Position numbers and translations under genes: made by a program. DNA of 64,000 bases, taken from assembly GCF_006334915.2 (NCBI RefSeq), contig NZ_VDMA02000004.1, positions 248,001-312,000 on the forward strand. Direction: 5' to 3'. The stretch is from Microbispora catharanthi (GTDB lineage: Bacteria; Actinomycetota; Actinomycetes; Streptosporangiales; Streptosporangiaceae). This document shows, in pieces, positions 1 to 64,000 of the stretch (position 1 is its first letter; each line of letters begins with the position of its first letter). The notes beneath the pieces are model-generated. The model made no database searches. It saw only the letters and a list, made by a program, of their open reading frames with translations, and was not told the DNA's origin.

Positions 1-2
1 TG

Positions 3-1544
3 GTCCTGTCTTCTGACGGCGGTACGGTCACGGCCTACCGAACCGTGCATGCGGACCGTAGCTACGCGCAGTACAAAGCAGGGATTCCGTCACGGGTCAG
101 CAAGCACGCGAAAGCCAACCGGCGGTCGGCTTTCGGCGCCCCACGTAAGCCCGGCGGGCATATCACAGATGTCGATCAACTTCGTGACATCGATGTATCC
201 GCTGTCCACATCACACCGGCGGCCGCGGGGGCATTCGAAGGACTGGTCGAAGAAAGCCGGGATCTGCCGGACCCGGAGTTCGACGCAATGCTGAGGCAAC
301 GCCTCGGGACGGACCTCGACCGAAACAGGTTGGTTCCGACAGATCACCACTTCCTCGTCTTCGGGGACCTCCTGACCTGGATCGTCACTCTCGATGGCCA
401 AGCGATCAAATCTGTCCGTCCCCACCACACCGCTGATCTTGCAACCATTAAACTGCTGGAGGACAACGGTGGCCGCCTGCCGACTTACCTCACCGACCCC
501 GACCTGCTCGGGACATGGGTAAGCGGCACCGTCGCGGACCCTGCCGGGGCGGGACGGTTCTATCTGGAGACGGATAAATATCCGCCTGGCCAGGTCATCC
601 TCTGTCTACGGGGCGACGACCCCGTTCCTTCCCCCGGCTCCGAACTCAAGGCATGGGTTTTCCAGCAGAGCTCAGACGGTTTGCTGGTGTCCGTGAACGA
701 GTTCGGTCGCGTCTCAATCTCGGAAGGGATGCGGCAGCGTTACCTCAGCGCCCTCACAGTCTTCGACCAACTCTCAGCAGGCAGCGTTCCCGATGCGGCT
801 GAACGCCTGTCCGATCTGCAAAGCATGGGATCTCGCTGCCTGAACCGCGACCAACCCGACTGGTTGCGCGTGTGGGAGGTCCTCGGCCGTCCTATCCGAG
901 CGCGGCTTCACAGGCTCGTAGCTCTCACGGTAAGAGCGAAGGAATCGCTGACGGGAGAAACCGAGACCCACCTCCCACAGATCCTGACCGATCTACAGAC
1001 GTCAGGTTGGACTGTCGATCTCCAACTCAGCTCCGCCCGGCTACTCAACGGCGACTCCGCCCCTGCGCCTACGGAAGAGGCAATTCCTCCACAGGGTGTC
1101 CCTTCTGTGGCGGCGCCGTCCATCGAAGACCCCTATCTGGCACTCCTGGAGTCCTGGGTGATGGAGAACCGCCGAGATGACGTTCATGAGCGGATCCGCA
1201 ACGAGTTGATGGTGCGGCTCTTCAGAGCGGGCGCATCACCCACCGATTCGCCGATCGTCGACGTTCTCCAGACGGGTAAGTACGGCACGATTCTCTACGA
1301 GGTCATCGGTGCAGGCGGCCTTACGTACGCCGCTCTGCGTGATGGTGCTGTGCACCTGAAGGAGGTCGCCTCGGTACTCGACCGCCCGGCGGATCATATG
1401 TTCCTCGTTCTACCTCAGACCCCAGACGAGAACTGGGCTATCGAGAAAGTATCCGGTATGTTCGGTATCTCAATCATCTGGCGCACAGAATCTGGTTGGG
1501 ACGGCCAGAACGTTGAATTTGCCTTGAACTTGAAGAGTGCATAG
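3..1544 (+). CDS. Hypothetical protein, probably 5'-truncated by the window edge
   Basis: I do not recognise this protein. The frame is open from base 3 without a stop. A GTG at 45 would give 499 residues, but no Shine-Dalgarno sequence precedes it and the upstream codons read as plausible protein, so the true start is probably outside the window. The protein is soluble, with no signal peptide or membrane segment. The C-terminal ~130 residues contain a stretch reading VDVLQTGKYGTILYEVIG followed by alternating hydrophobic segments. This loosely recalls the Asp-then-Glu core of PD-(D/E)XK nuclease folds, but no Lys follows at the expected place. Its position next to a restriction island fits a defence-related role, which is inference only. 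Confidence 0.6.
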   Translation, partial: VLSSDGGTVTAYRTVHADRSYAQYKAGIPSRVSKHAKANRRSAFGAPRKPGGHITDVDQLRDIDVSAVHITPAAAGAFEGLVEESRDLPDPEFDAMLRQRLGTDLDRNRLVPTDHHFLVFGDLLTWIVTLDGQAIKSVRPHHTADLATIKLLEDNGGRLPTYLTDPDLLGTWVSGTVADPAGAGRFYLETDKYPPGQVILCLRGDDPVPSPGSELKAWVFQQSSDGLLVSVNEFGRVSISEGMRQRYLSALTVFDQLSAGSVPDAAERLSDLQSMGSRCLNRDQPDWLRVWEVLGRPIRARLHRLVALTVRAKESLTGETETHLPQILTDLQTSGWTVDLQLSSARLLNGDSAPAPTEEAIPPQGVPSVAAPSIEDPYLALLESWVMENRRDDVHERIRNELMVRLFRAGASPTDSPIVDVLQTGKYGTILYEVIGAGGLTYAALRDGAVHLKEVASVLDRPADHMFLVLPQTPDENWAIEKVSGMFGISIIWRTESGWDGQNVEFALNLKSA

Positions 1545-1673
1545 GCGTGTTCGCAAACACCGAATCGGTTGACGGGCAGAGGGTGGGCTGCGGAAAACGT
1601 GCGCGGTCGTCGTCGTAAAGTATCGGCAGCGCGCTGACGATAGTCGTACTTCGGTCGAAGCCAAGCCTGACGA

Positions 1674-2063
1674 ATGATCGCTCCAAACTATGCCCGTATC
1701 GTCAAAGTTCTCTATGGACCGAGAGAGGCCGTGTTGATCTTGGCCAGGCGACGTGTCACAGGTACAAGTGGGTCTGGGTGGACTACAAGAATTGCGCTCA
1801 ATGCGCCATCGGGAACAGGTGCGGGGCGGGTGATCCCCGCGGCCAACCTGCATAGGGTAACTTGGCTTGAGAATCGGCTGTCTGAACTATGTCGCGAGTA
1901 TAAAAGTAAGAAGCCCAAGTCGCCTGTCGATCGAGACTGTTTTCTTAGGGAGGCGGATAAGCTGATTAGGAACCTCGCCTTGCTTGGTGTTGGCGTGCAG
2001 CGATACCGTGCGAAGGTTAGGGCTGTCGCCAAAGTTGGAAAGGCGGGTAAGAAGAAAACCTAG
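1674..2063 (+). CDS. Small lysine-rich hypothetical protein
   Basis: An open frame of 129 codons with an ATG start but no clear ribosome binding site. The second half reads convincingly as protein, with a helix-like segment around DCFLREADKLIRNLALL and a basic tail ending KAGKKKT. It uses AT-rich codons (aag, aaa, gtt, agg) unlike its neighbours, a sign of transferred, phage-like DNA. The first half is doubtful: another frame over about 1690-1850 reads as a Cys- and Trp-containing peptide (YKWVWVDYKNCAQCAIGNRC) that ends in TAG and has no start codon. The locus may be a frameshifted remnant. No function can be named. Confidence 0.35.
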   Translation: MIAPNYARIVKVLYGPREAVLILARRRVTGTSGSGWTTRIALNAPSGTGAGRVIPAANLHRVTWLENRLSELCREYKSKKPKSPVDRDCFLREADKLIRNLALLGVGVQRYRAKVRAVAKVGKAGKKKT

Positions 2064-2279
2064 TCGAGCAGGCTTGATTTGCGGAGTGCAAAGGGCTTAA
2101 CGAGCGTGGGATGGGGGCGGGACTGGAGCGCAAGCCGGTGGTTTTGGTGCCGGCGGCACTGTCGTCGGTGGTTATGAGTGCCTAAGACCGCCTAACAGAT
2201 TGATCTCCCTTGTGGTTTAATTTATCCGTGTAGTCGGCAAAAGGTTAGCAGCTCTATGGCATACCTCGTCGCTAAGGTA

Positions 2280-3719
2280 TTAGGACGTCTCAAATCGTCC
2301 CTGCTCCGGCATCGAGAAGCGCGCTTTCTGTAGGATCTCCGACAGTTGCGAATTTTCCGCACCTGGGTACAGGTCGTCGTCGCGAGTGCGAGGAAGGCGC
2401 GCACGTAGCGCGCGAGTAGCGCGCTTGGCGAGATCGGAGACGAGTTCGGAATCGAGGTCGAGCACCAGGGTGCCGTACAGGAGAACATCCCATTCGCCCC
2501 ACTCGTTTTCCTCGGTGTCACCGACGATGTCGATGTTGATTCGCCCGCGCCGCGCGAGCAGGAGGAGTTCGCAGACGTCGGGGACGTGCTTGAGAGAATA
2601 GGAATAACAAGCACTGAGGTCGGAAGGACCGAGACCTGGTTCTGTGATCTGGAACTCGATCGTATGCGAGTCACTGGTGTCGACCGACAGGGTTGCGCCT
2701 CGCCGGGTCAGGAGGTTCGCAGCGGCTTCCCGCTGTCGTTTATTTTCCGTGGCGAGGCGCCACCAGGGCAGCGGACCCCATATCCCTGTTGTTGTCCTGT
2801 TCTCTTTGCTGTCGCAGAAGTCGGGGTCCGCCCAGCCAAGGTACGCCTTCAGGCAGCCGTCCTGGAACTGTTCGTCGGCGGTGCGTTCGCGGAGCAGATC
2901 GCATTCCAGGCTGGTGAGGCCCTTCAACGTGCCGGCGACTGCCTCCAAATGACAGCGGACGAGTGAGAGCGCGCGAGAAACCGTGGTCCTCGAAGCGGAA
3001 TCCAGAGCAGTTCCAGCGAGAGTGTTGCTCAGGACTCGTTCAGCCGCCTGGCTCCGCGCGAGATCGTCGCCTAGCTCAAAGAGGTGCTGGATGCCGTTGG
3101 GATTCCAGCACAGCCAGTCGTACCACAAGTCCGCAGCTCGCACTGCGGAGTGGTGCGAGTATGCGCCGATGGCGAGATTTCGGACGGGGACATCCGGCTC
3201 GGCCTTCAGCCGGCTGATGAGGTTCTGGTAGTCCTTAAGAGGATCAGGGGGTAGAGAGCTCAGGGTGTGCAGAACCTGCGCGTCCTGCACACCCCAAAAT
3301 TGAGTGAGTTCCCGCTGGATCTGCTGGGGAGTCAAGGTTCGGCCTCGTTGCGCTGCCCAGTGCTCAAGGAGATGGAGATAGACGTCATCTGGATCCAGCG
3401 GCAAGAGCGCGCCGTCCAGCAGCGAGAACCTACCCTTGAAGCGGGTCTGCCAGTACACCGCCCTGATCAAATCGTCAAGCTCGTGCTCCTCAGGATAGGG
3501 CGTGGAGAAGAGATGGCTCTCCGACAGGAAGGTCAAGATCTCAGAGGCCCGGTACCCTCTGCCGTCCAGCATGGCGATCCTCGCGCAGAGCAGCGCTCGG
3601 GTCAGCTCCGATTCGCCCAGGTCGGGACGCGGGCTGGGGACATCTGACCTAGGCAGAAAACTGCCGATGAAGGCCGCGGACCACTCCCTGCGGAGTCTGT
3701 TCAAATCCAGATCGGTCAC
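2280..3719 (-). CDS. Hypothetical protein (479 aa)
   Basis: I do not recognise this protein. It starts at GTG 3719 with GAGGAGAACC just upstream, a good ribosome binding site. The N-terminal ~170 residues are Leu-rich and probably helical. The middle contains a Trp-rich patch (LWYDWLCWNPNG). The C-terminal third, around TISEFQIT-like and INIDIVGDTEE segments, looks like a beta-rich domain with many acidic residues. There is no signal peptide, transmembrane helix or recognisable catalytic motif. It is transcribed alone, in the same direction as the DUF6119 gene that follows it upstream. Its place at the border of the restriction island suggests an accessory gene. Confidence 0.7.
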   Translation of the reverse strand: MTDLDLNRLRREWSAAFIGSFLPRSDVPSPRPDLGESELTRALLCARIAMLDGRGYRASEILTFLSESHLFSTPYPEEHELDDLIRAVYWQTRFKGRFSLLDGALLPLDPDDVYLHLLEHWAAQRGRTLTPQQIQRELTQFWGVQDAQVLHTLSSLPPDPLKDYQNLISRLKAEPDVPVRNLAIGAYSHHSAVRAADLWYDWLCWNPNGIQHLFELGDDLARSQAAERVLSNTLAGTALDSASRTTVSRALSLVRCHLEAVAGTLKGLTSLECDLLRERTADEQFQDGCLKAYLGWADPDFCDSKENRTTTGIWGPLPWWRLATENKRQREAAANLLTRRGATLSVDTSDSHTIEFQITEPGLGPSDLSACYSYSLKHVPDVCELLLLARRGRINIDIVGDTEENEWGEWDVLLYGTLVLDLDSELVSDLAKRATRALRARLPRTRDDDLYPGAENSQLSEILQKARFSMPEQGRFETS

Positions 3720-3838
3720 CGGTTCTCCTCGCCTCAGAATGCGGATGACCCCGGGTATATCAGGGCTCCGGTGTAGTTCTGGTCTCAGTCCTAAGCCGGA
3801 TTCTTAAGGGCTCCCGGGCCGAGGAGCACAGGTACTTG

Positions 3839-3873
3839 CTCTCCTGTCGGAGGACTTGCCCCCAACAGGAGAG
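3839..3873. terminator. Candidate terminator hairpin
   Basis: A perfect 9-bp inverted repeat, CTCTCCTGT (3839-3847) and ACAGGAGAG (3865-3873), separated by 17 nt. It lies directly after the stop codon of the minus-strand DUF6119 gene. No T-tract follows, so the terminator call is tentative. Confidence 0.45.
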
Positions 3874-3878
3874 AGCAG

Positions 3879-5534
3879 CTACGCGGCCTTCTTGCTGCGT
3901 GCGGGTTCGGCGGGGATACCGACAACCTCGACGGTTACACCATGCTCCCGCCTGAGCGTGTCGGCCATGCTCACGAGCGCGACCTGCGCGAACGGGTAGA
4001 GCGAGTCGGGGGTCAGCTCCTTGCCCTTGAGGAGGATGGCCAGGACGATCTTGCTGGGGAGAAAGTCCTCCGGCACGGTCAGCCGGCCGCCGCTGAACTG
4101 GGCGACCTTGGCCCTGAACTTCGCCCTCGCCTCCGGCTGGAAAAACAGTGCCTGGGTCGAGACCAGTGCCTGGGCGAACTGGTGGCTCAGCGGCTCAGAG
4201 CTGTCCGCCGCCTTGACGTGGACCAGGGTGTGCTTGTCGGTGAAGCCGTCGCAGGCCTCGAATCCCTTACCCCGCCGGTGCTGCGGCGTCCTGATGAACT
4301 TCCGGTCAAGGCACACGTACTTGTCCGACCCGAGGCGGTCCTGGACCCGGAGGTTGTAGTTCTTCTCCTCCTCGCCGAGCCGCCACGGCGGCATCTCAAG
4401 CTCCGGCTTGTCCGTGATGAGCTCATGCAGCCGCTGCCTGATCGACTCCACGTAGGTGGCGCCGCACTCGTACCATTCACCGTCACTGAGCTGGTAGATG
4501 CACGACCCGATCGACACCGTCGCCTCGATCCACCGGATGACCTTGGCACCGGCGATCCGATCCTTGCCGTCGCGGTCGGCGCACATCTCGACGTGCCCAT
4601 CGCGCAGCGCGGTGACCGGGTCCAGGCAGTACTGCACCTTGCACCGGTGCCGCAGGTCGTCGAGATCAAGGTCCTCCCTGACGATCGCGATACTGCCGAT
4701 CTTGATGCGATACGAGCGGGTTTCGTGATGCCGATCGGCAAGGTCGACCGGGGCCACGACCTGAAGACGCAGATCGCCGTGGCCGCGAAGACCGTCGCCC
4801 AACAGGGCATTGAGCCTGTCCCGCAGCTCACCGGCGGGCACGGGCTGAATCGCCTCGAGGCGCTCAAAGTCGGGTGGTACCTCCCGCTCGCTGATCTCGT
4901 TCAGCCGGTGCAGAAGGGCGAGAAACAGCTGCGGATCTACGGGGATGGGCAGGCGCAGGCCGTCTGCACCCTCGATGGAGACCGTCTTGCGATGGGAGAG
5001 GCCGAGGTCAGATGCACGGATCATTCCCCCGAGCTTCTTGACCAGCTCGGCGTGATCGCGCAGGCCGATGCCGCCGATGGGGATGCCGCCGGGGACCAGG
5101 GTGGAGTCCTGCCGAGAGATGCCGCCGAGCGCCCGACGGACGACGTCCCGGACATCGAGGGGGTCGGTGACGCGCAACGCGCAGCGAAGCCCGAAGCCGG
5201 TCTCCTTCGCATCCGTGATCGACAGATACCCCTGCCCGAACCCGATGCCGTAGACGTGCTCGCCCACGCCGACGATGAGCACGGCTTCAGCGTCCTGCCT
5301 CTTGAGGCCGAGCGGAACGCCGGTGAGCTGGGACAGGCTGGCACACCAGCCGGTCGTGGCCGTCGGGAGCTGCCGGAAGTAGAGGAGAGCCGGAGCACCG
5401 GCGATGTCGATCTGCACGACGTCGACTCCGGGTTCTGCGAGGCGGTCGACGGACGTGGCGTCGAACATCGCATCGACGGTCGGCGTGATGCCGGTGAGCC
5501 GGTACACGGTGGCAGGCAGGGTCGTGGGTGCCAT
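3879..5534 (-). CDS. TIGR04141/DUF6119 family sporadically distributed protein
   Basis: A 551-residue protein of the TIGR04141 (DUF6119) family, whose members are about this long, occur sporadically and often sit beside restriction-modification genes. Their biochemical role is unknown to me. The family's C-terminal signature is visible: a region reading FEACDGFTDKHTLVHVKAAD followed by SSEPLSHQFAQALVS, close to the usual HVK...SS.LSH.F.Q pattern. I chose ATG 5534 because CTGGAGGAACAG precedes it perfectly. A longer frame to 5741 exists, but its extra residues have no protein character. It is divergent from the methylase gene at 5699 with a ~164-bp shared promoter region, so the two may be co-regulated. 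Confidence 0.85.
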   Translation of the reverse strand: MAPTTLPATVYRLTGITPTVDAMFDATSVDRLAEPGVDVVQIDIAGAPALLYFRQLPTATTGWCASLSQLTGVPLGLKRQDAEAVLIVGVGEHVYGIGFGQGYLSITDAKETGFGLRCALRVTDPLDVRDVVRRALGGISRQDSTLVPGGIPIGGIGLRDHAELVKKLGGMIRASDLGLSHRKTVSIEGADGLRLPIPVDPQLFLALLHRLNEISEREVPPDFERLEAIQPVPAGELRDRLNALLGDGLRGHGDLRLQVVAPVDLADRHHETRSYRIKIGSIAIVREDLDLDDLRHRCKVQYCLDPVTALRDGHVEMCADRDGKDRIAGAKVIRWIEATVSIGSCIYQLSDGEWYECGATYVESIRQRLHELITDKPELEMPPWRLGEEEKNYNLRVQDRLGSDKYVCLDRKFIRTPQHRRGKGFEACDGFTDKHTLVHVKAADSSEPLSHQFAQALVSTQALFFQPEARAKFRAKVAQFSGGRLTVPEDFLPSKIVLAILLKGKELTPDSLYPFAQVALVSMADTLRREHGVTVEVVGIPAEPARSKKAA

Positions 5535-5698
5535 CTGTTCCTCCAGAGGACGTGGGGTAGCGGCGGCAGCCAAGCCGCCTTCGAGGAATATGTGCTTGCA
5601 GTGAGTATGACTGAAAGCACCGTTAAAAAGTTCCATCTTGGCAAACGAAGCTTCAAGTTGATACCGTCGGGACGGTTGCTTAGCGAGAGGGAGGTGCC

Positions 5699-7774
5699 GT
5701 GTCTCAGCCGTCCGTGCACGTAACCGCAGCTGAGATCGCACGTTTCGCCGGCGTCACGCGAGCGACTGTCAGTAACTGGCGGCGGCGCCACCCTGACTTC
5801 CCTGGCCCTGTTGCTGGTTCTGAAGCGAGCCCTCTCTACGACCTCACCGCCGTACGCGCCTGGCTGAAGTCGCGCGGGCAGACGCCCACGGTCACGCCGA
5901 TCGAGGAACTCCGGAACCTTCTGCGCCTGCGCATAGGCACGCCGGTCGCGACGCGGCTGCTCCCATTCGTGTACGCCACAGCCCGACTTGACTCAGCCGA
6001 GCAGGCCAAGCTGGCGAAACTGACCGACAACGACCTGGCCATCGCGGCGACCCGTGCAGTCACTGCTCACGCCGCCGATCTGCCCGTCACCCAGGGCGAG
6101 GACTTCGGCCCCGACGATGCTGAGTTACTGCGGGCCGTACTGAACGGCCTACTTGCCGAAGGCGGTCAAGCGGTCCTCGACGTTCTGGCCGAGCGGGAAC
6201 TGACAGACACCCACTCGATCGGCGCCTACCGCACCCCGCGGCCGCTCGCCGATCTCATGGCACGGTTCCTCCATACCGACGACGGCTCGTATCCGGCAGC
6301 AGTGTTCGATCCGGCCTGCGGCACCGGGAGTCTCCTGGAGGCGGCAGGTCGACAAGGTGCGATGCGGCTCCTGGGCCAGGATCTGCTCGAGGTGCAAGCC
6401 CTACGTAGCGCTGTCCGCCTCAAGATCGCCCTGTCTGACCGACACACGGTGATCCAATCGGGGGACAGCATCCGCGCAGACGCTTTCGCCGACTTGCAAG
6501 CCGATGCAGTTCTGTGTAGCCCGCCTTTCGCCGATCGGGATCGGGGCCATGACACACTGATCTACGACCCACGCTGGACGTATGGCGTGCCACCCCGCAG
6601 CGAGAGCGAGCTGGCCTGGGTACAGCATGCGCTGGCCCATCTGGCTCCAGGTGGGTATGCCGTACTGCTCCTGCCACCGGGAACGGGCTTCCGTTCCCCC
6701 GGAAGATCGATCCGGACTGAATTGCTCAAGGCGGGAGCATTGCGTGCGGTCATCGCCCTGCCGCCGGGCATCGTCGTCCCGCTGCACATCGGCCTCCACC
6801 TGTGGGTGCTACGCCGCCCAGACCAGAACCCGCCCACGGACTCGATCCTGATGATGGACCTGAGTCGCCAGTCGGACCGCCGTGAGACGATCGACTGGAC
6901 CTCCCTCACCGATACGGTTCTTGCATCGTGGCACTCCTATCTGAGTGACCCTGCACACTTTGAGCCTGTTCCTGAGTTGGCTCGGGCCGTGCCGGTGGTC
7001 GAGTTGTTCGGCGACAACGTCGACCTCACCCCCGTCCGGCATTTGCACCGAACGAAGCTGGACCCCGCCGAGGTCTCTCGTCAGGCCCGTGCGCTGCTCG
7101 AGCAGCTTCATCGGAGCCTTGATGATTTTTCTGCTGCGATAGATGCCCAGAGCTGGGCCGACGGCGAAACCGAGAGCAAGACATGGCGCACTGCCACTGT
7201 GAGTGATCTCGCTAAAGGTGGGATGCTCACTATCCGGCGCACGGTACGTGACACCTCTGACACTCCTCTGCCAGAGGAACACCGCACCCGGCCCGTTCTC
7301 AGGAGCCGGGATGTCGCAACAGGCAGCCGCGCTACCGGTGCGGCTGACGAGGACAGAGCGGCGCCGCCGATTGTTGTAGAGACCGGTGATGTGCTGCTGC
7401 CCAGGGTCGCCGCGCGTGACCAGATAGCTTGCCGAGTCGCTGATGAGGATGACGCGGGCTGCCTGCTCGGACCCAACCTCACCGTGCTTCGCGTTGATCC
7501 GGCCCGCATCGATCCGTGGTTCCTCGCCGGATTCCTGCTGTCCGAGGAGAACCTCGTCGCCGCCACGGGTTTGCGGCAGGACGTCTCACTCGAACCCAGC
7601 AAACTCAAGGTGCCGCTGTTGCCGTTGCGCGAACAACACAGGTACGGCAGAGCCTTCCACAACCTGCACTGGCTGGAACACGCCGCCCGTAAGGCCCGGA
7701 ATCTGGCTTTTGACACTACGCGGACGATCTCCGATGTCCTGAGTCGGGGTGCGCTCGCGCCCCCGGACTCCTGA
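5699..7774 (+). CDS. N-6 DNA methylase with N-terminal HTH and C-terminal specificity-like region
   Basis: A 691-residue adenine-specific DNA methyltransferase. Residues ~8-60 form a helix-turn-helix of MerR/excisionase type (AAEIARFAGVTRATVSNWRR). Residues 204-213 are AdoMet motif I (DPACGTGSLL). Residues 274-277 are SPPF, a variant of the catalytic NPPF/Y box. The last ~200 residues (from about KTWRTATVSDL, through VLRSRDV and DVLLPRVAARD) resemble one target-recognition domain of an HsdS subunit, so modification and specificity seem fused. It starts at GTG 5699 after GAGAGGGAG. It is the first plus-strand gene of the island and precedes a complete HsdM-HsdS-HsdR set by 88 bp. It could act alone or as an extra modification subunit. 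Confidence 0.85.
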   Translation: MSQPSVHVTAAEIARFAGVTRATVSNWRRRHPDFPGPVAGSEASPLYDLTAVRAWLKSRGQTPTVTPIEELRNLLRLRIGTPVATRLLPFVYATARLDSAEQAKLAKLTDNDLAIAATRAVTAHAADLPVTQGEDFGPDDAELLRAVLNGLLAEGGQAVLDVLAERELTDTHSIGAYRTPRPLADLMARFLHTDDGSYPAAVFDPACGTGSLLEAAGRQGAMRLLGQDLLEVQALRSAVRLKIALSDRHTVIQSGDSIRADAFADLQADAVLCSPPFADRDRGHDTLIYDPRWTYGVPPRSESELAWVQHALAHLAPGGYAVLLLPPGTGFRSPGRSIRTELLKAGALRAVIALPPGIVVPLHIGLHLWVLRRPDQNPPTDSILMMDLSRQSDRRETIDWTSLTDTVLASWHSYLSDPAHFEPVPELARAVPVVELFGDNVDLTPVRHLHRTKLDPAEVSRQARALLEQLHRSLDDFSAAIDAQSWADGETESKTWRTATVSDLAKGGMLTIRRTVRDTSDTPLPEEHRTRPVLRSRDVATGSRATGAADEDRAAPPIVVETGDVLLPRVAARDQIACRVADEDDAGCLLGPNLTVLRVDPARIDPWFLAGFLLSEENLVAATGLRQDVSLEPSKLKVPLLPLREQHRYGRAFHNLHWLEHAARKARNLAFDTTRTISDVLSRGALAPPDS

Positions 7775-7862
7775 TTGTGCAATCCGGTAGACGCACTCAT
7801 GCGTCTCCATTAGGAACCAGACGTTGAAGAACACCCTCTGACAACCAAAGAGAAGGACCCCC

Positions 7863-9830
7863 TTGGACCTCGGCAAGCACTCCCAGCTGTCCAACCACGC
7901 CTGGGCCGTCGCCGACCTGCTGCGCGGCGACTTCAAACGGCACGAGTACGGTCAGGTCATCCTGCCGTTCACGGTCCTGCGCCGCCTTGAATGCGTCCTG
8001 GAACCGACCCGCGACAAGGTCGCCGACGCCTACGAAGGCGGGGAGCAGCGGGAGTTCTTCCTGCGCCGGGCCTCGGGGCACAGCTTCTACAACACCAGCC
8101 GTTACACGCTGAAGAAGATCGCCAGCGATCCGCAGCACGCCGCCGTCAACCTGGGCAAGTACGTGGCAGCTTTCTCGGAGAACGCCCGTGAGGTGCTGGA
8201 GAAGTACGACTTCGCCCAGCAGGTCAAGAAGCTCGATGAGGCGAAGCTCGTCTATCAGATCGTCGGCAAGTTCGCCGACCTCGACCTGCGGCCCGAGATG
8301 GTCGGCAACCAGCAGATGGGCTACGTCTTCGAGGACCTGATCCGGCGGTTCGCTGAAGCCTCCAACGAGACTGCTGGTGAGCATTTCACCCCGCGCGAGG
8401 TCATCGAGCTGATGGTGAACCTCCTCATCGCCCCCGACGCCGACCTGCTGCGAGAGAGCGGCGTCGTCCGCACCGTGCTCGACCCGGCATGTGGCACCGG
8501 CGGCATGCTCAGCGCCGCCGAGGAGCACATCACCGCCTTCAACCCCGGCGCCACGGTCAAGGTGTTCGGGCAGGAGCTCAACCCCGAATCGTGGGCGATC
8601 TGCCGGTCCGACCTGATGATCAAGGGGCAGAACCCGGACAACATTGCCTTCGGTAACTCCTTCACGGACGACGGCCACCGGCGCGAGAAGTTCGACTACC
8701 TGCTCGCCAACCCGCCGTTCGGCGTCGAATGGAAGAAGATCAAGGACCAGATCGAGACCGAGCACAAGACCGACCCCGACGGCAAGTTCCGGGCCGGCCT
8801 CCCGCGCATCAACGACGGCTCGTTCCTCTTCCTCCAGCACATGATCTCGAAGATGAAGACGCCCGCCGTCGGCGGCAGCCGCATCGCGATCGTCTTCAAC
8901 GGCTCCCCGCTGTTCACCGGCGCGGCCGGCTCAGGCGAGTCGGAGATCCGCCGCTGGATTCTGGAGAACGACTGGCTGGAGGCGATCGTCGCGCTCCCGG
9001 ACCAGCTCTTCTACAACACCGGAATCTCCACCTACTTCTGGATCCTCACCAACCGCAAGGCCCCGGCTCACCGCGGCAAGGTCGTCCTGCTGGACGCCCG
9101 GGACTACTGGCAGAAGATGCGCAAGTCCCTCGGCGACAAGCGCAAGGAGATCGGCAAGGACCAAATCAAGGAGATCACTCGGCTGTACGGCGAAGCCCTC
9201 ACCGTGGCCGATGACCCCGATCACCCCCTGCACGGCAAGGTGAAGGTCTTCCGCAACGAAGACTTCGGCTACCGTCGCGTCACCGTCGAGCGCCCGCTCA
9301 AGCTCCGCTTCGAACTCACTGAGGAGACCATCGAAGCCATCCGCAACTCTGCCAAGCTCGAAATTCACCTCGACGCCTGGACGCTGGCCGACGCGCTTCA
9401 GCCGCTCGTCGGCACCACGTGGGGGACGAAGAAGGAGGCATTTGGTGCCATTCAGGAGGCGGCGGTCGCGGCCGGCCTGCAGTGGCCGGCAAAGGCGCCG
9501 TTCCTGGCAACGCTGCGGGACGTCGTCGGCGTTCGCGACCCACAGGGCGAGGTGCAGCACAAAAAGAAGGAGATCGAGCCGGATCCCGAGCTGCGCGACT
9601 ACGAAAACGTCCCGCTGGATGAGGACGTCGAGGAGTACCTCAAGCGGGAGATCCACCCACACGTCCCGGACGCGTGGATCGACCACGCCAAGACGAAGAT
9701 CGGCTACGAGATCCCCTTCACCCGCCACTTCTACGTCTACACGCCCCCGCGTTCGCTCGCTGAGATCGACGCTGAACTGAAGTCCCTCGAGGCCGAGATC
9801 CAGACTCTCCTCAGCGAGGTGACCGAATGA
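7863..9830 (+). CDS. hsdM: Type I restriction-modification system methyltransferase subunit HsdM
   Basis: The adenine methyltransferase subunit of a type I restriction enzyme. With HsdS it modifies the recognition site, and HsdR is needed for cleavage. The 655-residue length is normal. Residues ~8-130 match the helical HsdM N-terminal domain. Motif I (DPACGTGGM) is at 207-215 and the catalytic NPPF at 283-286. The C-terminal ~150 residues include the helical part that contacts HsdS. The start is TTG 7863, with GAGAAGGA upstream; the N-terminus there (LGKHSQLSNHAWAVADLLRG) matches family starts. The stop overlaps the hsdS ATG in an ATGA, so translation is coupled. Confidence 0.95.
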   Translation: MDLGKHSQLSNHAWAVADLLRGDFKRHEYGQVILPFTVLRRLECVLEPTRDKVADAYEGGEQREFFLRRASGHSFYNTSRYTLKKIASDPQHAAVNLGKYVAAFSENAREVLEKYDFAQQVKKLDEAKLVYQIVGKFADLDLRPEMVGNQQMGYVFEDLIRRFAEASNETAGEHFTPREVIELMVNLLIAPDADLLRESGVVRTVLDPACGTGGMLSAAEEHITAFNPGATVKVFGQELNPESWAICRSDLMIKGQNPDNIAFGNSFTDDGHRREKFDYLLANPPFGVEWKKIKDQIETEHKTDPDGKFRAGLPRINDGSFLFLQHMISKMKTPAVGGSRIAIVFNGSPLFTGAAGSGESEIRRWILENDWLEAIVALPDQLFYNTGISTYFWILTNRKAPAHRGKVVLLDARDYWQKMRKSLGDKRKEIGKDQIKEITRLYGEALTVADDPDHPLHGKVKVFRNEDFGYRRVTVERPLKLRFELTEETIEAIRNSAKLEIHLDAWTLADALQPLVGTTWGTKKEAFGAIQEAAVAAGLQWPAKAPFLATLRDVVGVRDPQGEVQHKKKEIEPDPELRDYENVPLDEDVEEYLKREIHPHVPDAWIDHAKTKIGYEIPFTRHFYVYTPPRSLAEIDAELKSLEAEIQTLLSEVTE

Positions 9831-11035
9831 ACTTCCCGAAATCTTGGGATATCCGTCGTTCCCGTTTCTGTGTTTCTTTGCGGGACGTGCGCGGAGAGGA
9901 AGCTCCCCTCGCGTCGGCGACAAAGGATGGCGTATTTCTCCGTGGTGATCTGGAGATCTCGGTATGGAATCCACTCTCGGATACCAGCAGCTATAAGCTG
10001 GTCGAACCAGATGATTTCGTAATCGGCTTGCGCTCATTCCAGCACGGAATTTCTCATTCCGAGGTCCGCGGCAACGTCAGTCCCGCATACACGGTCCTCC
10101 GCCCTGGGGCTGACGTCTACGCCGGGTACCTCAAGTACTACTTTAGGTCGAGCCTCCTTATCTCACAGCTCGCGAACATCACGCAGGGAATCCGTCAGGG
10201 GCAGGCTATCGACATTGAGGCCTTCCGTAATCTTCTCCTCCCAGTCCCTCCGTTGTGGGAGCAGCGGCGGATCGCGGACTTCCTCGACGCCGAGACCGCC
10301 CGCATCGACCGGATCCGTAATGCCCGATTAAGGCAACTCTCACTGATCGAAGAGAAGCTGGAATCAACTCTCTACTACAAGCTGGTTCGATCAAGTGCCA
10401 TCACCGTGCAACTTCGTAGATTAGGAATCCGGGTGACAACCGGTCCCTTTGGAACGGTATTTAGTGCCTCCGAATACCAGTTTGGTGGCATTCCCATGAT
10501 AAATCCAGTGCATATTAAGAATGGGGAAATCGTCCCCGATCGAAATCATGCAGTTTCTCCCGCTATGGCAGCCCGTCTTCATCGTCACCTACTTCGCTCG
10601 GGTGACCTCATCGTTGGCAGAAAGGGCGACATCGGGCAGGCGGCAATCGTGCGCCCAGACCAGGACGGCTGGGTATGTGGAAGTGACAGTATCGCTCTTC
10701 ATCCAAACACCGAAAAGGTCAGGTCGGAATACCTGGCTTACGCGCTGCGCTCAAAATTCGTGCGCTCGCAACTGCTTGCGCGCTCACTCGCGACAACGAT
10801 GCCGAGTCTAAGCGAGGGAAACCTCCTATCGCTTGAGATTCCACAACTTGAGCTCCATGAGCAGGATCGGATTATTAGATCCATCGATCATGTTCAGGCT
10901 TGGAAAGCTAAGGCCGTCGCTGCCATGCAATCTCAGCTCTCTCTTCTGAGCGAGCGTCGTCAGGCTTTGATTACGGCGGCGGTGACTGGGCAGTTTGACG
11001 TGGCTTCGGCGAGTGGGCGTGGGGTGGGGGCGTGA
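9827..11035 (+). CDS. hsdS: Type I restriction-modification system specificity subunit HsdS
   Basis: The DNA-recognition subunit for the HsdM/HsdR complex. The 402 residues show the usual duplicated layout: target-recognition domain 1 (about 1-135), the first conserved spacer helix (PPLWEQRRIADFLDAETARI, ~140-165), target-recognition domain 2 (about 195-345), and a second conserved helix with LSERRQALITAAVTGQ near the end. The two recognition domains use visibly more AT-rich codons than hsdM and hsdR, as expected for recombining specificity modules. The gene overlaps hsdM by ATGA and its TGA overlaps the hsdR start. The target sequence cannot be read from the protein. Confidence 0.94.
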   Translation: MNFPKSWDIRRSRFCVSLRDVRGEEAPLASATKDGVFLRGDLEISVWNPLSDTSSYKLVEPDDFVIGLRSFQHGISHSEVRGNVSPAYTVLRPGADVYAGYLKYYFRSSLLISQLANITQGIRQGQAIDIEAFRNLLLPVPPLWEQRRIADFLDAETARIDRIRNARLRQLSLIEEKLESTLYYKLVRSSAITVQLRRLGIRVTTGPFGTVFSASEYQFGGIPMINPVHIKNGEIVPDRNHAVSPAMAARLHRHLLRSGDLIVGRKGDIGQAAIVRPDQDGWVCGSDSIALHPNTEKVRSEYLAYALRSKFVRSQLLARSLATTMPSLSEGNLLSLEIPQLELHEQDRIIRSIDHVQAWKAKAVAAMQSQLSLLSERRQALITAAVTGQFDVASASGRGVGA

Positions 11036-14000
11036 TGGGGGCGAAGCACAAGGAGGAGGCGTTCCGGGAGGCGATCCTTGCTGGAATGCGTGAGCGGGGC
11101 TGGGAGGTCGGGCAGCCGTCGGACTACCGGGCCGACCTCGGCCTGGCTACCGATGAGCTGTTCACGTTCATCGGGGCCACGCAGATCGACGCGTGGAACG
11201 AACTACTGGCGCTCTACGGCGACGATGCCGAGGCGGCCCAGCAGGGATTCGTACGGCGACTGAACCAGGCGATCGCTACCGATGGCGTCCTTGAGGTGTT
11301 GCGCAACGGGGTGAAGGATCGCGGGATCCGGATCCGGCTGGCGTACTTCAAACCGAACCTGGTCGAGTCCGACGACGTGCTGACCAACTACAGGGCGAAC
11401 CGGCTGACGGTCATCCGGGAGGTCGCCTACGCGACGAAGAAGGCCGACCAGGGGCATCGACTGGACCTGGTGCTGTTCGTCAACGGGATCCCGGTGGCCA
11501 CGGCGGAGTTGAAGAATCCGCTGACCGGTCAGGGCGTGGAGCAGGCCAAGAAGCAGTACCGAGACGAGCGCGACCCGACCGAGCTGATCTTCACACAGCG
11601 GGTGGTGGCGAACTTCGCGGTCGACCCGGACCTGGTGTTCGTCGCGCCGAAGCTGCGCGGCCGAAACACGCAGTTCCTGCCCTTCAACACTGGATCGGAG
11701 GGACCGGGCGAGTCCGGCGGCGCGGGGAACCCGGTGCCGGCCCAGTCGGGCAAATATCCGACCTCCTACCTGTGGGAGCAGGTGTGGGAGCGGGACAACT
11801 GGCTGGACCTGCTGGAGCGCTTCGTTCACCTGCACAAGGCGAAGAAGAGCGCCGCGGGCTCGATCCTCTTCCCGCGGTTCCATCAGTGGGACGCGGTCAA
11901 GAAGCTGACCGCGCATGCCGTACGGCACGGAGCCGGGCAGAACTACCTGGTCATGCACTCGGCCGGGTCGGGCAAGTCGAACACGATCGCCTGGCTGGCG
12001 CACCGGCTCAGCGCCCTGCACACGTCCACCGACGTCCGGGAGCTCGACCCGGGCGCGGTCGCCCGAGGCCTCAAGCCCGGGGTGCCGGTCTTCGACAAGA
12101 CCATCATCATCACCGACCGACGGAACCTCGACGCCCAGCTGCGGGAGACCGTGGGGAGGTTCGAGCAGACCGCTGGGCTGGTCGTGAAGATTGACGAGAA
12201 GCGGGGGGCGAAGTCCACGCAGCTTGCCGCCGCGCTGTCCAGCGAAACCGGAAAGATCATCACGGTGACGCTGGCCACGTTCCCGGTGCTGGTGGAGTAT
12301 CTGAAGGAGAACCCGACCGAGATCAAGGGGCGCACGTTCGCCATCATCGTGGACGAGGCGCACTCGTCCCAGTCAGGGGAGGCTGCCAAGGCGGTCCGGG
12401 CCGCGCTGCGGGATCTCGGCCTGGACGCCGAGGACGAAGAGGCGGGCGCCACCTCGGTCACGGTGGATACGGCCAAGGCGGACATGACGGTCAAGGCGAA
12501 GCTGGAGCGCAGCGCCGCCGACCGTGGCAGGGCTGCCAACATCTCCTACTTCGCGTTCACCGCGACGCCGAAGGCGAAGACCTTGGAGCTATTCGGTACC
12601 CCGGTCAAGGTCGGCGGCGAGCTGAAGTACAAGCCGTTCCACACGTACGCGATGCGGCAGGCGATCGAGGAGAAGTTCATCCTCGATCCGCTCCGCAACT
12701 ACGTCACGTACGACACGTACTGGAAGCTCGTCAACAACAACCCTGACGACCGAGAGGTCGAGAAGTCCAAGGCCAGCCCACTGCTGGCCAAGTATGCCCT
12801 CACCCACGACGCGACCGTCGCGCAGCAGGCGACCGTCATCGTCGAGCACTTCCTCGCGCACACGCGTGGCCGGATGGGCGGGCGGGCCAAGGCAATGGTG
12901 GTCACCGCTTCCCGGCTGAGCGCGGTGCTGATGTCGCGCGCCATCAAGGAGGAGTTGGAGATCCGAAAGGCCGACGTCGGGGTGCTCGTGGCATTCTCTG
13001 GCACCCTGAACCACGGCGACGAGAAGGACATCACCGAGGTCAAGGAGAACGGCGGCCTGTCTGAGGACGCGCTGCCCAAGGCGTTCGAGTACACGCGGGC
13101 CGACGACAAGGTGGTGAAGGCCGGCGGCAAGGGACGACCGGAGTACCGAATCCTGGTCGTCGCGGAGAAGTATCAGACCGGCTTCGACGAGCCGTTGCTC
13201 ACGACGATGTACGTCAACAAGAAGCTGTCGGGCATCGCCGCCGTTCAGACCCTGTCCCGGCTGAACCGAACCGCCGAACGCCAAGGCAAGTCACAGACGG
13301 ACCTGGCCGTCATCGACTTCGTCAACGACGCAGAGCAGATCAAGGAGTCGTTCCGGCCCTACTTCGAAGAGGCCATGACGTTGCCGTCCGACCCCAACCT
13401 GCTCTACACGGCGCAGAGCAAGGTGATGTCGGCTGAGCTGCTGTACCGGCAGGAGATGCTGGCATTCGCCGCGGCGCTGCTGGAGGCCGACGAGGTGAAG
13501 CTCTCTGCTGAGAAACTGCACGCAGAGCTCTACCGGCTGCTCGCCCCGGCGGTCGGCCGATTCAAGGATCTGCTCGACAGCGACGACGAGCACGACCGCG
13601 CCCACGCGGAGACCTTCCGGAGCGACCTGGACGGCTACGTCAGCAAGTACGGCTTCCTCTCCCAGGTCATTCCGTACCGGGATGTCGACCTGGAGCTGCT
13701 GTACGTGTACGGCCGCTATCTGCTGGCTCGACTGCCTCACGGGGCCAAAGGCGACGTGGACCTCGGCGAAATCGACCTCACCCATGTGCGGACCGAGCAG
13801 ACCGGGGTGCACGACCTTCGTCTCACTCCGGAAGGCGCAGCCGACCTCAAGGGGTTCGGCGACGGATCTGGTCAGGCCAAGGACGAGGAAAAGTCTCTTT
13901 TGTCGGATCTGATCGAGCGATTCAATCAGAAGTTCGGCACGGACTTCACCGAGCAGGACCTTATTGTCCCATTCAACGAAGCCGTTGCCGACCCGAAGGT

Positions 14001-14220
14001 GCGGCAGGCCGCGGTCGCCAATGTCGACCCCGAGAACTTCGGCCATGTCTTTAACGACATCTTCGAAGATAAGGTCGCCGACCACGTCGACAACCTGCGC
14101 ACCCTGGGGGACAAGTTCTTCGACAAGGATCCGACTTTCCGTGAGGCCCTTACCAAGACGGCGCGCCGGGCAGCGTGGCGTCTGATCCGTGCGCAGGAAG
14201 GGCTTGACGACTTAGCCTGA
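11032..14220 (+). CDS. hsdR: Type I restriction-modification system restriction and translocation subunit HsdR
   Basis: The motor and nuclease subunit that translocates DNA and cuts unmodified sites. The 1062-residue length is normal. The N-terminal PD-(D/E)XK nuclease core is visible: D145 in HRLDLVLF, then E159 and K161 in ATAELKNPLTGQ. The superfamily 2 helicase core follows, with Walker A HSAGSGKSN at ~309-317, DEAH at 441-444, SAT-like FTATP around residue 510, and a motif VI-like QTLSRLNRT near 745. The C-terminal ~300 residues are helical. GTG 11032 overlaps the hsdS stop, and ATG 11035 is an equally possible start. No disabling change is apparent, so the system looks functional. Confidence 0.95.
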   Translation: MMGAKHKEEAFREAILAGMRERGWEVGQPSDYRADLGLATDELFTFIGATQIDAWNELLALYGDDAEAAQQGFVRRLNQAIATDGVLEVLRNGVKDRGIRIRLAYFKPNLVESDDVLTNYRANRLTVIREVAYATKKADQGHRLDLVLFVNGIPVATAELKNPLTGQGVEQAKKQYRDERDPTELIFTQRVVANFAVDPDLVFVAPKLRGRNTQFLPFNTGSEGPGESGGAGNPVPAQSGKYPTSYLWEQVWERDNWLDLLERFVHLHKAKKSAAGSILFPRFHQWDAVKKLTAHAVRHGAGQNYLVMHSAGSGKSNTIAWLAHRLSALHTSTDVRELDPGAVARGLKPGVPVFDKTIIITDRRNLDAQLRETVGRFEQTAGLVVKIDEKRGAKSTQLAAALSSETGKIITVTLATFPVLVEYLKENPTEIKGRTFAIIVDEAHSSQSGEAAKAVRAALRDLGLDAEDEEAGATSVTVDTAKADMTVKAKLERSAADRGRAANISYFAFTATPKAKTLELFGTPVKVGGELKYKPFHTYAMRQAIEEKFILDPLRNYVTYDTYWKLVNNNPDDREVEKSKASPLLAKYALTHDATVAQQATVIVEHFLAHTRGRMGGRAKAMVVTASRLSAVLMSRAIKEELEIRKADVGVLVAFSGTLNHGDEKDITEVKENGGLSEDALPKAFEYTRADDKVVKAGGKGRPEYRILVVAEKYQTGFDEPLLTTMYVNKKLSGIAAVQTLSRLNRTAERQGKSQTDLAVIDFVNDAEQIKESFRPYFEEAMTLPSDPNLLYTAQSKVMSAELLYRQEMLAFAAALLEADEVKLSAEKLHAELYRLLAPAVGRFKDLLDSDDEHDRAHAETFRSDLDGYVSKYGFLSQVIPYRDVDLELLYVYGRYLLARLPHGAKGDVDLGEIDLTHVRTEQTGVHDLRLTPEGAADLKGFGDGSGQAKDEEKSLLSDLIERFNQKFGTDFTEQDLIVPFNEAVADPKVRQAAVANVDPENFGHVFNDIFEDKVADHVDNLRTLGDKFFDKDPTFREALTKTARRAAWRLIRAQEGLDDLA

Positions 14221-14234
14221 TTTTGGCGTATCGC

Positions 14235-14294
14235 CCTCGCTGGACAGTCTTGATCCGCTTAGAGCACACTGCTGATGGAGGGTGTCCAGCGAGG
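14235..14294 (+). promoter_or_regulatory. 12-bp perfect inverted repeat across the kinase start region
   Basis: CCTCGCTGGACA at 14235-14246 and its exact reverse complement at 14283-14294, with a 36-nt loop. The right arm contains the GTG at 14282 and the AGCGAGG that would be the ribosome binding site for GTG 14303. In RNA the stem would hide the kinase start. No T-tract follows, so a pure terminator for hsdR is less likely. Confidence 0.6.
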
Positions 14295-14302
14295 CTTGCG
14301 GA

Positions 14303-15865
14303 GTGAGATTGCCGACTGAATCTGTCGCCGGTCGATACGAGCTGATTGAGAAAATCAGCACCGGGGGAATGGGAACAGTCTGGCGAGCCTATGACTCCGT
14401 CCTCGATCGCGAGGTCGCCGTGAAGGTGATCCGTACGGACGTCATCACGTCTACACGCGACGCTAAGGAGCTTGCGGATCGCTTTCGGCGAGAGGCCCGC
14501 ATCACCGCCCGAATCCGTCACCAGGGCGTCCCGCAGGTTTACGACGCGGTGCTTACCGAGCCCTATGACCAGCTCTATCTGGTCATGGAGTACATCCACG
14601 GCACCAGTCTCCGCACCTACATTCGCCCCGGCACTCTCCTGCCGGTGCCCTGGGCAGCCGCGATAGCCGCACAGATTGCTACCGTCCTGTCCCACGCCCA
14701 TGCCGTCCCGGTCGTCCATCGCGACCTCAAACCGGACAACGTCCTGGTTACCGCAGACGGCACGGTCAAAGTGCTCGACTTCGGCATCGCCGCGATCCTA
14801 CGGCCCGATGCTCCCCGACTGACCAGGCTCGGCATCCCGATGGGGACCAGCCGATACATGTCTCCTGAGCAGACCAGAGCGAGCCAGGTCACCCCGCAAA
14901 GCGACCTCTACGCGCTCGGATGCCTGCTCCATGAGTTGCTTTCCGGCCAGCCCGTGTTCCCCGGTCCGACCGAGGAACTCTTTTGGGAACAGCACCGGCA
15001 GACCCAGCCGCGGCCACTTCGCAAGCTACGACCCGATGTACCAGAGGATTTAGAGAAACTCGTGCTCGAGCTCCTGGCCAAGAGACCAGAGCAGCGCCCA
15101 GCCGACGCCTACGCGGTCTACAGCAGCCTGCTGCCGTTTCTACCGTCCCCAGGCTCGGCGGTACCGGAGGCGGGTCATGGTCTGGGCAACTGTCCAGACC
15201 CGACCTACATGTATCGGCGACCGAACGCTCCACGATCACCCGACGTTCCCGCTGACAGCCCCAGCTCTACGCTCGCCCCCAGCCCGGGTGTCGTGATCGA
15301 CGCGAGGATGCAGGCCAGCATCACGGAGGTCAACCGCCAGGTCGAGGCTCTCCTCCGAGAGGAGCGCTTCATTCAGGCGGCGGATGCCCTTGAGTCACTC
15401 ATCAGATCGATATCGGTGACGCTCGGCGCTCGACACCAACGCGTACTGGGTCTGCGGGCGAGGCGGGCGGCGATCCTTTTCGTAGGTGGCGACTATCGAC
15501 GGTCTCTGCCGGAGTTCGATGATCTTGCAAACGTCTATGAAAGAAGTGAAGGGCCGGCGGGGACAAAGGTGATCATCTGCCGTCACCAAGCAGCCGCCTG
15601 CCGCGCGGAACTCGGCGACGTCACGCTCGCGCTCGGCCAGTATCGCGAGCTGCTGGATCTGGTCCACGACAAGGAGAGCGACACATCCGAGACTGCGAGG
15701 GAGATCCGCCGCAGTATCGGCGCTTTATTGGTTGTCAAGGGGGACGACCAGGAGGCTAGAGAAGTCCTCGCAGCGCTGTTGGAGGACCTGCTCCTCCTCT
15801 TGGGACCGGACGACCCTGAAACTCAAGAAGTTCAGGAGATGCTCCGTCGCCTGGACGAGGACTGA
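14303..15865 (+). CDS. Serine/threonine protein kinase with C-terminal TPR-like region
   Basis: A Hanks-type protein kinase. Counting from the upstream GTG at 14282 (add 7 to positions in the chosen form): Gly-rich loop STGGMG at 26-31, catalytic Lys in VAVKV at 48, HRDLKPDN at 146-153, DFG at 166-168, and MSPEQ in the activation segment. After residue ~300 there is no transmembrane helix. Instead a helical region of about 200 residues reads as TPR-like pairs (DALESLIRS, HRQ/QAAACRAELGD patterns), so it is cytoplasmic. I chose GTG 14303 because AGCGAGG sits 8 nt upstream; GTG 14282 follows GGAGG with no spacing. It lies 82 bp after hsdR on the same strand, which suggests regulation of the restriction island. 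This is inference. Confidence 0.88.
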   Translation: MRLPTESVAGRYELIEKISTGGMGTVWRAYDSVLDREVAVKVIRTDVITSTRDAKELADRFRREARITARIRHQGVPQVYDAVLTEPYDQLYLVMEYIHGTSLRTYIRPGTLLPVPWAAAIAAQIATVLSHAHAVPVVHRDLKPDNVLVTADGTVKVLDFGIAAILRPDAPRLTRLGIPMGTSRYMSPEQTRASQVTPQSDLYALGCLLHELLSGQPVFPGPTEELFWEQHRQTQPRPLRKLRPDVPEDLEKLVLELLAKRPEQRPADAYAVYSSLLPFLPSPGSAVPEAGHGLGNCPDPTYMYRRPNAPRSPDVPADSPSSTLAPSPGVVIDARMQASITEVNRQVEALLREERFIQAADALESLIRSISVTLGARHQRVLGLRARRAAILFVGGDYRRSLPEFDDLANVYERSEGPAGTKVIICRHQAAACRAELGDVTLALGQYRELLDLVHDKESDTSETAREIRRSIGALLVVKGDDQEAREVLAALLEDLLLLLGPDDPETQEVQEMLRRLDED

Positions 15866-15909
15866 CTGTCGGCCATGAAATCGGCGGTCTCGCGCCTGCG
15901 CTCGGGGCT

Positions 15910-15932
15910 GCGGCCACTGAGGGTCTGGCCGC
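15910..15932. terminator. Candidate bidirectional terminator
   Basis: A perfect 7-bp stem, GCGGCCA (15910-15916) and TGGCCGC (15926-15932), with a 9-nt loop. It lies in the short gap between the convergent kinase and HATPase genes. No U-tract is present on either side. Confidence 0.4.
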
Positions 15933-15989
15933 GTGGCCGGAGTCGGGGATACGTCCCGGGGGTGGACGATTCTCTGGCCACGCGGCGGT

Positions 15990-16592
15990 CTATGCGCCGC
16001 TCTGCTCCAGGGCAGCAATTCGGCGCGCGAGGTCGTGCGCGGACGGAGCGGAGATCAAGAGCGGCTGTCGCATCCGGGGCATAGCCCACCACTGACGTGT
16101 CTGATTGCCGAACCAGCAGACCCAGGCACCGAACTTGGCGCCAAGTTCAACGAGTGCACGGGAGGGCTCGACCTCCGGTGACGTCCGAGCGACGGGCTGC
16201 TGCTCTGGCCAGCGGAACTCGGCCCACACGGTGCGGCCTCGCGCGTCCCCGTCGACACCCATCTGCTCGCTGAGGGCCGCCACAATCGCAAGTCCTCGGC
16301 CGCCTTCGAGGAGGTTCTCGGTCTGGGCGACCCGGATGGCCGGCTGCGTCGCGGCTCCTGCGTCCGCAACAGCGATGCGCAGCTCGTTGGTGCTGCGCTG
16401 CACGTGGACGACGAAGGTGCCGCCGTTTCCGGAGTGGGTGTGCATGATGGCGTTCGAGGCCAGCTCGGCCACGCAGGTGATGACGGCGTCGCGGTCCGGG
16501 CAGTCCGTCAGCAGGCCGCCGACATAACGGCGTACCTCCTGGAGTTGGCGCGCCTCGCCGCGAAAGGCGCGCTGGCACCAGCCAGGGGTCAT
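15990..16592 (-). CDS. ATP-binding protein, anti-sigma-type HATPase (HATPase_c_2)
   Basis: A 200-residue protein of the RsbW/SpoIIAB-like HATPase group, abundant in actinomycetes and thought to act as anti-sigma kinases. The N-box is visible in CVAELASNAIMHTHSG and the glycine-rich box in VADAG and GGRGLAIVAALSEQ. About 60 extra C-terminal residues follow the ATPase domain (VCWFGNQTRQWW and a helical tail), an extension seen in several actinomycete homologues. I chose ATG 16592 because GAGGAG lies upstream; a longer frame to 16649 is unsupported. It is divergent from the TPR regulator at 16807 across ~214 bp, so the two may share regulation. Confidence 0.85.
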   Translation of the reverse strand: MTPGWCQRAFRGEARQLQEVRRYVGGLLTDCPDRDAVITCVAELASNAIMHTHSGNGGTFVVHVQRSTNELRIAVADAGAATQPAIRVAQTENLLEGGRGLAIVAALSEQMGVDGDARGRTVWAEFRWPEQQPVARTSPEVEPSRALVELGAKFGAWVCWFGNQTRQWWAMPRMRQPLLISAPSAHDLARRIAALEQSGA

Positions 16593-16806
16593 TGCTGTCT
16601 CCTCGGGATGAAGGGCCAACCGCACTCCCGCTCGGTTGCCGAGGCCCAAGGAAATCTCATCCGCAGCGCCCTGACCAGGCGTTTCGCGTCCGCTGCAGGT
16701 TCAGAAAGTTCGCCGTGTTCATCGGTGAACATGACAGTGATGGGGTGATTGCAGCCTGTTATCCTGCGGGCCCCGTTGTCCTCCTCATCAGGAAAGGAAG
16801 GACGAA

Positions 16807-18192
16807 ATGATCGGACTTGCGCGCCTGTACGCGGAGGCTGGCTTCGGCAAGCACGAAAGCTTTGCCGCGGCGGTCAACGCCCACCCGCTCGCCCGGGAGT
16901 CGGGGGTAAGCGTGAGCCGCGTGAGCATCGGGCGCTACCTGTCCGGGACGACCGTGCCGGACCTCGCGGTGGCCCGCGTCATCGTCGCCGTGCTCGCGGC
17001 CCGCCTGGGCCGACCGGTCACGCTGAACGACGTGTGGCCGGTGGCCTTCGCCCCGGCGGTCTCCGATCTCGCCCTGCGGTACGAGCGGTCTCTTCCCGTC
17101 ACCGTTGAATGCGTCGCCGAGCTGCTGGCGTGCGAGGTGGACCATGCACGCGCCCGGGCCCTGGCCGCGTTGGACTTCGCCCCACCTGCTGTTTCCGAGG
17201 CCATCACCGGCTGGCGGTACGGCCTGGTCGACTCGGTGACCGGCAGGCAGACGGAAAGCCGGGATGTGACTCACCGCCAGGTTGCCCAGATCCGTGAGAC
17301 GTGCGCATGGTTCTCCGGGCTCGACCACGCCCGAGGAGGCGGGCTGGTACGCAGCGCGGTGACAACCTACCTGCACGATCACGTGGCCCCTCTGCTGCGC
17401 GGCAGCTACACCGATGCCGTGGGCCGCTGCCTGTTCGCCGTAGCCGCCGAGATGCTGCAACTGGCCGGATGGATGGCCTACGACCTCGAACGGCACGGCC
17501 TGGCGCAGCGCTACTACATCCAGGCATTGCGCCTGGCAAAGGCGTCCGGCCTGGAGTCGCGGGGCTTCGACGCCTTCGTGCTGGTACGGCTCAGCCAGCA
17601 GGCACTCAACCGCGACCACGCCGACGAGGCCCTCTACCTCGCGCGTGCCGCCCACGACGACATCGCCCTGTCCGCCACGACGCCGGCCGTACGCGCGCTC
17701 GCCTACGCCGCAGAGGCTCGGGCGTGCGCCCGGCTGTACGAGAAGGGCGACGCCCACGCGGCCACGGCCTGCCGCCAGGCCCTCCTCGCGGCCGAACGCG
17801 AACTCGACACCGGCGATTCCGGCGGTGAGCCTGCATGGATCGGCTACTTCGACGCGCCCGAACTCGCGGCGGAGGTAGCGCACTCGCTGGTCGTGATCGG
17901 CGACACCACCGCTGCACTGCCTCATCTCGACGCAGCACTCACAGGCAAGAGCACCGACCGCGCCCGCGACAGACTGTTCTGCCAGCTCAACCTGGCTGCA
18001 GCCCATCTCAAGACCGGCGACCTCGACGCCGCCCTGGCCGTCGCGGAACAGGCCCTCCCCACCGCTGGAACCATTGCCTCCACCCGGGTCCGCAGCCGAT
18101 TTCGGAGCTTCCGCCGATCGCTACCGGCCAAGGAGCCTCGCGTTGTCGCGTTCAATGAACGCATGCATGATGAATTGGCCGGAGTTGCGTAG
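16807..18192 (+). CDS. TPR-containing transcriptional regulator (XRE-like)
   Basis: A 461-residue protein with an N-terminal segment of about 70 residues that resembles a helix-turn-helix (SVSRVSIGRYLSGTTVPDLA) and a long helical C-terminus with TPR-like repeats. Examples are the repeat units around AEMLQLAGWMAYDLERHGLAQRYYIQALRLA and NLAAAHLKTGDLDAALAVAEQ. This is the layout of actinomycete XRE/TPR regulators. ATG 16807 follows GGAAAGGAAGG, an excellent ribosome binding site. The next gene, an APH-fold protein, is 70 bp downstream on the same strand, and the HATPase gene is divergent. No partner or ligand can be assigned. Confidence 0.8.
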   Translation: MIGLARLYAEAGFGKHESFAAAVNAHPLARESGVSVSRVSIGRYLSGTTVPDLAVARVIVAVLAARLGRPVTLNDVWPVAFAPAVSDLALRYERSLPVTVECVAELLACEVDHARARALAALDFAPPAVSEAITGWRYGLVDSVTGRQTESRDVTHRQVAQIRETCAWFSGLDHARGGGLVRSAVTTYLHDHVAPLLRGSYTDAVGRCLFAVAAEMLQLAGWMAYDLERHGLAQRYYIQALRLAKASGLESRGFDAFVLVRLSQQALNRDHADEALYLARAAHDDIALSATTPAVRALAYAAEARACARLYEKGDAHAATACRQALLAAERELDTGDSGGEPAWIGYFDAPELAAEVAHSLVVIGDTTAALPHLDAALTGKSTDRARDRLFCQLNLAAAHLKTGDLDAALAVAEQALPTAGTIASTRVRSRFRSFRRSLPAKEPRVVAFNERMHDELAGVA

Positions 18193-18261
18193 AGCTCCGG
18201 GGACCAGACGACGAAGTGCCGTCTGGTGAGCCGGACAACACGGGGAGCGCCAACTCTCACG

Positions 18262-19149
18262 ATGAGTACGCAGCCGGTCGACGCCCCCTACAGGACAGCC
18301 CTGGTAGACGCCTGTCGACAGGCCGGGCTCGATTGTGATGGTGCTCGGCTGCTGCGTGTTCACGCCAACGCGATCTACTACTTGCCCCGGGAGAACGCCG
18401 TCGCCCGCGTCCGCAACGCCTCGGCGCTGGAACGCATGCGCATCGCCGTCCAGACCGCCGCCTGGCTCGCCGAGCAGGGCTTTCCCACGCTAAGGCCACT
18501 CGACGTTACTCAGCCCGTGATCGTCGGCGCCCACCTGGTGACCTTCTGGGAGTACCTGCCGCCCCTCGACGGACGGTCGGCCGACGTCACTCATCTCGCC
18601 GGCCTGCTGCGCGTGCTGCACAGTCATCCGCTGCCTCCGTTGCCGCTTCCCTCTATTCGCCCGGTGGGGAGCACCGCAGCCGAGGCGAGGGTGTCCACCG
18701 TCCTGTCGGAGAGTGAGCGGAACTGGCTGGTCGCGCGTTGCGTGGAGTTGGAGGAGGGCTTCGCGCGGCTCGCGGCCACGCTGCCGTGGGGAATCGTGCA
18801 CGGCGACGCCCACACCAACAACCTTCTCCCTCAGTACGAAGGCGGCTGGGTGCTCATCGACTGGGACTCCGTCGGCCTCGGCCCGCCCGCATACGACTTC
18901 ATGCCCATCTACCTGCGCCCCCGCCGCTTCGGCTATCCGCAGTCCTTATGGCAGGACTTCTGTATGGCCTACGGAACCGACCCAGTGGAGGACAGCGACC
19001 TGAACCTGCTGGCACAGATCCGTGAGGTTCGCAGCCTGAGCGCCTTCATCCGCGGCGCCGAACACAACCCCGCCGCCCGCGCTGAGCTCTTCAATCGACT
19101 GTCCTCCCTCATGACAGGAGACAGCGCACGCAGGTGGAACGCCCTCTGA
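18262..19149 (+). CDS. Aminoglycoside phosphotransferase (APH) family protein
   Basis: A small-molecule kinase of the APH/choline-kinase fold. Both hallmarks are present in the C-terminal half: the Brenner-like loop IVHGDAHTNNLL with catalytic Asp, and the metal-binding VLIDWDSVGLGPPAYDF. The N-terminal lobe includes NAIYYLPRENAVARVRN. At about 295 residues it has the normal length. I used ATG 18262; a GTG at 18226 is possible and neither has a strong ribosome binding site. Many actinomycete members of this family are not resistance enzymes, and the pairing with a TPR regulator does not tell the substrate. Antibiotic resistance is therefore not claimed. Confidence 0.85.
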   Translation: MSTQPVDAPYRTALVDACRQAGLDCDGARLLRVHANAIYYLPRENAVARVRNASALERMRIAVQTAAWLAEQGFPTLRPLDVTQPVIVGAHLVTFWEYLPPLDGRSADVTHLAGLLRVLHSHPLPPLPLPSIRPVGSTAAEARVSTVLSESERNWLVARCVELEEGFARLAATLPWGIVHGDAHTNNLLPQYEGGWVLIDWDSVGLGPPAYDFMPIYLRPRRFGYPQSLWQDFCMAYGTDPVEDSDLNLLAQIREVRSLSAFIRGAEHNPAARAELFNRLSSLMTGDSARRWNAL

Positions 19150-19171
19150 TCCGGCGCGACCGACAGCGAAC

Positions 19172-21901
19172 CTAAGCCCGTGGGGTCTGAAGCCTGACCG
19201 GCGGCTTTGAAGCCGTATTCATCCGGTCCAGAAGGGCTTGGGTTTCGGAGGAACACTGCACCCCGAGGGCATCGAGGCGGGCCTTCAGATGGCGAGCGCG
19301 CATGCGGGCTTCGTCAGTGCGGCCGAGGTCGATCAGGAGCCGGATGGCCGACCTGGCTGCGCTCTCCATGTCCGGGTCGAGAGCGCACGCCTGGTCGTAA
19401 ACCTCCAGCGCGTGCTCGGTCCGCCCTGCGCGTTCGTGGAGCACTCCGAGCTGTAGGAGGGCCTTCACGCTGGTCACGGTCAGCGGCCAGCGGTGGTCCT
19501 GATCGAGCCAGTCGTACTTGAGGCCCTGGCACAGGCGTCCGCGACACAGGCTTGCGACCGCTTCCAGCGCGGCTGTCTTGGCCTCGTCATTCCCGGCGGT
19601 ACGCGCGTCGGCGAGCGCACGGTGGAAGGCCCACAGGTCCACGTCGACGCGCTGCGCCTCGATGCGGTACGTCTTGCCGCTTCGTTCGACGAAACTGGCT
19701 TCCTTCTCGCCCAGGCCGGAGGCTCCGCGCAGCGCGGCACGCAGGTCCTTGAGGGCGGCGTGGAAACGGTACCCGGCCAGAGTTTCCTCCAGATCCGGCC
19801 AGAGATGCTCGCAGATCTCCTCGCGATCCAGGCCCTTGGGGTGGAGGGCCAGGAGGACGAACAGCTCCAGCGCTTTGGCGCGGCCGGAGATGTCCACCGG
19901 CGTGCCGTTCACCTCGATGACCGGTGCGCCAAGGATGGCGAACCGGACCGGCTGGGGTGCGGTGCTGGGTGGCGGGACCTCGAGTTCTGCCGGCTTCTCG
20001 GTTGGCTCGGCCGGCATGCCGTTCCCCACGGCGAGTGTGTGGAGCACTGTCGCCGCTGCATTGGTCGGCATGTGGAACAGCGTGACGTCGCGGAGTTCCT
20101 TCTCCAGGGTGCCGGTCGCCTCGGCCACTCGATGGTCCTGGTCGACCTTGCAGGTGGTTCCGGAAACCGATCGCCCTATCAGGACGGACCCGACGCCGAA
20201 GGTGGACCCCAAGCTCATGAGGGTGTCCAGGTAGGCATGGCCATCCGCAGCGCTGGCGGTCAACAGCAGCGCGGGCAGCGGCTCGCCCGGCTCGGCCTCG
20301 CGGAGCTGGGGAATGTCGTCGGTGTCGTGGTCGCGGAGTATGCGGCGGCGGGCGACGAACTGTTCCTCCAGGTGGTCGACGGCCTCGTCCAGAGTGGTGA
20401 CCAGCCGGAGGCCTGGCAGGTGGCCGGTCAGCGTGGTGATGGTCTCGCCGAACCACCGTACGGCGTCCTGGGAGGGGATGACGATCTCGGCGCGGTGCTG
20501 GTCGGCCTGGGCGAGGAGGTCGAGCACGATCGCTCGTACGCAGTCGTCAGCTCCCGGACCAGTCAGCGCCAGATTGAGCCCGGAGAGTTCCAGGGAGACC
20601 GGATCCTCGCCGCGGACCCCGGCTTTGAGCATGAGCGGCGGGTCGATGGAGAACGCGGAGGTGACCAGTTCGATATCCTCTGGCGGGCCATCTTCCGATT
20701 CGGCGAAGCCGCGGCGGTGTGACTGCTCCAGCGCTCGTACGGCGGGCGCCTGCGGTTCGGGAGCAGGCACGCTGAGCGGCTCGTCGACGGCCGGGACGGG
20801 TAGGCGTCGCCGATGGCGGAGCCGGGCGGAGGCGAGCGCGACGGCCACGCCCGCGGCGAAGGAGATGGCCATCATGCCGCCTTCGGGCAGCACGACCACG
20901 CTGGAACAGACGGCCGATCTCCTTGGTTGCGGCGAGAAGTCCGCAGTGGGACGAGGTGAGGCGTCTTCGTGGTGAGCGGGTTGCCGCGTCGCCGATGTAG
21001 CTGTGGGAAGAAGCGAAGGGGCTCGATGGCGGGTCGGATCGGCCTTCCTGGTCTCCTGTTCGCGTTCGGGCAGGACGAGGTGCCATCCGGATTCCAGCAC
21101 GTCAGGATCGGTCAGTCGGGCGCCGCCCGGCTGCAGGCGATCTCTGTTCAGCCTGAAGATCTCTTTGTATCGCTTGCCGTCGCCGAGGTGCTGTTCGGCG
21201 ATCTCCCACAGACTCTCGCCCGGCCTGACGGTGTGGGTGCGTTGGGATGCGCGAGGTCCCTTCCTGGCGGCGTCGTCGGGCAGACGTAGGGTCCATCCGG
21301 GTCTCAGCCAGTCTCCTCGGGTGAAGGTCTGCCCGTCGTCCATGGTGCGTCCCTGGTTCAGCGCGACGATCTCCCGGTAGCGCATCGGGTCTCCGAGTTG
21401 CTTGTCGGCGATTGTCCAGAGCGTGTCTCTCGGCTGGACCACGTAGGTCGCGTACGGCTTGGCCGACTCAGAGGTCTTCGGCTCGGCCGCCGTCAGGTGG
21501 TGCTGAGGCAAGGCCGCCGGTGCGACTGCCACCGCTGCTGCCGGAATGGTTCCGCGGGATGCGGCAACCGGAGCTGTGGTCGCCACAGTGATCGTGGTGA
21601 TCAGGTAAGCCGCCAGCCGCTGGAACGGCATGCGCACCCTCCCGCGCCTGGCGCGGGCCGTTGCCACCAACTCGGCGATCACTGCCCCGGCGAACAGGGT
21701 CCAGCACGTCCATACGGTCGCAAGCAGGAGCGTTTTGATCACAACGGGTTCGGCGGGTGTGGCCAGGTCGTCGAGAGTGGGAAGGTCTACCGGCCAGAAG
21801 AAGGTCAGCAGGATGGCGGGGATTCCGGCGAGCAGTCCAGTGAGCACCGCGACCGCCGCCGCCTTGGCGAGGATGGGGTGACGCAGCCCGTACATCGTCA
21901 T
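19172..21901 (-). CDS. Membrane-anchored LysM and BTAD domain transcriptional regulator
   Basis: A 909-residue multidomain protein closing the Tad operon. Hydrophobic segments lie at ~11-36, 57-80 and 95-115. Two LysM domains follow at ~152-208 and 222-277 (each opening with a PRDTLW or PGESLW motif), which bind peptidoglycan. A further hydrophobic segment is at ~342-358. The cytoplasmic C-terminus has a SARP-type winged helix (~660-740, PVDISGRAKALELFVLLALHP then LWPD) and a bacterial transcriptional activator TPR domain to the end. The topology suggests sensing of the cell wall coupled to DNA binding. ATG 21901 overlaps the preceding stop in an ATGA. Such LysM-BTAD proteins commonly accompany Tad loci in these bacteria. 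Confidence 0.85.
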   Translation of the reverse strand: MTMYGLRHPILAKAAAVAVLTGLLAGIPAILLTFFWPVDLPTLDDLATPAEPVVIKTLLLATVWTCWTLFAGAVIAELVATARARRGRVRMPFQRLAAYLITTITVATTAPVAASRGTIPAAAVAVAPAALPQHHLTAAEPKTSESAKPYATYVVQPRDTLWTIADKQLGDPMRYREIVALNQGRTMDDGQTFTRGDWLRPGWTLRLPDDAARKGPRASQRTHTVRPGESLWEIAEQHLGDGKRYKEIFRLNRDRLQPGGARLTDPDVLESGWHLVLPEREQETRKADPTRHRAPSLLPTATSATRQPAHHEDASPRPTADFSPQPRRSAVCSSVVVLPEGGMMAISFAAGVAVALASARLRHRRRLPVPAVDEPLSVPAPEPQAPAVRALEQSHRRGFAESEDGPPEDIELVTSAFSIDPPLMLKAGVRGEDPVSLELSGLNLALTGPGADDCVRAIVLDLLAQADQHRAEIVIPSQDAVRWFGETITTLTGHLPGLRLVTTLDEAVDHLEEQFVARRRILRDHDTDDIPQLREAEPGEPLPALLLTASAADGHAYLDTLMSLGSTFGVGSVLIGRSVSGTTCKVDQDHRVAEATGTLEKELRDVTLFHMPTNAAATVLHTLAVGNGMPAEPTEKPAELEVPPPSTAPQPVRFAILGAPVIEVNGTPVDISGRAKALELFVLLALHPKGLDREEICEHLWPDLEETLAGYRFHAALKDLRAALRGASGLGEKEASFVERSGKTYRIEAQRVDVDLWAFHRALADARTAGNDEAKTAALEAVASLCRGRLCQGLKYDWLDQDHRWPLTVTSVKALLQLGVLHERAGRTEHALEVYDQACALDPDMESAARSAIRLLIDLGRTDEARMRARHLKARLDALGVQCSSETQALLDRMNTASKPPVRLQTPRA

Positions 21902-22317
21902 GATCGTCCTTGCTCGATGCCCTGGAACATGCGCGCTGAGGCGCTGGCTGTGGCGGTCACGCTGCCGATGCCGATCAGAGAAATCAGCACGGTCGGCCGG
22001 GACACCGTGACGGTCACCTGGACCGTGCGGTTGCCGGATAGGGAGGCGTTGCCCGAGTGCCCGCTGGAGGACAGGTAGGCCCGAGCGGCGGCCAACGCCC
22101 TGGAAGCGTCGATCTCGAATCGGCCGCCGGCGTAGGCATGGTCGATGTCCACCTGTCCAGCTCCGGCGCGGGCGGCCTCCTCGGCCACGGCGTAGGCCTC
22201 TCGGTATGCCTGGATCTTGGCTCCGCCGTCCACGACGAGTCCGGCGCAGATCAGCAGCGCCAGGCCGAGCACCGCGGTGAACGCGGTGACGGAGCCTCGC
22301 TCCTCAATCCGTGTCAC
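21898..22317 (-). CDS. TadG-like Flp pilus-assembly protein
   Basis: A 139-residue protein with a short basic N-terminus (MTRIEERGSVTAF) and one hydrophobic helix at ~12-30, followed by an extracytoplasmic domain. This is the layout of TadE/TadG-like pseudopilins, in which the RGSVT motif replaces the prepilin site. It is thought to help assemble or anchor the Flp pilus at the membrane. GTG 22317 overlaps the upstream gene in a GTGA and its own stop overlaps the LysM-BTAD gene, so it is translationally coupled on both sides. The assignment comes from context and N-terminal pattern; the C-terminal domain itself is not distinctive. Confidence 0.78.
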   Translation of the reverse strand: MTRIEERGSVTAFTAVLGLALLICAGLVVDGGAKIQAYREAYAVAEEAARAGAGQVDIDHAYAGGRFEIDASRALAAARAYLSSSGHSGNASLSGNRTVQVTVTVSRPTVLISLIGIGSVTATASASARMFQGIEQGRS

Positions 22318-22745
22318 GGCTGTCCGCTCCTTGCGCGGTGCGGGTCGATCGGGCTGCTGAAGCTGCTGGTCAGGCGCTTGGATCCGGGAACTCCGGGCAC
22401 GGCGAGGTCGGCCAGGTCCACGTCACACGTGACACGAGCGACCACGACAGCAGGCCTCCCCAGCGGAGTGGAGAACCCTGTCGTGTCGACTGTCACCGAC
22501 GGCGAGCACGCCAGCCCTTCACGATCGAGCGCCGCCCGCGCACTGGACAGAGCGGCCGATCGTGCCGCGGCTGGATCGCGGGCGATGGAAGCCTGCCGGG
22601 CCGCGTCCCGCGCCGCGGCGTCGATGGCACCGTGGGCGAGCGTGACGCGGCCCAGTCCGACCACCATCAACAGCACAGCAACCAGAGCAGGCGCGATGAT
22701 CGCCGTCTCCAAGGCCATCGAGCCGCGCTCACGCAGTTCTGTCAT
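22314..22745 (-). CDS. TadE-like pilus assembly protein
   Basis: A 143-residue minor pilin-like protein. It starts MTELRERGSMALETAIIAPALVA-like (RGSMALE then a hydrophobic helix, residues ~8-30), the TadE pattern of a Gly-containing site with a Glu in the hydrophobic stretch. The rest is extracytoplasmic and contains two Cys (LACSPS and VTCDVD) that could pair. I chose ATG 22745 because it overlaps the preceding stop in an ATGA; a longer frame to 23021 is spurious. TadE proteins are required for Flp pilus assembly, but their exact action is not clear. Confidence 0.85.
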   Translation of the reverse strand: MTELRERGSMALETAIIAPALVAVLLMVVGLGRVTLAHGAIDAAARDAARQASIARDPAAARSAALSSARAALDREGLACSPSVTVDTTGFSTPLGRPAVVVARVTCDVDLADLAVPGVPGSKRLTSSFSSPIDPHRARSGQP

Positions 22746-23116
22746 CCGGATGTCCACTTCTCCACCGGAGCCCGGGCGACCTGCTCGACATCGAGGGGCA
22801 ACAGCGGAATCAGGCTGATCGCCTGGCCGCTGACCGCCACGCTGAGGCTGTCCGCGGTGCGCTCGACGCTGACCTTCGCGGAGGTGAGGAACGACCCGCC
22901 GACCTGCCGAATGAAGCGTTCGGCTGTCGCCTGCCCGGCGGAAAGGCTGGAGCCGTACGCGCGCCCGGCTCGCAGTCCTTCCTGCGCCGCCGCCAACGCG
23001 AGGTTCCGGGCGTGGAACCACAACGCGGCGTTGATTGTGAGCAGGACCAGCAGGAGGAGCGCGGGATAGACCAGCGCGGCCTCCAGCGTCGCTGATCCTC
23101 GCTCACGCCCGCTCAT
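22742..23116 (-). CDS. TadE-like pilus assembly protein
   Basis: A 124-residue minor pilin-like protein that starts MSGRERGSATLEAALVYPAL. The RGSATLEAA pattern with Glu just inside the hydrophobic helix is the TadE signature, and the Tyr-Pro ending of the motif is typical. The remaining ~90 residues form an extracytoplasmic domain without Cys. I chose ATG 23116, which overlaps the Flp stop in an ATGA; the longer frame to 23209 is not credible. Two TadE-like genes and one TadG-like gene in tandem are usual for actinobacterial tad operons. Confidence 0.87.
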   Translation of the reverse strand: MSGRERGSATLEAALVYPALLLLVLLTINAALWFHARNLALAAAQEGLRAGRAYGSSLSAGQATAERFIRQVGGSFLTSAKVSVERTADSLSVAVSGQAISLIPLLPLDVEQVARAPVEKWTSG

Positions 23117-23325
23117 TTGATCTTGGCGAGCTGTTCGTTGACGACGGACGTGATTTTCGCGCCTACGGCGATGGCCAGCAGGAACACCACGGCTGCGATG
23201 ATCACCCATTCGACCGTCGAACCACCGCGTTCAGGGTTCGCGCCGCGCCGCTGCGCGTACCGATTGATAACCAGCGACATCCGCTCCAGCTGTACGGCCA
23301 GCGCGAGCATGGCTCTGTAGATCAT
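23113..23325 (-). CDS. Flp-family type IVb pilin
   Basis: A 70-residue prepilin and probable main pilus subunit. It has a long basic leader (to about residue 34), the processing-type sequence ERGGSTVEW with a Gly pair followed closely by Glu, and then one continuous hydrophobic helix (VIIAAVVFLLAIAVGAKI) before a short tail. After cleavage by a prepilin peptidase only about 35 residues would remain, as in other Flp pilins. Internal ATGs at residues 6 and 16 could shorten the leader. No prepilin peptidase gene is in the window, so that enzyme must be encoded elsewhere. It lies between tadC and the TadE-like genes. Confidence 0.85.
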   Translation of the reverse strand: MIYRAMLALAVQLERMSLVINRYAQRRGANPERGGSTVEWVIIAAVVFLLAIAVGAKITSVVNEQLAKIK

Positions 23326-23346
23326 CTGTGGGTACCTCCGAAAGGG

Positions 23347-24216
23347 TCAGCCGCCGGTCATCCGCGCAAAGGCGGGATAGCCAAGCAGCAGCAGGAACCC
23401 GAGGACCGACAGGGCCATCGGGACGGTCATGGTCTCGGTGCGGGACTTGGCCTTGGACACCTCGGCGGACAGTTCGACCTCGCGCAGGGATTGGGCCTTG
23501 GCCATGAGGGTGTCGAGGATGCCGGCGCCGTGAGTTCCGGCGAGCCGGGCGATGGCGGCCAGGTCGGCGAGCTCGGGAACGCGGATCTCCTCGGACAGCC
23601 GGGTGAGCTCATCCCATGCGCTCGCGGTGGCCCGGCGTGCGGGGTCCAGCGCGAGGCACAACCGCTGGAAGGTCCACCCTCCACCGACCTTGGCGGCCGA
23701 CTCCAGCGCCTCAGCCGGGCCCGATCCGGCTGCGCGAGCGAGCGCCACCAGATCCAGGTACGCCACGATGGCCTGCCGGAATGCCGCCCGCGCCTCAGCG
23801 GCCTGACCGCGTATCGAGGCGTCGGGGGCGAAGAACGCCGCGACGGCGAAGGCCAGGCATGCTCCCCATGAGACCGGCCAGGGAAGGGCGACGCCGAGCA
23901 GTGAACACCACGCCCAGAAGACGACCGGACCAGCCGCCCCGAGCCCGATCATCGCGCCCTTCTGGGTGAGGTAGTCATCGGCCGTCCTGCCGAGCACTGC
24001 CAAATCCGCCTGCGGGAGCCGCGCGGCGATTACCGTTCCGGACAGTCTTCGCGCCATGCGCGACCGCCAGTCCCCGTCCGGCTCGCTGCGGCTCCCACCC
24101 GGCCTGAGCCGTTCCATCGCCGGTGCGAGCGCGGGCGGAGCGGGGAAGACCGCCACGATGGCGAGGGCTCCGCCGAGGCCGATCAATGCGCCGCAGGTCA
24201 GAAGCAGCGCTATCAC
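23347..24216 (-). CDS. tadC: Type II secretion F family protein TadC
   Basis: One of the paired inner-membrane platform proteins of the Flp pilus machine. The 289 residues show an N-terminal transmembrane helix (~3-25), a central pair of helices (~90-130), a cytoplasmic type II secretion F domain (VAYLDLVALARAAGSGPAEALESAA, then LARLAGTHGAGILDTLMAKA) and a C-terminal helix (~265-282). With TadB it couples the TadA ATPase to pilin export. Its start overlaps the tadB stop by 4 bp. It differs from TadB in the shorter spacing before its F domain; the B/C naming follows gene order. Confidence 0.88.
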   Translation of the reverse strand: MIALLLTCGALIGLGGALAIVAVFPAPPALAPAMERLRPGGSRSEPDGDWRSRMARRLSGTVIAARLPQADLAVLGRTADDYLTQKGAMIGLGAAGPVVFWAWCSLLGVALPWPVSWGACLAFAVAAFFAPDASIRGQAAEARAAFRQAIVAYLDLVALARAAGSGPAEALESAAKVGGGWTFQRLCLALDPARRATASAWDELTRLSEEIRVPELADLAAIARLAGTHGAGILDTLMAKAQSLREVELSAEVSKAKSRTETMTVPMALSVLGFLLLLGYPAFARMTGG

Positions 24217-25046
24217 GATGGATCACCTGTGGGGTTGAGGAAGCGATGTCCCTTCGGCGCCCTGGTCAGGCGGTGCAGCCACATGAAGGCACCCGCGTAC
24301 AACGCGATCACGATGCCGAGAACCAGCTGGCCGCCGACCGTTCCGAACGGGGCGACATAGGCCCGGTTGACCAGCGCGAAGGCGGTGTATCCGAGCAGCG
24401 CGCCGATGACCCATCGGGCGGTCGTGCGATGGGTGGCGCGCTCGGCGTCGATCTCCCGCCGTGCGGCCACGTCCTTGGCCACCGTACGGGCAAGGCCCTG
24501 GAGGACCTCACGCAGTCCCTTGCCGCGGGCACGGCAGGCCAGGATCAGTGCTGCGGCGATCACATCCCCGGTCGGGTCGTTCAGGTCATCGGCGAACGCT
24601 CGCAAGGCCTGCTCGGTCGGGGTGCGATAGGCGAGCCGCCGTGCCAGCGCCCGCACCTCGGCGGCGATCGCCGGTGGCGGGTTGTCCGCGCTGGACTGCA
24701 ACGCTTCCTCAATGCCCGCACTGCCGCCCAGCACGTCGGCCAGATGACGGGTCCACGTCTGAAGCGCCTCCAGGCGCTCGATCCGCCGCCCGCTGTCGCG
24801 GGCGCTGAGCATCCGCGGCAGCGTCACAGTGCCCACCGCAGCCCCGAGGGCAGCGACCGGCCAGCCCGTAAGCCACCACGTCAGCATGAGAACTCCCGCA
24901 GCCACGGTCGCGGGAATCGCCGGTATCCGCGGCAGCCGCTGTGCCGGGCGCGGAGGCCGTACCGGGGCTCGGCGCACACTCACGATGGCGAGCAGAGGTC
25001 CCGCGACGAGCGCCGCGCCGGCCAGCGCGGCGAGCCAGCCGGTCAT
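24213..25046 (-). CDS. tadB: Type II secretion F family protein TadB
   Basis: An inner-membrane platform protein of the Flp pilus machine, 277 residues. It has N-terminal helices (~5-25 and 45-75), a cytoplasmic F domain (LEALQTWTRHLADVLGGSAGIEEAL, and LILACRARGKGLREVLQGLA) and two C-terminal helices. I chose ATG 25046, which overlaps the tadA stop in an ATGA; a frame extending to 25121 adds only low-complexity Gly/Arg sequence. It acts with TadC below the pilus and contacts the TadA ATPase. Confidence 0.9.
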   Translation of the reverse strand: MTGWLAALAGAALVAGPLLAIVSVRRAPVRPPRPAQRLPRIPAIPATVAAGVLMLTWWLTGWPVAALGAAVGTVTLPRMLSARDSGRRIERLEALQTWTRHLADVLGGSAGIEEALQSSADNPPPAIAAEVRALARRLAYRTPTEQALRAFADDLNDPTGDVIAAALILACRARGKGLREVLQGLARTVAKDVAARREIDAERATHRTTARWVIGALLGYTAFALVNRAYVAPFGTVGGQLVLGIVIALYAGAFMWLHRLTRAPKGHRFLNPTGDPS

Positions 25047-26356
25047 GCGTACCCTCGATCCCAGGCACGAGCCGCGAACAGGTCCGGGTCGAACCCCGCC
25101 GCCACCAGTTCCTCCATGCACTGCGGGATCGTGTTCGGTACGGCCCGCCCGTCCGGCCCCGGGACATAGACGTGGTTGACCGCCGGTTCCAGTCCGTCTC
25201 CGGGCGGCAGCACCTCATTCACCTCGGCGATGTAGCGGCGGTTGATCATGCCGTCGATGTCGTGACGGAGTTCGTGCCGCAGGTGGACGACGAAGTCAAC
25301 GGCCATGCCGATCGTGCGGAACAGTGTGCCCGGCGCGATGGAAAGGCCACCCGATCCGGCGAGGATCAGCATCCGGGCGAACACCTGGTCGGCCGAGTCA
25401 GCATGCATCGTGCAGATGGAGCCGGAGCCGCCGGTGTTCATCGCCTCCAGCATCGGCACCAGCTCGTCACCGCGAACCTCGCCGACGATGATCCGGCGCG
25501 CGTTGAACCGAAGCGCGTCCTCGATGAGCTGGCGCATCGTGATCGCGCCCAAGCCTTCGGTATTGCCCTCCCTGGCCTCCATCGCGAGCACGTCTCGGTG
25601 CCGGTCGGTCTGCAGGTGGAGGAAGAGCTCGTACTCCTTCTCCACAGTGGCGATCCGCTCGTCCGGGTCGATCTCGGCGGCCAGTGCCCGGGCGAAGGTG
25701 GTCTTGCCGTCGCCCATCCCACCCGTGATCACGATGTCCTTGTGGGCGCGTACGGCAGCGGCGAGGAACGCGCGAAGCCCCTTGTCCACGGTGCCGTTCA
25801 CCATCAGGTCGTCCAGGTCGGCCTCGAGCAGGCCGTGTCTGCGGATGGACAGGCACGGTCGTGGCGTGACTCCCATCAGCGCGGCGATGCGGGTCCGGTG
25901 CCCGACGGACAGGTGAAGACGCGGCCGGGCGATCGAGAAATCCCGGGCGGTCTGTCCCTGGTAGGCGGCCCACCGGCGGACGTTGCCCACCAGCTCCTCA
26001 TCACTGTCGGCGATCGGTGGTCCGAGCACCTTGCGGCCGTCCTGGTAAGTAATCCACACCTGGTCACAGCCGTTGACGTCGATGTTCTCCACCTCGGGGT
26101 CGTCGACGAACGGCTGCAGACGCCCCAGCGCGAAGATCTCGTTGTAGACCGCTTCCGCGAGCCGGCGCTCCTCCTGCAGCGTCGGCGCATCCCTGCCGGC
26201 CAGCGCCCTACTGTCCACGTGCTCGCGGACCAGGTCGGTGATGACTGCTCTCGCGTACTCGCGTACGGCCTCGTCCCCGGTGACCGCTGCGGCATCAAGC
26301 GCTTGCGTGACCATGGGCAGGACCTCGCGCACCGCCTGCTGGACGTCGAAGCTCAC
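25043..26356 (-). CDS. tadA: CpaF/TadA family pilus assembly ATPase
   Basis: The secretion ATPase that powers Flp pilus assembly. The 437 residues include an N-terminal CpaF-type domain with VENIDVNGCDQVWI, Walker A GGMGDGKT at ~212-219, an Asp/Glu box (IATVEKEYELFLHLQTDRH), Walker B IIVGEVRGDE, and the His box TMHADS. All catalytic elements are intact. GTG 26356 overlaps the CpaE-like gene's stop (GTGA). It works at the cytoplasmic face with TadB and TadC. Confidence 0.94.
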   Translation of the reverse strand: MSFDVQQAVREVLPMVTQALDAAAVTGDEAVREYARAVITDLVREHVDSRALAGRDAPTLQEERRLAEAVYNEIFALGRLQPFVDDPEVENIDVNGCDQVWITYQDGRKVLGPPIADSDEELVGNVRRWAAYQGQTARDFSIARPRLHLSVGHRTRIAALMGVTPRPCLSIRRHGLLEADLDDLMVNGTVDKGLRAFLAAAVRAHKDIVITGGMGDGKTTFARALAAEIDPDERIATVEKEYELFLHLQTDRHRDVLAMEAREGNTEGLGAITMRQLIEDALRFNARRIIVGEVRGDELVPMLEAMNTGGSGSICTMHADSADQVFARMLILAGSGGLSIAPGTLFRTIGMAVDFVVHLRHELRHDIDGMINRRYIAEVNEVLPPGDGLEPAVNHVYVPGPDGRAVPNTIPQCMEELVAAGFDPDLFAARAWDRGYA

Positions 26357-27096
26357 GGGACTGTCACCTCGTTGCGTATGGGTTCCTCAGAGAGGTGATC
26401 GGCCAGGGAACGAGCGGCCCGAATCAGTGGAGAACGGGGGACGTATCGCTCGTTGCCGATGCCATGCGACAACACCGTGGCGGCCCGCGGATCGTGGGGA
26501 AGGTGGTCGACCACCTCCACGCCGAGCGTCTTCGCCACCTCCTTGCGGCCGTACGGCCCGGCCCCGGCGAGCAGAGCCCGCGCAGCGGACCGACGACCGC
26601 GCAGGGCTCGAATCTCAGTGAGGCGGGGAGCCAGCGCGGACAGGTCCACGAGCGTGGGACGTGCGACCACGAGCACCTGGTCCGCGTCGACGAGCAGCGG
26701 GGTAGGCGTGTCCGAGCCGCCGACGCGTCCGACGTCGGCGATCACATCCCCGGGCGTCGCGGTAAAGGTCTTGGTGATGTCCACCCAGAGTTGCCGGACC
26801 GAGGCCACCTGAGCAGGGTCGGCGAGACCTGGCAGGATCCGGCGGGACGCGGCACCCGCCAGATGCAGGACCTGCTCGCGAAGCGTGGCGCCGGGGTCAG
26901 CACCGCGGCGGAGTTGGACCGCCCACTCGCCCAGGCCGCGTTCCTGCGGTTGGCCGACCAGATATCCGGACAGGAGGCTGCCACCGGCAGGATCGCACTC
27001 GGCGAACAGAACCTCACGCGGCCAGGCCAGCGTGAGAGCGAGTCCGGTCGTCGTGACGCCCGGACTGTGGCCGCCCGAGCACAAGACGGTCAGCAT
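26353..27096 (-). CDS. CpaE/TadZ-like ParA-fold protein with altered P-loop
   Basis: A 247-residue protein with the ParA/MinD layout expected for the pilus-localising factor TadZ/CpaE. The N-terminus reads VLCSGGHSPGVTTTGLALTL, which occupies the position of the deviant Walker A but lacks its usual lysines. Then come FAECDPAGGSL (Walker A' region), DVIADVGRVGG (Walker B region) and QVLVVARPTLVDLSAL. The loss of Lys suggests weak or absent ATP hydrolysis, as in some TadZ proteins. It starts at ATG 27096 and its stop overlaps tadA. It probably positions the pilus machine at the membrane. Confidence 0.83.
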   Translation of the reverse strand: MLTVLCSGGHSPGVTTTGLALTLAWPREVLFAECDPAGGSLLSGYLVGQPQERGLGEWAVQLRRGADPGATLREQVLHLAGAASRRILPGLADPAQVASVRQLWVDITKTFTATPGDVIADVGRVGGSDTPTPLLVDADQVLVVARPTLVDLSALAPRLTEIRALRGRRSAARALLAGAGPYGRKEVAKTLGVEVVDHLPHDPRAATVLSHGIGNERYVPRSPLIRAARSLADHLSEEPIRNEVTVP

Positions 27097-27102
27097 CTAT
27101 GT

Positions 27103-27756
27103 TCACCTCGCCCGCGACTGGAGGATGAGCGCGATCTTCCCGTCTGCGGCCTGACGTGCCAGTGCACTGCCCTCGCCGGCCGGGACGACGAGGTCGACCA
27201 CGATGAGCCCGTCAGCGTCGGGCTCGCCGACACGGTCGACCCGAGCCTGGTGATCAGCCGGGGCGCCCTGCCCGTTCGAGATGGCGGGCACCACGGCGGC
27301 GGCCACGACTCGATCACCGGGCTGGATTCCTCTGGCAGGCAGTTGGCTGGGCTTGAGCGCCACCGGCACGACGACCTGTCCTGGTGCCGGAACGAGTGTC
27401 CCGGTCAGGTGCGCGGGTGCCAGCAGGCTGCCGGCCTTCAGGTCCACAGCGGCGCGTCTGCCGATGACCGCGCTCTTGTCGGTGGCCTCCACGGCCCGTA
27501 CTCCCGAGTCCAGGCCGAGCGCGACCGTCCGAAGGTCCTGTGCTTGCAACTGCTCGCCGATGGGAACGTCGCGCGCCATGACGAGAACCGGCGTCCGGTG
27601 CCCAGCGATGCCGTACACCTGCCAGGAGATCAGCGCGCCGAGAGCGGTCAGCGCGACGCTCACCGCAAGCATCACCGGACTGCGCCTGCTCGGTAGCGGG
27701 CGCACGGGTGTATTGGCCCGGCCCGCTTCCCTGCTCGGCATGGAGCGCTGGAGCAT
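27103..27756 (-). CDS. CpaB/RcpC-like SAF domain protein
   Basis: A 217-residue protein with one N-terminal transmembrane helix (~28-48, VMLAVSVALTALGALISW) and an extracytoplasmic SAF domain (VLVMARDVPIGEQLQAQDL, then GRRAAVDLKAGSLLAPAHL). It is the counterpart of CpaB/RcpC in Tad systems, which in Gram-negative bacteria supports the secretin. Here, in a monoderm, it presumably supports the pilus in the cell wall. I chose ATG 27756 with GAAGGGA upstream, over a longer frame to 27852. It precedes the CpaE-like gene by 6 bp. Confidence 0.87.
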   Translation of the reverse strand: MLQRSMPSREAGRANTPVRPLPSRRSPVMLAVSVALTALGALISWQVYGIAGHRTPVLVMARDVPIGEQLQAQDLRTVALGLDSGVRAVEATDKSAVIGRRAAVDLKAGSLLAPAHLTGTLVPAPGQVVVPVALKPSQLPARGIQPGDRVVAAAVVPAISNGQGAPADHQARVDRVGEPDADGLIVVDLVVPAGEGSALARQAADGKIALILQSRAR

Positions 27757-27760
27757 ACGG

Positions 27761-28564
27761 CTATCCCTTCGTGACGAGCGCCTGAGCTTCGATGACGCGG
27801 ATCGGGAAGGTGACGGACTTCGTGATGGGCGGCAGCGTGCCGCCTGTGCCACCCGAGCCGCGCCAGGTGCCGCTCCAGGTCACTGACACGGTCGCCCGGT
27901 AGGCACTTGCCGGATGCTGGTACGTGTGCGAACAGGTGGAGCTCTGCTGCTCGGCAGGCCGAGTGGTGTCGTACGCGGCTCCAGGCCCGTCGCAGGTGAG
28001 CGTCTCGCCGTCGCCGGTACTGATGGTCATCCGCTCGGGAGTGGCGGTGGCCGCGGCCCAGACGGTGCCCATGTGCAGCCTCTTTGACTTGGGCGCCCAC
28101 TGCCCGTCGGCTAGGAAGAACCACTGCGGGAGCCCGACCAGCCCGTTCTGTCCGCGTGGCGGAGCGGTGAGCACTGTCGGCGGCGCGATCGGGATCAATT
28201 TGTACGCGCGACGAGCGAGCTGCTCAGGGGTTACCGCATCACGTCGTTTCTTGATCCAGACAACGTCTCGATAGCCATCGGAGCACTCGACCAGGTAGTA
28301 GGCGCCCTTGCCGGTCGGCTCGCTGCTCAGGTTGCTGCCGGGATCGACGAACTCCAGACCACCGTTCTCCCGCCCGTCAGCGAACCACGGCTGGTAAGTA
28401 CATCTGACCTTCGATCCCTTGCCAGCGGGAGTCGCTGACCCGGGACGGGGCAGACGCTTGGCCGAAATGATGTAGCCCGTGTAGTCGCTCGACACACCGA
28501 CGCCATCTCCGTCCCCGTCTCCGAGTGGGGAAATGGCAAGTCCGGCGACAAGGACATAAGTCAT
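27761..28564 (-). CDS. Hypothetical exported protein of the Tad operon
   Basis: A 267-residue protein whose N-terminus (MTYVLVAGLAISPLGDGDGDG) is a short hydrophobic helix followed by an acidic stretch, so it is probably exported or membrane-tethered. It contains several Cys (VRCTYQPW, LVECSDGY, LTCDGPG, SSTCSHTY) that could form disulfides, consistent with a location outside the cytoplasm. The C-terminal part, from about TATPERMTISTGDG, looks beta-rich and Ig-like (VSVTWSGTWRGSGGTGG). I chose ATG 28564, which overlaps the lipoprotein stop in an ATGA; a start at 28615 would overlap it by 55 bp. Homologues are usual in actinomycete Tad loci, but the function is unknown. Confidence 0.75.
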   Translation of the reverse strand: MTYVLVAGLAISPLGDGDGDGVGVSSDYTGYIISAKRLPRPGSATPAGKGSKVRCTYQPWFADGRENGGLEFVDPGSNLSSEPTGKGAYYLVECSDGYRDVVWIKKRRDAVTPEQLARRAYKLIPIAPPTVLTAPPRGQNGLVGLPQWFFLADGQWAPKSKRLHMGTVWAAATATPERMTISTGDGETLTCDGPGAAYDTTRPAEQQSSTCSHTYQHPASAYRATVSVTWSGTWRGSGGTGGTLPPITKSVTFPIRVIEAQALVTKG

Positions 28565-29121
28565 TCCGTAGGCGAACAAGGCTCTTTCACCTGCTCTACC
28601 TTTGACACTCGCCATGCGCCATCCGTCCCCTTCGCGAGGGTGGCGACAAGATGAATGCGACTCGTTCCATGCGTGAGGCGTTTGCCTGTCCGATCGTCTG
28701 CCTGACCGCCTTTCCGGGCGTCTTGGCAGTCGTGGAGGGTGGCGCGATCTCTATCGATCCGTACGTCGAACGGGTGATGTTCGGGATTTCCCCATGTCAC
28801 ACGGTGCGTGGCGCGGAGCGCGGCGATTCCTCGCAACATCCGGCTCAGGAGAGGCTGAGTGGCTACCTGTTCAAGGATCGCCTTGCGCTCTGCTGGGTAA
28901 GCCCGCTCGGCGCGTTGGCCGGCGGGGTAGAGGTCGCGGTATGCGGCAAGAACGGCCTCCTCGCTCGTGGTGGCCGTCGGGGTGGGCGAGGGCGGCGTCA
29001 TGGTACGCATTGGTTCTGGAGCGGTGCCGCCGGACTGGCAGGCGGCCAGGGCGCTTGCTGTGACGACGAACATCGCCACCAAGGGCAAGGCTCGTTTTGG
29101 GCATCGCGAAACAACCCTCAC
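28561..29121 (-). CDS. Putative lipoprotein, first gene of the Tad operon
   Basis: A 186-residue lipoprotein. The signal peptide ends in a lipobox (ASALAAC at ~22-28), followed by a Ser/Thr/Pro-rich linker and a domain of about 130 residues with the helix-rich start and beta-strand end of an NTF2-like fold (VLAAYRDLYPAGQRAERAYP, later IHLVATLAKGTDGAWRVSKVE). It is anchored on the outer face of the membrane. It is the first gene of the eleven-gene pilus operon plus regulator, preceded by ~440 bp without a gene where the promoter must lie. Confidence 0.78.
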   Translation of the reverse strand: MRVVSRCPKRALPLVAMFVVTASALAACQSGGTAPEPMRTMTPPSPTPTATTSEEAVLAAYRDLYPAGQRAERAYPAERKAILEQVATQPLLSRMLRGIAALRATHRVTWGNPEHHPFDVRIDRDRATLHDCQDARKGGQADDRTGKRLTHGTSRIHLVATLAKGTDGAWRVSKVEQVKEPCSPTE

Positions 29122-29563
29122 CGGCCAGCACCTTCACCATAGAAATTGGTCCACTACAAGCAGTCGCCAGATTAGAGTAGTGGCCCAAGTGCGGCGCCTA
29201 ACGGTCTGGTCATTCAATCATTACCAGCGATTTATCAAGACGGCTAAACCCTTATGGCGGTTGTCTTCTTGCGGCGCGAGAGTCGAGCCCAAATCGTCGG
29301 AAACTAAGTAATTCCCCCCCCTAATGGGTGCTTGTTCTGTATAGCGCCCTAAATGGGATCAGGAGTTCCGCGAACGTCGCGAACTGCAGCCTTGAGAGCG
29401 GCAAGGCATAAACCGCCATGAGTGCAGCTACCGACTTGCCAACAGTCCGGCCATCGCTGTCCGCAGCGGCTACTTACTGCGCCCGCTGGCCCACGACGTA
29501 CTGGCTGTGGCGCTTGCCGACCGCGACGGCGGCGTTAACCTACGAGCCCGCGCCTGGATCCGG
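29122..29563. other. Intergenic region upstream of the Tad operon
   Basis: About 440 bp with no credible gene. It is somewhat AT-richer than its surroundings near 29,190-29,360 and contains a run of C near 29,315. It must hold the Tad operon promoter on the minus strand; I could not define -10 and -35 boxes with confidence. Confidence 0.5.
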
Positions 29564-30057
29564 CTACGGGAGCAGGCGGATGAGGCCGTCCTCCAGGTAA
29601 GCGGTCTGGCCGGCGTCTGCCGCCACGATGGCCGCGTTCATCCTCCGCGCCAGGCCTGGCGGCAAGAGCTTGTTCAGGTCAGTGGGAGGAGCGAATACGT
29701 ATTCGTCGAGTTCCTCGGGCTGCAGGCGGAGCCCTGCAATTTGGGAGTCAGTGAGCACGCCTGCATTGAAGACGAACATCAGCCCGGCGTCCCAGGGCGG
29801 TGCCGGTGGCACCCAGTCGACACATGCGAGCTGAACCATCGGCGGCGCGATGCCCAACTCCTCCTGCAGCTCACGGAGCAGGGCACTGACGGGGACTCCC
29901 CTGCCTCGACCATCCCGCCGGGGATGTCCCATCCGTCCTTGTAGACCGGGTGCACGACAAGCACCCGCCCCTCGTTGTCTCGGAGCAATGCGCCTGCCGT
30001 AGCACGAAGGCGGGGTACGGAGGCGACGAAGGCCAGGTATGACGCGGAGTCGCTCAT
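29564..30057 (-). pseudogene. Nudix hydrolase gene with a frameshift in the Nudix box
   Basis: Two overlapping minus-strand frames together make one Nudix hydrolase of about 164 residues. The N-terminal part (from ATG 30057, MSDSASYLAFVASVPRLRATAG...) runs to DIPGGMVEAGESP. The rest (VSALLRELQEELGI, then WVPPAPPWDAGLMFVFNAG) is in another frame down to 29564. Alignment to the Nudix pattern GX5EX7REUXEEXGU needs exactly one more base in a CCCC run near 29,900. Either the gene is a recent pseudogene or the sequence has a one-base homopolymer error. Once repaired, the catalytic residues are intact. Confidence 0.75.
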
Positions 30058-30207
30058 TGCGGCTCCGACACTATGAGCCGCGCACGGCCTGGCGCCGGTA
30101 TATGTCCAAACCTCACGCGCAGGCAGCTCGTACACCACTGGGCGGGACGTCACCGGCCAGGCAGGAAAGACGGCGGGTCACCCACGGACTGTTCGTACCC
30201 TGAGCCG

Positions 30208-30762
30208 GTGCGTACCGGCTCTCTCGATACCCGTTTGATCGTTCTCCGCGGGAACTCCGGCTCTGGGAAGACTAGCGTCGCCCGGGCCGTGCGGGCCGCC
30301 TATGGCCGTGGCCTGGCTTTGGTCGGTCAAGACGTCGTACGGCGGGAGCTGCTGCGGGAGCGGGACGTACATGGCGGTGTGAACATCGGCCTCATCGACA
30401 CGATCGTCCGGTACTCTCTTGATCACGGGTATCACGTCCTGCTCCAAGGCATCCTCACCGCCAGCCGGTACGGGGCGATGCTGCAGTCCCTACGCCGTGA
30501 CCACGCCGGGACCACGCCTTCTTCTACCTGGACGTGTCCTTTCCCGAGACACTCCGGCGGCATGACAGCCGCCCCCAGCGGTCGGAGTTCACCCCAGACC
30601 AGATGCGGGAGTGGTACCGCGAGCGCGACCTGCTCCCGGACGGGTACGAGACGGTCATCGGCGAGGACAGTCCGCTGGAAGCGTCGGTGCGGCAGGTGCT
30701 GTGCCAAGCTCGTCGCCGACACCGATCCGGCCGTGGCTGGCCCGTCCTCCTACGGACGGTGA
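30208..30762 (+). pseudogene. P-loop nucleotide kinase-like gene with a frameshift
   Basis: A small AAA/kinase-type protein. From GTG 30208 the protein reads LIVLRGNSGSGKTSVARAVR (Walker A) and continues through QGILTASRYGAML. Near 30,510-30,525 the conserved sequence moves to another frame: FFYLDVSFPETLRRHD and then FTPDQMREWYRERDLL and ETVIGEDSPLEASVRQVL. The second frame matches what I recall of this kinase family, so at least one single-base indel is present. The exact C-terminus is uncertain: it may end in the first frame at 30762 or the second at 30854. The substrate is unknown. It is divergent from the equally frameshifted Nudix gene. Confidence 0.7.
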
Positions 30763-30896
30763 TCGAGATCGGTGTCAGCAAACTCCCCTCGCGCCCCCTG
30801 GTGGCCGACCGCGACGAGTTCTCGCCGAGACCGTCGCCGCTTCGAACCGCCTGAAGGCCGCGGTCAGCGAGGTCCCGCGTCGGGCTACCCGACAGA

Positions 30897-33800
30897 TCAT
30901 CGGGCCATGAAGACCTTCTTGGCTTCGGGGGAGTCGGGGGTCGAGACGTAAGCTTGGCCGACGGACAGTTTTTCCAAGGCCTGGGCCATGTCCTGGCCGG
31001 CTCGGCCGCGCAGGAAACCGGCGACTGTCTTGCTTTGCGGGTAGTTGCAGCGGAACGCCACCTTAGTGCCGGCGTTGCCGAGCACGTCCTTGTGGAAGTC
31101 GTCCACTCCCTGACTGGCCACCACCACGGCGACGCCGTATTTGCGGCCTTCCTTCATGATCTTCGGCAGAGTGACGTCCTTGGCCAGCCGGTGCGCCTCG
31201 TCCAGCACCACGGCCAGGCGCAGCTCACTCGTCTTTCCCCAGTGGAACATCTCCCGATAGACCTTGCGCAGCACGAACGCGGCGGCGGCCAGCTGTACCT
31301 GTTCCATCAGCGTATGCACGTCGAGCACCACACCACCGGTGAGCAATTCGCCGAACCGACCCTCGCCCGCGTTGTCCCGGAACAGGCCGAACTCGCTCAG
31401 CGGGCGAGTTCGCGCCGCGACGTTGCGGCCGTGCCCGGCACTTTCCTTCTGTTCCAGGAGCTTGGCGAACTCAGCCATAGTCGGCAGCCCCGTCGGGCCG
31501 TTGGCCGAACCGAAGCCGTGTCGCTGGTACAGCTCGCGGAGAACCTCGTAGACCACGTTCCGTTGGATCTCCCCCAGCGCGCTCACATAGCCGACGACCT
31601 CGGCCAGCTCCCACGCCGTCTGATTATATTTCTCGTGGCTGACGTCGGTCCGGAGCTCGAATGGGGAGAAGTCCAGCCCGTCGCCCGCGTCGACGACCGT
31701 TGCGTCGGCCGCGGGGTCGGCCGCCATGTCGCCGTGGAAATCGATGACCAGCGCTGGCAAACCTTGTTCGGCGAACGAGTTGAGAATACGCCGGGTGGTC
31801 ACCGACTTGCCCTGCCCAGGAATGCCGAGAACGAACATATGCGGACTGCCCGACGTGCTGATCCGCCACGTTAGATCGGCGGAGTTCGCGTCCTTCCCGA
31901 GCACTACCCGCACCTCATCGGGCCGTTTCTTAACCGACTGTGTCGCCGGTGTTTCCGTGGTGGATGCTGGCTCTGATTGCGGGGTAGCCAGGACCGGCTC
32001 GGACGGGGTGTCCACGGCCAGCTGGGCAACGGGTTTCGTAAGGTCCACGGTGGACACCGGGGCCCGGCTCGGTGTCAACGTGGCGATGCCTGCTGTGCGC
32101 AGTTTCGGAGCGGTCAATGCCTCGATCGATATCCCGCGATGCTCGCTCGGCAGGTCCGGCTCGCCGGCCAGGCTGACCACGTATCCCTGTTTAGAGATCT
32201 CTGGGCGAGTGCCGTCCTCGATCCGGGCGAACTGGCGTTCTGCTGCGGCCAGCCGCTCGGCACTGAGCAGATCCGCTTCGAAGGCCCGGTTCGCGTGGTA
32301 GCGCAGGATTCCCGCCAGCCGGGCCCGCTGCAGGTCGGCATCCAGACGGGGTTGGTCGTTGCCGAGGAAACCGTCCTCCAACATGGTCACCGTGGCATTG
32401 AGGCTGTCGACGATGTTCTCGGCGAGTTGATCTGGCGACGTGTCTTCCTTCAGCGGCTTTACCTCGACGCACTCGAACCTGATTGCCTGCCGGGTGGCGC
32501 GGACCAGAATCAGGTCGCAGAACCGTGCCTTTTCCTCCGGTGACTCCTTCTCCTGCGATTTCTTGCGCGTTATGCCGAACATTTCCTGGTGCATGTCGAC
32601 CGGTACGACGATCGTGTCCTTCAGATCGCCCCGGCTCTCCAACCAGGACACCAACGCCGCGAGGCTCACCGCCTCGGCGGCCAGGTCCGACTGACCGATG
32701 AGACGCAGCGCCAACCGCCCGGACACGAGTTGCATGGCCCGCAGGGTGCCGCGCACCGACTGGGTATCGTCGGCGAATCCCAGGCCGCGCATCGCGGTGG
32801 CAAGCAGGCGTTCGATCTCGGCCTGGTGTTTCGTGGTAACGGTTAGCCGAGGCCCGATTCCTTCCAGGAAATCGGGCGCGTAGTCCAAGATGTACGGCTG
32901 GTTTTTCTTCGGGCTCGACGAATACAGTTCCGGTCCGAGGTTGCGGTCGATCGTCATGACCCAGTCGGCCCGATCATGCGCCGCGGTCAGCGCCCGGCGT
33001 TCCGGCTCGCCGAGCGAGACGCGTAACGCAATGCCGTTTTCCGTCGCCAGTCCATGAGCCGCAGCGAGTGCGGCCTGGTGTGCCCGGTGCGCGTCGACCG
33101 CGTCCGCCGCACCGTCTCGCCGCTTTTCGCCCCGGTATTCCCGGAGTTGTACCGCTGGCATGGTTTCCCAATGCGGGCCGTCCGGGGTGTCTACCGTCCG
33201 GTTGCTGGTCGGGGTCAGCAGGTTGCGGAACGACGTGGTGCCGGCCGGGGTGGTCGAGCCGCCACCTGCCTCGACCACGGCCAGGTCGTTGACCACGCTT
33301 ATATGCGCCGGCGTGTCGTCCTTGGCCAGTCGGCCGAACGGCCGCACGCTCAGCCCGAGCGGCGGCTTCAAGTACGATCGTCCGCTCCCTACCCGGTATC
33401 CGCCGACGGCCCGCTGCAGGTCGGTCAGCGCGGGCAGCGGATCGGTATTGCCAGGCCGGGTGCTGTAGGCGGTGACTTCTGCGCGTCCGGCTAGTCTGGT
33501 GGCGTCGAAGTCCGCGGCCCGGTCGGTCAGTACCGCTTGGCGCAGCGCCTGGGCCAGCAGTTCGCCGGAGCCGGGGTTGATCGCCAGAAGCCGGACCGCG
33601 TCCGGCTTCGAGTGGGTCTCCCTGTAGTGCTCAATGCGCTCGGCGACCATCGCGGGCGGCACGTCAGTGGCGACGTCCCGCCAGTCCATGCCAAGCACGT
33701 CGAACACCGCCTGGATGGCGATGCCCGGTTCCTGTTCGTCGGGGGCGAGGTAGATCCCGGTGCCGACCGTTGCCTCCCTGGCGTGCACGAAGATGTCACC

Positions 33801-35798
33801 GGAGGTCGAGTGGGGCACGGCGAACGGCAGGTTGGCCGGGGTCACCCGGCGTACCAGGTCGGCGTCCACCATCGCGCGCCGTCTCGCCTTGTTCGGTTCG
33901 ATGTCCGCCAGTTCTTTTGCCCAGCCGGTGATCGCCTTGTCATATTCGGCCAGCCAGGTCAGCCGGAGCGGATGGAACGGCAGCACGACGACCGCCCGGA
34001 TCGGCCGGCCGCCGGCGATCGTAATGTCCAGTGTCAGCGTGTCCATCGCCAGCAACGCGCCCCGATACGTCGCGTCAGTCGCCGCGCGATCGAGCGCGTT
34101 CTTGTAGCTCTGGCAGTAGGACCGGACCTTGTCCAGGAGCTCCTCGGTCCAGTCGAGCGACTCCACGAGCCAACGGGCTTGATGCGCGCCGAGTAGTGCG
34201 TGGATCTCTTTGCGTTGTTTTGACAGTGCTGTCGGCAACGGGTCTTCGACGGGCTCCGTGTCTTCGGCCTGTAGCACCACACCCATGCGTCCGTTGGCGC
34301 GAAACGCGGTGGCTGTGCTGCCGTCCTTGAACAACTGGTGTTGCAGGTTGACCAGCACCGGGCTGACGCCGAGCAGTACCGTGCGCCGGCCACCGAGGCG
34401 TAGCGACACCGCGGTATGCGTGTCGTCCAGGCTGTAGGCGTCCTCGGTCAGGTCGTTCTGCCCGGCGAGAACCGCGTCCAGCCTGCCGAGCGCGAGCGCC
34501 CACGCCGAGGCACGCCGGGTCTCCCCGGTGATCAGGTCGGCCTCCCAGCGTACGGTGAACTGCTGGCTCTCGTCCTGAGCGAGCTCACCCTCCCTTCCCT
34601 GCAGCAACACCGGCTGGCCTGCTGTGTCTAGCCCGGTCACGCGCACCACGAACAGTGAGCCCTGTTCGAGGTCGGACTCGTTGAGCTTGATCTCGACGGT
34701 GGCAGTACGCCGGGAACCGGCAACGGTCACCTTGGCCTTCGGCCCGGTGTCGTCCCCGTCGCGCAGGTCCTCCGGTGGGAGCACCTCGACCAGCCACCGG
34801 TAGATCGCGTCGCTCTTAGCCGGGATGGTCTTCCACGTCACTCGCACCACGGCAGGGGACTCTTCGCCTGCCTCGGTATAGGGCAGGTCGCCAGGGTTGT
34901 CTTGCTTGAGCCGCGAGCTTTTCACCACCGCGCCGTTCTCCCGGAGGAACGGGTCGACCCGAACCTGATCCACCGCAACGGTTTCCGGTTCGGTCAGCGG
35001 CCATTGACTGAAGTCGAGGCCGGGCACGGCGGCCAGCTCTTCGGTCCACTCGGCGGGATTGGACAGATCTCGGTACGAGCCGGACAGGAACGTGGCAAGG
35101 TCAACGCGTACCGGACCATCCTTCAGCCGGGCATTGTTGAGCCGGTCGGACACCGAGGACACCGCTCTGGCCGGCCGGGAGATGGCCTTGACGCACTCAC
35201 TATTGCGGGCGAGCCGGTCTACGAGGTCTGGGCCGCCGAGATCCGGGATGAGGCCGACCATCGGCAACGATGCGCCAATGGTGTGCCAGGTCGGTTCGGC
35301 TGTGACTGCGGCAACATAGCGAGCCCAGGCCTCGGCCGGCCGGTTCCTGCCGAGTACGCTGGCGACCTTGTCCACTCCGACCCGAATATCGTTGTCTGGC
35401 AGTTCGCCAACCATCCTGGCACTGGCTGTACGCAGCAGCTCGACGACATCCTGGCGCTCGAAGCTGTTGTCCAGCGAACTGGCCGCAACGCCGGCGCCCA
35501 CTGGGACCATCAGTACCAGTTGACGCTCCTTGCGGTTGCGTAGTTCTACCGCGCGCTCGGTCGGGATCAGCAACTCGTCGTCGGCCTGGGCGCGGGCATC
35601 GACCAGGACGTGTATGTCAGCCTTGCCGGGCGCGAGGGCTCGACGCACCGCGTCGGCAAGGCGCTCGGCGTCGGCGTGGCGTAGGTTGTCCACCCGGACA
35701 CAGTGGCCGGGTTCGTGGCGACCGATCCGCTTGGTCAGTGTGGTTGCGATCCGGTCGATGACCAGATCCGGCAGCGTGGTGTCGGTCGGCTCAGGCAT
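30897..35798 (-). CDS. HerA-type ATP-binding protein, large defence-like subunit (DptH/MAD8-like)
   Basis: A 1633-residue protein, last gene of the five-gene operon. The C-terminal ~350 residues are a HerA/FtsK-like DNA translocase: Walker A GIPGQGKSVTTRR, then VIDFHGD, Walker B LAVVLDEAHRLAKD, and the motif VVVASQGVDDFHKDVLGN. The N-terminal ~1250 residues have no domain I can name; they include VLMVPVGAGVAASSLD and a long beta-rich middle. Size and the C-terminal HerA module resemble DptH of phosphorothioation-dependent restriction, and the protein I remember as MAD8 of the methylation-associated defence system. I chose ATG 35798, with GGGGGA upstream, overlapping the previous gene by 8 bp. 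It probably acts on invading DNA; no nuclease motif was identified. Confidence 0.85.
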   Translation of the reverse strand: MPEPTDTTLPDLVIDRIATTLTKRIGRHEPGHCVRVDNLRHADAERLADAVRRALAPGKADIHVLVDARAQADDELLIPTERAVELRNRKERQLVLMVPVGAGVAASSLDNSFERQDVVELLRTASARMVGELPDNDIRVGVDKVASVLGRNRPAEAWARYVAAVTAEPTWHTIGASLPMVGLIPDLGGPDLVDRLARNSECVKAISRPARAVSSVSDRLNNARLKDGPVRVDLATFLSGSYRDLSNPAEWTEELAAVPGLDFSQWPLTEPETVAVDQVRVDPFLRENGAVVKSSRLKQDNPGDLPYTEAGEESPAVVRVTWKTIPAKSDAIYRWLVEVLPPEDLRDGDDTGPKAKVTVAGSRRTATVEIKLNESDLEQGSLFVVRVTGLDTAGQPVLLQGREGELAQDESQQFTVRWEADLITGETRRASAWALALGRLDAVLAGQNDLTEDAYSLDDTHTAVSLRLGGRRTVLLGVSPVLVNLQHQLFKDGSTATAFRANGRMGVVLQAEDTEPVEDPLPTALSKQRKEIHALLGAHQARWLVESLDWTEELLDKVRSYCQSYKNALDRAATDATYRGALLAMDTLTLDITIAGGRPIRAVVVLPFHPLRLTWLAEYDKAITGWAKELADIEPNKARRRAMVDADLVRRVTPANLPFAVPHSTSGDIFVHAREATVGTGIYLAPDEQEPGIAIQAVFDVLGMDWRDVATDVPPAMVAERIEHYRETHSKPDAVRLLAINPGSGELLAQALRQAVLTDRAADFDATRLAGRAEVTAYSTRPGNTDPLPALTDLQRAVGGYRVGSGRSYLKPPLGLSVRPFGRLAKDDTPAHISVVNDLAVVEAGGGSTTPAGTTSFRNLLTPTSNRTVDTPDGPHWETMPAVQLREYRGEKRRDGAADAVDAHRAHQAALAAAHGLATENGIALRVSLGEPERRALTAAHDRADWVMTIDRNLGPELYSSSPKKNQPYILDYAPDFLEGIGPRLTVTTKHQAEIERLLATAMRGLGFADDTQSVRGTLRAMQLVSGRLALRLIGQSDLAAEAVSLAALVSWLESRGDLKDTIVVPVDMHQEMFGITRKKSQEKESPEEKARFCDLILVRATRQAIRFECVEVKPLKEDTSPDQLAENIVDSLNATVTMLEDGFLGNDQPRLDADLQRARLAGILRYHANRAFEADLLSAERLAAAERQFARIEDGTRPEISKQGYVVSLAGEPDLPSEHRGISIEALTAPKLRTAGIATLTPSRAPVSTVDLTKPVAQLAVDTPSEPVLATPQSEPASTTETPATQSVKKRPDEVRVVLGKDANSADLTWRISTSGSPHMFVLGIPGQGKSVTTRRILNSFAEQGLPALVIDFHGDMAADPAADATVVDAGDGLDFSPFELRTDVSHEKYNQTAWELAEVVGYVSALGEIQRNVVYEVLRELYQRHGFGSANGPTGLPTMAEFAKLLEQKESAGHGRNVAARTRPLSEFGLFRDNAGEGRFGELLTGGVVLDVHTLMEQVQLAAAAFVLRKVYREMFHWGKTSELRLAVVLDEAHRLAKDVTLPKIMKEGRKYGVAVVVASQGVDDFHKDVLGNAGTKVAFRCNYPQSKTVAGFLRGRAGQDMAQALEKLSVGQAYVSTPDSPEAKKVFMAR

Positions 35799-37437
35799 CA
35801 CGATCCCCCAGTGGGTGGCGAACGATCTGTTCGGAAAAGTCGTCGGACAAGCTGTCGAAGCATCCGAGCAGTTGCAGCCTGCGCTTGAATGCCGCCAGGT
35901 TGGCCGCCGCGGCGGCGCGTGCCTCCGCGCCGTCCAGAAACGCCGGAGGCGAGTCAACGAGAATGCCGAATCGGTCGCGAAGCTCCCGCAACAGGTCCTT
36001 GAGCGATATGGTCGGCCGGACCGACATATCGGGCCGGACGAACACCGTCATCAGCAGAATCTGCAGTAGTTCGTCTGTCGGCGCGTATCGCCACGACCGG
36101 CGGCTATTGGACGACCCGGTGAGAATTCCGTACGGCTTACGCAGCCCGCCGACCGATCTGAACCAGCCTACCGCGTTTGCCGTTGCGCGATCTTGGTTGA
36201 CAAACTCAAGAACGTCTAGCAGTTTGTTAAGTTCGCTTTTATCGGAGTGTTGTGTTCTGTCTAGGAAGTCGGCTTCATCTTCCGTGATGTGTTCAGCGCT
36301 GCGCTGGTTGATTGCCGCGATGTCGTAGAGTTGGCTCATCGCAAACATTTCTGTGACGTCGTGTTCGCGTAGTTCCGCAAGTTGGGCCAATTTATCTGGG
36401 TCGGAAAGCGCTTCACGTCGCTCTCGCTCGTCCGGGATCCGCTGAATCGCCAACTCGACGATCATGAGAGTCATGCGGTCGCGGAAAGTGAGCCTAATCT
36501 GATTGAGATCGCGCTCCACACACAACCGGGACAGCCTGTCCGAATCGTCGTTTATTCCGCCGGTGAAGTCGCAGTACAGTTCGATCGGCGACTTCGGGCG
36601 GTCCTCAACCATGTCCGCAGGTGGGGTACCGGTGCGCAACAGTTCTCGTCCCGCCGCGTTAACCCGAAGTGTGAGAGTGAAGACACCGAGGGCGAGTAGC
36701 CCGGCAAAGGTGGACATTAACGCAGCTGTCGGCAACCGGTTGGCATAGGCAAGGAGGTGTGCGAGAAGCATTTCCCCCAGACGCTCCGTTACGCCGGGAA
36801 GCGGGTTCGGCACTTGCGATTCTTGCTTAAATTCCCGCGCATCGCCCATCTCGAATCCTTCGAGGAAACGAAACTCGAGGAGTGCGCTGATGTCCAGCCT
36901 GCTCGGGTCGATCAGCTCGGGTTGCCATTTCGGCTCGTGTCCGATCCCCAGACCATGGCCAATATGCTCCGCGATGAGCCTGCGGAGTTCACCGGTCGGG
37001 TTGCCCGCTGTTCGGCGGGCTACCTGGGTGCGTAGAAGTTGATAGGCGAAGTCGTCGATATAGCGGTGCCGGGTTCGTGTCCGGGGTACGCCCGCCCGAT
37101 AGGCCGCCAGGGTGAGGGGAGCAACCGACAACATCTGTTCGTCATTGTGCGCCTTGCCGACAGTGCCCATGTCGACGATGCAGGAGCGCAGCCAGCCGTC
37201 CATCAGCTCCCGGGCGTCCGGTGAATTGAAGCCAGTCATGTGCTCGCTGTTGAGCAGCCGGTCCCGATAGCCGGCGTAGTCCCGTTCGTTGGTCAAGAAC
37301 CTGGCCGATCGGCCGCCCTTGACACACGCCTCGAACAGATGGGGCAGCACGCGGTCCACATCCGTGTCCAGTGTGCTGAAAATCGTCAGCGGCCGGTACA
37401 GATAGGTGCTCATCGCCTTGGTCAGTTTGATGGTCAT
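35791..37437 (-). CDS. Hypothetical defence-operon protein (DptG/MAD7-like)
   Basis: A 548-residue protein, fourth in the operon. It has no signal peptide. Hydrophobic stretches near 232-258 (LLAHLLAYANRLPTAALMSTFAGLLALGVFTLTL) could be membrane-associated but are more likely core helices. The C-terminus reads LLRELRDRFGILVDSPP and then RRLQLLGCFDSLSDDFSEQ, which resembles the end of proteins that sit between DptF-like and DptH-like genes. I name DptG/MAD7 only as likeness by place and size. ATG 37437 overlaps the kinase stop in an ATGA, so the two proteins should be made in matched amounts. Confidence 0.78.
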   Translation of the reverse strand: MTIKLTKAMSTYLYRPLTIFSTLDTDVDRVLPHLFEACVKGGRSARFLTNERDYAGYRDRLLNSEHMTGFNSPDARELMDGWLRSCIVDMGTVGKAHNDEQMLSVAPLTLAAYRAGVPRTRTRHRYIDDFAYQLLRTQVARRTAGNPTGELRRLIAEHIGHGLGIGHEPKWQPELIDPSRLDISALLEFRFLEGFEMGDAREFKQESQVPNPLPGVTERLGEMLLAHLLAYANRLPTAALMSTFAGLLALGVFTLTLRVNAAGRELLRTGTPPADMVEDRPKSPIELYCDFTGGINDDSDRLSRLCVERDLNQIRLTFRDRMTLMIVELAIQRIPDERERREALSDPDKLAQLAELREHDVTEMFAMSQLYDIAAINQRSAEHITEDEADFLDRTQHSDKSELNKLLDVLEFVNQDRATANAVGWFRSVGGLRKPYGILTGSSNSRRSWRYAPTDELLQILLMTVFVRPDMSVRPTISLKDLLRELRDRFGILVDSPPAFLDGAEARAAAAANLAAFKRRLQLLGCFDSLSDDFSEQIVRHPLGDRDA

Positions 37438-40400
37438 GGCGCGTCCTCCCGCACGATCTGGCCGCCGATGGCCTTTGCCCGCAGCGAACGGCCGGAGCCG
37501 TCGATGATCCGTACCGCGTGTGCTGGTTCCCGACGCAGCCGGTTGCCGAACGCAGTGACCTCCTGGCGGATCGCCTCCGAAGCCAGGTCACCGAGGATCT
37601 CCCCGTCGGCGGCGCGCAGCAGCAACTCCGCGGTGTCCAAGGTGATCCGGAGTTCCGCGCCGGAGGAATGTCGCAGCACCAACAGGTCGGGGAACGACTC
37701 GATGTAGCGGGAGCGTGCTCCGCTTGCGGCCAGCGCGAACTCGGTCGAATCCAATTCCTTAATTACCACGATGGCGCGTACCGCCGGCGCGTCGTACATC
37801 TGGTCCCGCAATGCGAGGCGGACGCCGTCGTAGCCGACGAAGCCCAGCACTCTGGACAGTCCGGCGAGGAACCGTGGCAGCGCTTGCTCTGGCGTGTCCA
37901 GGGCACCGAGGTATTCACCGAGATGCCGGTAACTACGCACCTCCAACCGTCCGGATACAGTGCCCCACTGGCCGAGGAACAATGCCCGCTTGAGTCGACG
38001 TATATCCGCATCGAGGATAGTGTGCAGGTCGGGGATGAGGTCTTCTCTGGCTCTCGCGGCTCGGATGGCGCCGGGCGCTGGGAGTCCGGCCGGGTCGAGT
38101 TCGGCCCATTCCTGGAGCAGGTTGTCGCTGCTGGCGCCGGCGAAGGTCAGACCAGGCAGTAACCGGGCGTCGGTGGCCGGGTTTTCGTCCGCCTCGCGTT
38201 CCGAGTGGACTTCGTCGCAGGACAGGTCGCCAGTGATCAGCCAGGCGAATGCGGACCGGACGTCCCGCACGGTCGCCCGCCGACGGCGGCGCAGGTGGCT
38301 GGTGAGTACGAGCTCCATGACCGCCGCCTTGGTGGCCGGTGCTCGTAGATCCGTGGCGTTGCGGAGAATCGGGCAGACGTCTCGAGACACGCAGTCGGCG
38401 CAGTCCGACCAGCGGAAGTCGGTGGTGAACAGATCGAGAATAGCTGCCGCAAGATCAGGCGCTTCGCCGTTTGCGTCGGCCTTTTTCGGCATCGCCAACG
38501 CCCGTTGCTTGAGGTCGACGAGTACCACCCGGGAGTCCGGGGATGCGTCGCCTCGGCGTTGCTTGGACAGTTCCGCAGCGACGTCCGGGTACAGGTCTTC
38601 GTTTTCAGTGAAGAACTGGGTGACTCGGCCGTCGTTCGCGGCGATCAGCACCGTGCACCGGTTCCGGTCCTCGCCGTCGGCTAAGTCGAGCGCCCGATAC
38701 AGCATCTCGTCGGAGGACAGCGCGCCGTTGGACTCCGAGGCGTCGTAGACTGCGACGAACGTGTGGCCGTCGAGCCGTTTGACCCAGCCGGCCTTGTCTT
38801 CGTGTACCTTTTCCGCCTGCCGAGCGTCCAGTGCGTCACCCACCTTGACAAGGAACGAGGTCTTGCCGTCACCGGGGTTACCGCTCAGCACCACGACGTC
38901 GAGCTTCTTGTTGAGTATTGCTGGCAGCAGTTCGGTGTCCAGCCGGGTTTTCGCGTAAGTGTCGTGCGCGAAAACGTCGTCCAGGCCGCGGTTTCCGGCG
39001 TTGCCGATGCCGCTTTCCCGGTACAGCCCACGCAGTGCGGCCACCGTGGGATTCACCTTGCGTTTGTCCGTAGTGGACGGAGTGCCCGGCTCGGTGAGCA
39101 GTCGCGCGAAATCTGCGGCGCTCTGCGGTCGGTCAGCCGGGTCGTACGACACGCCCTGGTAGAGCGCGTCCAAAAAGGCGCCGCCGAACCGTAGCCGGTC
39201 CTCATCGGACGGCGGCACCAACGTCCTGCGGCCTGACAGATCGGTACTGGCATAGGGGTAGCGGCCGAGCATTGCGTGCAGGATCGACGCGGCGGCGGCA
39301 TACAGGTCGGCGGCGGGGGACCAAGCGCGGCGCTCCCACACCTCCGGCGCGGTGAATGGTGGCGAGCCGACCGCGGAATGGGCGTCGTCGACGTGTGCGG
39401 CCAGCCCGAAGTCGATCAGCCGGGCGGCGCCATCGTCCCGCACGATGATGTTGGCGGGGCTGACGTCCCTGTGGTACAGGCCCTGCTGGTGCGCGTCGCC
39501 GAGGCCAGCAAGCACGTCCAGCGCGATACGCCGGAACTCGTCCCCGGTCGGGGTTTCGCGCGTGACGAGTTCTTTGAGCGTAGTGCCCGGTACGTATTCC
39601 TGGACCAGCACGCCCGGTTCTGGTTCGGGGCGCAGATCGTACACCCGGGCGCAGAACCGGCTGCGCAGCGTGTCGGTGTTTTGATATTCGTCGAATGCCT
39701 GTGCCCATGACACGCGATCCGGTTTCAGGTATTTGAGCGTGCGCAGCTCACCCTGTAGCTGTTCGTCGGTGGCGAGCCAGGTGACGGCCCATGCGCCCTC
39801 GCCGAGTTGGTGCTTCAGCCGGTATCTGTCGGCTACCAGCTGGCCTGCTATCGGTGTCGACGCGTCCTCGGTGATCGCTAATGCCGTCGCCTTGTCCGGC
39901 GCGGTCGCTGAGGCCACTTCCGCGGCTTCCGGTCGGTCGTTGTAGTCCGGCGCGAGACAGCGGACCATCAGTTCACCTATCTCCGGATAGGCCGCCGCGC
40001 GTTCCCTGGCCTGGTCGTGGTCCGGCGTCTCGTCCTGGTCGCCGTGTATCCACAGCACCAGGGACAGCGCCAGGCTGTAGACGTCATCTTTGGTGCCGAA
40101 GAATTCCATGGTGGCGCCCGGGGCGCGAAACGGCGTCGACGGATGGTCGTCGAACAAGCTGGGGGCGATGGTTTCCACGCTGGGGATCCGCGCCCGGCTG
40201 AAGTCGCGGAAGCGGACCCGGTCGTCGCCGGTGATCTCGATGTACCGGGGCCGGAGGGCTCGATGCATGATCTCCTTGGCGTGCACCGAGGTCAACGCCG
40301 CGAACGCGTCGTGCACGACGGGTTTGGCGATTTCCGGCGGAATCCGGTTTTCCTGATCGGTCGGTGTCGGACGGTCACCGCTGAGCTTCCACAGACTGAT

Positions 40401-41240
40401 GCCACTCAGGTCAGGCACGATCGGGGTGACCCGGTATCCCTCCCAGTCGAACCAGTCGCGTACATGCCAGGTACGATCTTCCTTGGCCAACAACGTAAGC
40501 GCGTCATGCTCGCGTTTGGCGAGCAGTTCCGCAGCGGGCCGGTCAGTGGCGTTGGCCACTGAAACGCAGTGCAGGAACACCAGTTCGCCCGCTGGGTTGC
40601 TACCGGCGTAGACCCGGGCGTTGCCATCGGTCCCAAGTAGTCCGGCGACTTTGTACTGCATTATCTGCTTCGGGGCCTCGGCCGGGTTTCGCGGACCGAG
40701 ACCGAGCAGGTAGCTCATCGCTTTCGGACGCAGTGCGGACATCGTGTCCGGCAGGGCGGCGTCCCGGGCGGTCAGCATGGCAGCCGCAGCGTCCAGCGTG
40801 ACCACCTTGTCCTCGCCGAGATCGCCGGTCCCGGACAGGTCGATCGACGAGTGAGACATGACCACATGGCCGGTGACCGGGCGAACCCCGCGGGGCAAGT
40901 TGGCCTGCGCCGCAGCCCACCCGCCGACCTTCGCGCGCAGTCGGCCGGCCAGCACCCGGGCCGCGTGCGCCACCTGGCCGACGGGATCGGACCGTTGCTC
41001 GCCGTTGACGTACCATGCTACTTCGCCCGCGACCACGTGTGGGCCCCAGGATTTCTCCTCGCAAACGTAGATGCCGTTGACGCCGACCACGATCAGGTCC
41101 AAATCGACCGGGTCGGTGTGCGTCGGGATCTGGCGGCCGGCGATGACGTCCCAGTCGTCCGGTAGCTCGGCCGCGAGCAGGCGGGCCGTCTTTTCTTCGC
41201 CTGGGCCGTGCCAGTCGCTGAGCACGTGCAGCCGCGCCAC
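37434..41240 (-). CDS. NERD-pseudokinase-kinase-ATPase fusion (MAD6/PglW/DptF-like)
   Basis: A 1268-residue multidomain protein. Residues 1-~170 are a NERD nuclease-like domain with Asp in VDLDLIVVG (~48) and EEK at 61-63. Residues ~200-450 resemble a kinase but read MHRALRPRYIEI where HRDLKP is expected and FRDFSRARIP where DFG is expected, so it is a pseudokinase. Residues ~470-720 are an intact kinase: GEGAWAVTW, YHRDVSPANIIV at ~589-600, IDFGLA at ~609. Residues ~740-1268 are a P-loop ATPase with SGNPGDGKTSF at ~786-796 and a Cys cluster DCADCVSRDVCPILRNA, as in DptF-like proteins. It probably senses infection and signals by phosphorylation. It starts at GTG 41240, one base after the helicase stop. 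Confidence 0.87.
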   Translation of the reverse strand: MARLHVLSDWHGPGEEKTARLLAAELPDDWDVIAGRQIPTHTDPVDLDLIVVGVNGIYVCEEKSWGPHVVAGEVAWYVNGEQRSDPVGQVAHAARVLAGRLRAKVGGWAAAQANLPRGVRPVTGHVVMSHSSIDLSGTGDLGEDKVVTLDAAAAMLTARDAALPDTMSALRPKAMSYLLGLGPRNPAEAPKQIMQYKVAGLLGTDGNARVYAGSNPAGELVFLHCVSVANATDRPAAELLAKREHDALTLLAKEDRTWHVRDWFDWEGYRVTPIVPDLSGISLWKLSGDRPTPTDQENRIPPEIAKPVVHDAFAALTSVHAKEIMHRALRPRYIEITGDDRVRFRDFSRARIPSVETIAPSLFDDHPSTPFRAPGATMEFFGTKDDVYSLALSLVLWIHGDQDETPDHDQARERAAAYPEIGELMVRCLAPDYNDRPEAAEVASATAPDKATALAITEDASTPIAGQLVADRYRLKHQLGEGAWAVTWLATDEQLQGELRTLKYLKPDRVSWAQAFDEYQNTDTLRSRFCARVYDLRPEPEPGVLVQEYVPGTTLKELVTRETPTGDEFRRIALDVLAGLGDAHQQGLYHRDVSPANIIVRDDGAARLIDFGLAAHVDDAHSAVGSPPFTAPEVWERRAWSPAADLYAAAASILHAMLGRYPYASTDLSGRRTLVPPSDEDRLRFGGAFLDALYQGVSYDPADRPQSAADFARLLTEPGTPSTTDKRKVNPTVAALRGLYRESGIGNAGNRGLDDVFAHDTYAKTRLDTELLPAILNKKLDVVVLSGNPGDGKTSFLVKVGDALDARQAEKVHEDKAGWVKRLDGHTFVAVYDASESNGALSSDEMLYRALDLADGEDRNRCTVLIAANDGRVTQFFTENEDLYPDVAAELSKQRRGDASPDSRVVLVDLKQRALAMPKKADANGEAPDLAAAILDLFTTDFRWSDCADCVSRDVCPILRNATDLRAPATKAAVMELVLTSHLRRRRRATVRDVRSAFAWLITGDLSCDEVHSEREADENPATDARLLPGLTFAGASSDNLLQEWAELDPAGLPAPGAIRAARAREDLIPDLHTILDADIRRLKRALFLGQWGTVSGRLEVRSYRHLGEYLGALDTPEQALPRFLAGLSRVLGFVGYDGVRLALRDQMYDAPAVRAIVVIKELDSTEFALAASGARSRYIESFPDLLVLRHSSGAELRITLDTAELLLRAADGEILGDLASEAIRQEVTAFGNRLRREPAHAVRIIDGSGRSLRAKAIGGQIVREDAP

Positions 41241-41241
41241 G

Positions 41242-42849
41242 TCACTTCACCTCTTTGTGATTGTTTATCTTGTAGTCATCCGGCCAGGTCCAGCGCCGGA
41301 CGTCGGGGCTCAGGGCCGCCAGTCGGTCGACGTGGGCCGTGGACTTCGTGTAAGTGATAAGCAACTGGTCCGCGGCGCGGGTGGCGCCGACGAACCCGAC
41401 ACGTTCGCGTTGCCTGGTCGGCTCGTCGATCCCCGCCGGTAAGGTTTCCAGCCCGACCAGGAACACTATCGGGAACTCGTACCCCTTCCCGGAATGCACG
41501 GTGATTACCTTCACCGTCGACGTGCTGGAGTCGAATCCGGACGGGTCGTTCCGGTCGAACACTTGGAACGGAATATTGGCCGAGGTCAACGCGGCACGCA
41601 ATTTTGTAAGGCCGCGCCATTGCGTGAGCAGGACGGCGATCTCGCCTGGCTGCCGCCGTCCGTCGGCGAGCAGAGCGGCGATTTCCCAAACGACGCAGTC
41701 GAGTTGCGCGTTCTTTGAGTCCGCCCAAATCAGATCGACCGGTTGCCCGTCCGGCGCACCGTCGATCCCGGCCACATGTTGCCCGGTCAGTACGCTTGCG
41801 GCGCGCAGCACTTGTTTCGTGCTGCGGTACGGCCGAGCCAGCGTGTGGCGGACGACGTCGCGGCCAGTTAGCGCCGAGGGCAGATCGACGTCTCGGTACA
41901 GCCCCTGCGCCTGGTCACCGACGAGCAACGCGCCCCCACGGCCGGGCCGGACGGTGTCGAGCGCGAACTGTAGCCAAGCCGGGTCGAAATCCTGTAACTC
42001 GTCGACAAGCAATGCGTCGAAGGCCTGCGGAATCCCGCGTGCCCTGGCCTTGGTCAGATCCTTGGAAGCGCCGTCGCCGCCATTGAGATCCATCCGGAAA
42101 CCAAGCCGGTGGGCGAACTTGCCGACTGTGGTCACCAGCACCGACGGGTCGTTCACCAGTCGCGTCACATACGGCACCAGCGCACGGTTGTACACCAGCA
42201 CGGCGATCTCCCAGTCCGGATGAACCCGGCGCAGTTCCCGTGCCCGGGCGGCGAGCAGCAACGTTTTCCCGCTGCCCGGCGGCCCGGTCGCCACGGCCAC
42301 GTCGGAGATCGGCGCCAGCGCGGTCACGGCCTGCGAGGTGTCCAGTTGGAACCGGGCTGCGGCCCGGTCCGCCGCCCCCGGGTCGGTGGCGCCGGTGCGC
42401 CCGGACTTGCTGAACACCACAGACGGTGCGAGGCGGTCGACGATGGCGGTGAACTCGGCGTCCGGGATCGGCCGCCGAGGCAAGTGATCCGGCCAGGCCG
42501 GATCGGTGAGGTCCTGGCGGGACAACACGATCCGCTTGGCATGCGGCTGGTCCGGGTCGAGTAGCCGTCCTGCCGCAGCGCCGAGTACCACCGCCGCGCC
42601 GACCGCGGGTGGGCCGAGACCGGTGAGCGACTCGCGTAACTCCGCGCGTTTCCGGTTGATCGAGACCCAGGGCTGCCGGTCATCCGACGACGTCCCGTTC
42701 GGGTCGAGGTCGATGGCGTACAGCCCGGCCATGCGATCGATGAGCAGCAGATCGGGTCGGTCAGGTCCGTCCGCGACCAGCAGCACGGTGCCCTCGCGAC
42801 CGGACACCGCGGCCGCAGCCTCCGTGAACACCGGATCGATCCTGAACAT
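41242..42849 (-). CDS. UvrD/Rep-like superfamily 1 helicase with divergent N-terminal domain
   Basis: A 535-residue protein. Residues ~1-165 are a divergent alpha/beta domain (LLLIDRMAGLYAIDLDPNG) at the place where NERD domains often occur. The helicase part has Walker A ATGPPGSGKTLLLAAR (~188-203), Walker B ALLVDELQDFDPAW, LLVGDQAQGLYR (motif III), RPYRSTKQ (motif IV), VITVHSGKGYEFPIVFLVGLE (motif V) and FVGATRAADQLLITY (motif VI). All motifs look active. ATG 42849 follows GGGAAGG; an adjacent in-frame TTG at 42852 is the alternative. It lies 24 bp downstream of the first gene of the operon and one base before the kinase gene. Confidence 0.88.
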   Translation of the reverse strand: MFRIDPVFTEAAAAVSGREGTVLLVADGPDRPDLLLIDRMAGLYAIDLDPNGTSSDDRQPWVSINRKRAELRESLTGLGPPAVGAAVVLGAAAGRLLDPDQPHAKRIVLSRQDLTDPAWPDHLPRRPIPDAEFTAIVDRLAPSVVFSKSGRTGATDPGAADRAAARFQLDTSQAVTALAPISDVAVATGPPGSGKTLLLAARARELRRVHPDWEIAVLVYNRALVPYVTRLVNDPSVLVTTVGKFAHRLGFRMDLNGGDGASKDLTKARARGIPQAFDALLVDELQDFDPAWLQFALDTVRPGRGGALLVGDQAQGLYRDVDLPSALTGRDVVRHTLARPYRSTKQVLRAASVLTGQHVAGIDGAPDGQPVDLIWADSKNAQLDCVVWEIAALLADGRRQPGEIAVLLTQWRGLTKLRAALTSANIPFQVFDRNDPSGFDSSTSTVKVITVHSGKGYEFPIVFLVGLETLPAGIDEPTRQRERVGFVGATRAADQLLITYTKSTAHVDRLAALSPDVRRWTWPDDYKINNHKEVK

Positions 42850-42873
42850 CAAGAAGCCTTCCCATGTCGCTAC

Positions 42874-43632
42874 CTACTGATCGGTTCGTCCGAAAAGCCG
42901 CTGCTCCTCGTCCAAAGTGGACAGAACGGCGGCGGCAGCGTCCCTTTCCGCGCGGTCCTTGGGCGCGAGTTGGTCCAGTTCGTCCTGAATGGCCTCGCGG
43001 GCGGTCGCCGGGTCGATGCCGTGGTTCAGGCCAGGCACCCCAATGCCCAGCTTCATCACCAGATCGGAAATCTGGGCCCGTTGCTGTTCGCGACTCGACC
43101 GCAACACTTCGCTGCTGGCCGCCCGCAACCCGGCCAGCCTGTCGAGCAGCACTAGTAGCACTCGGAGCACGTCGACCCGGGCGGACCGGGTGCCGTGGAT
43201 CCGCAACCACGCGGGCCAGGACGACAACGCCAGATAACCGCGCGCCGGCATGAGCTGGGTGGTGAGGGCTGGAACCACCCACATCGACCGGGTGCTGCTT
43301 TTCGCCCGATAGGCGCGCAGCTCGTCCCGACGAATACTGGCCAATGCCCGCGGCGCAAGTTCGGAGCCGAAGTATGCGCGGCAGAACTCGGCGATCAGCG
43401 CGGGATTCGCCGGTACCCCCAACTCGCTCAATGCGTCCACCGCCTGCTGGCGCGCCGGTGTGGCGGCAGAGCTCGCCGTGCCGGTCGTGGCTCGGCGCAC
43501 GGACTGAGCGGCCGCGTCGAGTGCTGCGCCCACCCGCTCGGCGGCCTGCTGGTCAAGGGCGGGTGTCTTGGTCAACGCGGCCAGCTGACGTAGCAGCTCG
43601 TCAATGTCCAACGGCTGTGGCGCTTCCTGCAT
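42874..43632 (-). CDS. Hypothetical protein, first gene of the defence-like operon
   Basis: A 252-residue protein that I do not recognise. It is mostly helical and Ala/Arg-rich. A short beta-like segment with STRSMWVVPALTTQLMPARGYLALSSWPAWLR lies in the middle, followed by a long helix (VDVLRVLLVLLDRLAGLRAASSEVL). There is no signal peptide, Cys cluster or clear catalytic motif. I chose ATG 43632; a longer frame to 43719 reads across the phased repeats and is unlikely. No good Shine-Dalgarno lies upstream, so the three CCAGACTT copies touching the start may govern transcription or translation. It could be a small regulator or adaptor for the operon, which is inference. Confidence 0.72.
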   Translation of the reverse strand: MQEAPQPLDIDELLRQLAALTKTPALDQQAAERVGAALDAAAQSVRRATTGTASSAATPARQQAVDALSELGVPANPALIAEFCRAYFGSELAPRALASIRRDELRAYRAKSSTRSMWVVPALTTQLMPARGYLALSSWPAWLRIHGTRSARVDVLRVLLVLLDRLAGLRAASSEVLRSSREQQRAQISDLVMKLGIGVPGLNHGIDPATAREAIQDELDQLAPKDRAERDAAAAVLSTLDEEQRLFGRTDQ

Positions 43633-43635
43633 ATT

Positions 43636-43663
43636 CCAGACTTTACCAGACTTTCCCAGACTT
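43636..43663 (-). repeat. Three phased direct repeats upstream of the defence-like operon
   Basis: Exact CCAGACTT (plus-strand reading) at 43636-43643, 43646-43653 and 43656-43663, a strict 10-bp period or one helical turn. The nearest copy is 3 bp from the first gene's ATG. The spacing fits a cooperative operator bound on one DNA face. Confidence 0.7.
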
Positions 43664-43800
43664 CGGCGAGGAGAGCCGAGTGCTGCTGGTGTTGGTGATT
43701 GCATGCACCGTGCCACCACGGGGATCGCGTTATCCCGCCGAGTCGTTACACTGAAGGCGCGCGCTGGTTGACCGCCGTTTGCGCCGCCGACCGCGACTGG

Positions 43801-43830
43801 TCAAGGCCACGTCCGGGGAGGTGGCCTTGA
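43801..43830. promoter_or_regulatory. Perfect 10-bp inverted repeat upstream of the defence-like operon
   Basis: TCAAGGCCAC (43801-43810) and GTGGCCTTGA (43821-43830) with a 10-nt loop, about 170 bp upstream of the operon start. No T-tract on either strand. It could be an operator or the end of an insertion remnant; the IS256 tail begins 25 bp away. Confidence 0.4.
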
Positions 43831-43857
43831 GAAGGCCACCCGTAATCCGGTGGACTA

Positions 43858-44277
<420 letters not shown>

Positions 44278-44306
44278 AGGACGCTTCGGCACCCTGCTGA
44301 AAGCAG

Positions 44307-44885
44307 ATGATTTCGACGCGCTTGCTGAATCACACTGTTCATGTGGACGAGTTCGTTGTACTGCGCAGGGACCCCGTTACCAATGGCATGTGCTACGGGG
44401 TCGATGACGAGGGTTCTCCGAGACGTATTAATCAAACTGTGCTACAGGAGGTGATAGCTACTTGGCCGGTGGCGCCAACCACACCGGACAACATCCTCAG
44501 CCTTCTCCAGAAGAGTCGCATCGCCGTACTATGCAGCCTGGCTGGCCGTGAGCTGCTGATGGATGGTGTCCTCTCAGCACTTCATGCGGTAGAAGCGGCC
44601 CTACGGCAACGAATCGAGGCAAGCGGCGAGTCCGTCTCCAATAGGCACGGCAAGCCTCTGGCATGGGGAGACCTCTTTCAGCGTGCTGTCTCGTTGGGGT
44701 TGCTGGAACGTGAACCGGACGATCTGCTTGATTATGGCCGAAATCTGAGGAACCGCCTGTCGCATCCTTCTCAAGTCATGTACTTGCCTTATGCGGCAGC
44801 CCTACGATTAATCGAGACCTCTCATCGTCTTGTGGCTCGTCTCTACGCGACGGGTGACAATCTCACCGCCGCCACTACCCGGTAG
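44307..44885 (+). CDS. HEPN-like domain protein
   Basis: A 192-residue protein. The first ~75 residues are unassigned (VDEFVVLRRDPVTNGMCYGVDD). The rest is helical, and near the C-terminus the sequence LLDYGRNLRNRLSHPSQVMY carries RNRLSH, an RX4H motif of HEPN ribonuclease domains, with Asn after the Arg as is usual. HEPN proteins are often RNases in toxin-antitoxin or abortive infection systems, though some are non-catalytic. No antitoxin (for example a MNT nucleotidyltransferase) adjoins it. It is intact although surrounded by broken genes: a HAD fragment on each side, then an IS256 tail on the left and an IS630 on the right. Codon use is less GC-rich than the operon before it. The start is uncertain; GTG 44343 is an alternative. 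Confidence 0.65.
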   Translation: MISTRLLNHTVHVDEFVVLRRDPVTNGMCYGVDDEGSPRRINQTVLQEVIATWPVAPTTPDNILSLLQKSRIAVLCSLAGRELLMDGVLSALHAVEAALRQRIEASGESVSNRHGKPLAWGDLFQRAVSLGLLEREPDDLLDYGRNLRNRLSHPSQVMYLPYAAALRLIETSHRLVARLYATGDNLTAATTR

Positions 44886-44995
44886 CTGACGGATACGCCG
44901 CAGGTCTTCAGGCAATCTGGATCGCTCGAGGCACTCGGGCCCGGTGCTGGCCACGTGGTCACGGACGTAATCCAGGCAAGCGAGATCTTGCAGGA
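44885..44995 (+). pseudogene. Second HAD-hydrolase C-terminal fragment, frameshifted
   Basis: The sequence reads ADGYAAGLQAIWIARGT in one frame and GAGHVVTDVIQASEIL in the next. These match [20 protein letters not shown] and QADHVVGDVLQAIE of the fragment at 44.06-44.28 kb. The two are similar but clearly diverged, so this is a second relic rather than a simple duplication. Confidence 0.5.
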
Positions 44996-45531
44996 GAGCG
45001 ACGAGAGCGGCGCGGCGGCTCGCAATGACAGCAGCGGTGACAGCAACGTAGGCCACCGTGGGCAGCCGGCGGCAGCCGTCCACCGCCCTCTGACCTCGGT
45101 CTCCCGTGGGGGAGCAGGGTGATTGTTCCGCCTGAAAGCGGATGGTCAGCTGGCGCGGAGCTTTCAACACTCGATCTCGGTCGGTGCGTTTACGCCGATG
45201 AGGGGAGCCACCCGGGATCGGGTCGGAACCTCAGCGGACGCCGCGTGAGACCTGGTCTTCTGCTCGTTGTCGCAGAGCGGTTGGAATCCATCGTCGTCAG
45301 CGGTGTTGTCCGCCCACATCTGGCCTCTCGCCGGGCCGCTGACCACTAAAGCCTCCCGCAGTGCGCAGCCGAGATGACACAGGTACAGCAGCCCGGTCGA
45401 ATGCTGGGGGTGGTAGACGACTGCGTCGTGCTGCTCTCAGTAGGCATCCTCGGCCTCGGTGAACTCCTCGGTGGAATCGAAATCCGCTTCGTCAGGCGGC
45501 GCGGGCAGAGCATCAGCCGGGTTACTGATCT
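44996..45531. other. Region without a recognisable gene
   Basis: About 535 bp between the second HAD fragment and the IS630 transposase. Short frames exist on both strands, but none has protein-like composition or a ribosome binding site. It is probably decayed or IS-flank sequence. Confidence 0.4.
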
Positions 45532-46310
45532 TTAATTCGTGATGTCGACTCCCGTTCTCATGGTCAGGCCGGTAGGTGGGAGGCATCCGTCGATGAGGTG
45601 GGGCCTGTACTGGATCTTCTTCAGCGCGCGCTTGATGACGCGGACGAGCTGGGGCAGGTCGGCGGCGGCGAGGTTGGCTGGGGCACCGCGTTTGAGCAGG
45701 GACCAGATGCCTTCGGTGGGGTTGAGGTCGGGGGCGTAGGCGGGGAACTGGACGATGGTGAGCCAGTCGGCGTGCTCGGCGGCGAAGGTCTTCATCCCAG
45801 GCACCAGGTGCAGGTTGAGGTTGTCCCAGATCAGCACGATCGGTGCTGCGAGCTGGGCGTGGGCGGACAGGATCAGGTCGCGGTAGTCCATCCAGCCGAA
45901 GGTCTTGGGCTCGCCCTTTCGGCCGTGGTAGATGTGCAGGCGGTAGATCAGTCGGGAGCGTTCGCCGGGTTTGTAGCAGACCAGTGCGGCGATGTTCACC
46001 CGCCCACTGCCGCGCCCGCGGACGTGGATCACTGGGGTGTGCCCGCGCCGGCCCCAGGTACGTGCGCGAGGCGGCCTCAGCCCTTGACCGGCTTCGTCTT
46101 CGAAGCAGATCCAGGCGCCTGTGGCCGCCGCGGATCTTCCACCTGCGGCCAGACCTCCTTCCACACCTCGATCGCGGCCTCGTCACGCTCTATCGCCCGC
46201 CGGGCGGGGCGCTGGCACGACCAGCCGTTACGCCGCAGCAGGTACCACACCCCCTGGACGGTATAGCCGATATGGAACCTGACTCCAACGCAGACCAACC
46301 AGTGACAACG
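45532..46310 (-). mobile_element. IS630-family transposase, frameshifted and 5'-truncated
   Basis: The catalytic part, read to a stop at 45532, has the DDE triad of IS630/Tc1 transposases: Asp in WICFEDEAGQGLRPP, Asp in IVLIWDNLNLH, and Glu in YAPDLNPTEGIWSLLKRG. The preceding part (FHIGYTVQGVWYLLRRNGWS through AIEVWKEVWPQV) lies in another frame, joining near 46,120-46,140. The N-terminal DNA-binding domain beyond ~46,310 is missing. A programmed frameshift is possible in some IS families, but the missing N-terminus argues for an inactive copy. Terminal inverted repeats were not identified. Confidence 0.8.
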
Positions 46311-46503
46311 CCGCACCATACGGCCGCCTCGATTCGCGATGATCCCCACGATCGCGCTCAATGAGATGGTCGTGGCTGAACATATCGAGGACAGCGCGGA
46401 CGAGTAGGTCGTCATCGGACGCCTGTAGGCGCTTCCTTCGTCGTCGGTCCGGTCCCCGCGTTCCTTGTGTTCCTCCCGCGAGGTGCTCTTCGGTCAGTAG
46501 CCT

Positions 46504-47046
46504 ATGCCGGTGATTCTGGCTGACCCTGACCAGCACACACTGCGTGCGGCTGTGACTGACACGTACCGCGCCGAGGCGGAGTTCGACGACGCGCGGGCCT
46601 GGCTGGAAGAGCTGCTGGGCAGCCGCAGCGCTATCGAGCCGATCGCGGCTGAGGTCTGGGTGTTCGACGAGGCCCTTGAACGTGTTCTGCTCGTCAAGCA
46701 CCGCTGGAGAGGCTGGGTGGCGCCCGGCGGAAAGGTCGAGCAGGGAGAAGCCCCACGGGACGCCGCACGCCGTGAGCTGCATGAGGAAACCGGCATCGTC
46801 GGCGACCTGTCGGACGTCCCCACGGCGGTTTTCGTGCGGTCCTATCGTTCTGATTGGGCGCCCACGCTCGGCCTTGCGTATGCCGCAGTGCTCAACGGGT
46901 CGCTCCCGCTAAGCAGTGAGAGTCACCAGCCGGCCGCCTGGGTCCCGTTGCACCACGACTGGGAGGGCGCCTTTCCCGAGGACAGACCACGGATCCGCGA
47001 GTACGCCAGGCATCTGGCCCGTACCCGAGAAGGTACGGGCCGCTGA
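46504..47046 (+). CDS. Nudix hydrolase
   Basis: A 180-residue Nudix pyrophosphohydrolase. The Nudix box is complete: GGKVEQGEAPRDAARRELHE followed by ETGI. Around it are the usual beta strands (AAEVWVFDEALERVLLVKHR before and TAVFVRSYRSDWAPTLGLAYAAVL after). The ~50-residue N-terminal extension is helical (YRAEAEFDDARAWLEELLG). Substrate cannot be told; the family ranges from nucleotides to nucleotide sugars. No strong ribosome binding site precedes ATG 46504, so GTG 46510 is an alternative. It is convergent with the accessory gene of the lanthipeptide cluster. Confidence 0.87.
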   Translation: MPVILADPDQHTLRAAVTDTYRAEAEFDDARAWLEELLGSRSAIEPIAAEVWVFDEALERVLLVKHRWRGWVAPGGKVEQGEAPRDAARRELHEETGIVGDLSDVPTAVFVRSYRSDWAPTLGLAYAAVLNGSLPLSSESHQPAAWVPLHHDWEGAFPEDRPRIREYARHLARTREGTGR

Positions 47047-47114
47047 CCAGAGCGGCTCTGGCTGGAGGCCGCTCACGTCACGCCTTTGCAGTTACTACGA
47101 AGACCGTGAGCGAG

Positions 47115-48212
47115 TCACAGAAGCCCGCGGAGTGTCACTTCGGCCGTGTCCACGGCTGTGGTGAGAGCGTGCATGTGGGCAGGTGAGAGCTTCCCGGCAC
47201 CGAGCCCTGACGCGGTCAGTACGTCGTGGAGTTTCTGTCTTTGCTCACTGGCCAGGCGGGAGCAGACCGGGTGGTGGTTCAGGACGTCGCGGGCGGCGTA
47301 GGCGTCGAGGATGGCCACGTCCACGACGGCGTCCCGCAGAAGGGCGGGGCAGGGGCTGGTCCGGTCGTGGGCCAGGTCGAGTGCGGTCAGTCCGACTCGG
47401 GCCTGGAACGCCGCGGTCGCGGGGTCGGGCGGGGCGATCAGAGCGAGTGCCTCCTGCAGGGCATGCTCCAACTCCGGCTGCGGCGCTGGTGACGTCGCTG
47501 GGCGGCAGCAGATGCGCAGGAGGGCCGCGATGGCGTTCTCCCATGGTTCCGCGGGGACGGTGGATTCGATCGTGGCGCGAGCCTGCTCGTCGAGGCCGCG
47601 TTCCATCAGTGACATGATCATGATTTGACGGCCGTCGAGGAGGCGATTGCCGACGCCGCGATGCGCGGCCATGGCTTCGGCGGCCTCGGTCCAGCGGCCG
47701 ATCCGCGCCAAGGCCCTGGCGCCGTCGATGAGCGCCGTGACCCACAGCTCCTCGCAGACCTTTCGGTGGTCCGCCTCTGTGTCGATCAGCACCGACAGAT
47801 CCACGTTGTGGTTGCGGATCTCGGCTGTGCCGCGCTGCTGAGCAGCGCGGTACAGCCGCGTGAGCAGGTCGTAGGCGCCTTCGCCGTCACCTTCGCGGAT
47901 CAGCAGCCGGGCGATGTTCACCAGAGGCATGAGTGCCATCACGGCGATGTCCCCGGTGAGGTTGCCCGCTTCGGCGAAGACCTGGTGCTGCCTCCAGCAC
48001 AGCTGCGCGGCCAGGTCCGGCATCCCGACGTCGGAGGCGATCAGCGCGGCGTAGTTGAGGACCCCGCTGGCGCGGGCCACCATATCGCGGTGGCTCGCAT
48101 TGGCGGGCTCGACGGTCAGCTCGGTGAGGTGGCTGAGGCGTTCGGCCAGGGGTAACCCGGCCGCCTTGGGCCGGCGGACAAGCGGGATCCGGCTGGCTAT
48201 CGCGGGGATCAT
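47115..48212 (-). CDS. Helical accessory protein of the FxLD lanthipeptide cluster
   Basis: A 365-residue protein made almost wholly of helices in TPR-like pairs (MPDLAAQLCWRQHQVFAEAG, AYDLLTRLYRAAQQRG, LARIGRWTEAAEAMAAHRGV). I do not know its function. It starts at ATG 48212, 4 bp after the methyltransferase stop, so it is the last gene of the lanthipeptide operon. Proteins of this size and composition often occur next to FxLD-system methyltransferases in actinomycetes. It could be an adaptor or regulator in maturation. Confidence 0.7.
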   Translation of the reverse strand: MIPAIASRIPLVRRPKAAGLPLAERLSHLTELTVEPANASHRDMVARASGVLNYAALIASDVGMPDLAAQLCWRQHQVFAEAGNLTGDIAVMALMPLVNIARLLIREGDGEGAYDLLTRLYRAAQQRGTAEIRNHNVDLSVLIDTEADHRKVCEELWVTALIDGARALARIGRWTEAAEAMAAHRGVGNRLLDGRQIMIMSLMERGLDEQARATIESTVPAEPWENAIAALLRICCRPATSPAPQPELEHALQEALALIAPPDPATAAFQARVGLTALDLAHDRTSPCPALLRDAVVDVAILDAYAARDVLNHHPVCSRLASEQRQKLHDVLTASGLGAGKLSPAHMHALTTAVDTAEVTLRGLL

Positions 48213-48216
48213 CGGC

Positions 48217-50268
48217 TCAGCTCCTGCGCGGCCAGTTGACGACGAGACGGCTGTAGGTCTTGTCGATGACGAAGCGCCCTTCGGCGGTCGTCAGCTGGTC
48301 GCGGGCTTCACCTACGGCCATGCGGAAGCCGGGTTCCGGGGCGTTGTTGCCCCAGCCGCGGTCCCATTCGCCGATCTCGGTGGCGACCTGGTCGGCGAGC
48401 TCAGCGGCGCGCTGGCCGTGGCCGATGACGCCGATCTCCCAGAACCTGCCCTGCTCGTCCTCGCCTTCGCGCACGGTCAGGTAGGCCAAGGTGCCGCCGT
48501 CGAGCGCGGCCATGGAGCCCCAGCCGAAGTGCGGGGTGAAGCCGGGGCGGGACCCGGGCATGCGCGACAGGCCGTTGGGCAGCACGCACGCCAGGTACAG
48601 ATACAGCCACTGCCAGGGGTCCCCCTGGCGGAACTTCACACCGGAGTAGACCTTGGCCTGCGGCTGGTCCAGGACGGTGCGCATCGCCTCGCGGTCCACG
48701 TCCTGCTCGCTGAAGGTCTCCAGACGTACGTTCCCGTCACCGGCCATATGCACGAGGGTGTAGATGTCGTCGCAGACGCCTTTGCGCAGGGGTACGAACG
48801 TCGCCATCTCGCATGAGACGGCCTTCCAGGTCCGACCATCGCGTTCGAAGGCGAAGGATCGCGAGATGCTGCCGCGAATCCGCATCGGAATGACCAGGCG
48901 TCCATCCGGGGCGAGCTGGTCGAGGATCCTCAGGGGGACGTCGCCGGCGCCGACGGTGAACTGGATGCGGTCGAAGGGGGCGTGTTCGGGCAGGCCGGCG
49001 GCGCCGTCGCCCAGCACGACGGCCACGTTCGGGGCCCCGGCCTGCGCGAGGTTCTTCTGGGCGCCGTCCACGAGGTCCTGGTCGACGTCCACGGTCCATA
49101 CGTGACCGCCGGGGGCCACGAGCTGGCCGAGCAGGTGTGCGTTGTAGCCGGTGGCGGCCCCGGCTTCCAGGATCTTGTGTCCAGGCTTGGCGCCCAGCTG
49201 CTCCAACTGGGTGGCGACGATCGAGGGTGCGGAGATGCAGGAGATCATCTCGCCCGTCTCGTCGTGCTTGATGGGCACGGCGTCGTCGACGTACGCGGCC
49301 TGAAGGTCGACGCCAGGGAGGAACAGGTGCCGTTCGGTGTTCCGGAAGGCGGCGATGACGTCAGGAGTGCGCAGGTGGCCGCTGTCGATGAGGCGGGTCA
49401 CGAGCGCTTCGCGCAGCTCGGCGGGGTCGGTTACAGGCGTCACGGTGGTCTCCATTCGGGTGAGGTTAGAGTCCGGTGAGGTGGACGTGCGGGAAGACAC
49501 GTCAGCTGCCTCCTCGTCGGCGAAGGCGACGTGTCGCCCCAGCCATGCGGTTGCGGCCTGCTCGTCGGCGGACACTCCGGCGCGGTTGAAGGCGAAGATC
49601 GCGTGATGGGCGAGTATCGCGCGCAGACCCCGCGTCAGCCGCCCATCCGCGGCCAGCCGCCTCAGCCGGTGTCCGGCCTCCTCGAACGCGGCGACGCGTT
49701 CGGCCCAGCCGGGCTCGGCGTCCGGTCGCCGGGCGGCGTCGGCGTTCATCAGGCGCCGCATGGCTGCGACTGCCCGGTCATGCGAGGCGCCGGCGGGCGG
49801 GCTGACGGATGAGCGTAGAGAGCCGAGCTTCGCCCAGACGTCGCCGATCTCGAACGGGTCCAGGCCGGCCGCCCGGCTCATGGCCGAGATCAGCAGGACG
49901 CAGCGTTCCCGGGCACCCGCACTGCCCGTCTCGGCCAGGGCTGCGCGGCTGTCCGCGCAGAACACCTCATGGGCGACATCCATGCCTTCGGGGCCGCCGA
50001 ACGCTTCGGTCTCCGGCTCGTAGACACCGCCGACCCAGCCGCCGGCCAGTTGGTCGGCGACGAGCCGGTCCAGCAGGTCCGCAGCCGGGCGCTGGGTGCG
50101 CAGCCGCAGCCCTCCGTCCTTGCGCAGGAAGTGGAACCGCTGGTCGTGCAGCGCGGACGCCAGCGCCTGGGCAGCCTCCAGGCTCACGGAACCGCCTGGG
50201 AACGACACGCTGGCATGCCACCAGCCCTGCTCAGGCGTGATCGGCAGGTCCTCATCGTCCACGTCCAT
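48217..50268 (-). CDS. Methyltransferase, FxLD system (thiopeptide-type domain fused to PCMT)
   Basis: A 683-residue fusion enzyme. Residues ~10-270 are a thiopeptide-type bacteriocin biosynthesis domain (SpaB_C-like: WWHASVSFPGG, LHDQRFHFLRKDGGLRLRTQ). That domain usually performs the glutamate elimination step with a LanB dehydratase. Residues ~285-480 are a protein-L-isoaspartate O-methyltransferase (AdoMet motif ILEAGAATGYNAHLLG at ~366-381). The last ~200 residues are a C-terminal domain found in RiPP-linked PCMT enzymes (LAYLTVREGEDEQGRFWEIG). It probably installs a methyl ester, leading to aspartimide or isoaspartate in the peptide. AAGGAG lies upstream of ATG 50268. It is the fourth gene of the lanthipeptide operon. 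Confidence 0.88.
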   Translation of the reverse strand: MDVDDEDLPITPEQGWWHASVSFPGGSVSLEAAQALASALHDQRFHFLRKDGGLRLRTQRPAADLLDRLVADQLAGGWVGGVYEPETEAFGGPEGMDVAHEVFCADSRAALAETGSAGARERCVLLISAMSRAAGLDPFEIGDVWAKLGSLRSSVSPPAGASHDRAVAAMRRLMNADAARRPDAEPGWAERVAAFEEAGHRLRRLAADGRLTRGLRAILAHHAIFAFNRAGVSADEQAATAWLGRHVAFADEEAADVSSRTSTSPDSNLTRMETTVTPVTDPAELREALVTRLIDSGHLRTPDVIAAFRNTERHLFLPGVDLQAAYVDDAVPIKHDETGEMISCISAPSIVATQLEQLGAKPGHKILEAGAATGYNAHLLGQLVAPGGHVWTVDVDQDLVDGAQKNLAQAGAPNVAVVLGDGAAGLPEHAPFDRIQFTVGAGDVPLRILDQLAPDGRLVIPMRIRGSISRSFAFERDGRTWKAVSCEMATFVPLRKGVCDDIYTLVHMAGDGNVRLETFSEQDVDREAMRTVLDQPQAKVYSGVKFRQGDPWQWLYLYLACVLPNGLSRMPGSRPGFTPHFGWGSMAALDGGTLAYLTVREGEDEQGRFWEIGVIGHGQRAAELADQVATEIGEWDRGWGNNAPEPGFRMAVGEARDQLTTAEGRFVIDKTYSRLVVNWPRRS

Positions 50269-50319
50269 GGTCGTGGGCGCTCCTTCTCAGTGGGGGCTGG
50301 GGTCGAATGACGGGCGGGG

Positions 50320-51393
50320 TCAGGTGATCAGCAGGGCCCTGGCCCAGCCGGTGGTGTTCGTGCCGTCCAGGGCCAGTTGCGCGCCGGCACGGCCTTCCAT
50401 GAATCCGGGCCTTGACAGCCGGTCGAGGTCAGCGGCCAGGCGATTTGTCAGGTCCTCGATCAGCGGCGTGTACCGGTCCGGGTCGGGGCTGTCGTCGGCG
50501 ACGACACGGGCAACGGTCAGCAGGCCGGCCCAGCCGTGGCACAGCGAAGCATCGGTGACCCGGTCAAGGCGGGCCGGGTCGGCGAGGACGCGCACGACGG
50601 TGTCCTCTGCCGCGAGCTGGCGGGCCGGGTCGTTCAGGGCGATGGCAGCCAGCTGCCGGGTGCGGGCGATGCCGAGTTCTCCGTAGCACCACGACGGGCG
50701 CGCGACCTGCAGCGTGGGCGGCTCGGGATCGGACAGCTGGTCGCGGGTGATCCAGTAGCAGCAGCCGTACCTGTCCAGCCAGCGCGCGACCACCTCGATG
50801 GCATCGTGCTGTCCCGGCACCTGGACGTCATGCCGGGCGGCGAGGGACAGCACCGCCAGGGGGCCGGCGATGCCGTGTGCGACACCGTTGTTGCCGTGTC
50901 CGCCGGGCATCTCCTCATCGGCGGGCCCGGCATCCGACCACCAGCCCGGCAACTTCCGGCCCTGGATGCGGACCGGCCGGCACAGTGAAACCAGGTAGTC
51001 CAGCACCTCTTCCAGCAGTGGCGAGGCGCTGTCGCGGGTCAGCAGCAGCGCGCCCAGCCCGGTCAAGCCCCGGATGAGGTCGAACTCCGCGAGATGCGGC
51101 AGCGCCCCGCGGGCCTGCCGCCGCCGTGCTGCGGCCAGTTGGGCGGCCACGACGCGGTCGACGGCGTCCCGGACGTCGCGGTCGGCGCACCCGGCACGGC
51201 TGAGCACGAACTCCAGTGCCAGGGCGCCGTGGAACAACGACGCGTTGCCTCCGGCACTGACACCGCCCGCAACCGCCTGCGCCAAGGTCTTTCGAGCGGA
51301 TGCGAGGTCACCGCGCTCGATGTGCAGCAGCGCCACCCCGAGCGCGCCCTCGGACAAATCCTGCGTGCGGGGAAGAGTCGCCGTCGCGGTCAT
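50320..51393 (-). CDS. Lanthionine synthetase C family protein (cyclase)
   Basis: A 357-residue LanC-type cyclase that joins Cys thiols to dehydrated Ser/Thr to make (methyl)lanthionine rings. The zinc ligands are all present: C236 in SWCYGELG and C285-H286 in LCHGWAG. Other conserved Gly/His motifs are GHGNNGVAHGIAGP (~165-178) and DLIRGLTGLGALLL (~105-118). Length is close to the family norm. Its ATG overlaps the LanB stop in an ATGA, so LanB and LanC are coupled. Confidence 0.9.
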   Translation of the reverse strand: MTATATLPRTQDLSEGALGVALLHIERGDLASARKTLAQAVAGGVSAGGNASLFHGALALEFVLSRAGCADRDVRDAVDRVVAAQLAAARRRQARGALPHLAEFDLIRGLTGLGALLLTRDSASPLLEEVLDYLVSLCRPVRIQGRKLPGWWSDAGPADEEMPGGHGNNGVAHGIAGPLAVLSLAARHDVQVPGQHDAIEVVARWLDRYGCCYWITRDQLSDPEPPTLQVARPSWCYGELGIARTRQLAAIALNDPARQLAAEDTVVRVLADPARLDRVTDASLCHGWAGLLTVARVVADDSPDPDRYTPLIEDLTNRLAADLDRLSRPGFMEGRAGAQLALDGTNTTGWARALLIT

Positions 51394-53424
51394 GAGCGTG
51401 CCCTGAGTGGGACAACGAGGCTGTGGGCCCGTCCGCTGATCCAGCCGTCGGCATCCGGTGGCGGCGCCTCGTACAGGACCGCGACACCGGTCGGACTGGA
51501 GGCAAGGTGGGTGCGCAGCAGGTCCAAGTGCATGTCCTGGCGGAGATCAAGCCGAAGATGCTGGTCGTCCTCGGCCAGGAGCACGCGGTCCGGCACGCCG
51601 AACCGGCCCATCCACTCGTGCAAGCGCACGGCCCACTCATCCAGCATCGCGGTGCGACCGGGCAACTCGTGAGCCTGCAGCTTCCATCGTGCGGGCACCA
51701 AGATCGAACGCCGGTAGTGCAACGCCGGGGTGAATGGGAGGGTCCAGGCCGCGCCCCAGTCGAACCACGTCACCTGGGGAGTGGTGGCCCGGCTGATCTC
51801 GGCCAGGAACCGAGCCAGAGGAGGGGTGTAGTTGTTCCACAGGAAGTTGATCGCGGTCGGCGCGAGCACCTCCACGTGCGTCTCGGTGGCGGCCTCGGCC
51901 AGATAGAGGCGGCCGTCGCGGAGACCGACAGCCAGATCGGACGGGAACAGCACGCCCTTCCCGCGGTGCCGAAACTCCCCGACACTGACCAGCCGGGGCA
52001 GCACCTGCGGGGCACGGGTGAGCAGATCGGCCGGGACGCGGCCAGCGTGGAAGGACAGCTGGACCAGCTCAGCGCCAGGCTCGACCGTGGGCAGACCGGC
52101 GTACGTTGCGCCGGTCTGTGGAAACAGATGCCAGAACCGCCCCGTCATCGAACCGGCCGCCCGAGAGACGGTGAACACGCGAAGACGGAAGTCCCCAGAG
52201 TTGAGAGCCCGTGTCGAGTCCGCCTGCACCTGCACACACAGTTCGAGATGGGGCGGAGTGACCGTACGCTTGCCCGCGGCGGCCTCCAATCGCTCGATCA
52301 CCGCGCCGGACAGGACCACCGCTCGACTGCCTGTGACGGCCGCGGTGCCAGCCAGTTCCAGAAGCAGCCGGTCCCGGCGGGTCATCGGGCGGGGCGGCTC
52401 GGACACCTGGCCGAAACCCTCGGGAAAGCCCAAGCCCCTCTCGGGGTCCGTCACCAGCTCCAGCGGCACCTCGACCCCTTCGCCGTAGCGGTCGGCGAAC
52501 TGCTCGATGTAACGGCGCCATGCCGGAGCCCCCGTCGGATACATGGCGAGCCGGGTCAGGACCGTCGCGGCGGTCTCCGCCTCTGTCACGACCGTCGTCG
52601 GCAGCCGCACCGTTGCGTCAAGCCGCAGATCCGGCGCCGCCATGCGGTTCCGGGAGTCCCGCAGGGCGGCCGGCAGGGCATCGGCCGGGTCGACGACGGT
52701 GGCGGGTGCACGCAGCGACGACCGCAGCAGCCGCACCCGCAGGAGCTCCGCGAGCAGCCCGGTTCGGTGACGTTCGTCCGTACCCGGGAACTCGGCGGCG
52801 AGCTTGTCCGTGAGGGTCGAGTACCGGATCGGCACCCGGGCCGCATCCAGTACCAGCTCGACTGCGGGCGTCAGCGCGAGGGAGAACTCTGAGGCGCCCT
52901 CGGACGGAACGTAGACGCGCCCGCCCCGCTGACGTGCCAGATTGTTGACGCACACGTCGACGTCAGCCATCCGATCGCCATCCGCCTCCCAGTCGCTGAT
53001 CGCCGCGTCCAGAGCCACCGGCTCCGGCCGGGCACCGGCCTGGTGCGACTCCCCGAAACGGACCTCGGCCACGTCGCCGAACTCGACCAGGGCGACGCCC
53101 GCGAACAGGCCGAACGGTGTCGAAGCGGCGCGTGTACCTGATCGCGTATCGGGCGGTAGCCAGTGCGGCCCGGCGTGCCCGGCGTACCTTCACCGAGAGC
53201 CCGCCGAGGATCGCCTGGACCTGGCGGTCCAGATCCGGGCTGGCGCAGGACGCTGTCTGCCGTAAGGCGTCATCGGCCCACACTGCAGCTAGCCACGAAC
53301 GCCAGCACTCGAGGGGCGCCGTGGGGCCCGGCCAGGGCGGCAGGTCCGGCCCGGTGAGGTGCACCGCGGCGCGCAGCATCCCCTCACCGGCAACCCGGTA
53401 CAGGCTGTGTCGTAAGCGCGTCAT
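51390..53424 (-). pseudogene. Lantibiotic dehydratase (LanB) with a frameshift near the N-terminus
   Basis: A LanB-type dehydratase of about 678 residues in two frames. From ATG 53424 (GGAG upstream) the N-terminus reads MTRLRHSLYRVAGEGMLRAA through ARYAIRYTRRFDT. The expected next residues PFGLFAGVALVEFGDVAEVR continue in another frame from about 53,113 down to 51390. Two bases seem to be missing in ACCG, where ACCCCG would restore the frame. The rest (FPEGFGQVSEPPRPMTRRDR, LVSVGEFRHRGKGVLFPSDL) is the normal glutamylation domain, with a C-terminus lacking SpaB_C, which is instead fused to the methyltransferase. If the frameshift is real the cluster is dead; if it is a sequencing error, LanB is intact. 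Confidence 0.8.
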
Positions 53425-53506
53425 CACCCACACTCCGTTCTTGACAGGAAGGGAGCGGGCCGGAGGAGTCATCCGTCCGGCCCGCGCCGTCGGGGCTGGA
53501 CCTGGG

Positions 53507-53689
53507 CTACGAGGTGGTGCAGGCGCTCGGGCAGGAGCTCCCGCAGTTGTCGCCGGTGCTGCACAACAGCACCGTCTCGGTCGCCGGCGTGTTCTCGATG
53601 AAGGTGATGTCGAGCTGGAACGGGTCGTCGGCGTCGTCGCCGACGTGCTGGCGCGGTTCGGCGCTCCGCGCGATGGTCTGCGTGCTCAT
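53507..53689 (-). CDS. FxLD family lanthipeptide precursor
   Basis: A 60-residue RiPP precursor. The leader contains FQLDITFIE at 24-32, the FxLD motif that marks the class. The C-terminal core from about residue 38 has four Cys (43, 49, 53, 57) and several Ser/Thr (S44, T45, S51, S52, S55, T58, T59, S60) in LLCSTGDNCGSSCPSACTTS, ready for lanthionine formation. D47 and N48 could be targets for the PCMT-type methyltransferase. ATG 53689 follows AGGAGCAAAGG. It is the first biosynthetic gene, ~80 bp upstream of LanB, and lies below a DUF397 gene. The structure of the product and its ring pattern cannot be read from sequence. Confidence 0.88.
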   Translation of the reverse strand: MSTQTIARSAEPRQHVGDDADDPFQLDITFIENTPATETVLLCSTGDNCGSSCPSACTTS

Positions 53690-53870
53690 CCTTTGCTCCT
53701 GATCCTTGGTGGAGGGACCCTCGGTGACCGCCCGATGGCCCGACTCTGGGCAGCCGGACCCCGTGCGATCGCGTCCTCCCCGGTGGACTCCCCGAACCAC
53801 ACCGGTCCGGGGTCGTGCTCGTGGCCGGCGTCCTGGAAGACGACGCCGCCACCACCGCCCCTTGCCGCAG

Positions 53871-54125
53871 CTACAGCGGCAGGGACGGAGCCTGAGCGTT
53901 CGTGGCCAACTGCTCGGGGTCGAATTCACCGGCCTTCACCCCGTTGATGAATGCGTCCCATGCGGCGGGGGTGAACACCAGGACGGGGCCGTCCTGGTTC
54001 TTGCTGTCGCGTACGCCGACTTCGCCGCTCGGCGAGACGGCCACTTCAACGCAGGCGCAGTTGTTGGCGCTCCGGCTGCTCTTCCGCCAGGAAACGCCGG
54101 ACAGCGCGAAGCAGGGTTGCGGCAT
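53871..54125 (-). CDS. DUF397 domain-containing protein
   Basis: An 84-residue DUF397 protein, a small actinomycete family usually paired with XRE regulators and acting with them in a toxin-antitoxin-like or regulatory pair. Conserved features are visible: WRKSSRSANNCACVEVAV near residue 13-30, VRDSKNQDGPVLVFTPAAWDAF, and the FINGVKAGEF end. GGAGA lies upstream of ATG 54125. It is divergent in place from the XRE gene at 55164, with the HATPase gene between them, the usual trio in these genomes. Confidence 0.92.
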   Translation of the reverse strand: MPQPCFALSGVSWRKSSRSANNCACVEVAVSPSGEVGVRDSKNQDGPVLVFTPAAWDAFINGVKAGEFDPEQLATNAQAPSLPL

Positions 54126-54343
54126 GGACTGTCTCCGATCTTCGTGTCTGTGGGGATGGGACAGATTTCGGCCCGGGCGTTCCGCGCCGTGGTGTGCCCG
54201 GGCCGGGCGGAGTGCTCGCCGATGCAGGAGACAGGGGCGTGCCCTGCCAGCCCGGACAGGGGCACTTAACTACACGGCCGAGCGGGTTCAACGGCATCGC
54301 GACCCAGGGCGCCCTTTCCCGAGGTGACCGAGGGCCGGTGGAT

Positions 54344-54898
54344 TCATCCGGGTGTCGCGGAGTCGCACGAACGGCGTCCGAGCGCCGGAACGGCGAACCA
54401 GACACCCTTGCCCACCTGTCCGCTGTGATACAGCCGGGTCGGGCGCACGCCACAGTGGCCTTTTGCGAGGGCGGCGACGATGCTCAGGCCGAAACCGCCT
54501 TCGTCAAGGTGGGCGATATCGGAGTCGTCGGCCACGACCGCGGGCGTCAGGGCCTCGGCGAGCCGTTTGGCGACGATGTCCTCCTGGACGCCGACGTCAG
54601 CGATCTCACAGACGATGGGGAACCCCGCGTACTGGACCAGTCGCAGCTCGCACGGCCCGTCGGTGTGCACGAACGCGTTGGTCGCCAGCTCACTGACCAC
54701 GACGTCCGCCTCATCGAGTGCGGGGCCGTCCACGTGCTCGGCGACATGCGAACGCAGCAGACGCCGAGCCTGCTGTGGGCCGCCTTCGCGACTCAACCGC
54801 CAGGCAGTGACCCGGATCAGGCAGTTCTCAGCGGGGATCTGCACTGGTTGTTCGGGTGTTGGTGGTGGCGTCTGGGTCGGGGCAAGGAGCACATCCAT
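54344..54898 (-). CDS. ATP-binding protein, anti-sigma-type HATPase
   Basis: A 184-residue HATPase_c_2 protein. The N-box reads DEADVVVSELATNAFVHTDG and the glycine-rich region DEGGFGLSIVAALAKGHCGV. About 35 N-terminal residues are disordered and Pro-rich. AGGAG precedes ATG 54898. Together with the XRE and DUF397 genes it forms the common actinomycete regulatory trio. It is thought to act as an anti-sigma-like kinase or a regulator of the XRE partner; no target is known. Confidence 0.88.
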   Translation of the reverse strand: MDVLLAPTQTPPPTPEQPVQIPAENCLIRVTAWRLSREGGPQQARRLLRSHVAEHVDGPALDEADVVVSELATNAFVHTDGPCELRLVQYAGFPIVCEIADVGVQEDIVAKRLAEALTPAVVADDSDIAHLDEGGFGLSIVAALAKGHCGVRPTRLYHSGQVGKGVWFAVPALGRRSCDSATPG

Positions 54899-55163
54899 GC
54901 AAGGTCTCCTGAGCAGGCGTCTTCCGGGAGAACGCCGCCCCGTCGTGGTGACCGTGAGCGACGAGAGGGTCTCTCATGGGATTGCTCCTGCGAGCGTGCC
55001 CTCTGCCGCTGCGAGAGCCAACGCCGTTGTGTCCCAGCCAGGCCGTCGCGGGTTAGGCCAGATTGGCCTACGAGAAAGGTGAGCTGGAGATACGCTCTGC
55101 CCGATCCAACGGCGACGCGGACACCATTAAGACGACGCATACCCTGGCTGGCGGAGGGCCCCA

Positions 55164-56594
55164 ATGGACCCGAGTGCGAACGGCGACCGCGTCTGCCCGG
55201 CATGCCGCTTCGCCAAGCTCAGCCGGTACAACCCGGACCCGCTCTGTGGCCCCTGCCTTACCTCGGCCCGGGAGTCGAACGGCGTCACCCCCACCTGGGT
55301 CTGGGACTCCCTGCCTCTGCGGCAGGCGCTCGCCCGGCTCGACATGGGGGCCGCGCTGGCGATCCTGCGGGGAGCGTCAGGGCTGAGCCAGCTCGACTTC
55401 GGCAACCTGCTCGGCTGGTCCCAATCCATGGTGACCAAAGTCGAACGACGCCAGCGGTACACCTTCCATGACGTACGGGAGATTCTCCGCGTCTGCGACG
55501 AACTCGGGATGCCCCGAACGGCATTGCTGCCGCTCATCCTGGGGCGGGAGGATGCCAGTCTGGAAAGCGACGATGAGGCCGGTTTTTGGGGAGTCGACGT
55601 GGACCTCGACCGCCGGGAGTTCGGTGCCGTGACCTCGGGATTAGTCGTGGCCGCGCTGCTGCCCCCTCCCGAGCGGGTCGATCGCGCGCACGTCCGCTAT
55701 CTGCAGGCCGTCCTGTCGCGGCTGCGCAACCAGGACCGCACCATCGGCGGCGCCGGCCTGCTGCGCCAGGCCATGAAGACCTTCACCCGGGCACGGGCGA
55801 TGCTGGACGAGTCCGACTACACCGATCAGGTCGGCAGGCAGTTGCTGGTTACGACCGCCGACCTCGGCATCGTCACTGCCTGGCTCGCCTACGACTCCGG
55901 CAACCAGCCCCTTGCCCGCGCTTTGTACGGTCAGGCCGCGCTGCTGGCTGGCAGCTCTGGGGACACCGAGCTGATCGTGCACGTGTATGTGAACATGGCC
56001 CAGCAGGCGACCCATCTGGCCAGGATCACCGGCCGCCGGGGCACTGCACGTGAGGCGCTGCGGTTCGCCGACCGCGCGGCCGACGCCGCCCGGCACGCCC
56101 GTTCCGCCACCCTGCACGCGCTGATCGCCCTTCGCCAGGCACTCGCCCACGCCCAGCTCGACGACGAGGTCGCCTTCCGTGCCGCGATCTGCCGGGCCCG
56201 CAACGAACTCGACCGCGGCACCCACGACACCGACCACCCCTGGAGCACCTTCGTCACCCAGTCCGAGATCACCGGCTACGAGGCCATGGGCAGGATCGCC
56301 CTGGGCGACCCCGAGCGCGCCGCCCGCCTGTATCGGTCGGTTCTGGGCGACCCGGCCCGCTCGCCCCGTGACCGCGCTTACTACCGCGCCCGGCTCGCCG
56401 CGGCCACCTCTGCAGCCGGGGACCACCGGACCGCCGTCGAGGAGGGCATGCGGCTCCTTCCGGATCTGGGAGAACGGCTGACCTCCGTCCGGGTGCTCAA
56501 TGAACTGCGGCCCGTCCGGCACGAGGCGGAGGGTTTCGACGAGGAGTTCTGCGAACGCTTCGACCAGGCCGCCCGTGCGCTGGCCCCCTTCTGA
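55164..56594 (+). CDS. XRE-family transcriptional regulator with Zn-ribbon and TPR-like region
   Basis: A 476-residue regulator. Residues ~9-32 hold CPACRFAKL and CGPC, a four-Cys zinc ribbon. Residues ~60-110 form a helix-turn-helix (RGASGLSQLDFGNLLGWSQS then KVERRQRYTFHDVREIL). The remaining ~350 residues are helical TPR-like pairs (AWLAYDSGNQPLARALYGQA, MGRIALGDPERAARLYRSVL). ATG 55164 follows GGAGGG. It faces away from the HATPase, DUF397 and lanthipeptide genes and may control them. The GNAT gene follows by 21 bp on the same strand. Confidence 0.9.
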   Translation: MDPSANGDRVCPACRFAKLSRYNPDPLCGPCLTSARESNGVTPTWVWDSLPLRQALARLDMGAALAILRGASGLSQLDFGNLLGWSQSMVTKVERRQRYTFHDVREILRVCDELGMPRTALLPLILGREDASLESDDEAGFWGVDVDLDRREFGAVTSGLVVAALLPPPERVDRAHVRYLQAVLSRLRNQDRTIGGAGLLRQAMKTFTRARAMLDESDYTDQVGRQLLVTTADLGIVTAWLAYDSGNQPLARALYGQAALLAGSSGDTELIVHVYVNMAQQATHLARITGRRGTAREALRFADRAADAARHARSATLHALIALRQALAHAQLDDEVAFRAAICRARNELDRGTHDTDHPWSTFVTQSEITGYEAMGRIALGDPERAARLYRSVLGDPARSPRDRAYYRARLAAATSAAGDHRTAVEEGMRLLPDLGERLTSVRVLNELRPVRHEAEGFDEEFCERFDQAARALAPF

Positions 56595-56615
56595 GCTACA
56601 ACATGGAGAAACAGC

Positions 56616-57176
56616 ATGACCGAACCTGTGGGCTTCAAACGGTTCGACGCCGCCGGCGCCCGCGAGCAGCGTGAAGTCGTGTCGCTGATCCACCGCGACG
56701 CCTACGGCGAGCGGATCGCCACCGGTGACGCATTCGCCAGTGACCAGGCCTTCATGACCCGCTTCGACGCCTACACCAGCCGAGACGGCTTCGACCTCGT
56801 CATGGCGTACGTCGGCGACGAGCCGGTGGGCCAGGCCTGGGGCTGGCCTCTGCCTCCTGACACACGGTGGTGGAACGGGCTGGAGGCCGAACCAGAGCCG
56901 GGCTTCATCGTTGAGGATGGCAGCCGTACCTTCGCCCTTTCGGAGATCATGGTGCGACGGGCGTGGACCGGACAGGGCATCGCGCACGCCCTGCACGATG
57001 AGCTCCTGACCGGCCGAGGCGAACGACGCGCCACACTGCTGGTCCGCCCGGAGAACACCACGGCCTACGCCGCCTATGTTCGATGGGGTTGGCAGCCTGT
57101 CGCCCGTCTGCGCCCCGGCTGGCCTGATGCACCCCTGATGGACGTGCTGATCCTTCCGCTGCCCCTGGCACGGTGA
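56616..57176 (+). CDS. GNAT family N-acetyltransferase
   Basis: A 186-residue GNAT-fold acetyltransferase. Motif A is visible as IMVRRAWTGQGIAHALHDEL (R-x-x-x-G-x-G/A pattern binding acetyl-CoA) and the next strand as LLVRPENTTAYAAYVRWGWQ. The earlier strands include GFDLVMAYVGDEPVGQAWGW. The substrate is not known. ATG 56616 follows GGAGAAACAGC. It is co-transcribed with the XRE regulator just upstream. Confidence 0.9.
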   Translation: MTEPVGFKRFDAAGAREQREVVSLIHRDAYGERIATGDAFASDQAFMTRFDAYTSRDGFDLVMAYVGDEPVGQAWGWPLPPDTRWWNGLEAEPEPGFIVEDGSRTFALSEIMVRRAWTGQGIAHALHDELLTGRGERRATLLVRPENTTAYAAYVRWGWQPVARLRPGWPDAPLMDVLILPLPLAR

Positions 57177-57583
57177 CCTCGACGCGCCTATCAGAGTCAC
57201 CGGAGACGGGGTTCCCCGGACCGGCCCGCTTGCCTTGGGAGTCGCTCTGTTCTTGATAGTCGATCAGGCACCTCTCGAAGCAGGCGCAGCCATGCCGGGC
57301 CGGACGCCTGGGGTCGAGCCGTCGTTCGCATGTACATGCCTCGCGGTGACCTTCCGCGCCCACAACAAGATCATAAACGCGCTGAGCGACTGATTGAAGG
57401 CGACTCTGGCCGGGCCTCGGCTCTTCCGCTGCTACGGGAACCTCCATTCTCTGTTCTCAGCAACTGGTGTGCTTGCGACGACCTGCTCAACCGCGACTCG
57501 TTGAACTTGCTCTCGACTGCACAGAGCACCCTATGCCGAAGGGCTTCCCGTCGCCGGGATACCTGGATACCAAGGGAAACCTA
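57177..57583. other. Intergenic region without a recognisable gene
   Basis: About 400 bp downstream of the GNAT gene. A long frame runs through it into the next gene, but its translation has no protein character. No tRNA, repeat array or strong hairpin was seen. Confidence 0.5.
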
Positions 57584-57629
57584 TATTGCAAGTATCGGTG
57601 ACACATGCCATGATTGCAATACCCCGATA
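57584..57629 (+). promoter_or_regulatory. Interleaved inverted repeats upstream of the 254-aa gene
   Basis: In order: TATTGCA (57584-57590), TATCGG (57593-57598), TGCAATA (57615-57621), CCGATA (57624-57629). The first pairs with the third and the second with the fourth. The ATTGCAA core also occurs as a direct repeat 29 bp apart. This is either a pair of overlapping operators or, in RNA, a possible pseudoknot. Confidence 0.55.
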
Positions 57630-57659
57630 AGAGGGATTCCCCGTGTATGGAGGTATCCG

Positions 57660-58424
57660 ATGATCCACATCACCATGGGCGCCTGCAGGCCATGTCCCCC
57701 CGGTGACCCGCTTAACCGCAGCACGTACGGCTTTGCACCGGAGATGACACCGCAAGAAATTTACGAGGCCAACCGCGGCTACTACGCCATTGGCTCAGAG
57801 GCGGAGAAACGCGAGCGCTACGCGATCTTCTCGGGCATCGGCGTCGACGGGGAGCGCGTCGTCGTCCTCGCTGTCGACATCGACAAGATCGTTCCGGTCC
57901 AAGTCCCCGGCAAGGCCAGCCGCAAGGCAATCGAAGGTCGCATACTGGAGGCCGGGCACCCCGTTTACGACACTTACGTCGGTAAGCCGATAGAGGGCGC
58001 TCGCAACCCGGTCGTCTACCTCGAATCCTCGTTCGACCTTGGGAGATGCAAGTGCGGGTGCGGTGAAGTCTCGCGCAGCAGCTTCGTTCCGGGTCACGAT
58101 CAGCGGGCGCTCCACGAGCGGATCGCCCAGATTGGCACCGTCGCCGACTTCATCGACTGGTTCGACAGGACTCTCAACAGCGGCGGCGAGACCATCGGAC
58201 AGCATGTCGACCTGCGTCACGGTCAGCCGCAGGCTAGCCGCAACGACCAGTGGGACCACGACAAGTACGACTGGCCCAACGGGCTTGGCCTGTTCCTCTA
58301 CGACGACGGTCGCATCAAGGTGGAGCTCAAGGACGGCACCGTGGCCGTAACTGACGTCTCGAACTATGCGTCGGGCAACAGTCGTCGCAGCGCGCACGTG
58401 ATAGCACAGTTCGCACGCGCCTGA
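57660..58424 (+). CDS. Hypothetical protein with CxCGCG motif
   Basis: A 254-residue protein that I do not recognise. I chose ATG 57660 because GGAGG lies 6 nt upstream; a longer frame to 57330 reads through noncoding sequence. The N-terminal half is mixed alpha/beta (YAIFSGIGVDGERVVVLAVDIDKI). The middle contains CKCGCGEVSRSSFVPGHDQR, a small Cys/His cluster of a kind found in many short actinomycete and actinophage proteins and probably zinc-binding. The C-terminus has strands ending in DVSNYASGNSRRSAHVIAQF. A GC-rich hairpin follows. It lies just before an integrase remnant, so it may have come with a mobile element. Confidence 0.75.
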   Translation: MIHITMGACRPCPPGDPLNRSTYGFAPEMTPQEIYEANRGYYAIGSEAEKRERYAIFSGIGVDGERVVVLAVDIDKIVPVQVPGKASRKAIEGRILEAGHPVYDTYVGKPIEGARNPVVYLESSFDLGRCKCGCGEVSRSSFVPGHDQRALHERIAQIGTVADFIDWFDRTLNSGGETIGQHVDLRHGQPQASRNDQWDHDKYDWPNGLGLFLYDDGRIKVELKDGTVAVTDVSNYASGNSRRSAHVIAQFARA

Positions 58425-58430
58425 TCCATC

Positions 58431-58464
58431 AAGAGGAGGGCCCCGGGCTGCCCGGGCCCCTCTT
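58431..58464 (+). terminator. GC-rich hairpin terminator
   Basis: Imperfect inverted repeat with arms around AAGAGGAGGGCC...CCGGG and CCCGGG...CCCCTCTT, 7 bp after the 254-aa gene. The short T-rich stretch after it (ttgctttg) is weak but supports termination. Confidence 0.6.
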
Positions 58465-58559
58465 GCTTTGCTGTGTGCGAGCTGGGTGCACACCTTCGAC
58501 CATTCCGCATACCGCCAAGGGCCGCCCTTACACACCTCGGGTATCTCCCGGATCTGGGA

Positions 58560-58787
58560 AGGAGGCGAGAGCGATCGCATCCCCGCCGGAACAAGCGGCG
58601 TCCCCTCTGGCCGTACGACATGCGGCACGCGGCTGTCTCGCTCTGGTTGAACGCGGGCATCCCGGAGACCGAGGTCGCGCAGAGGGCCGGGCGCAGCGTG
58701 AAGGTCCTGCAACGTGTCTATGCCAAGTGCGTGGACAGTCAGGCGCTCCAAGCGAACAACAAGATTATGGGCGCTCTGGACATTTAA
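58560..58787 (+). pseudogene. Tyrosine-family site-specific integrase, C-terminal fragment
   Basis: The catalytic end of a phage-type integrase. PYDMRHAAVSLWLNAGIPET carries the RHxxVS box, EVAQRAGRS the HxGxS-like box (Ala-Gly in this copy, with the usual His lost), and VLQRVYAKCVDSQ the catalytic Tyr. The sequence EQAASPLA that normally comes just before is in another frame at ~58,570-58,600, so there is a small deletion or frameshift. The N-terminal and core-binding domains are gone. It marks an old integration event. Confidence 0.7.
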
Positions 58788-58903
58788 TTCAGATTCGGGG
58801 TTCGAGGGCGCCGTCAGGCGTGCGAAAAGGTGGAGGGATGCCTTGGCCTCGCCTCAATTCTGCCGGTAGCCAGGCAGTGAAAGAGGCATAGAGGGTACTG
58901 GAA

Positions 58904-60355
58904 TTATCTTCGGCGCCCAATCTGAATCCTGCCGTCCTTGATGGGGGGAGAAAGCCAGGCGCTGTATTCAGCGTACTGGCGCAGTTCGTGCCGGAATTTT
59001 TCCGAGGGCAACGACTTCAGCATGTTCCCGAGCCGGTCGAGAAGCTCACGTCCTCTGCTCCGGTTGCCGACGCTGCGTGCTTGCTCAAGCCGCTGGATCA
59101 CTTTCGCAGCGGACTCACGGATGCGCATCTCCTTCCGGCGGTCAAGGTGAGCGGTCTGCTGGTCGTCCGAGCCCACAACCGCATCCCTCGCCTCAGTCGC
59201 CACGGGCTCTTCCTGATCGTTCGTGTTCGTGAGTCGCTTGGGGGACGTCCGTGGACGGGTGTCAACCTCTGGTGCAAGGAGCGGCGTTCGTATCGCCGGA
59301 AGGAGCGCTAACCCACTGCAGTCAATTATCGAATAAGGGGTCAGCTGCTCGGGGTCTACGCGGGCCCGCACCGAAGCCGGCCCCAAAATCTGATACTGCT
59401 GGCCGATAGCCAATTCGGCGTAGGCGCTAGGAAATACGACAAGCGCATCACCGATGACGGCTCCAGCGCCCGTCCGTACCCTGACCGGGAGCGACTGACT
59501 GCCCCTCTCGCTATCACCTAGCCATGGGCGCGTCTTTGTTTCCTTTGGAGCGATCAAAAGATCAGACACGTCGAGAGGGAAGCCGACGACTTTGTGCTCG
59601 CCTCTATCCGCAAGTTGACGGGCGCCGACTGTATCTATACGTGACGTGCGGAGGTGATCAATGTCACCTGTGGAAATTCCTGATTGCGTCAGCCGCCAAC
59701 CGGAGATGAGCTCCCACTCGACTGGCCGTCCTGGAATTTGGGCGCCAACGGAGATCCTTCGAGTTCCCCCGTGGGTTTCGCAGCGAACACGCAGTGCATA
59801 CCCGTCTCGGGCGAGCGCGACATGAGATGCACGAGACCTCGTACCAAAGATCCACTGTACGGCTCGGTCTTCAGTACGGAGCTGTCTATCCCGGTCGCGC
59901 CAGCTTGCGTCGTCACCTATGAGTTGGACGGCCAGCAGAGGGAGCGGCCGGGGCGGAGCGACGATCAGTGCTGTGCAACCGCCGCCTGAGGCGAAATCAT
60001 CGTCGATGACGGGATTGTCGGCGGGCTTCATACCCTGGCTCTTGAGCCACTTCGACAGTTCTTGATGGATATAGAGGTGATCAGCAGAGTCGACGCCGAG
60101 ATTGACTCGGCGGCAGCCGTGGAGGACTCGGTCAGCGTGATGCGCGAAATGCGGAACCTTGACTTGGCCGATCCGGTCCATCAGCTGCTTGCCGCACCCA
60201 CCGAGGTGCGTTCCACACCAGAACGTATCGCCCACTAGATCATGATGGGCCCGGAACCGGAGAGCTTCAGCTCGGTCGAGGGGCATGAGCACCGGCTCAT
60301 AGGAGCCCGGCCCGCCAAGAACAGCAGTCTGGACTCTTCGCGTATCTTCCTGCAC
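58904..60355 (-). CDS. CoiA-like competence/nuclease family protein
   Basis: A 483-residue protein. Near residues 44-75 it has the zinc-binding CoiA motif (FWCGTHLGGCGKQL then KVPHFAHH), followed by DSADHLYIHQELSKWLKSQG. In CoiA proteins this precedes a nuclease-like domain with an E-x-Q motif; here the equivalent segment reads LLAVQLIGDDASWRDRDRQL, with Ala where Glu is expected, so nuclease activity is doubtful. The C-terminal ~100 residues are charged helices (DRRKEMRIRESAAKVIQRLE). I chose GTG 60355 because AGGTGA lies 7 nt upstream; GTG 60373 and ATG 60286 are alternatives. Actinomycete homologues exist; their role is unknown to me. Confidence 0.72.
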   Translation of the reverse strand: MQEDTRRVQTAVLGGPGSYEPVLMPLDRAEALRFRAHHDLVGDTFWCGTHLGGCGKQLMDRIGQVKVPHFAHHADRVLHGCRRVNLGVDSADHLYIHQELSKWLKSQGMKPADNPVIDDDFASGGGCTALIVAPPRPLPLLAVQLIGDDASWRDRDRQLRTEDRAVQWIFGTRSRASHVALARDGYALRVRCETHGGTRRISVGAQIPGRPVEWELISGWRLTQSGISTGDIDHLRTSRIDTVGARQLADRGEHKVVGFPLDVSDLLIAPKETKTRPWLGDSERGSQSLPVRVRTGAGAVIGDALVVFPSAYAELAIGQQYQILGPASVRARVDPEQLTPYSIIDCSGLALLPAIRTPLLAPEVDTRPRTSPKRLTNTNDQEEPVATEARDAVVGSDDQQTAHLDRRKEMRIRESAAKVIQRLEQARSVGNRSRGRELLDRLGNMLKSLPSEKFRHELRQYAEYSAWLSPPIKDGRIQIGRRR

Positions 60356-60519
60356 TCGGGCATCACCTCGCACTGGCGCTGAAAGTATCGCAATGGGAGC
60401 CCAGATGGAACGCTCCCGCGCACCCGGCCTCGTTGGGATCGCCGTTCCGAGCGGTGTAGCTGCTACGCGCCACCGGCCTGATCACCGGGCCTGTCCAGTA
60501 AACGGGTCCGTCCCGTAAT

Positions 60520-60660
60520 CTTGGACAGTCCCCCAACAGGGGCGACGTCCAAGCCCAGGTAACGGCGGGGCTTCAATTCACTCGTCGGTTTGCTCGGCGA
60601 GCACGGCACCGACCAGGCGGGTGATCGCGGCCGGTCGATCCCGAATAGGCGAGCTCTAGC
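60520..60660 (-). mobile_element. Second IS256-family transposase C-terminal remnant
   Basis: The minus strand reads [16 protein letters not shown], then a stop, then in a shifted frame IEARRYLGLDVA. This is the same conserved C-terminus as the remnant at 43.9-44.06 kb ([12 protein letters not shown]). It has decayed in a different way, so the two are independent relics. Confidence 0.65.
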
Positions 60661-61043
60661 ACTTCGTACAGACGCCTCCGGCGCCTTCCCGGCGCATGCA
60701 CATCGCGTGACGAAGCTGGGTCAGTACTTCTCCAGTGAGCCTTCTCCAACCTGGTGCGCGTAGTTCGGAGGAGCCCGCAGCAGTTCTTCGAAGACGCCAA
60801 CAGACTGTGGAAGGCCCTGGTCAGGAGCCCGCGCCGGAACGTGCTGACCATCGCCGTCCCGGACACAGGTACGGAGATCGCTACTGACCTGGGTTGTTCC
60901 CGTTCGGCAGTGACGAAGTTGCAGTTACCGGTTCGCCGCCGACCGGCAAAGGGCATGATTGGTGCTCCGCACCCGGGATCGGCTGACCAGGAGGATCCAC
61001 GCTGCTGCCGCAGCGAACAGGAATAATTCGAGGAGGGCACAAG
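60661..61043. other. Region without a recognisable gene
   Basis: About 380 bp between the IS256 remnant and the small membrane protein. A plus-strand frame (60754-61026) has a helix-turn-helix-like stretch (EIATDLGCSRSAVTKLQL) but no ribosome binding site. I cannot support a gene. Confidence 0.4.
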
Positions 61044-61379
61044 ATGGGGAACCTAGGCAAGTATCAGGACATCGTGACAGCAGCAAAACAAGCGGGCGGT
61101 GTCGACAAATTAATCCAAGTTATCGAAGAGGCCGCCGTAGTGACTGCATCCCCAAAAATATTTAGGAAAGGCGCCGGAGCAGGGGTACTAGGCACACTAG
61201 TAGCAGGCGGAGTTGTAGCTGTCGCCGTGAAACGCTACCTCGGCGATAAAAAGGCTCGCGAAGCACTGGTCAACGAGGCAAAAGAACAGCTGAAGACTAA
61301 AGTTGAGGAATCTATGAAATCGGATGGCGCCAATCTGGAGAACGGCGAAGATGAAAGCGATTCCAATGGAGGGAAGTAG
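61044..61379 (+). CDS. Small membrane protein of unknown function
   Basis: A 111-residue protein. Residues ~45-63 form one hydrophobic, Gly/Ala/Val-rich helix (AGAGVLGTLVAGGVVAVAVK), followed by a charged helical tail (DKKAREALVNEAKEQLKTKV) ending in an acidic, Asn/Ser-rich segment. ATG 61044 follows GAGGAGGGCACAAG, a strong ribosome binding site. It has visibly more AT-rich codons (aaa, gaa, tta, ata) than the neighbours, suggesting a foreign source. It stands alone between IS remnants. No family is recognised. Confidence 0.72.
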   Translation: MGNLGKYQDIVTAAKQAGGVDKLIQVIEEAAVVTASPKIFRKGAGAGVLGTLVAGGVVAVAVKRYLGDKKAREALVNEAKEQLKTKVEESMKSDGANLENGEDESDSNGGK

Positions 61380-61451
61380 CTGTGAATGAGCCCGAACCCA
61401 CCGGTTGATTTCTGGCAGTGACGGAGTCGGGAATGACACGGCTGCTTCAAA

Positions 61452-61665
61452 ATCGCCGACTGCTGGACGGACAAGGGCTACCAGGAGGCCGGACCGGCTG
61501 TCCGTGTGCCGTACCGAGGTCGGTGGGACAACCTGTCCGAGGGGCAGCAGGCCGTGAACCGCTCGCAGGGCGAGATCCGAGCCCTGGTAGAACCCGCGAT
61601 CGCCACGTCGACCAAGAGTGTTTATCGCCAGGAGCTTCCGTGCAGGCGTCGGACGCGATCGAACG
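61452..61665 (+). mobile_element. IS5-family transposase C-terminal remnant
   Basis: The plus strand reads IADCWTDKGYQEAGPAVRVP, YRGRWDNLSEGQQAVNRSQG and EIRALVEPAIAT. This matches the C-terminal DDE region of actinomycete IS5-group transposases (DKGYQGAG..VRVPYRGR...L...Q..VN..H..IRALVE.AIATLK). It continues poorly as STKSVYRQELPCRR. There is no N-terminal part, so it is dead. Confidence 0.7.
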
Positions 61666-61989
61666 AGTCCTGGTCAGCCGTACTGACCAGATCCAGATGT
61701 CCACCCGCGCACTCACCTGCTCACCCGACACCCCCGACACTGTACTGAGACCGGCGCGCTGCCAGCAGGCAAGCCCGCCTGGCCAAGGGCGAGCGGCGTG
61801 CCGACGACCTCAACAGGGACGGCCGGGATGATCTGATCATCGATGTGGATCTCTCTCAGACGGTTGGGTTCCACTCCGTTGCCCAGGGTGACTACGCGGA
61901 GGCCGACGCCCTGCTGAGCGAGGAGGGACGCGTTGCCTCCCGGAACGCATCGGGCCGATCGTTCATAGTGAGGACCACGACGTCGACGG

Positions 61990-62422
61990 TGGTCCTGAGG
62001 CTGGTCATCGTGTCTCTGGGGAGCCGTTCGACACGCTCAACTTGTGGCTGGGCACGGTCGAGGACAGGTTCGGCATGATCTGGCAGGACCCCGATCGTGA
62101 CCGCGATCTCGTCCAGACCGCTCTGCGCTGGTACTGCCCGGCCCTCATCACCCGTGACAGTTTCACCTACCTCACCCTTCGCGACGCCCAGCCACGTGCG
62201 ACCGCGGCGGTGCACTACGAGCTCGGGGTATACGGACACGGCCACCACGGCGCCGAGCTCGCTCGCCGGCTCCATGACCAGATCAAGGTCTGGGATCACG
62301 CCTGGCGCCACCATCCCGAGCCGGCCTTCAGCCTCTACCCCGCCGACGCCACAGTGCCGAATCCAACTGTCGGCCGGATCTTCCGCAAACGGCACACACA
62401 ACTGGTCATGGCCTGGGCCTGA
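61990..62422 (+). pseudogene. C-terminal fragment of a RiPP-type PCMT methyltransferase
   Basis: The frame reads EPFDTLNLWLGTVEDRFGMI, RDSFTYLTLRDAQPRATAAV, HYELGVYGHGHHGAELARRL and ends QLVMAWA. It matches the C-terminal domain of the FxLD/ATP-grasp-type methyltransferases, including the copy at 48.2-50.3 kb (LAYLTVRE..., EIGVIGHGQRAAELA, SRLVVNW). The AdoMet domain is missing and the sequence upstream (61.7-61.99 kb) has no conserved frame. It is therefore a relic of a second RiPP-modification gene. Confidence 0.68.
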
Positions 62423-62451
62423 CCCCTGCAGCCTGCACTATCAGCAGGGGT
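62422..62451 (+). terminator. Hairpin after the methyltransferase fragment
   Basis: ACCCCTGC (62422-62429) and GCAGGGGT (62444-62451), a perfect 8-bp stem with a 14-nt loop that begins at the stop codon. No T-tract is seen. Confidence 0.5.
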
Positions 62452-63074
62452 TGTACGTCAGTGCCGAGACGCCAGGGATGAGGAGCTGCCTATTGCAGCA
62501 GGTCCCGTCTCTTGCGTAAGCCAGGGCGGATGCTGCCGCGAGGTGCTTGCCGTTCTGAACCGGCAGCGCTCCGCGCCGTTTCCAGAGGCGATGACCGTTC
62601 AGATGACCAATGACAAGCCAGTGGGCAGCCGATTGAGAGCGGCTGACGGCAGGGCAGCGAAACCCCAGGTCAGGGATGTGGAACCCCAGCCACTCGGCGG
62701 CCCGACTGACTGACAGACACCACCTATCAGAGGACCGGCGGGGGCCGGCGCGGTAATTCTATTTTTATTATTAGATTCCGGAGGTGCCGCAATATATATT
62801 CTTCGATTTCCTGCATTGCCTAGAGGTCAATTAAAGCTCTCCCTCAATCTGGCTGACCTCTTGTCTCCGGCTTGCTGGATTGCTCGACCCCCTCCCCGGA
62901 GTGTCAATTCATTGCCAATCGGATTCCCCATCTGGCCAGCCTATCATCAATCAAATAGGGTAAAGAAACGCCGAATGTCGTTGAGTTGGACGCCGTTCTG
63001 GGATTGAATTGAACCGATCAAAGGCAGTAGGGGCGCGAAAGGCGCGCTCCTATAGAAGAGATCGGAGATGGAAG
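62452..63074. other. AT-richer intergenic region upstream of the last gene
   Basis: About 620 bp without a supported gene. From ~62,755 to 62,830 it is strikingly AT-rich for this genome (attctatttttattattagatt and aatatatattc), suggestive of a promoter or of foreign DNA. A short frame at 62816-63007 lacks support. Confidence 0.5.
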
Positions 63075-63890
63075 ATGTCCAACGGGGTGGCTCCTGGAAA
63101 GTGTGTTCCCGCCAACGTTCCCGGGGAGACGCTTACGCCGGAAGACATGGCAAGGGTGACGCCGGAAGACTGGGCGGAAATCCGGCGGCTGGCGCGCGGC
63201 TATTGCCGAACGGTCGACGCGACGCGATCCCGTAAGCGCATGGATGGAAGCGCCACGATAGTTAAGCAGGGACACGCGCCGTACGGCACCGATGACGTGT
63301 CGGATGACGTCACACAGGATGCCGTTCTTCTCTTCGCTCAGCGGATCCGAGAAATAATCGCTTCCTGCCGTATGGCTCCTGAAGGCACGGTAGAATCCCC
63401 CGCATGGGTCTACGTCCGGCGCGATGGCGGAGAGATGACAATCACGCGGACCACCCTGCAGAGGTGGGCGGTTCGCGATGCCGCCGCGCGGAACGGATAC
63501 CGCATCGATGTTCCTCCGAGCGATGTCGACGCCACGCCCGGCGCTCAGTTCATGCGTGGATTGCCACACGCCGAGAACGTCTCACGGGCGGCCGTAGCTT
63601 TCTGCACTGCGCTGAACAGCGCCGTCATCTTCCGTCAGGCGTTCGGAGACGGTCAGGACTTCCCAACCATCACGGATGTAATGGAGGTAGCGGGTCAGGC
63701 CAATGATCTGGGCCGTGCGGGGGTCCTGAACAAGGTAGCTCAGAAGCGCTACGGGGGCGCGTACGGCTCTCGCCGGAACGTGATCCGGGTGCGGGATGCC
63801 GCACGCGCGGAGTGGCGCGAACTGTCGGAGCGTCTTGACGACGTCAGGAGCGCGATGGTGCACGGCGGAACCAACGGCGTAGAGGACTGA
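63075..63890 (+). CDS. Hypothetical protein, weakly sigma-region-2-like
   Basis: A 271-residue protein. I chose ATG 63075 with GGAGATGGAAG upstream, over TTG 63009. Residues ~30-105 (EDWAEIRRLARGYCRTVDAT, then DDVTQDAVLLFAQRIREIIA) resemble region 2 of RNA polymerase sigma factors (the D.TQD.. helix), but no convincing region 4 follows. Instead the C-terminus has a stretch rich in Arg (VAQKRYGGAYGSRRNVIRVR) with a helical end. It could be an unusual DNA-binding protein. Codons are mixed. A perfect terminator follows its stop, so it is a single-gene unit. No function is claimed. Confidence 0.7.
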   Translation: MSNGVAPGKCVPANVPGETLTPEDMARVTPEDWAEIRRLARGYCRTVDATRSRKRMDGSATIVKQGHAPYGTDDVSDDVTQDAVLLFAQRIREIIASCRMAPEGTVESPAWVYVRRDGGEMTITRTTLQRWAVRDAAARNGYRIDVPPSDVDATPGAQFMRGLPHAENVSRAAVAFCTALNSAVIFRQAFGDGQDFPTITDVMEVAGQANDLGRAGVLNKVAQKRYGGAYGSRRNVIRVRDAARAEWRELSERLDDVRSAMVHGGTNGVED

Positions 63891-63904
63891 CACAACCCGT
63901 TGAG

Positions 63905-63936
63905 AGGGCCTCAGAGAGCGTTCTGAGGCCCTTTTT
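63905..63936 (+). terminator. Intrinsic (Rho-independent) terminator
   Basis: Perfect 11-bp stem, AGGGCCTCAGA (63905-63915) and TCTGAGGCCCT (63922-63932), a 6-nt loop and then TTTT. It lies 15 bp after the stop of the last gene and is the best terminator in the window. Confidence 0.92.
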
Positions 63937-64000
63937 CATGCCCTCAGGATGCGCCGAGCCCGTTTCAGAGCCACAAAGTATCCGGGCAAGTGTGGACGCT

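Follow-up and report, generated by a model that had tools for sequence, protein, structure and literature searches.

The genome of Microbispora catharanthi carries an operon that we assign, with roughly even confidence, to the MAD6-8/DndFGH superfamily as a mobile module that restricts invaders and is complete in itself. A UvrD-type SF1A helicase stands in it at the upstream place of the MADS methylase set. Its likely role is modification-independent, helicase-assisted restriction, by a mechanism that is inferred. Computation backs its gene content, homology and motifs, its clade membership, the lack of a dedicated methylase, its sharing between genera at unit size and the purifying selection on its genes.

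The operon lies in a window of 64,000 nt (contig NZ_VDMA02000004.1, positions 248,001 to 312,000), by which we mean the whole stretch of DNA analyzed. Five open reading frames occupy positions 30897-43632 of its minus strand, as an initial annotation had placed them. The junctions from gene 1 to gene 5 measure +24, +1, -4 and -8 bp, which agrees with the 24 bp given there as the widest gap. The features discussed below are:

42874..43632, minus strand: gene 1, 252 aa, without a recognized domain
41242..42849, minus strand: gene 2, 535 aa, SF1A UvrD/PcrA-like helicase
37434..41240, minus strand: gene 3, 1268 aa, MAD6/DndF-like
35791..37437, minus strand: gene 4, 548 aa, MAD7/DndG-like subunit
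30897..35798, minus strand: gene 5, 1633 aa, MAD8/DndH-like
43633..43670, minus strand: three imperfect direct repeats of ~10 bp with an AGTCTGG core, immediately ahead of gene 1, found by eye
30710..43805, no strand assigned: 13.1 kb block shared with Nonomuraea spiralis at 97.6% identity, regarded as the unit that moved

Judged by profiles and motifs, genes 3-5 are an effector set of the MAD6/MAD7/MAD8 type within the DndFGH superfamily. Gene 4 exceeds the cut-off of the MAD7 model (NF047733 antiphage_MADS7, 435.3 bits against 410). The NCBIfam models for the two partners are matched below their cut-offs, at 348.5 bits against 460 for MADS6 in gene 3 and at 55.9 bits against 175 for MAD8 in the N-terminus of gene 5. 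Gene 3 also matches the SspF model and gene 5 the mad8 and DndH models. The kinship to MAD6-7-8 and to DptFGH/SspFGH suggested at the outset is supported. The same is true of the domains proposed for genes 2, 3 and 5, all of which were recovered. Gene 3 consists of a NERD nuclease (EEK motif), a pseudokinase, a Ser/Thr kinase that appears active from its HRD and DFG motifs, and a P-loop core with GNPGDGKT, an ND motif and CxxC...C. This DndF-type core is present in 10/10 aligned loci of the clade described below, where MADS loci have GNAGDGKT and NE at the aligned positions. Gene 5 begins with a weakly MAD8-like region, followed by a REase with D...ExK at ~1064-1117 and a C-terminal HerA/FtsK translocase at ~1290-1633. 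Its aligned motifs (GIPGQGKS, DEAH, upstream R and sensor Q) give, at the motif level, the REase and HerA/FtsK arrangement of DndH, and the HerA domain resembles DptH (PDB 7es4, E 9.4e-8). AlphaFold models are poor for both gene 4 (mean pLDDT 40; top PDB sequence match E 0.48) and gene 5 (mean pLDDT 50.1, best within parts of residues 10-270).

Among the Pfam, NCBIfam and PADLOC matches listed for the five proteins (for PADLOC the best 25 of 40 for gene 3 and the best 25 of 33 for gene 4) there is no methylase or HsdS, none of MAD1, MAD3, MAD4 and the specificity subunit MAD5, none of PglX, PglZ and BrxC/PglY, which accompany PglW in BREX type 2, and no GajA OLD-family nuclease, which stands beside GajB in Gabija. 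The nearest methylase had been put ~16 kb away; the gene ~16.7 kb off is in fact HsdR (11035-14220), and the closest DNA methylase gene in the window by PF02384 or PF00145 ends at 9830, ~21 kb from the operon. On the other side, a protein O-methyltransferase-type domain at 48217-50268 is part of a lanthipeptide-like cluster.

An ordinary phosphorothioation-dependent DndFGH/SspFGH set is hardly credible as an explanation. It would account for the SspF, SspG and DndH profile matches and for the DptH-like HerA domain. Against it stand the NERD-kinase fusion, the proximity of gene 4 to MAD7 (E 4.3e-130) rather than SspG (E 1.7e-8), and DndC (TIGR03183), the one marker of phosphorothioate synthesis sought, which occurs in 0/5 genomes searched. 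On the DndC result a dedicated phosphorothioation system was rejected.

Is the operon an isolated case? Altogether 24 kinase-FGH loci were gathered, 13 of a MADS clade and 11 of what we call the window clade. Scanning genome contigs for two patterns reduced 85 candidate stretches to five loci. A weak match (G694) was dropped, as MAD7 and HerA profiles had no match in the stretch fetched, and the remaining partial matches proved to be MADS loci and are counted as such. The tree comprises 23 loci, with G923 omitted for a HerA gene broken in its contig. PADLOC SspG matches occur in 3/392 genomes, and one of these, a kinase-less DndFGH locus (G096), was taken as the outgroup. The window clade separates from MADS at 100% support. 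A methylase of the MADS N6 type lies upstream on the same strand in 13/13 MADS loci and in 0/11 window-clade loci, which together with the DndC result bears out the claim that a dedicated modification cassette is missing. Conversely, a UvrD-like helicase gene precedes that of the kinase, at a spacing of -1 to +2 bp, in six of the 11 window-clade loci and in none of the 13 MADS loci. Fisher tests (P 0.003 and 4e-7) take no account of relatedness, and we do not treat them as proof. The UvrD-bearing loci form a subclade with 100% support (98% at a node inside it), and since five sister loci do without UvrD, the helicase is not obligatory for the effector set.

The unit expected to recur was the five-gene block. 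Recurrence itself was found, in the form of a four-gene block UvrD-kinase-MAD7-HerA present in six genomes; the block of five was rejected as a conserved unit because gene 1 takes the operon-leading position in the window and its sister copy in N. spiralis only. In three further genomes of the phylum, homologues of gene 1 stand at the head of another operon. The protein, regarded as an accessory, has no PADLOC match, and its Pfam and NCBIfam matches all fall below cut-off. The direct repeats in front of it, which the repeat finder did not report, are a possible operator. The helicase motifs of gene 2 are present (GPPGSGKT, DELQD, GDQ, RPYRS, GATRA) and preceded by an N-terminal domain of ~170 aa. 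By eye this domain looked like a degenerate NERD, a likeness rejected at an hhalign probability of 1.2%.

From pairwise DNA comparisons the operon seems to travel between genera, as a unit of 12-13 kb that contains no methylase. The rest of the window finds no match in the 40 kb compared from N. spiralis, whose copy is 97-99% identical. G472 and G534 share a unit of 12.0 kb at 94.7%, G472 and G684 one at 86.0%; the shared units sit in differing flanks, and the two closest pairs cross genus lines. Viral contigs scanned with the UvrD and MAD7 alignments yielded no confirmed relative, and plasmids gave zero matches to MAD7 and partial ones to UvrD (30 records, none covering 80%). Purifying selection acts on the operon, as the substitution pattern shows: compared with their N. 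spiralis counterparts the five genes have zero internal stops and a dN/dS of 0.09-0.28 (0.21 for gene 1), which is also the range across three pairs.

These data bear on the idea that the operon is a MADS effector set orphaned by loss of its methylase and now in decay. Kinship to MADS and a gene 4 above the MAD7 cut-off speak for it; we nevertheless find it very unlikely, given the open genes under purifying selection, the sharing across genera at unit size, the different HerA domain and the separation of the clades in the tree. Four of the five window-clade MAD7 proteins tested pass the MAD7 model (G896 fails with 388.2), and the homologue in G684 exceeds the MAD6 cut-off (512.1) while falling short of that for MAD8 (64.2). 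With a MADS methylase upstream in none of them, automated MAD7 labels can overcall MADS.

The kinase and the NERD nuclease also invite another interpretation, namely that the system acts chiefly by abortive infection, with both enzymes hitting host targets while the DNA-processing subunits sense infection. The 10 aligned window-clade loci have kept the NERD, kinase, P-loop, REase and HerA motifs, the one exception being HGD for HRD in the kinase of G896. The retained HRD/DFG and (D/E)xK motifs fit such a role, as do the matches to the PADLOC PD-T4-6 and PglW kinase models, the latter confined to the kinase region at 66-72 bits. Rakesh, Aravind and Krishnan (2024, PMC10853773) have proposed fused kinase and NERD-type domains as suicidal co-effectors. 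However, the REase and HerA motifs are equally kept, and two of the three pairs show the strongest constraint in gene 5 (0.087 and 0.089), so that direct DNA restriction fits at least equally well; in the third pair (G472/G684) gene 5 is instead the least constrained, at 0.181. Overall, we regard a mainly abortive mode as unlikely.

Could the module read marks set by others? A dependence in trans on the methylation of another resident system, be it type I RM, BREX, ARMADA, MADS or housekeeping, is somewhat doubtful. At least one N6_Mtase match is found in 11/11 window-clade genomes and a C5 methylase in 6/11, and a modification system or candidate lies near 8/11 loci in the flanks fetched; hence marks could be borrowed. 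Three of the 11 loci (G472, G842, G923) lie beside an ARMADA-like set that includes a methylase; in N. spiralis the BREX type 2 genes begin 1.6 kb downstream of the module, and in G684 its neighbor is a MADS locus. A published SspFGH offers a precedent, as it works with marks that another SspBCD has set (PMC8092258). On the other hand, N6_Mtase also occurs in 13/14 control genomes, so its presence in all hosts says little. The neighboring systems are of several unrelated kinds: genes close to the module in relatives match BREX type 2, pPIWI-RE, type I RM, MADS and ARMADA-like systems, a proximity that also speaks for helicase-assisted restriction. None was detected in the fetched flanks of G939, G783 and G769, and the unit common to the genera contains none. 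A genome-wide search of five genomes found the MADS methylase at full length in G684 only, in part in G578, as a 22-bit match within the window genome's type I RM, and not in G472 or G534.

We return to helicase-assisted restriction, of which we infer three things: that the module serves defence, that the helicase acts as its sensor, and in which order the steps occur. A helicase where the relatives have a DNA-marking enzyme may serve to distinguish virus DNA from own DNA in another way. DNA binding would fall to the MAD7/DndG-like subunit together with the DndH-like protein, through the N-terminal body of the latter. UvrD would recognize and unwind ends, gaps or replication intermediates, as are typical of phage or plasmid DNA that is entering or replicating, and would provide the non-self signal that methylation marks provide in MADS. 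The kinase/pseudokinase and the nucleotide-binding P-loop core of gene 3 would gate activation, upon which HerA would translocate DNA past the PD-(D/E)XK nuclease of gene 5 for cleavage; the NERD nuclease and the kinase, both in gene 3, would serve as back-up effectors. More tentatively still, we propose that a MADS/DndFGH effector lineage swapped epigenetic for helicase-based discrimination. UvrD would then take over from the methylase/specificity module and license the HerA-REase motor on DNA structure such as ends, gaps and replication forks, accompanied by replacement of the HerA motor domain with one of DptH type, and the resulting restriction would need no host modification.

Among known systems MADS is one of the closest. 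It shares the order kinase-MAD7-HerA, homologous subunits and overlapping or closely spaced genes, whereas the window operon has UvrD upstream where MADS has its methylase. Phages reportedly escape MADS by epigenetic means. The HerA domains of the two are only 18% identical (bodies 19-25%), although HerA is the best conserved part inside each clade; a replacement of this motor domain between the clades is provisional, as it relies on contrasts in identity and branch length with one DndH outgroup. SspFGH of SspABCD-SspFGH (PMC8092258) is likewise a three-gene effector, whose SspF and, weakly, SspG profiles match, but the window operon adds the kinase fusion and UvrD, in genomes of which 0/5 searched have DndC. 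PglW of BREX type 2 has a NERD-pseudokinase-kinase N-terminal half like that of gene 3 (PMC12839542), whose C-terminal half is a DndF core instead. Gabija GajB, ARMADA ArmD and the PADLOC C3a187 UvrD are, like gene 2, GajB-like SF1A helicases within defence operons, with other partners and another N-terminal region.

Another close counterpart is the stand-alone DndFGH system proposed by Rakesh et al. (PMC10853773), so that kinase-HerA modules lacking modification genes, which the initial annotation offered as a possible unlisted variant, had already been put forward. It comprises the same DndF, whose P-loop core has a Walker A, an ND motif and optionally a Zn insert, with NERD, inactive and active kinase, a DndG-like protein expected to have three wHTH domains, and a REase-HerA DndH expected to carry inactive SNF2-C, HTH, beta-sandwiches, a TRD and an inactive methylase, again with no modification of its own. 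The word UvrD is absent from the main text of that paper, while its supplement may include the window clade; the literature listed, which does not cover the original MADS paper, contained no UvrD partnership with such effectors, and we found no experiment on the window clade. How such effectors spare their own chromosome from cutting when they have no linked modification enzyme is a question already posed in that paper, and a compact four-gene unit common to several genera makes it directly testable in laboratory Streptomyces. Since stand-alone DndFGH with NERD-kinase fusions is published, the window operon is not new in kind: it is a variant within that type, and its new part would be the partnership with UvrD.

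The five minus-strand genes that the initial annotation had placed between positions 30897 and 43632 are all present, with junctions of +24, +1, -4 and -8 bp (gene calls here and throughout come from a simple in-house caller). All five reading frames are open, as they are in the Nonomuraea spiralis copy, which is 97.6% identical, and comparison of the two copies yields dN/dS values of 0.21, 0.28, 0.14, 0.11 and 0.09 for genes 1–5 in operon order. The five-gene block is not a product of chance.

How far does the shared unit extend? The N. spiralis copy matches window positions 30710–43805 at 97.6% over 13,107 bp, and the rest of the window has no match in the 40 kb compared from that species. 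In three further genomes (G472, G534 and G684) the four-gene blocks comprising UvrD, kinase, MAD7 and HerA match one another over 12.0–12.2 kb at 85–95%, and these matches stop just beyond the operon, bar one 112-bp piece. What is shared is an operon without any methylase. Since the window and G472 belong to one genus and N. spiralis and G534 to another, each of the two closest pairs spans two genera, and the operon appears to have moved horizontally.

Elsewhere in the window, positions 15927–19154 are 94% identical to positions 1665–4891 of G472, a genome of the same genus in which this stretch adjoins the defence genes; this suggests a common chromosomal site whose cargo changes. By eye, three imperfect 10-bp repeats are seen upstream of gene 1 (43633–43670), and a different element, CTTGTACAA, is common to the regions upstream of UvrD in G472, G534 and G684.

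The proteins themselves resemble known families to differing degrees. Gene 4 scores 435.3 bits against the NCBIfam MAD7 model, above its cut-off of 410, and gene 3 matches the MAD6 model at 348.5 bits, under the cut-off of 460. The latter consists, in order, of a NERD domain, a pseudokinase (HRA), an active-looking kinase (HRD, DFG) and an SspF-like P-loop core, which has Walker A, an ND motif and a possible Zn-binding insert in common with DndF as described by Rakesh et al. 2024 (PMC10853773). Gene 5 begins with a weakly MAD8-like region (55.9 bits of 175); it also carries a D...ExK nuclease motif, and its HerA ATPase shows DEAH, the sensor Q and the upstream R. AlphaFold models of genes 4 and 5 are weak, with mean pLDDT values of 40 and 50. 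Gene 2 is an SF1A helicase with its SF1 motifs kept; in the PDB its nearest matches are PcrA/UvrD, with GajB a weaker one.

Gene 1 lacks a recognised domain among the listed Pfam, NCBIfam and PADLOC matches (for PADLOC, the best 25 per protein). Its homologues, found by blastp in three of 395 other genomes searched at 34–43% identity, head a co-directional trio whose conservation we judged from gene order and from sizes and N-termini, which are similar across genomes. One example, L042:4081-8890 (also L041 and L043), is a four-gene operon with products of about 290–390, 370, 490 and 440 aa; in L042 the last member is an SF1/AAA_11 helicase and the first three are without a Pfam or PADLOC match, while in L041 an HmaA gene adjoins the trio. 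In the window gene 1 likewise stands ahead of an SF1 helicase, and it may plausibly be an accessory to such helicases.

The MAD7 model (NF047733) matches in 3 of 396 evenly drawn genomes of the phylum, the window genome included; the window MAD7 protein as query finds 9 of 345 in the order (five full length, four partial), and a profile from four window-type MAD7s finds 14 of 394 in the class (eight full length, six partial), the three samples overlapping. G694, a weak match, showed no MAD7 or HerA profile hit when its stretch was inspected and is excluded. With four more named loci (L029–L032; L028 is the N. spiralis copy), 24 loci had kinase, MAD7 and HerA genes after flanks were fetched. 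The tree holds 23 of these, G923 being omitted because its HerA gene is broken, and includes the kinase-less DndFGH of G096 as outgroup. In that outgroup locus (L091:15480 to L092:4983) the directly adjoining upstream gene starts like a C5-cytosine methylase.

Two groups emerge. One consists of the 13 MADS loci; the other, the window clade (10 loci in the tree, 11 overall; support 100%), splits into one subclade of the six UvrD-bearing loci (100%) and another of the four UvrD-less loci in the tree (100%). Although the HerA domain is the best conserved part of gene 5 inside each clade (52.2% identity between UvrD-bearing and UvrD-less loci, 69.4% among MADS loci), UvrD-bearing and MADS loci share a mean of 18.2% there, as against 25.4, 19.1, 24.0 and 24.5% in the gene 5 body. 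Solved DptH (7es4) is matched by the window domain at E 9.4e-8 and, at E 0.1, is not listed when the query is the C-terminal portion from one MADS relative. The domain is 24.1% identical to DndH in the single outgroup. With this one outgroup, the contrast provisionally fits the HerA/FtsK capture set out by Rakesh et al. 2024 (PMC10853773).

Linkage, scored with profiles built in this analysis, separates the groups as well. All 13 MADS loci have a MADS-type N6-methylase upstream in the same orientation, 7.6–19.7 kb from MAD7 (truncated by the stretch end in L032 and G647), and the profile search finds one so placed in none of the 11 window-clade loci. The sole match in the window is the HsdM of a type I system, ~27 kb off on the other strand; that in G684 is downstream and part of an adjoining MADS locus with its own MAD6-8. 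UvrD, in turn, is separated from the kinase by -1 to +2 bp in six of 11 window-clade loci (window, N. spiralis, G684, G472, G534 and G896) and adjoins it in 0/13 MADS loci. Apart from the methylase, which was identified by profile, MADS-locus genes other than the counterparts of genes 3–5 carry MAD or HsdS names that we presume from position. DndC was absent from the five window-clade genomes searched (of 11); in the same five, the MADS methylase query matches at full length only in G684, partially in N. spiralis and the window genome, and not in G472 or G534.

Neighbourhoods vary by locus across the window clade. The initial annotation had put the nearest methylases ~16 kb away, which is imprecise: HsdR lies at ~16.7 kb, and the nearest DNA methylase gene (PF02384/PF00145) is ~21 kb off. 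The neighbours are type I RM in the window, BREX type 2 genes (PglW, PglX, BrxC) beginning 1.6 kb past the operon in N. spiralis, TmtA together with a type I RM system in G534, MADS in G684, pPIWI-RE and an ARMADA-like set in G472, and a candidate methylase with only a DPPY motif ~12 kb away in G896. The ARMADA-like set (SNF2-type helicase, PglX/IIG-type methylase, YprA/DruE-like helicase, GajB-like UvrD) adjoins the module in 3/11 loci: G472 (L023-L025), G842 (L060-L062) and G923 (L071-L072). Its label follows PADLOC matches, checked fully in G472, and homology to the G472 genes, set against PMC12458937. The fetched flanks of G939, G783 and G769 gave no methylase by PF02384, PF00145, phmmer (six methylase or helicase queries) or an [ND]PP[YFW] scan. 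No single modification partner is thus conserved. Yet 8/11 loci hold a modification system or candidate inside the stretches fetched, and N6_Mtase matches occur at least once in each of the 11 genomes (and in 13/14 control genomes), so that dependence on modification in trans keeps some probability, though we consider it the less likely reading.

Several neighbours deserve mention in their own right. In the window's type I RM-like locus (5699–14220), a pair of N6-methylase genes is accompanied by HsdR; the end of the first methylase gene matches specificity subunits. Next comes a gene for a Ser/Thr kinase with TPRs. The operon in N. spiralis is preceded by a 1594-aa protein that gave a caspase-like match. 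The window also holds a lanthipeptide/thiopeptide-like cluster:

47115–53689: cluster genes for a lantibiotic dehydratase N domain, a LanC-like protein and a fusion of dehydratase-C with a PCMT-type O-methyltransferase
53507–53689: possible precursor, a 60-aa peptide with a Cys/Ser/Thr-rich end

The analysis establishes composition and conservation; beyond these, the favoured reading is an inferred order of events in which the helicase would sense DNA structure, MAD7 and the gene 5 body would bind DNA, the kinase and nucleotide-binding core would gate activation, and HerA would translocate while the REase cleaves, with NERD and kinase as possible back-up effectors. SspFGH, according to PMC8092258, harms DNA without its mark and is toxic when the mark is missing; any host that can carry the present operon while having no cognate mark must therefore discriminate by another route or hold the operon inactive until a trigger arrives.

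Rakesh et al. 2024 (PMC10853773) have already described DndFGH as a stand-alone system, including fusions to NERD and kinase domains, and the best-ranked literature matches contain no mention of the UvrD-linked clade. The novelty would therefore lie in a UvrD-linked form of a known DndFGH type.
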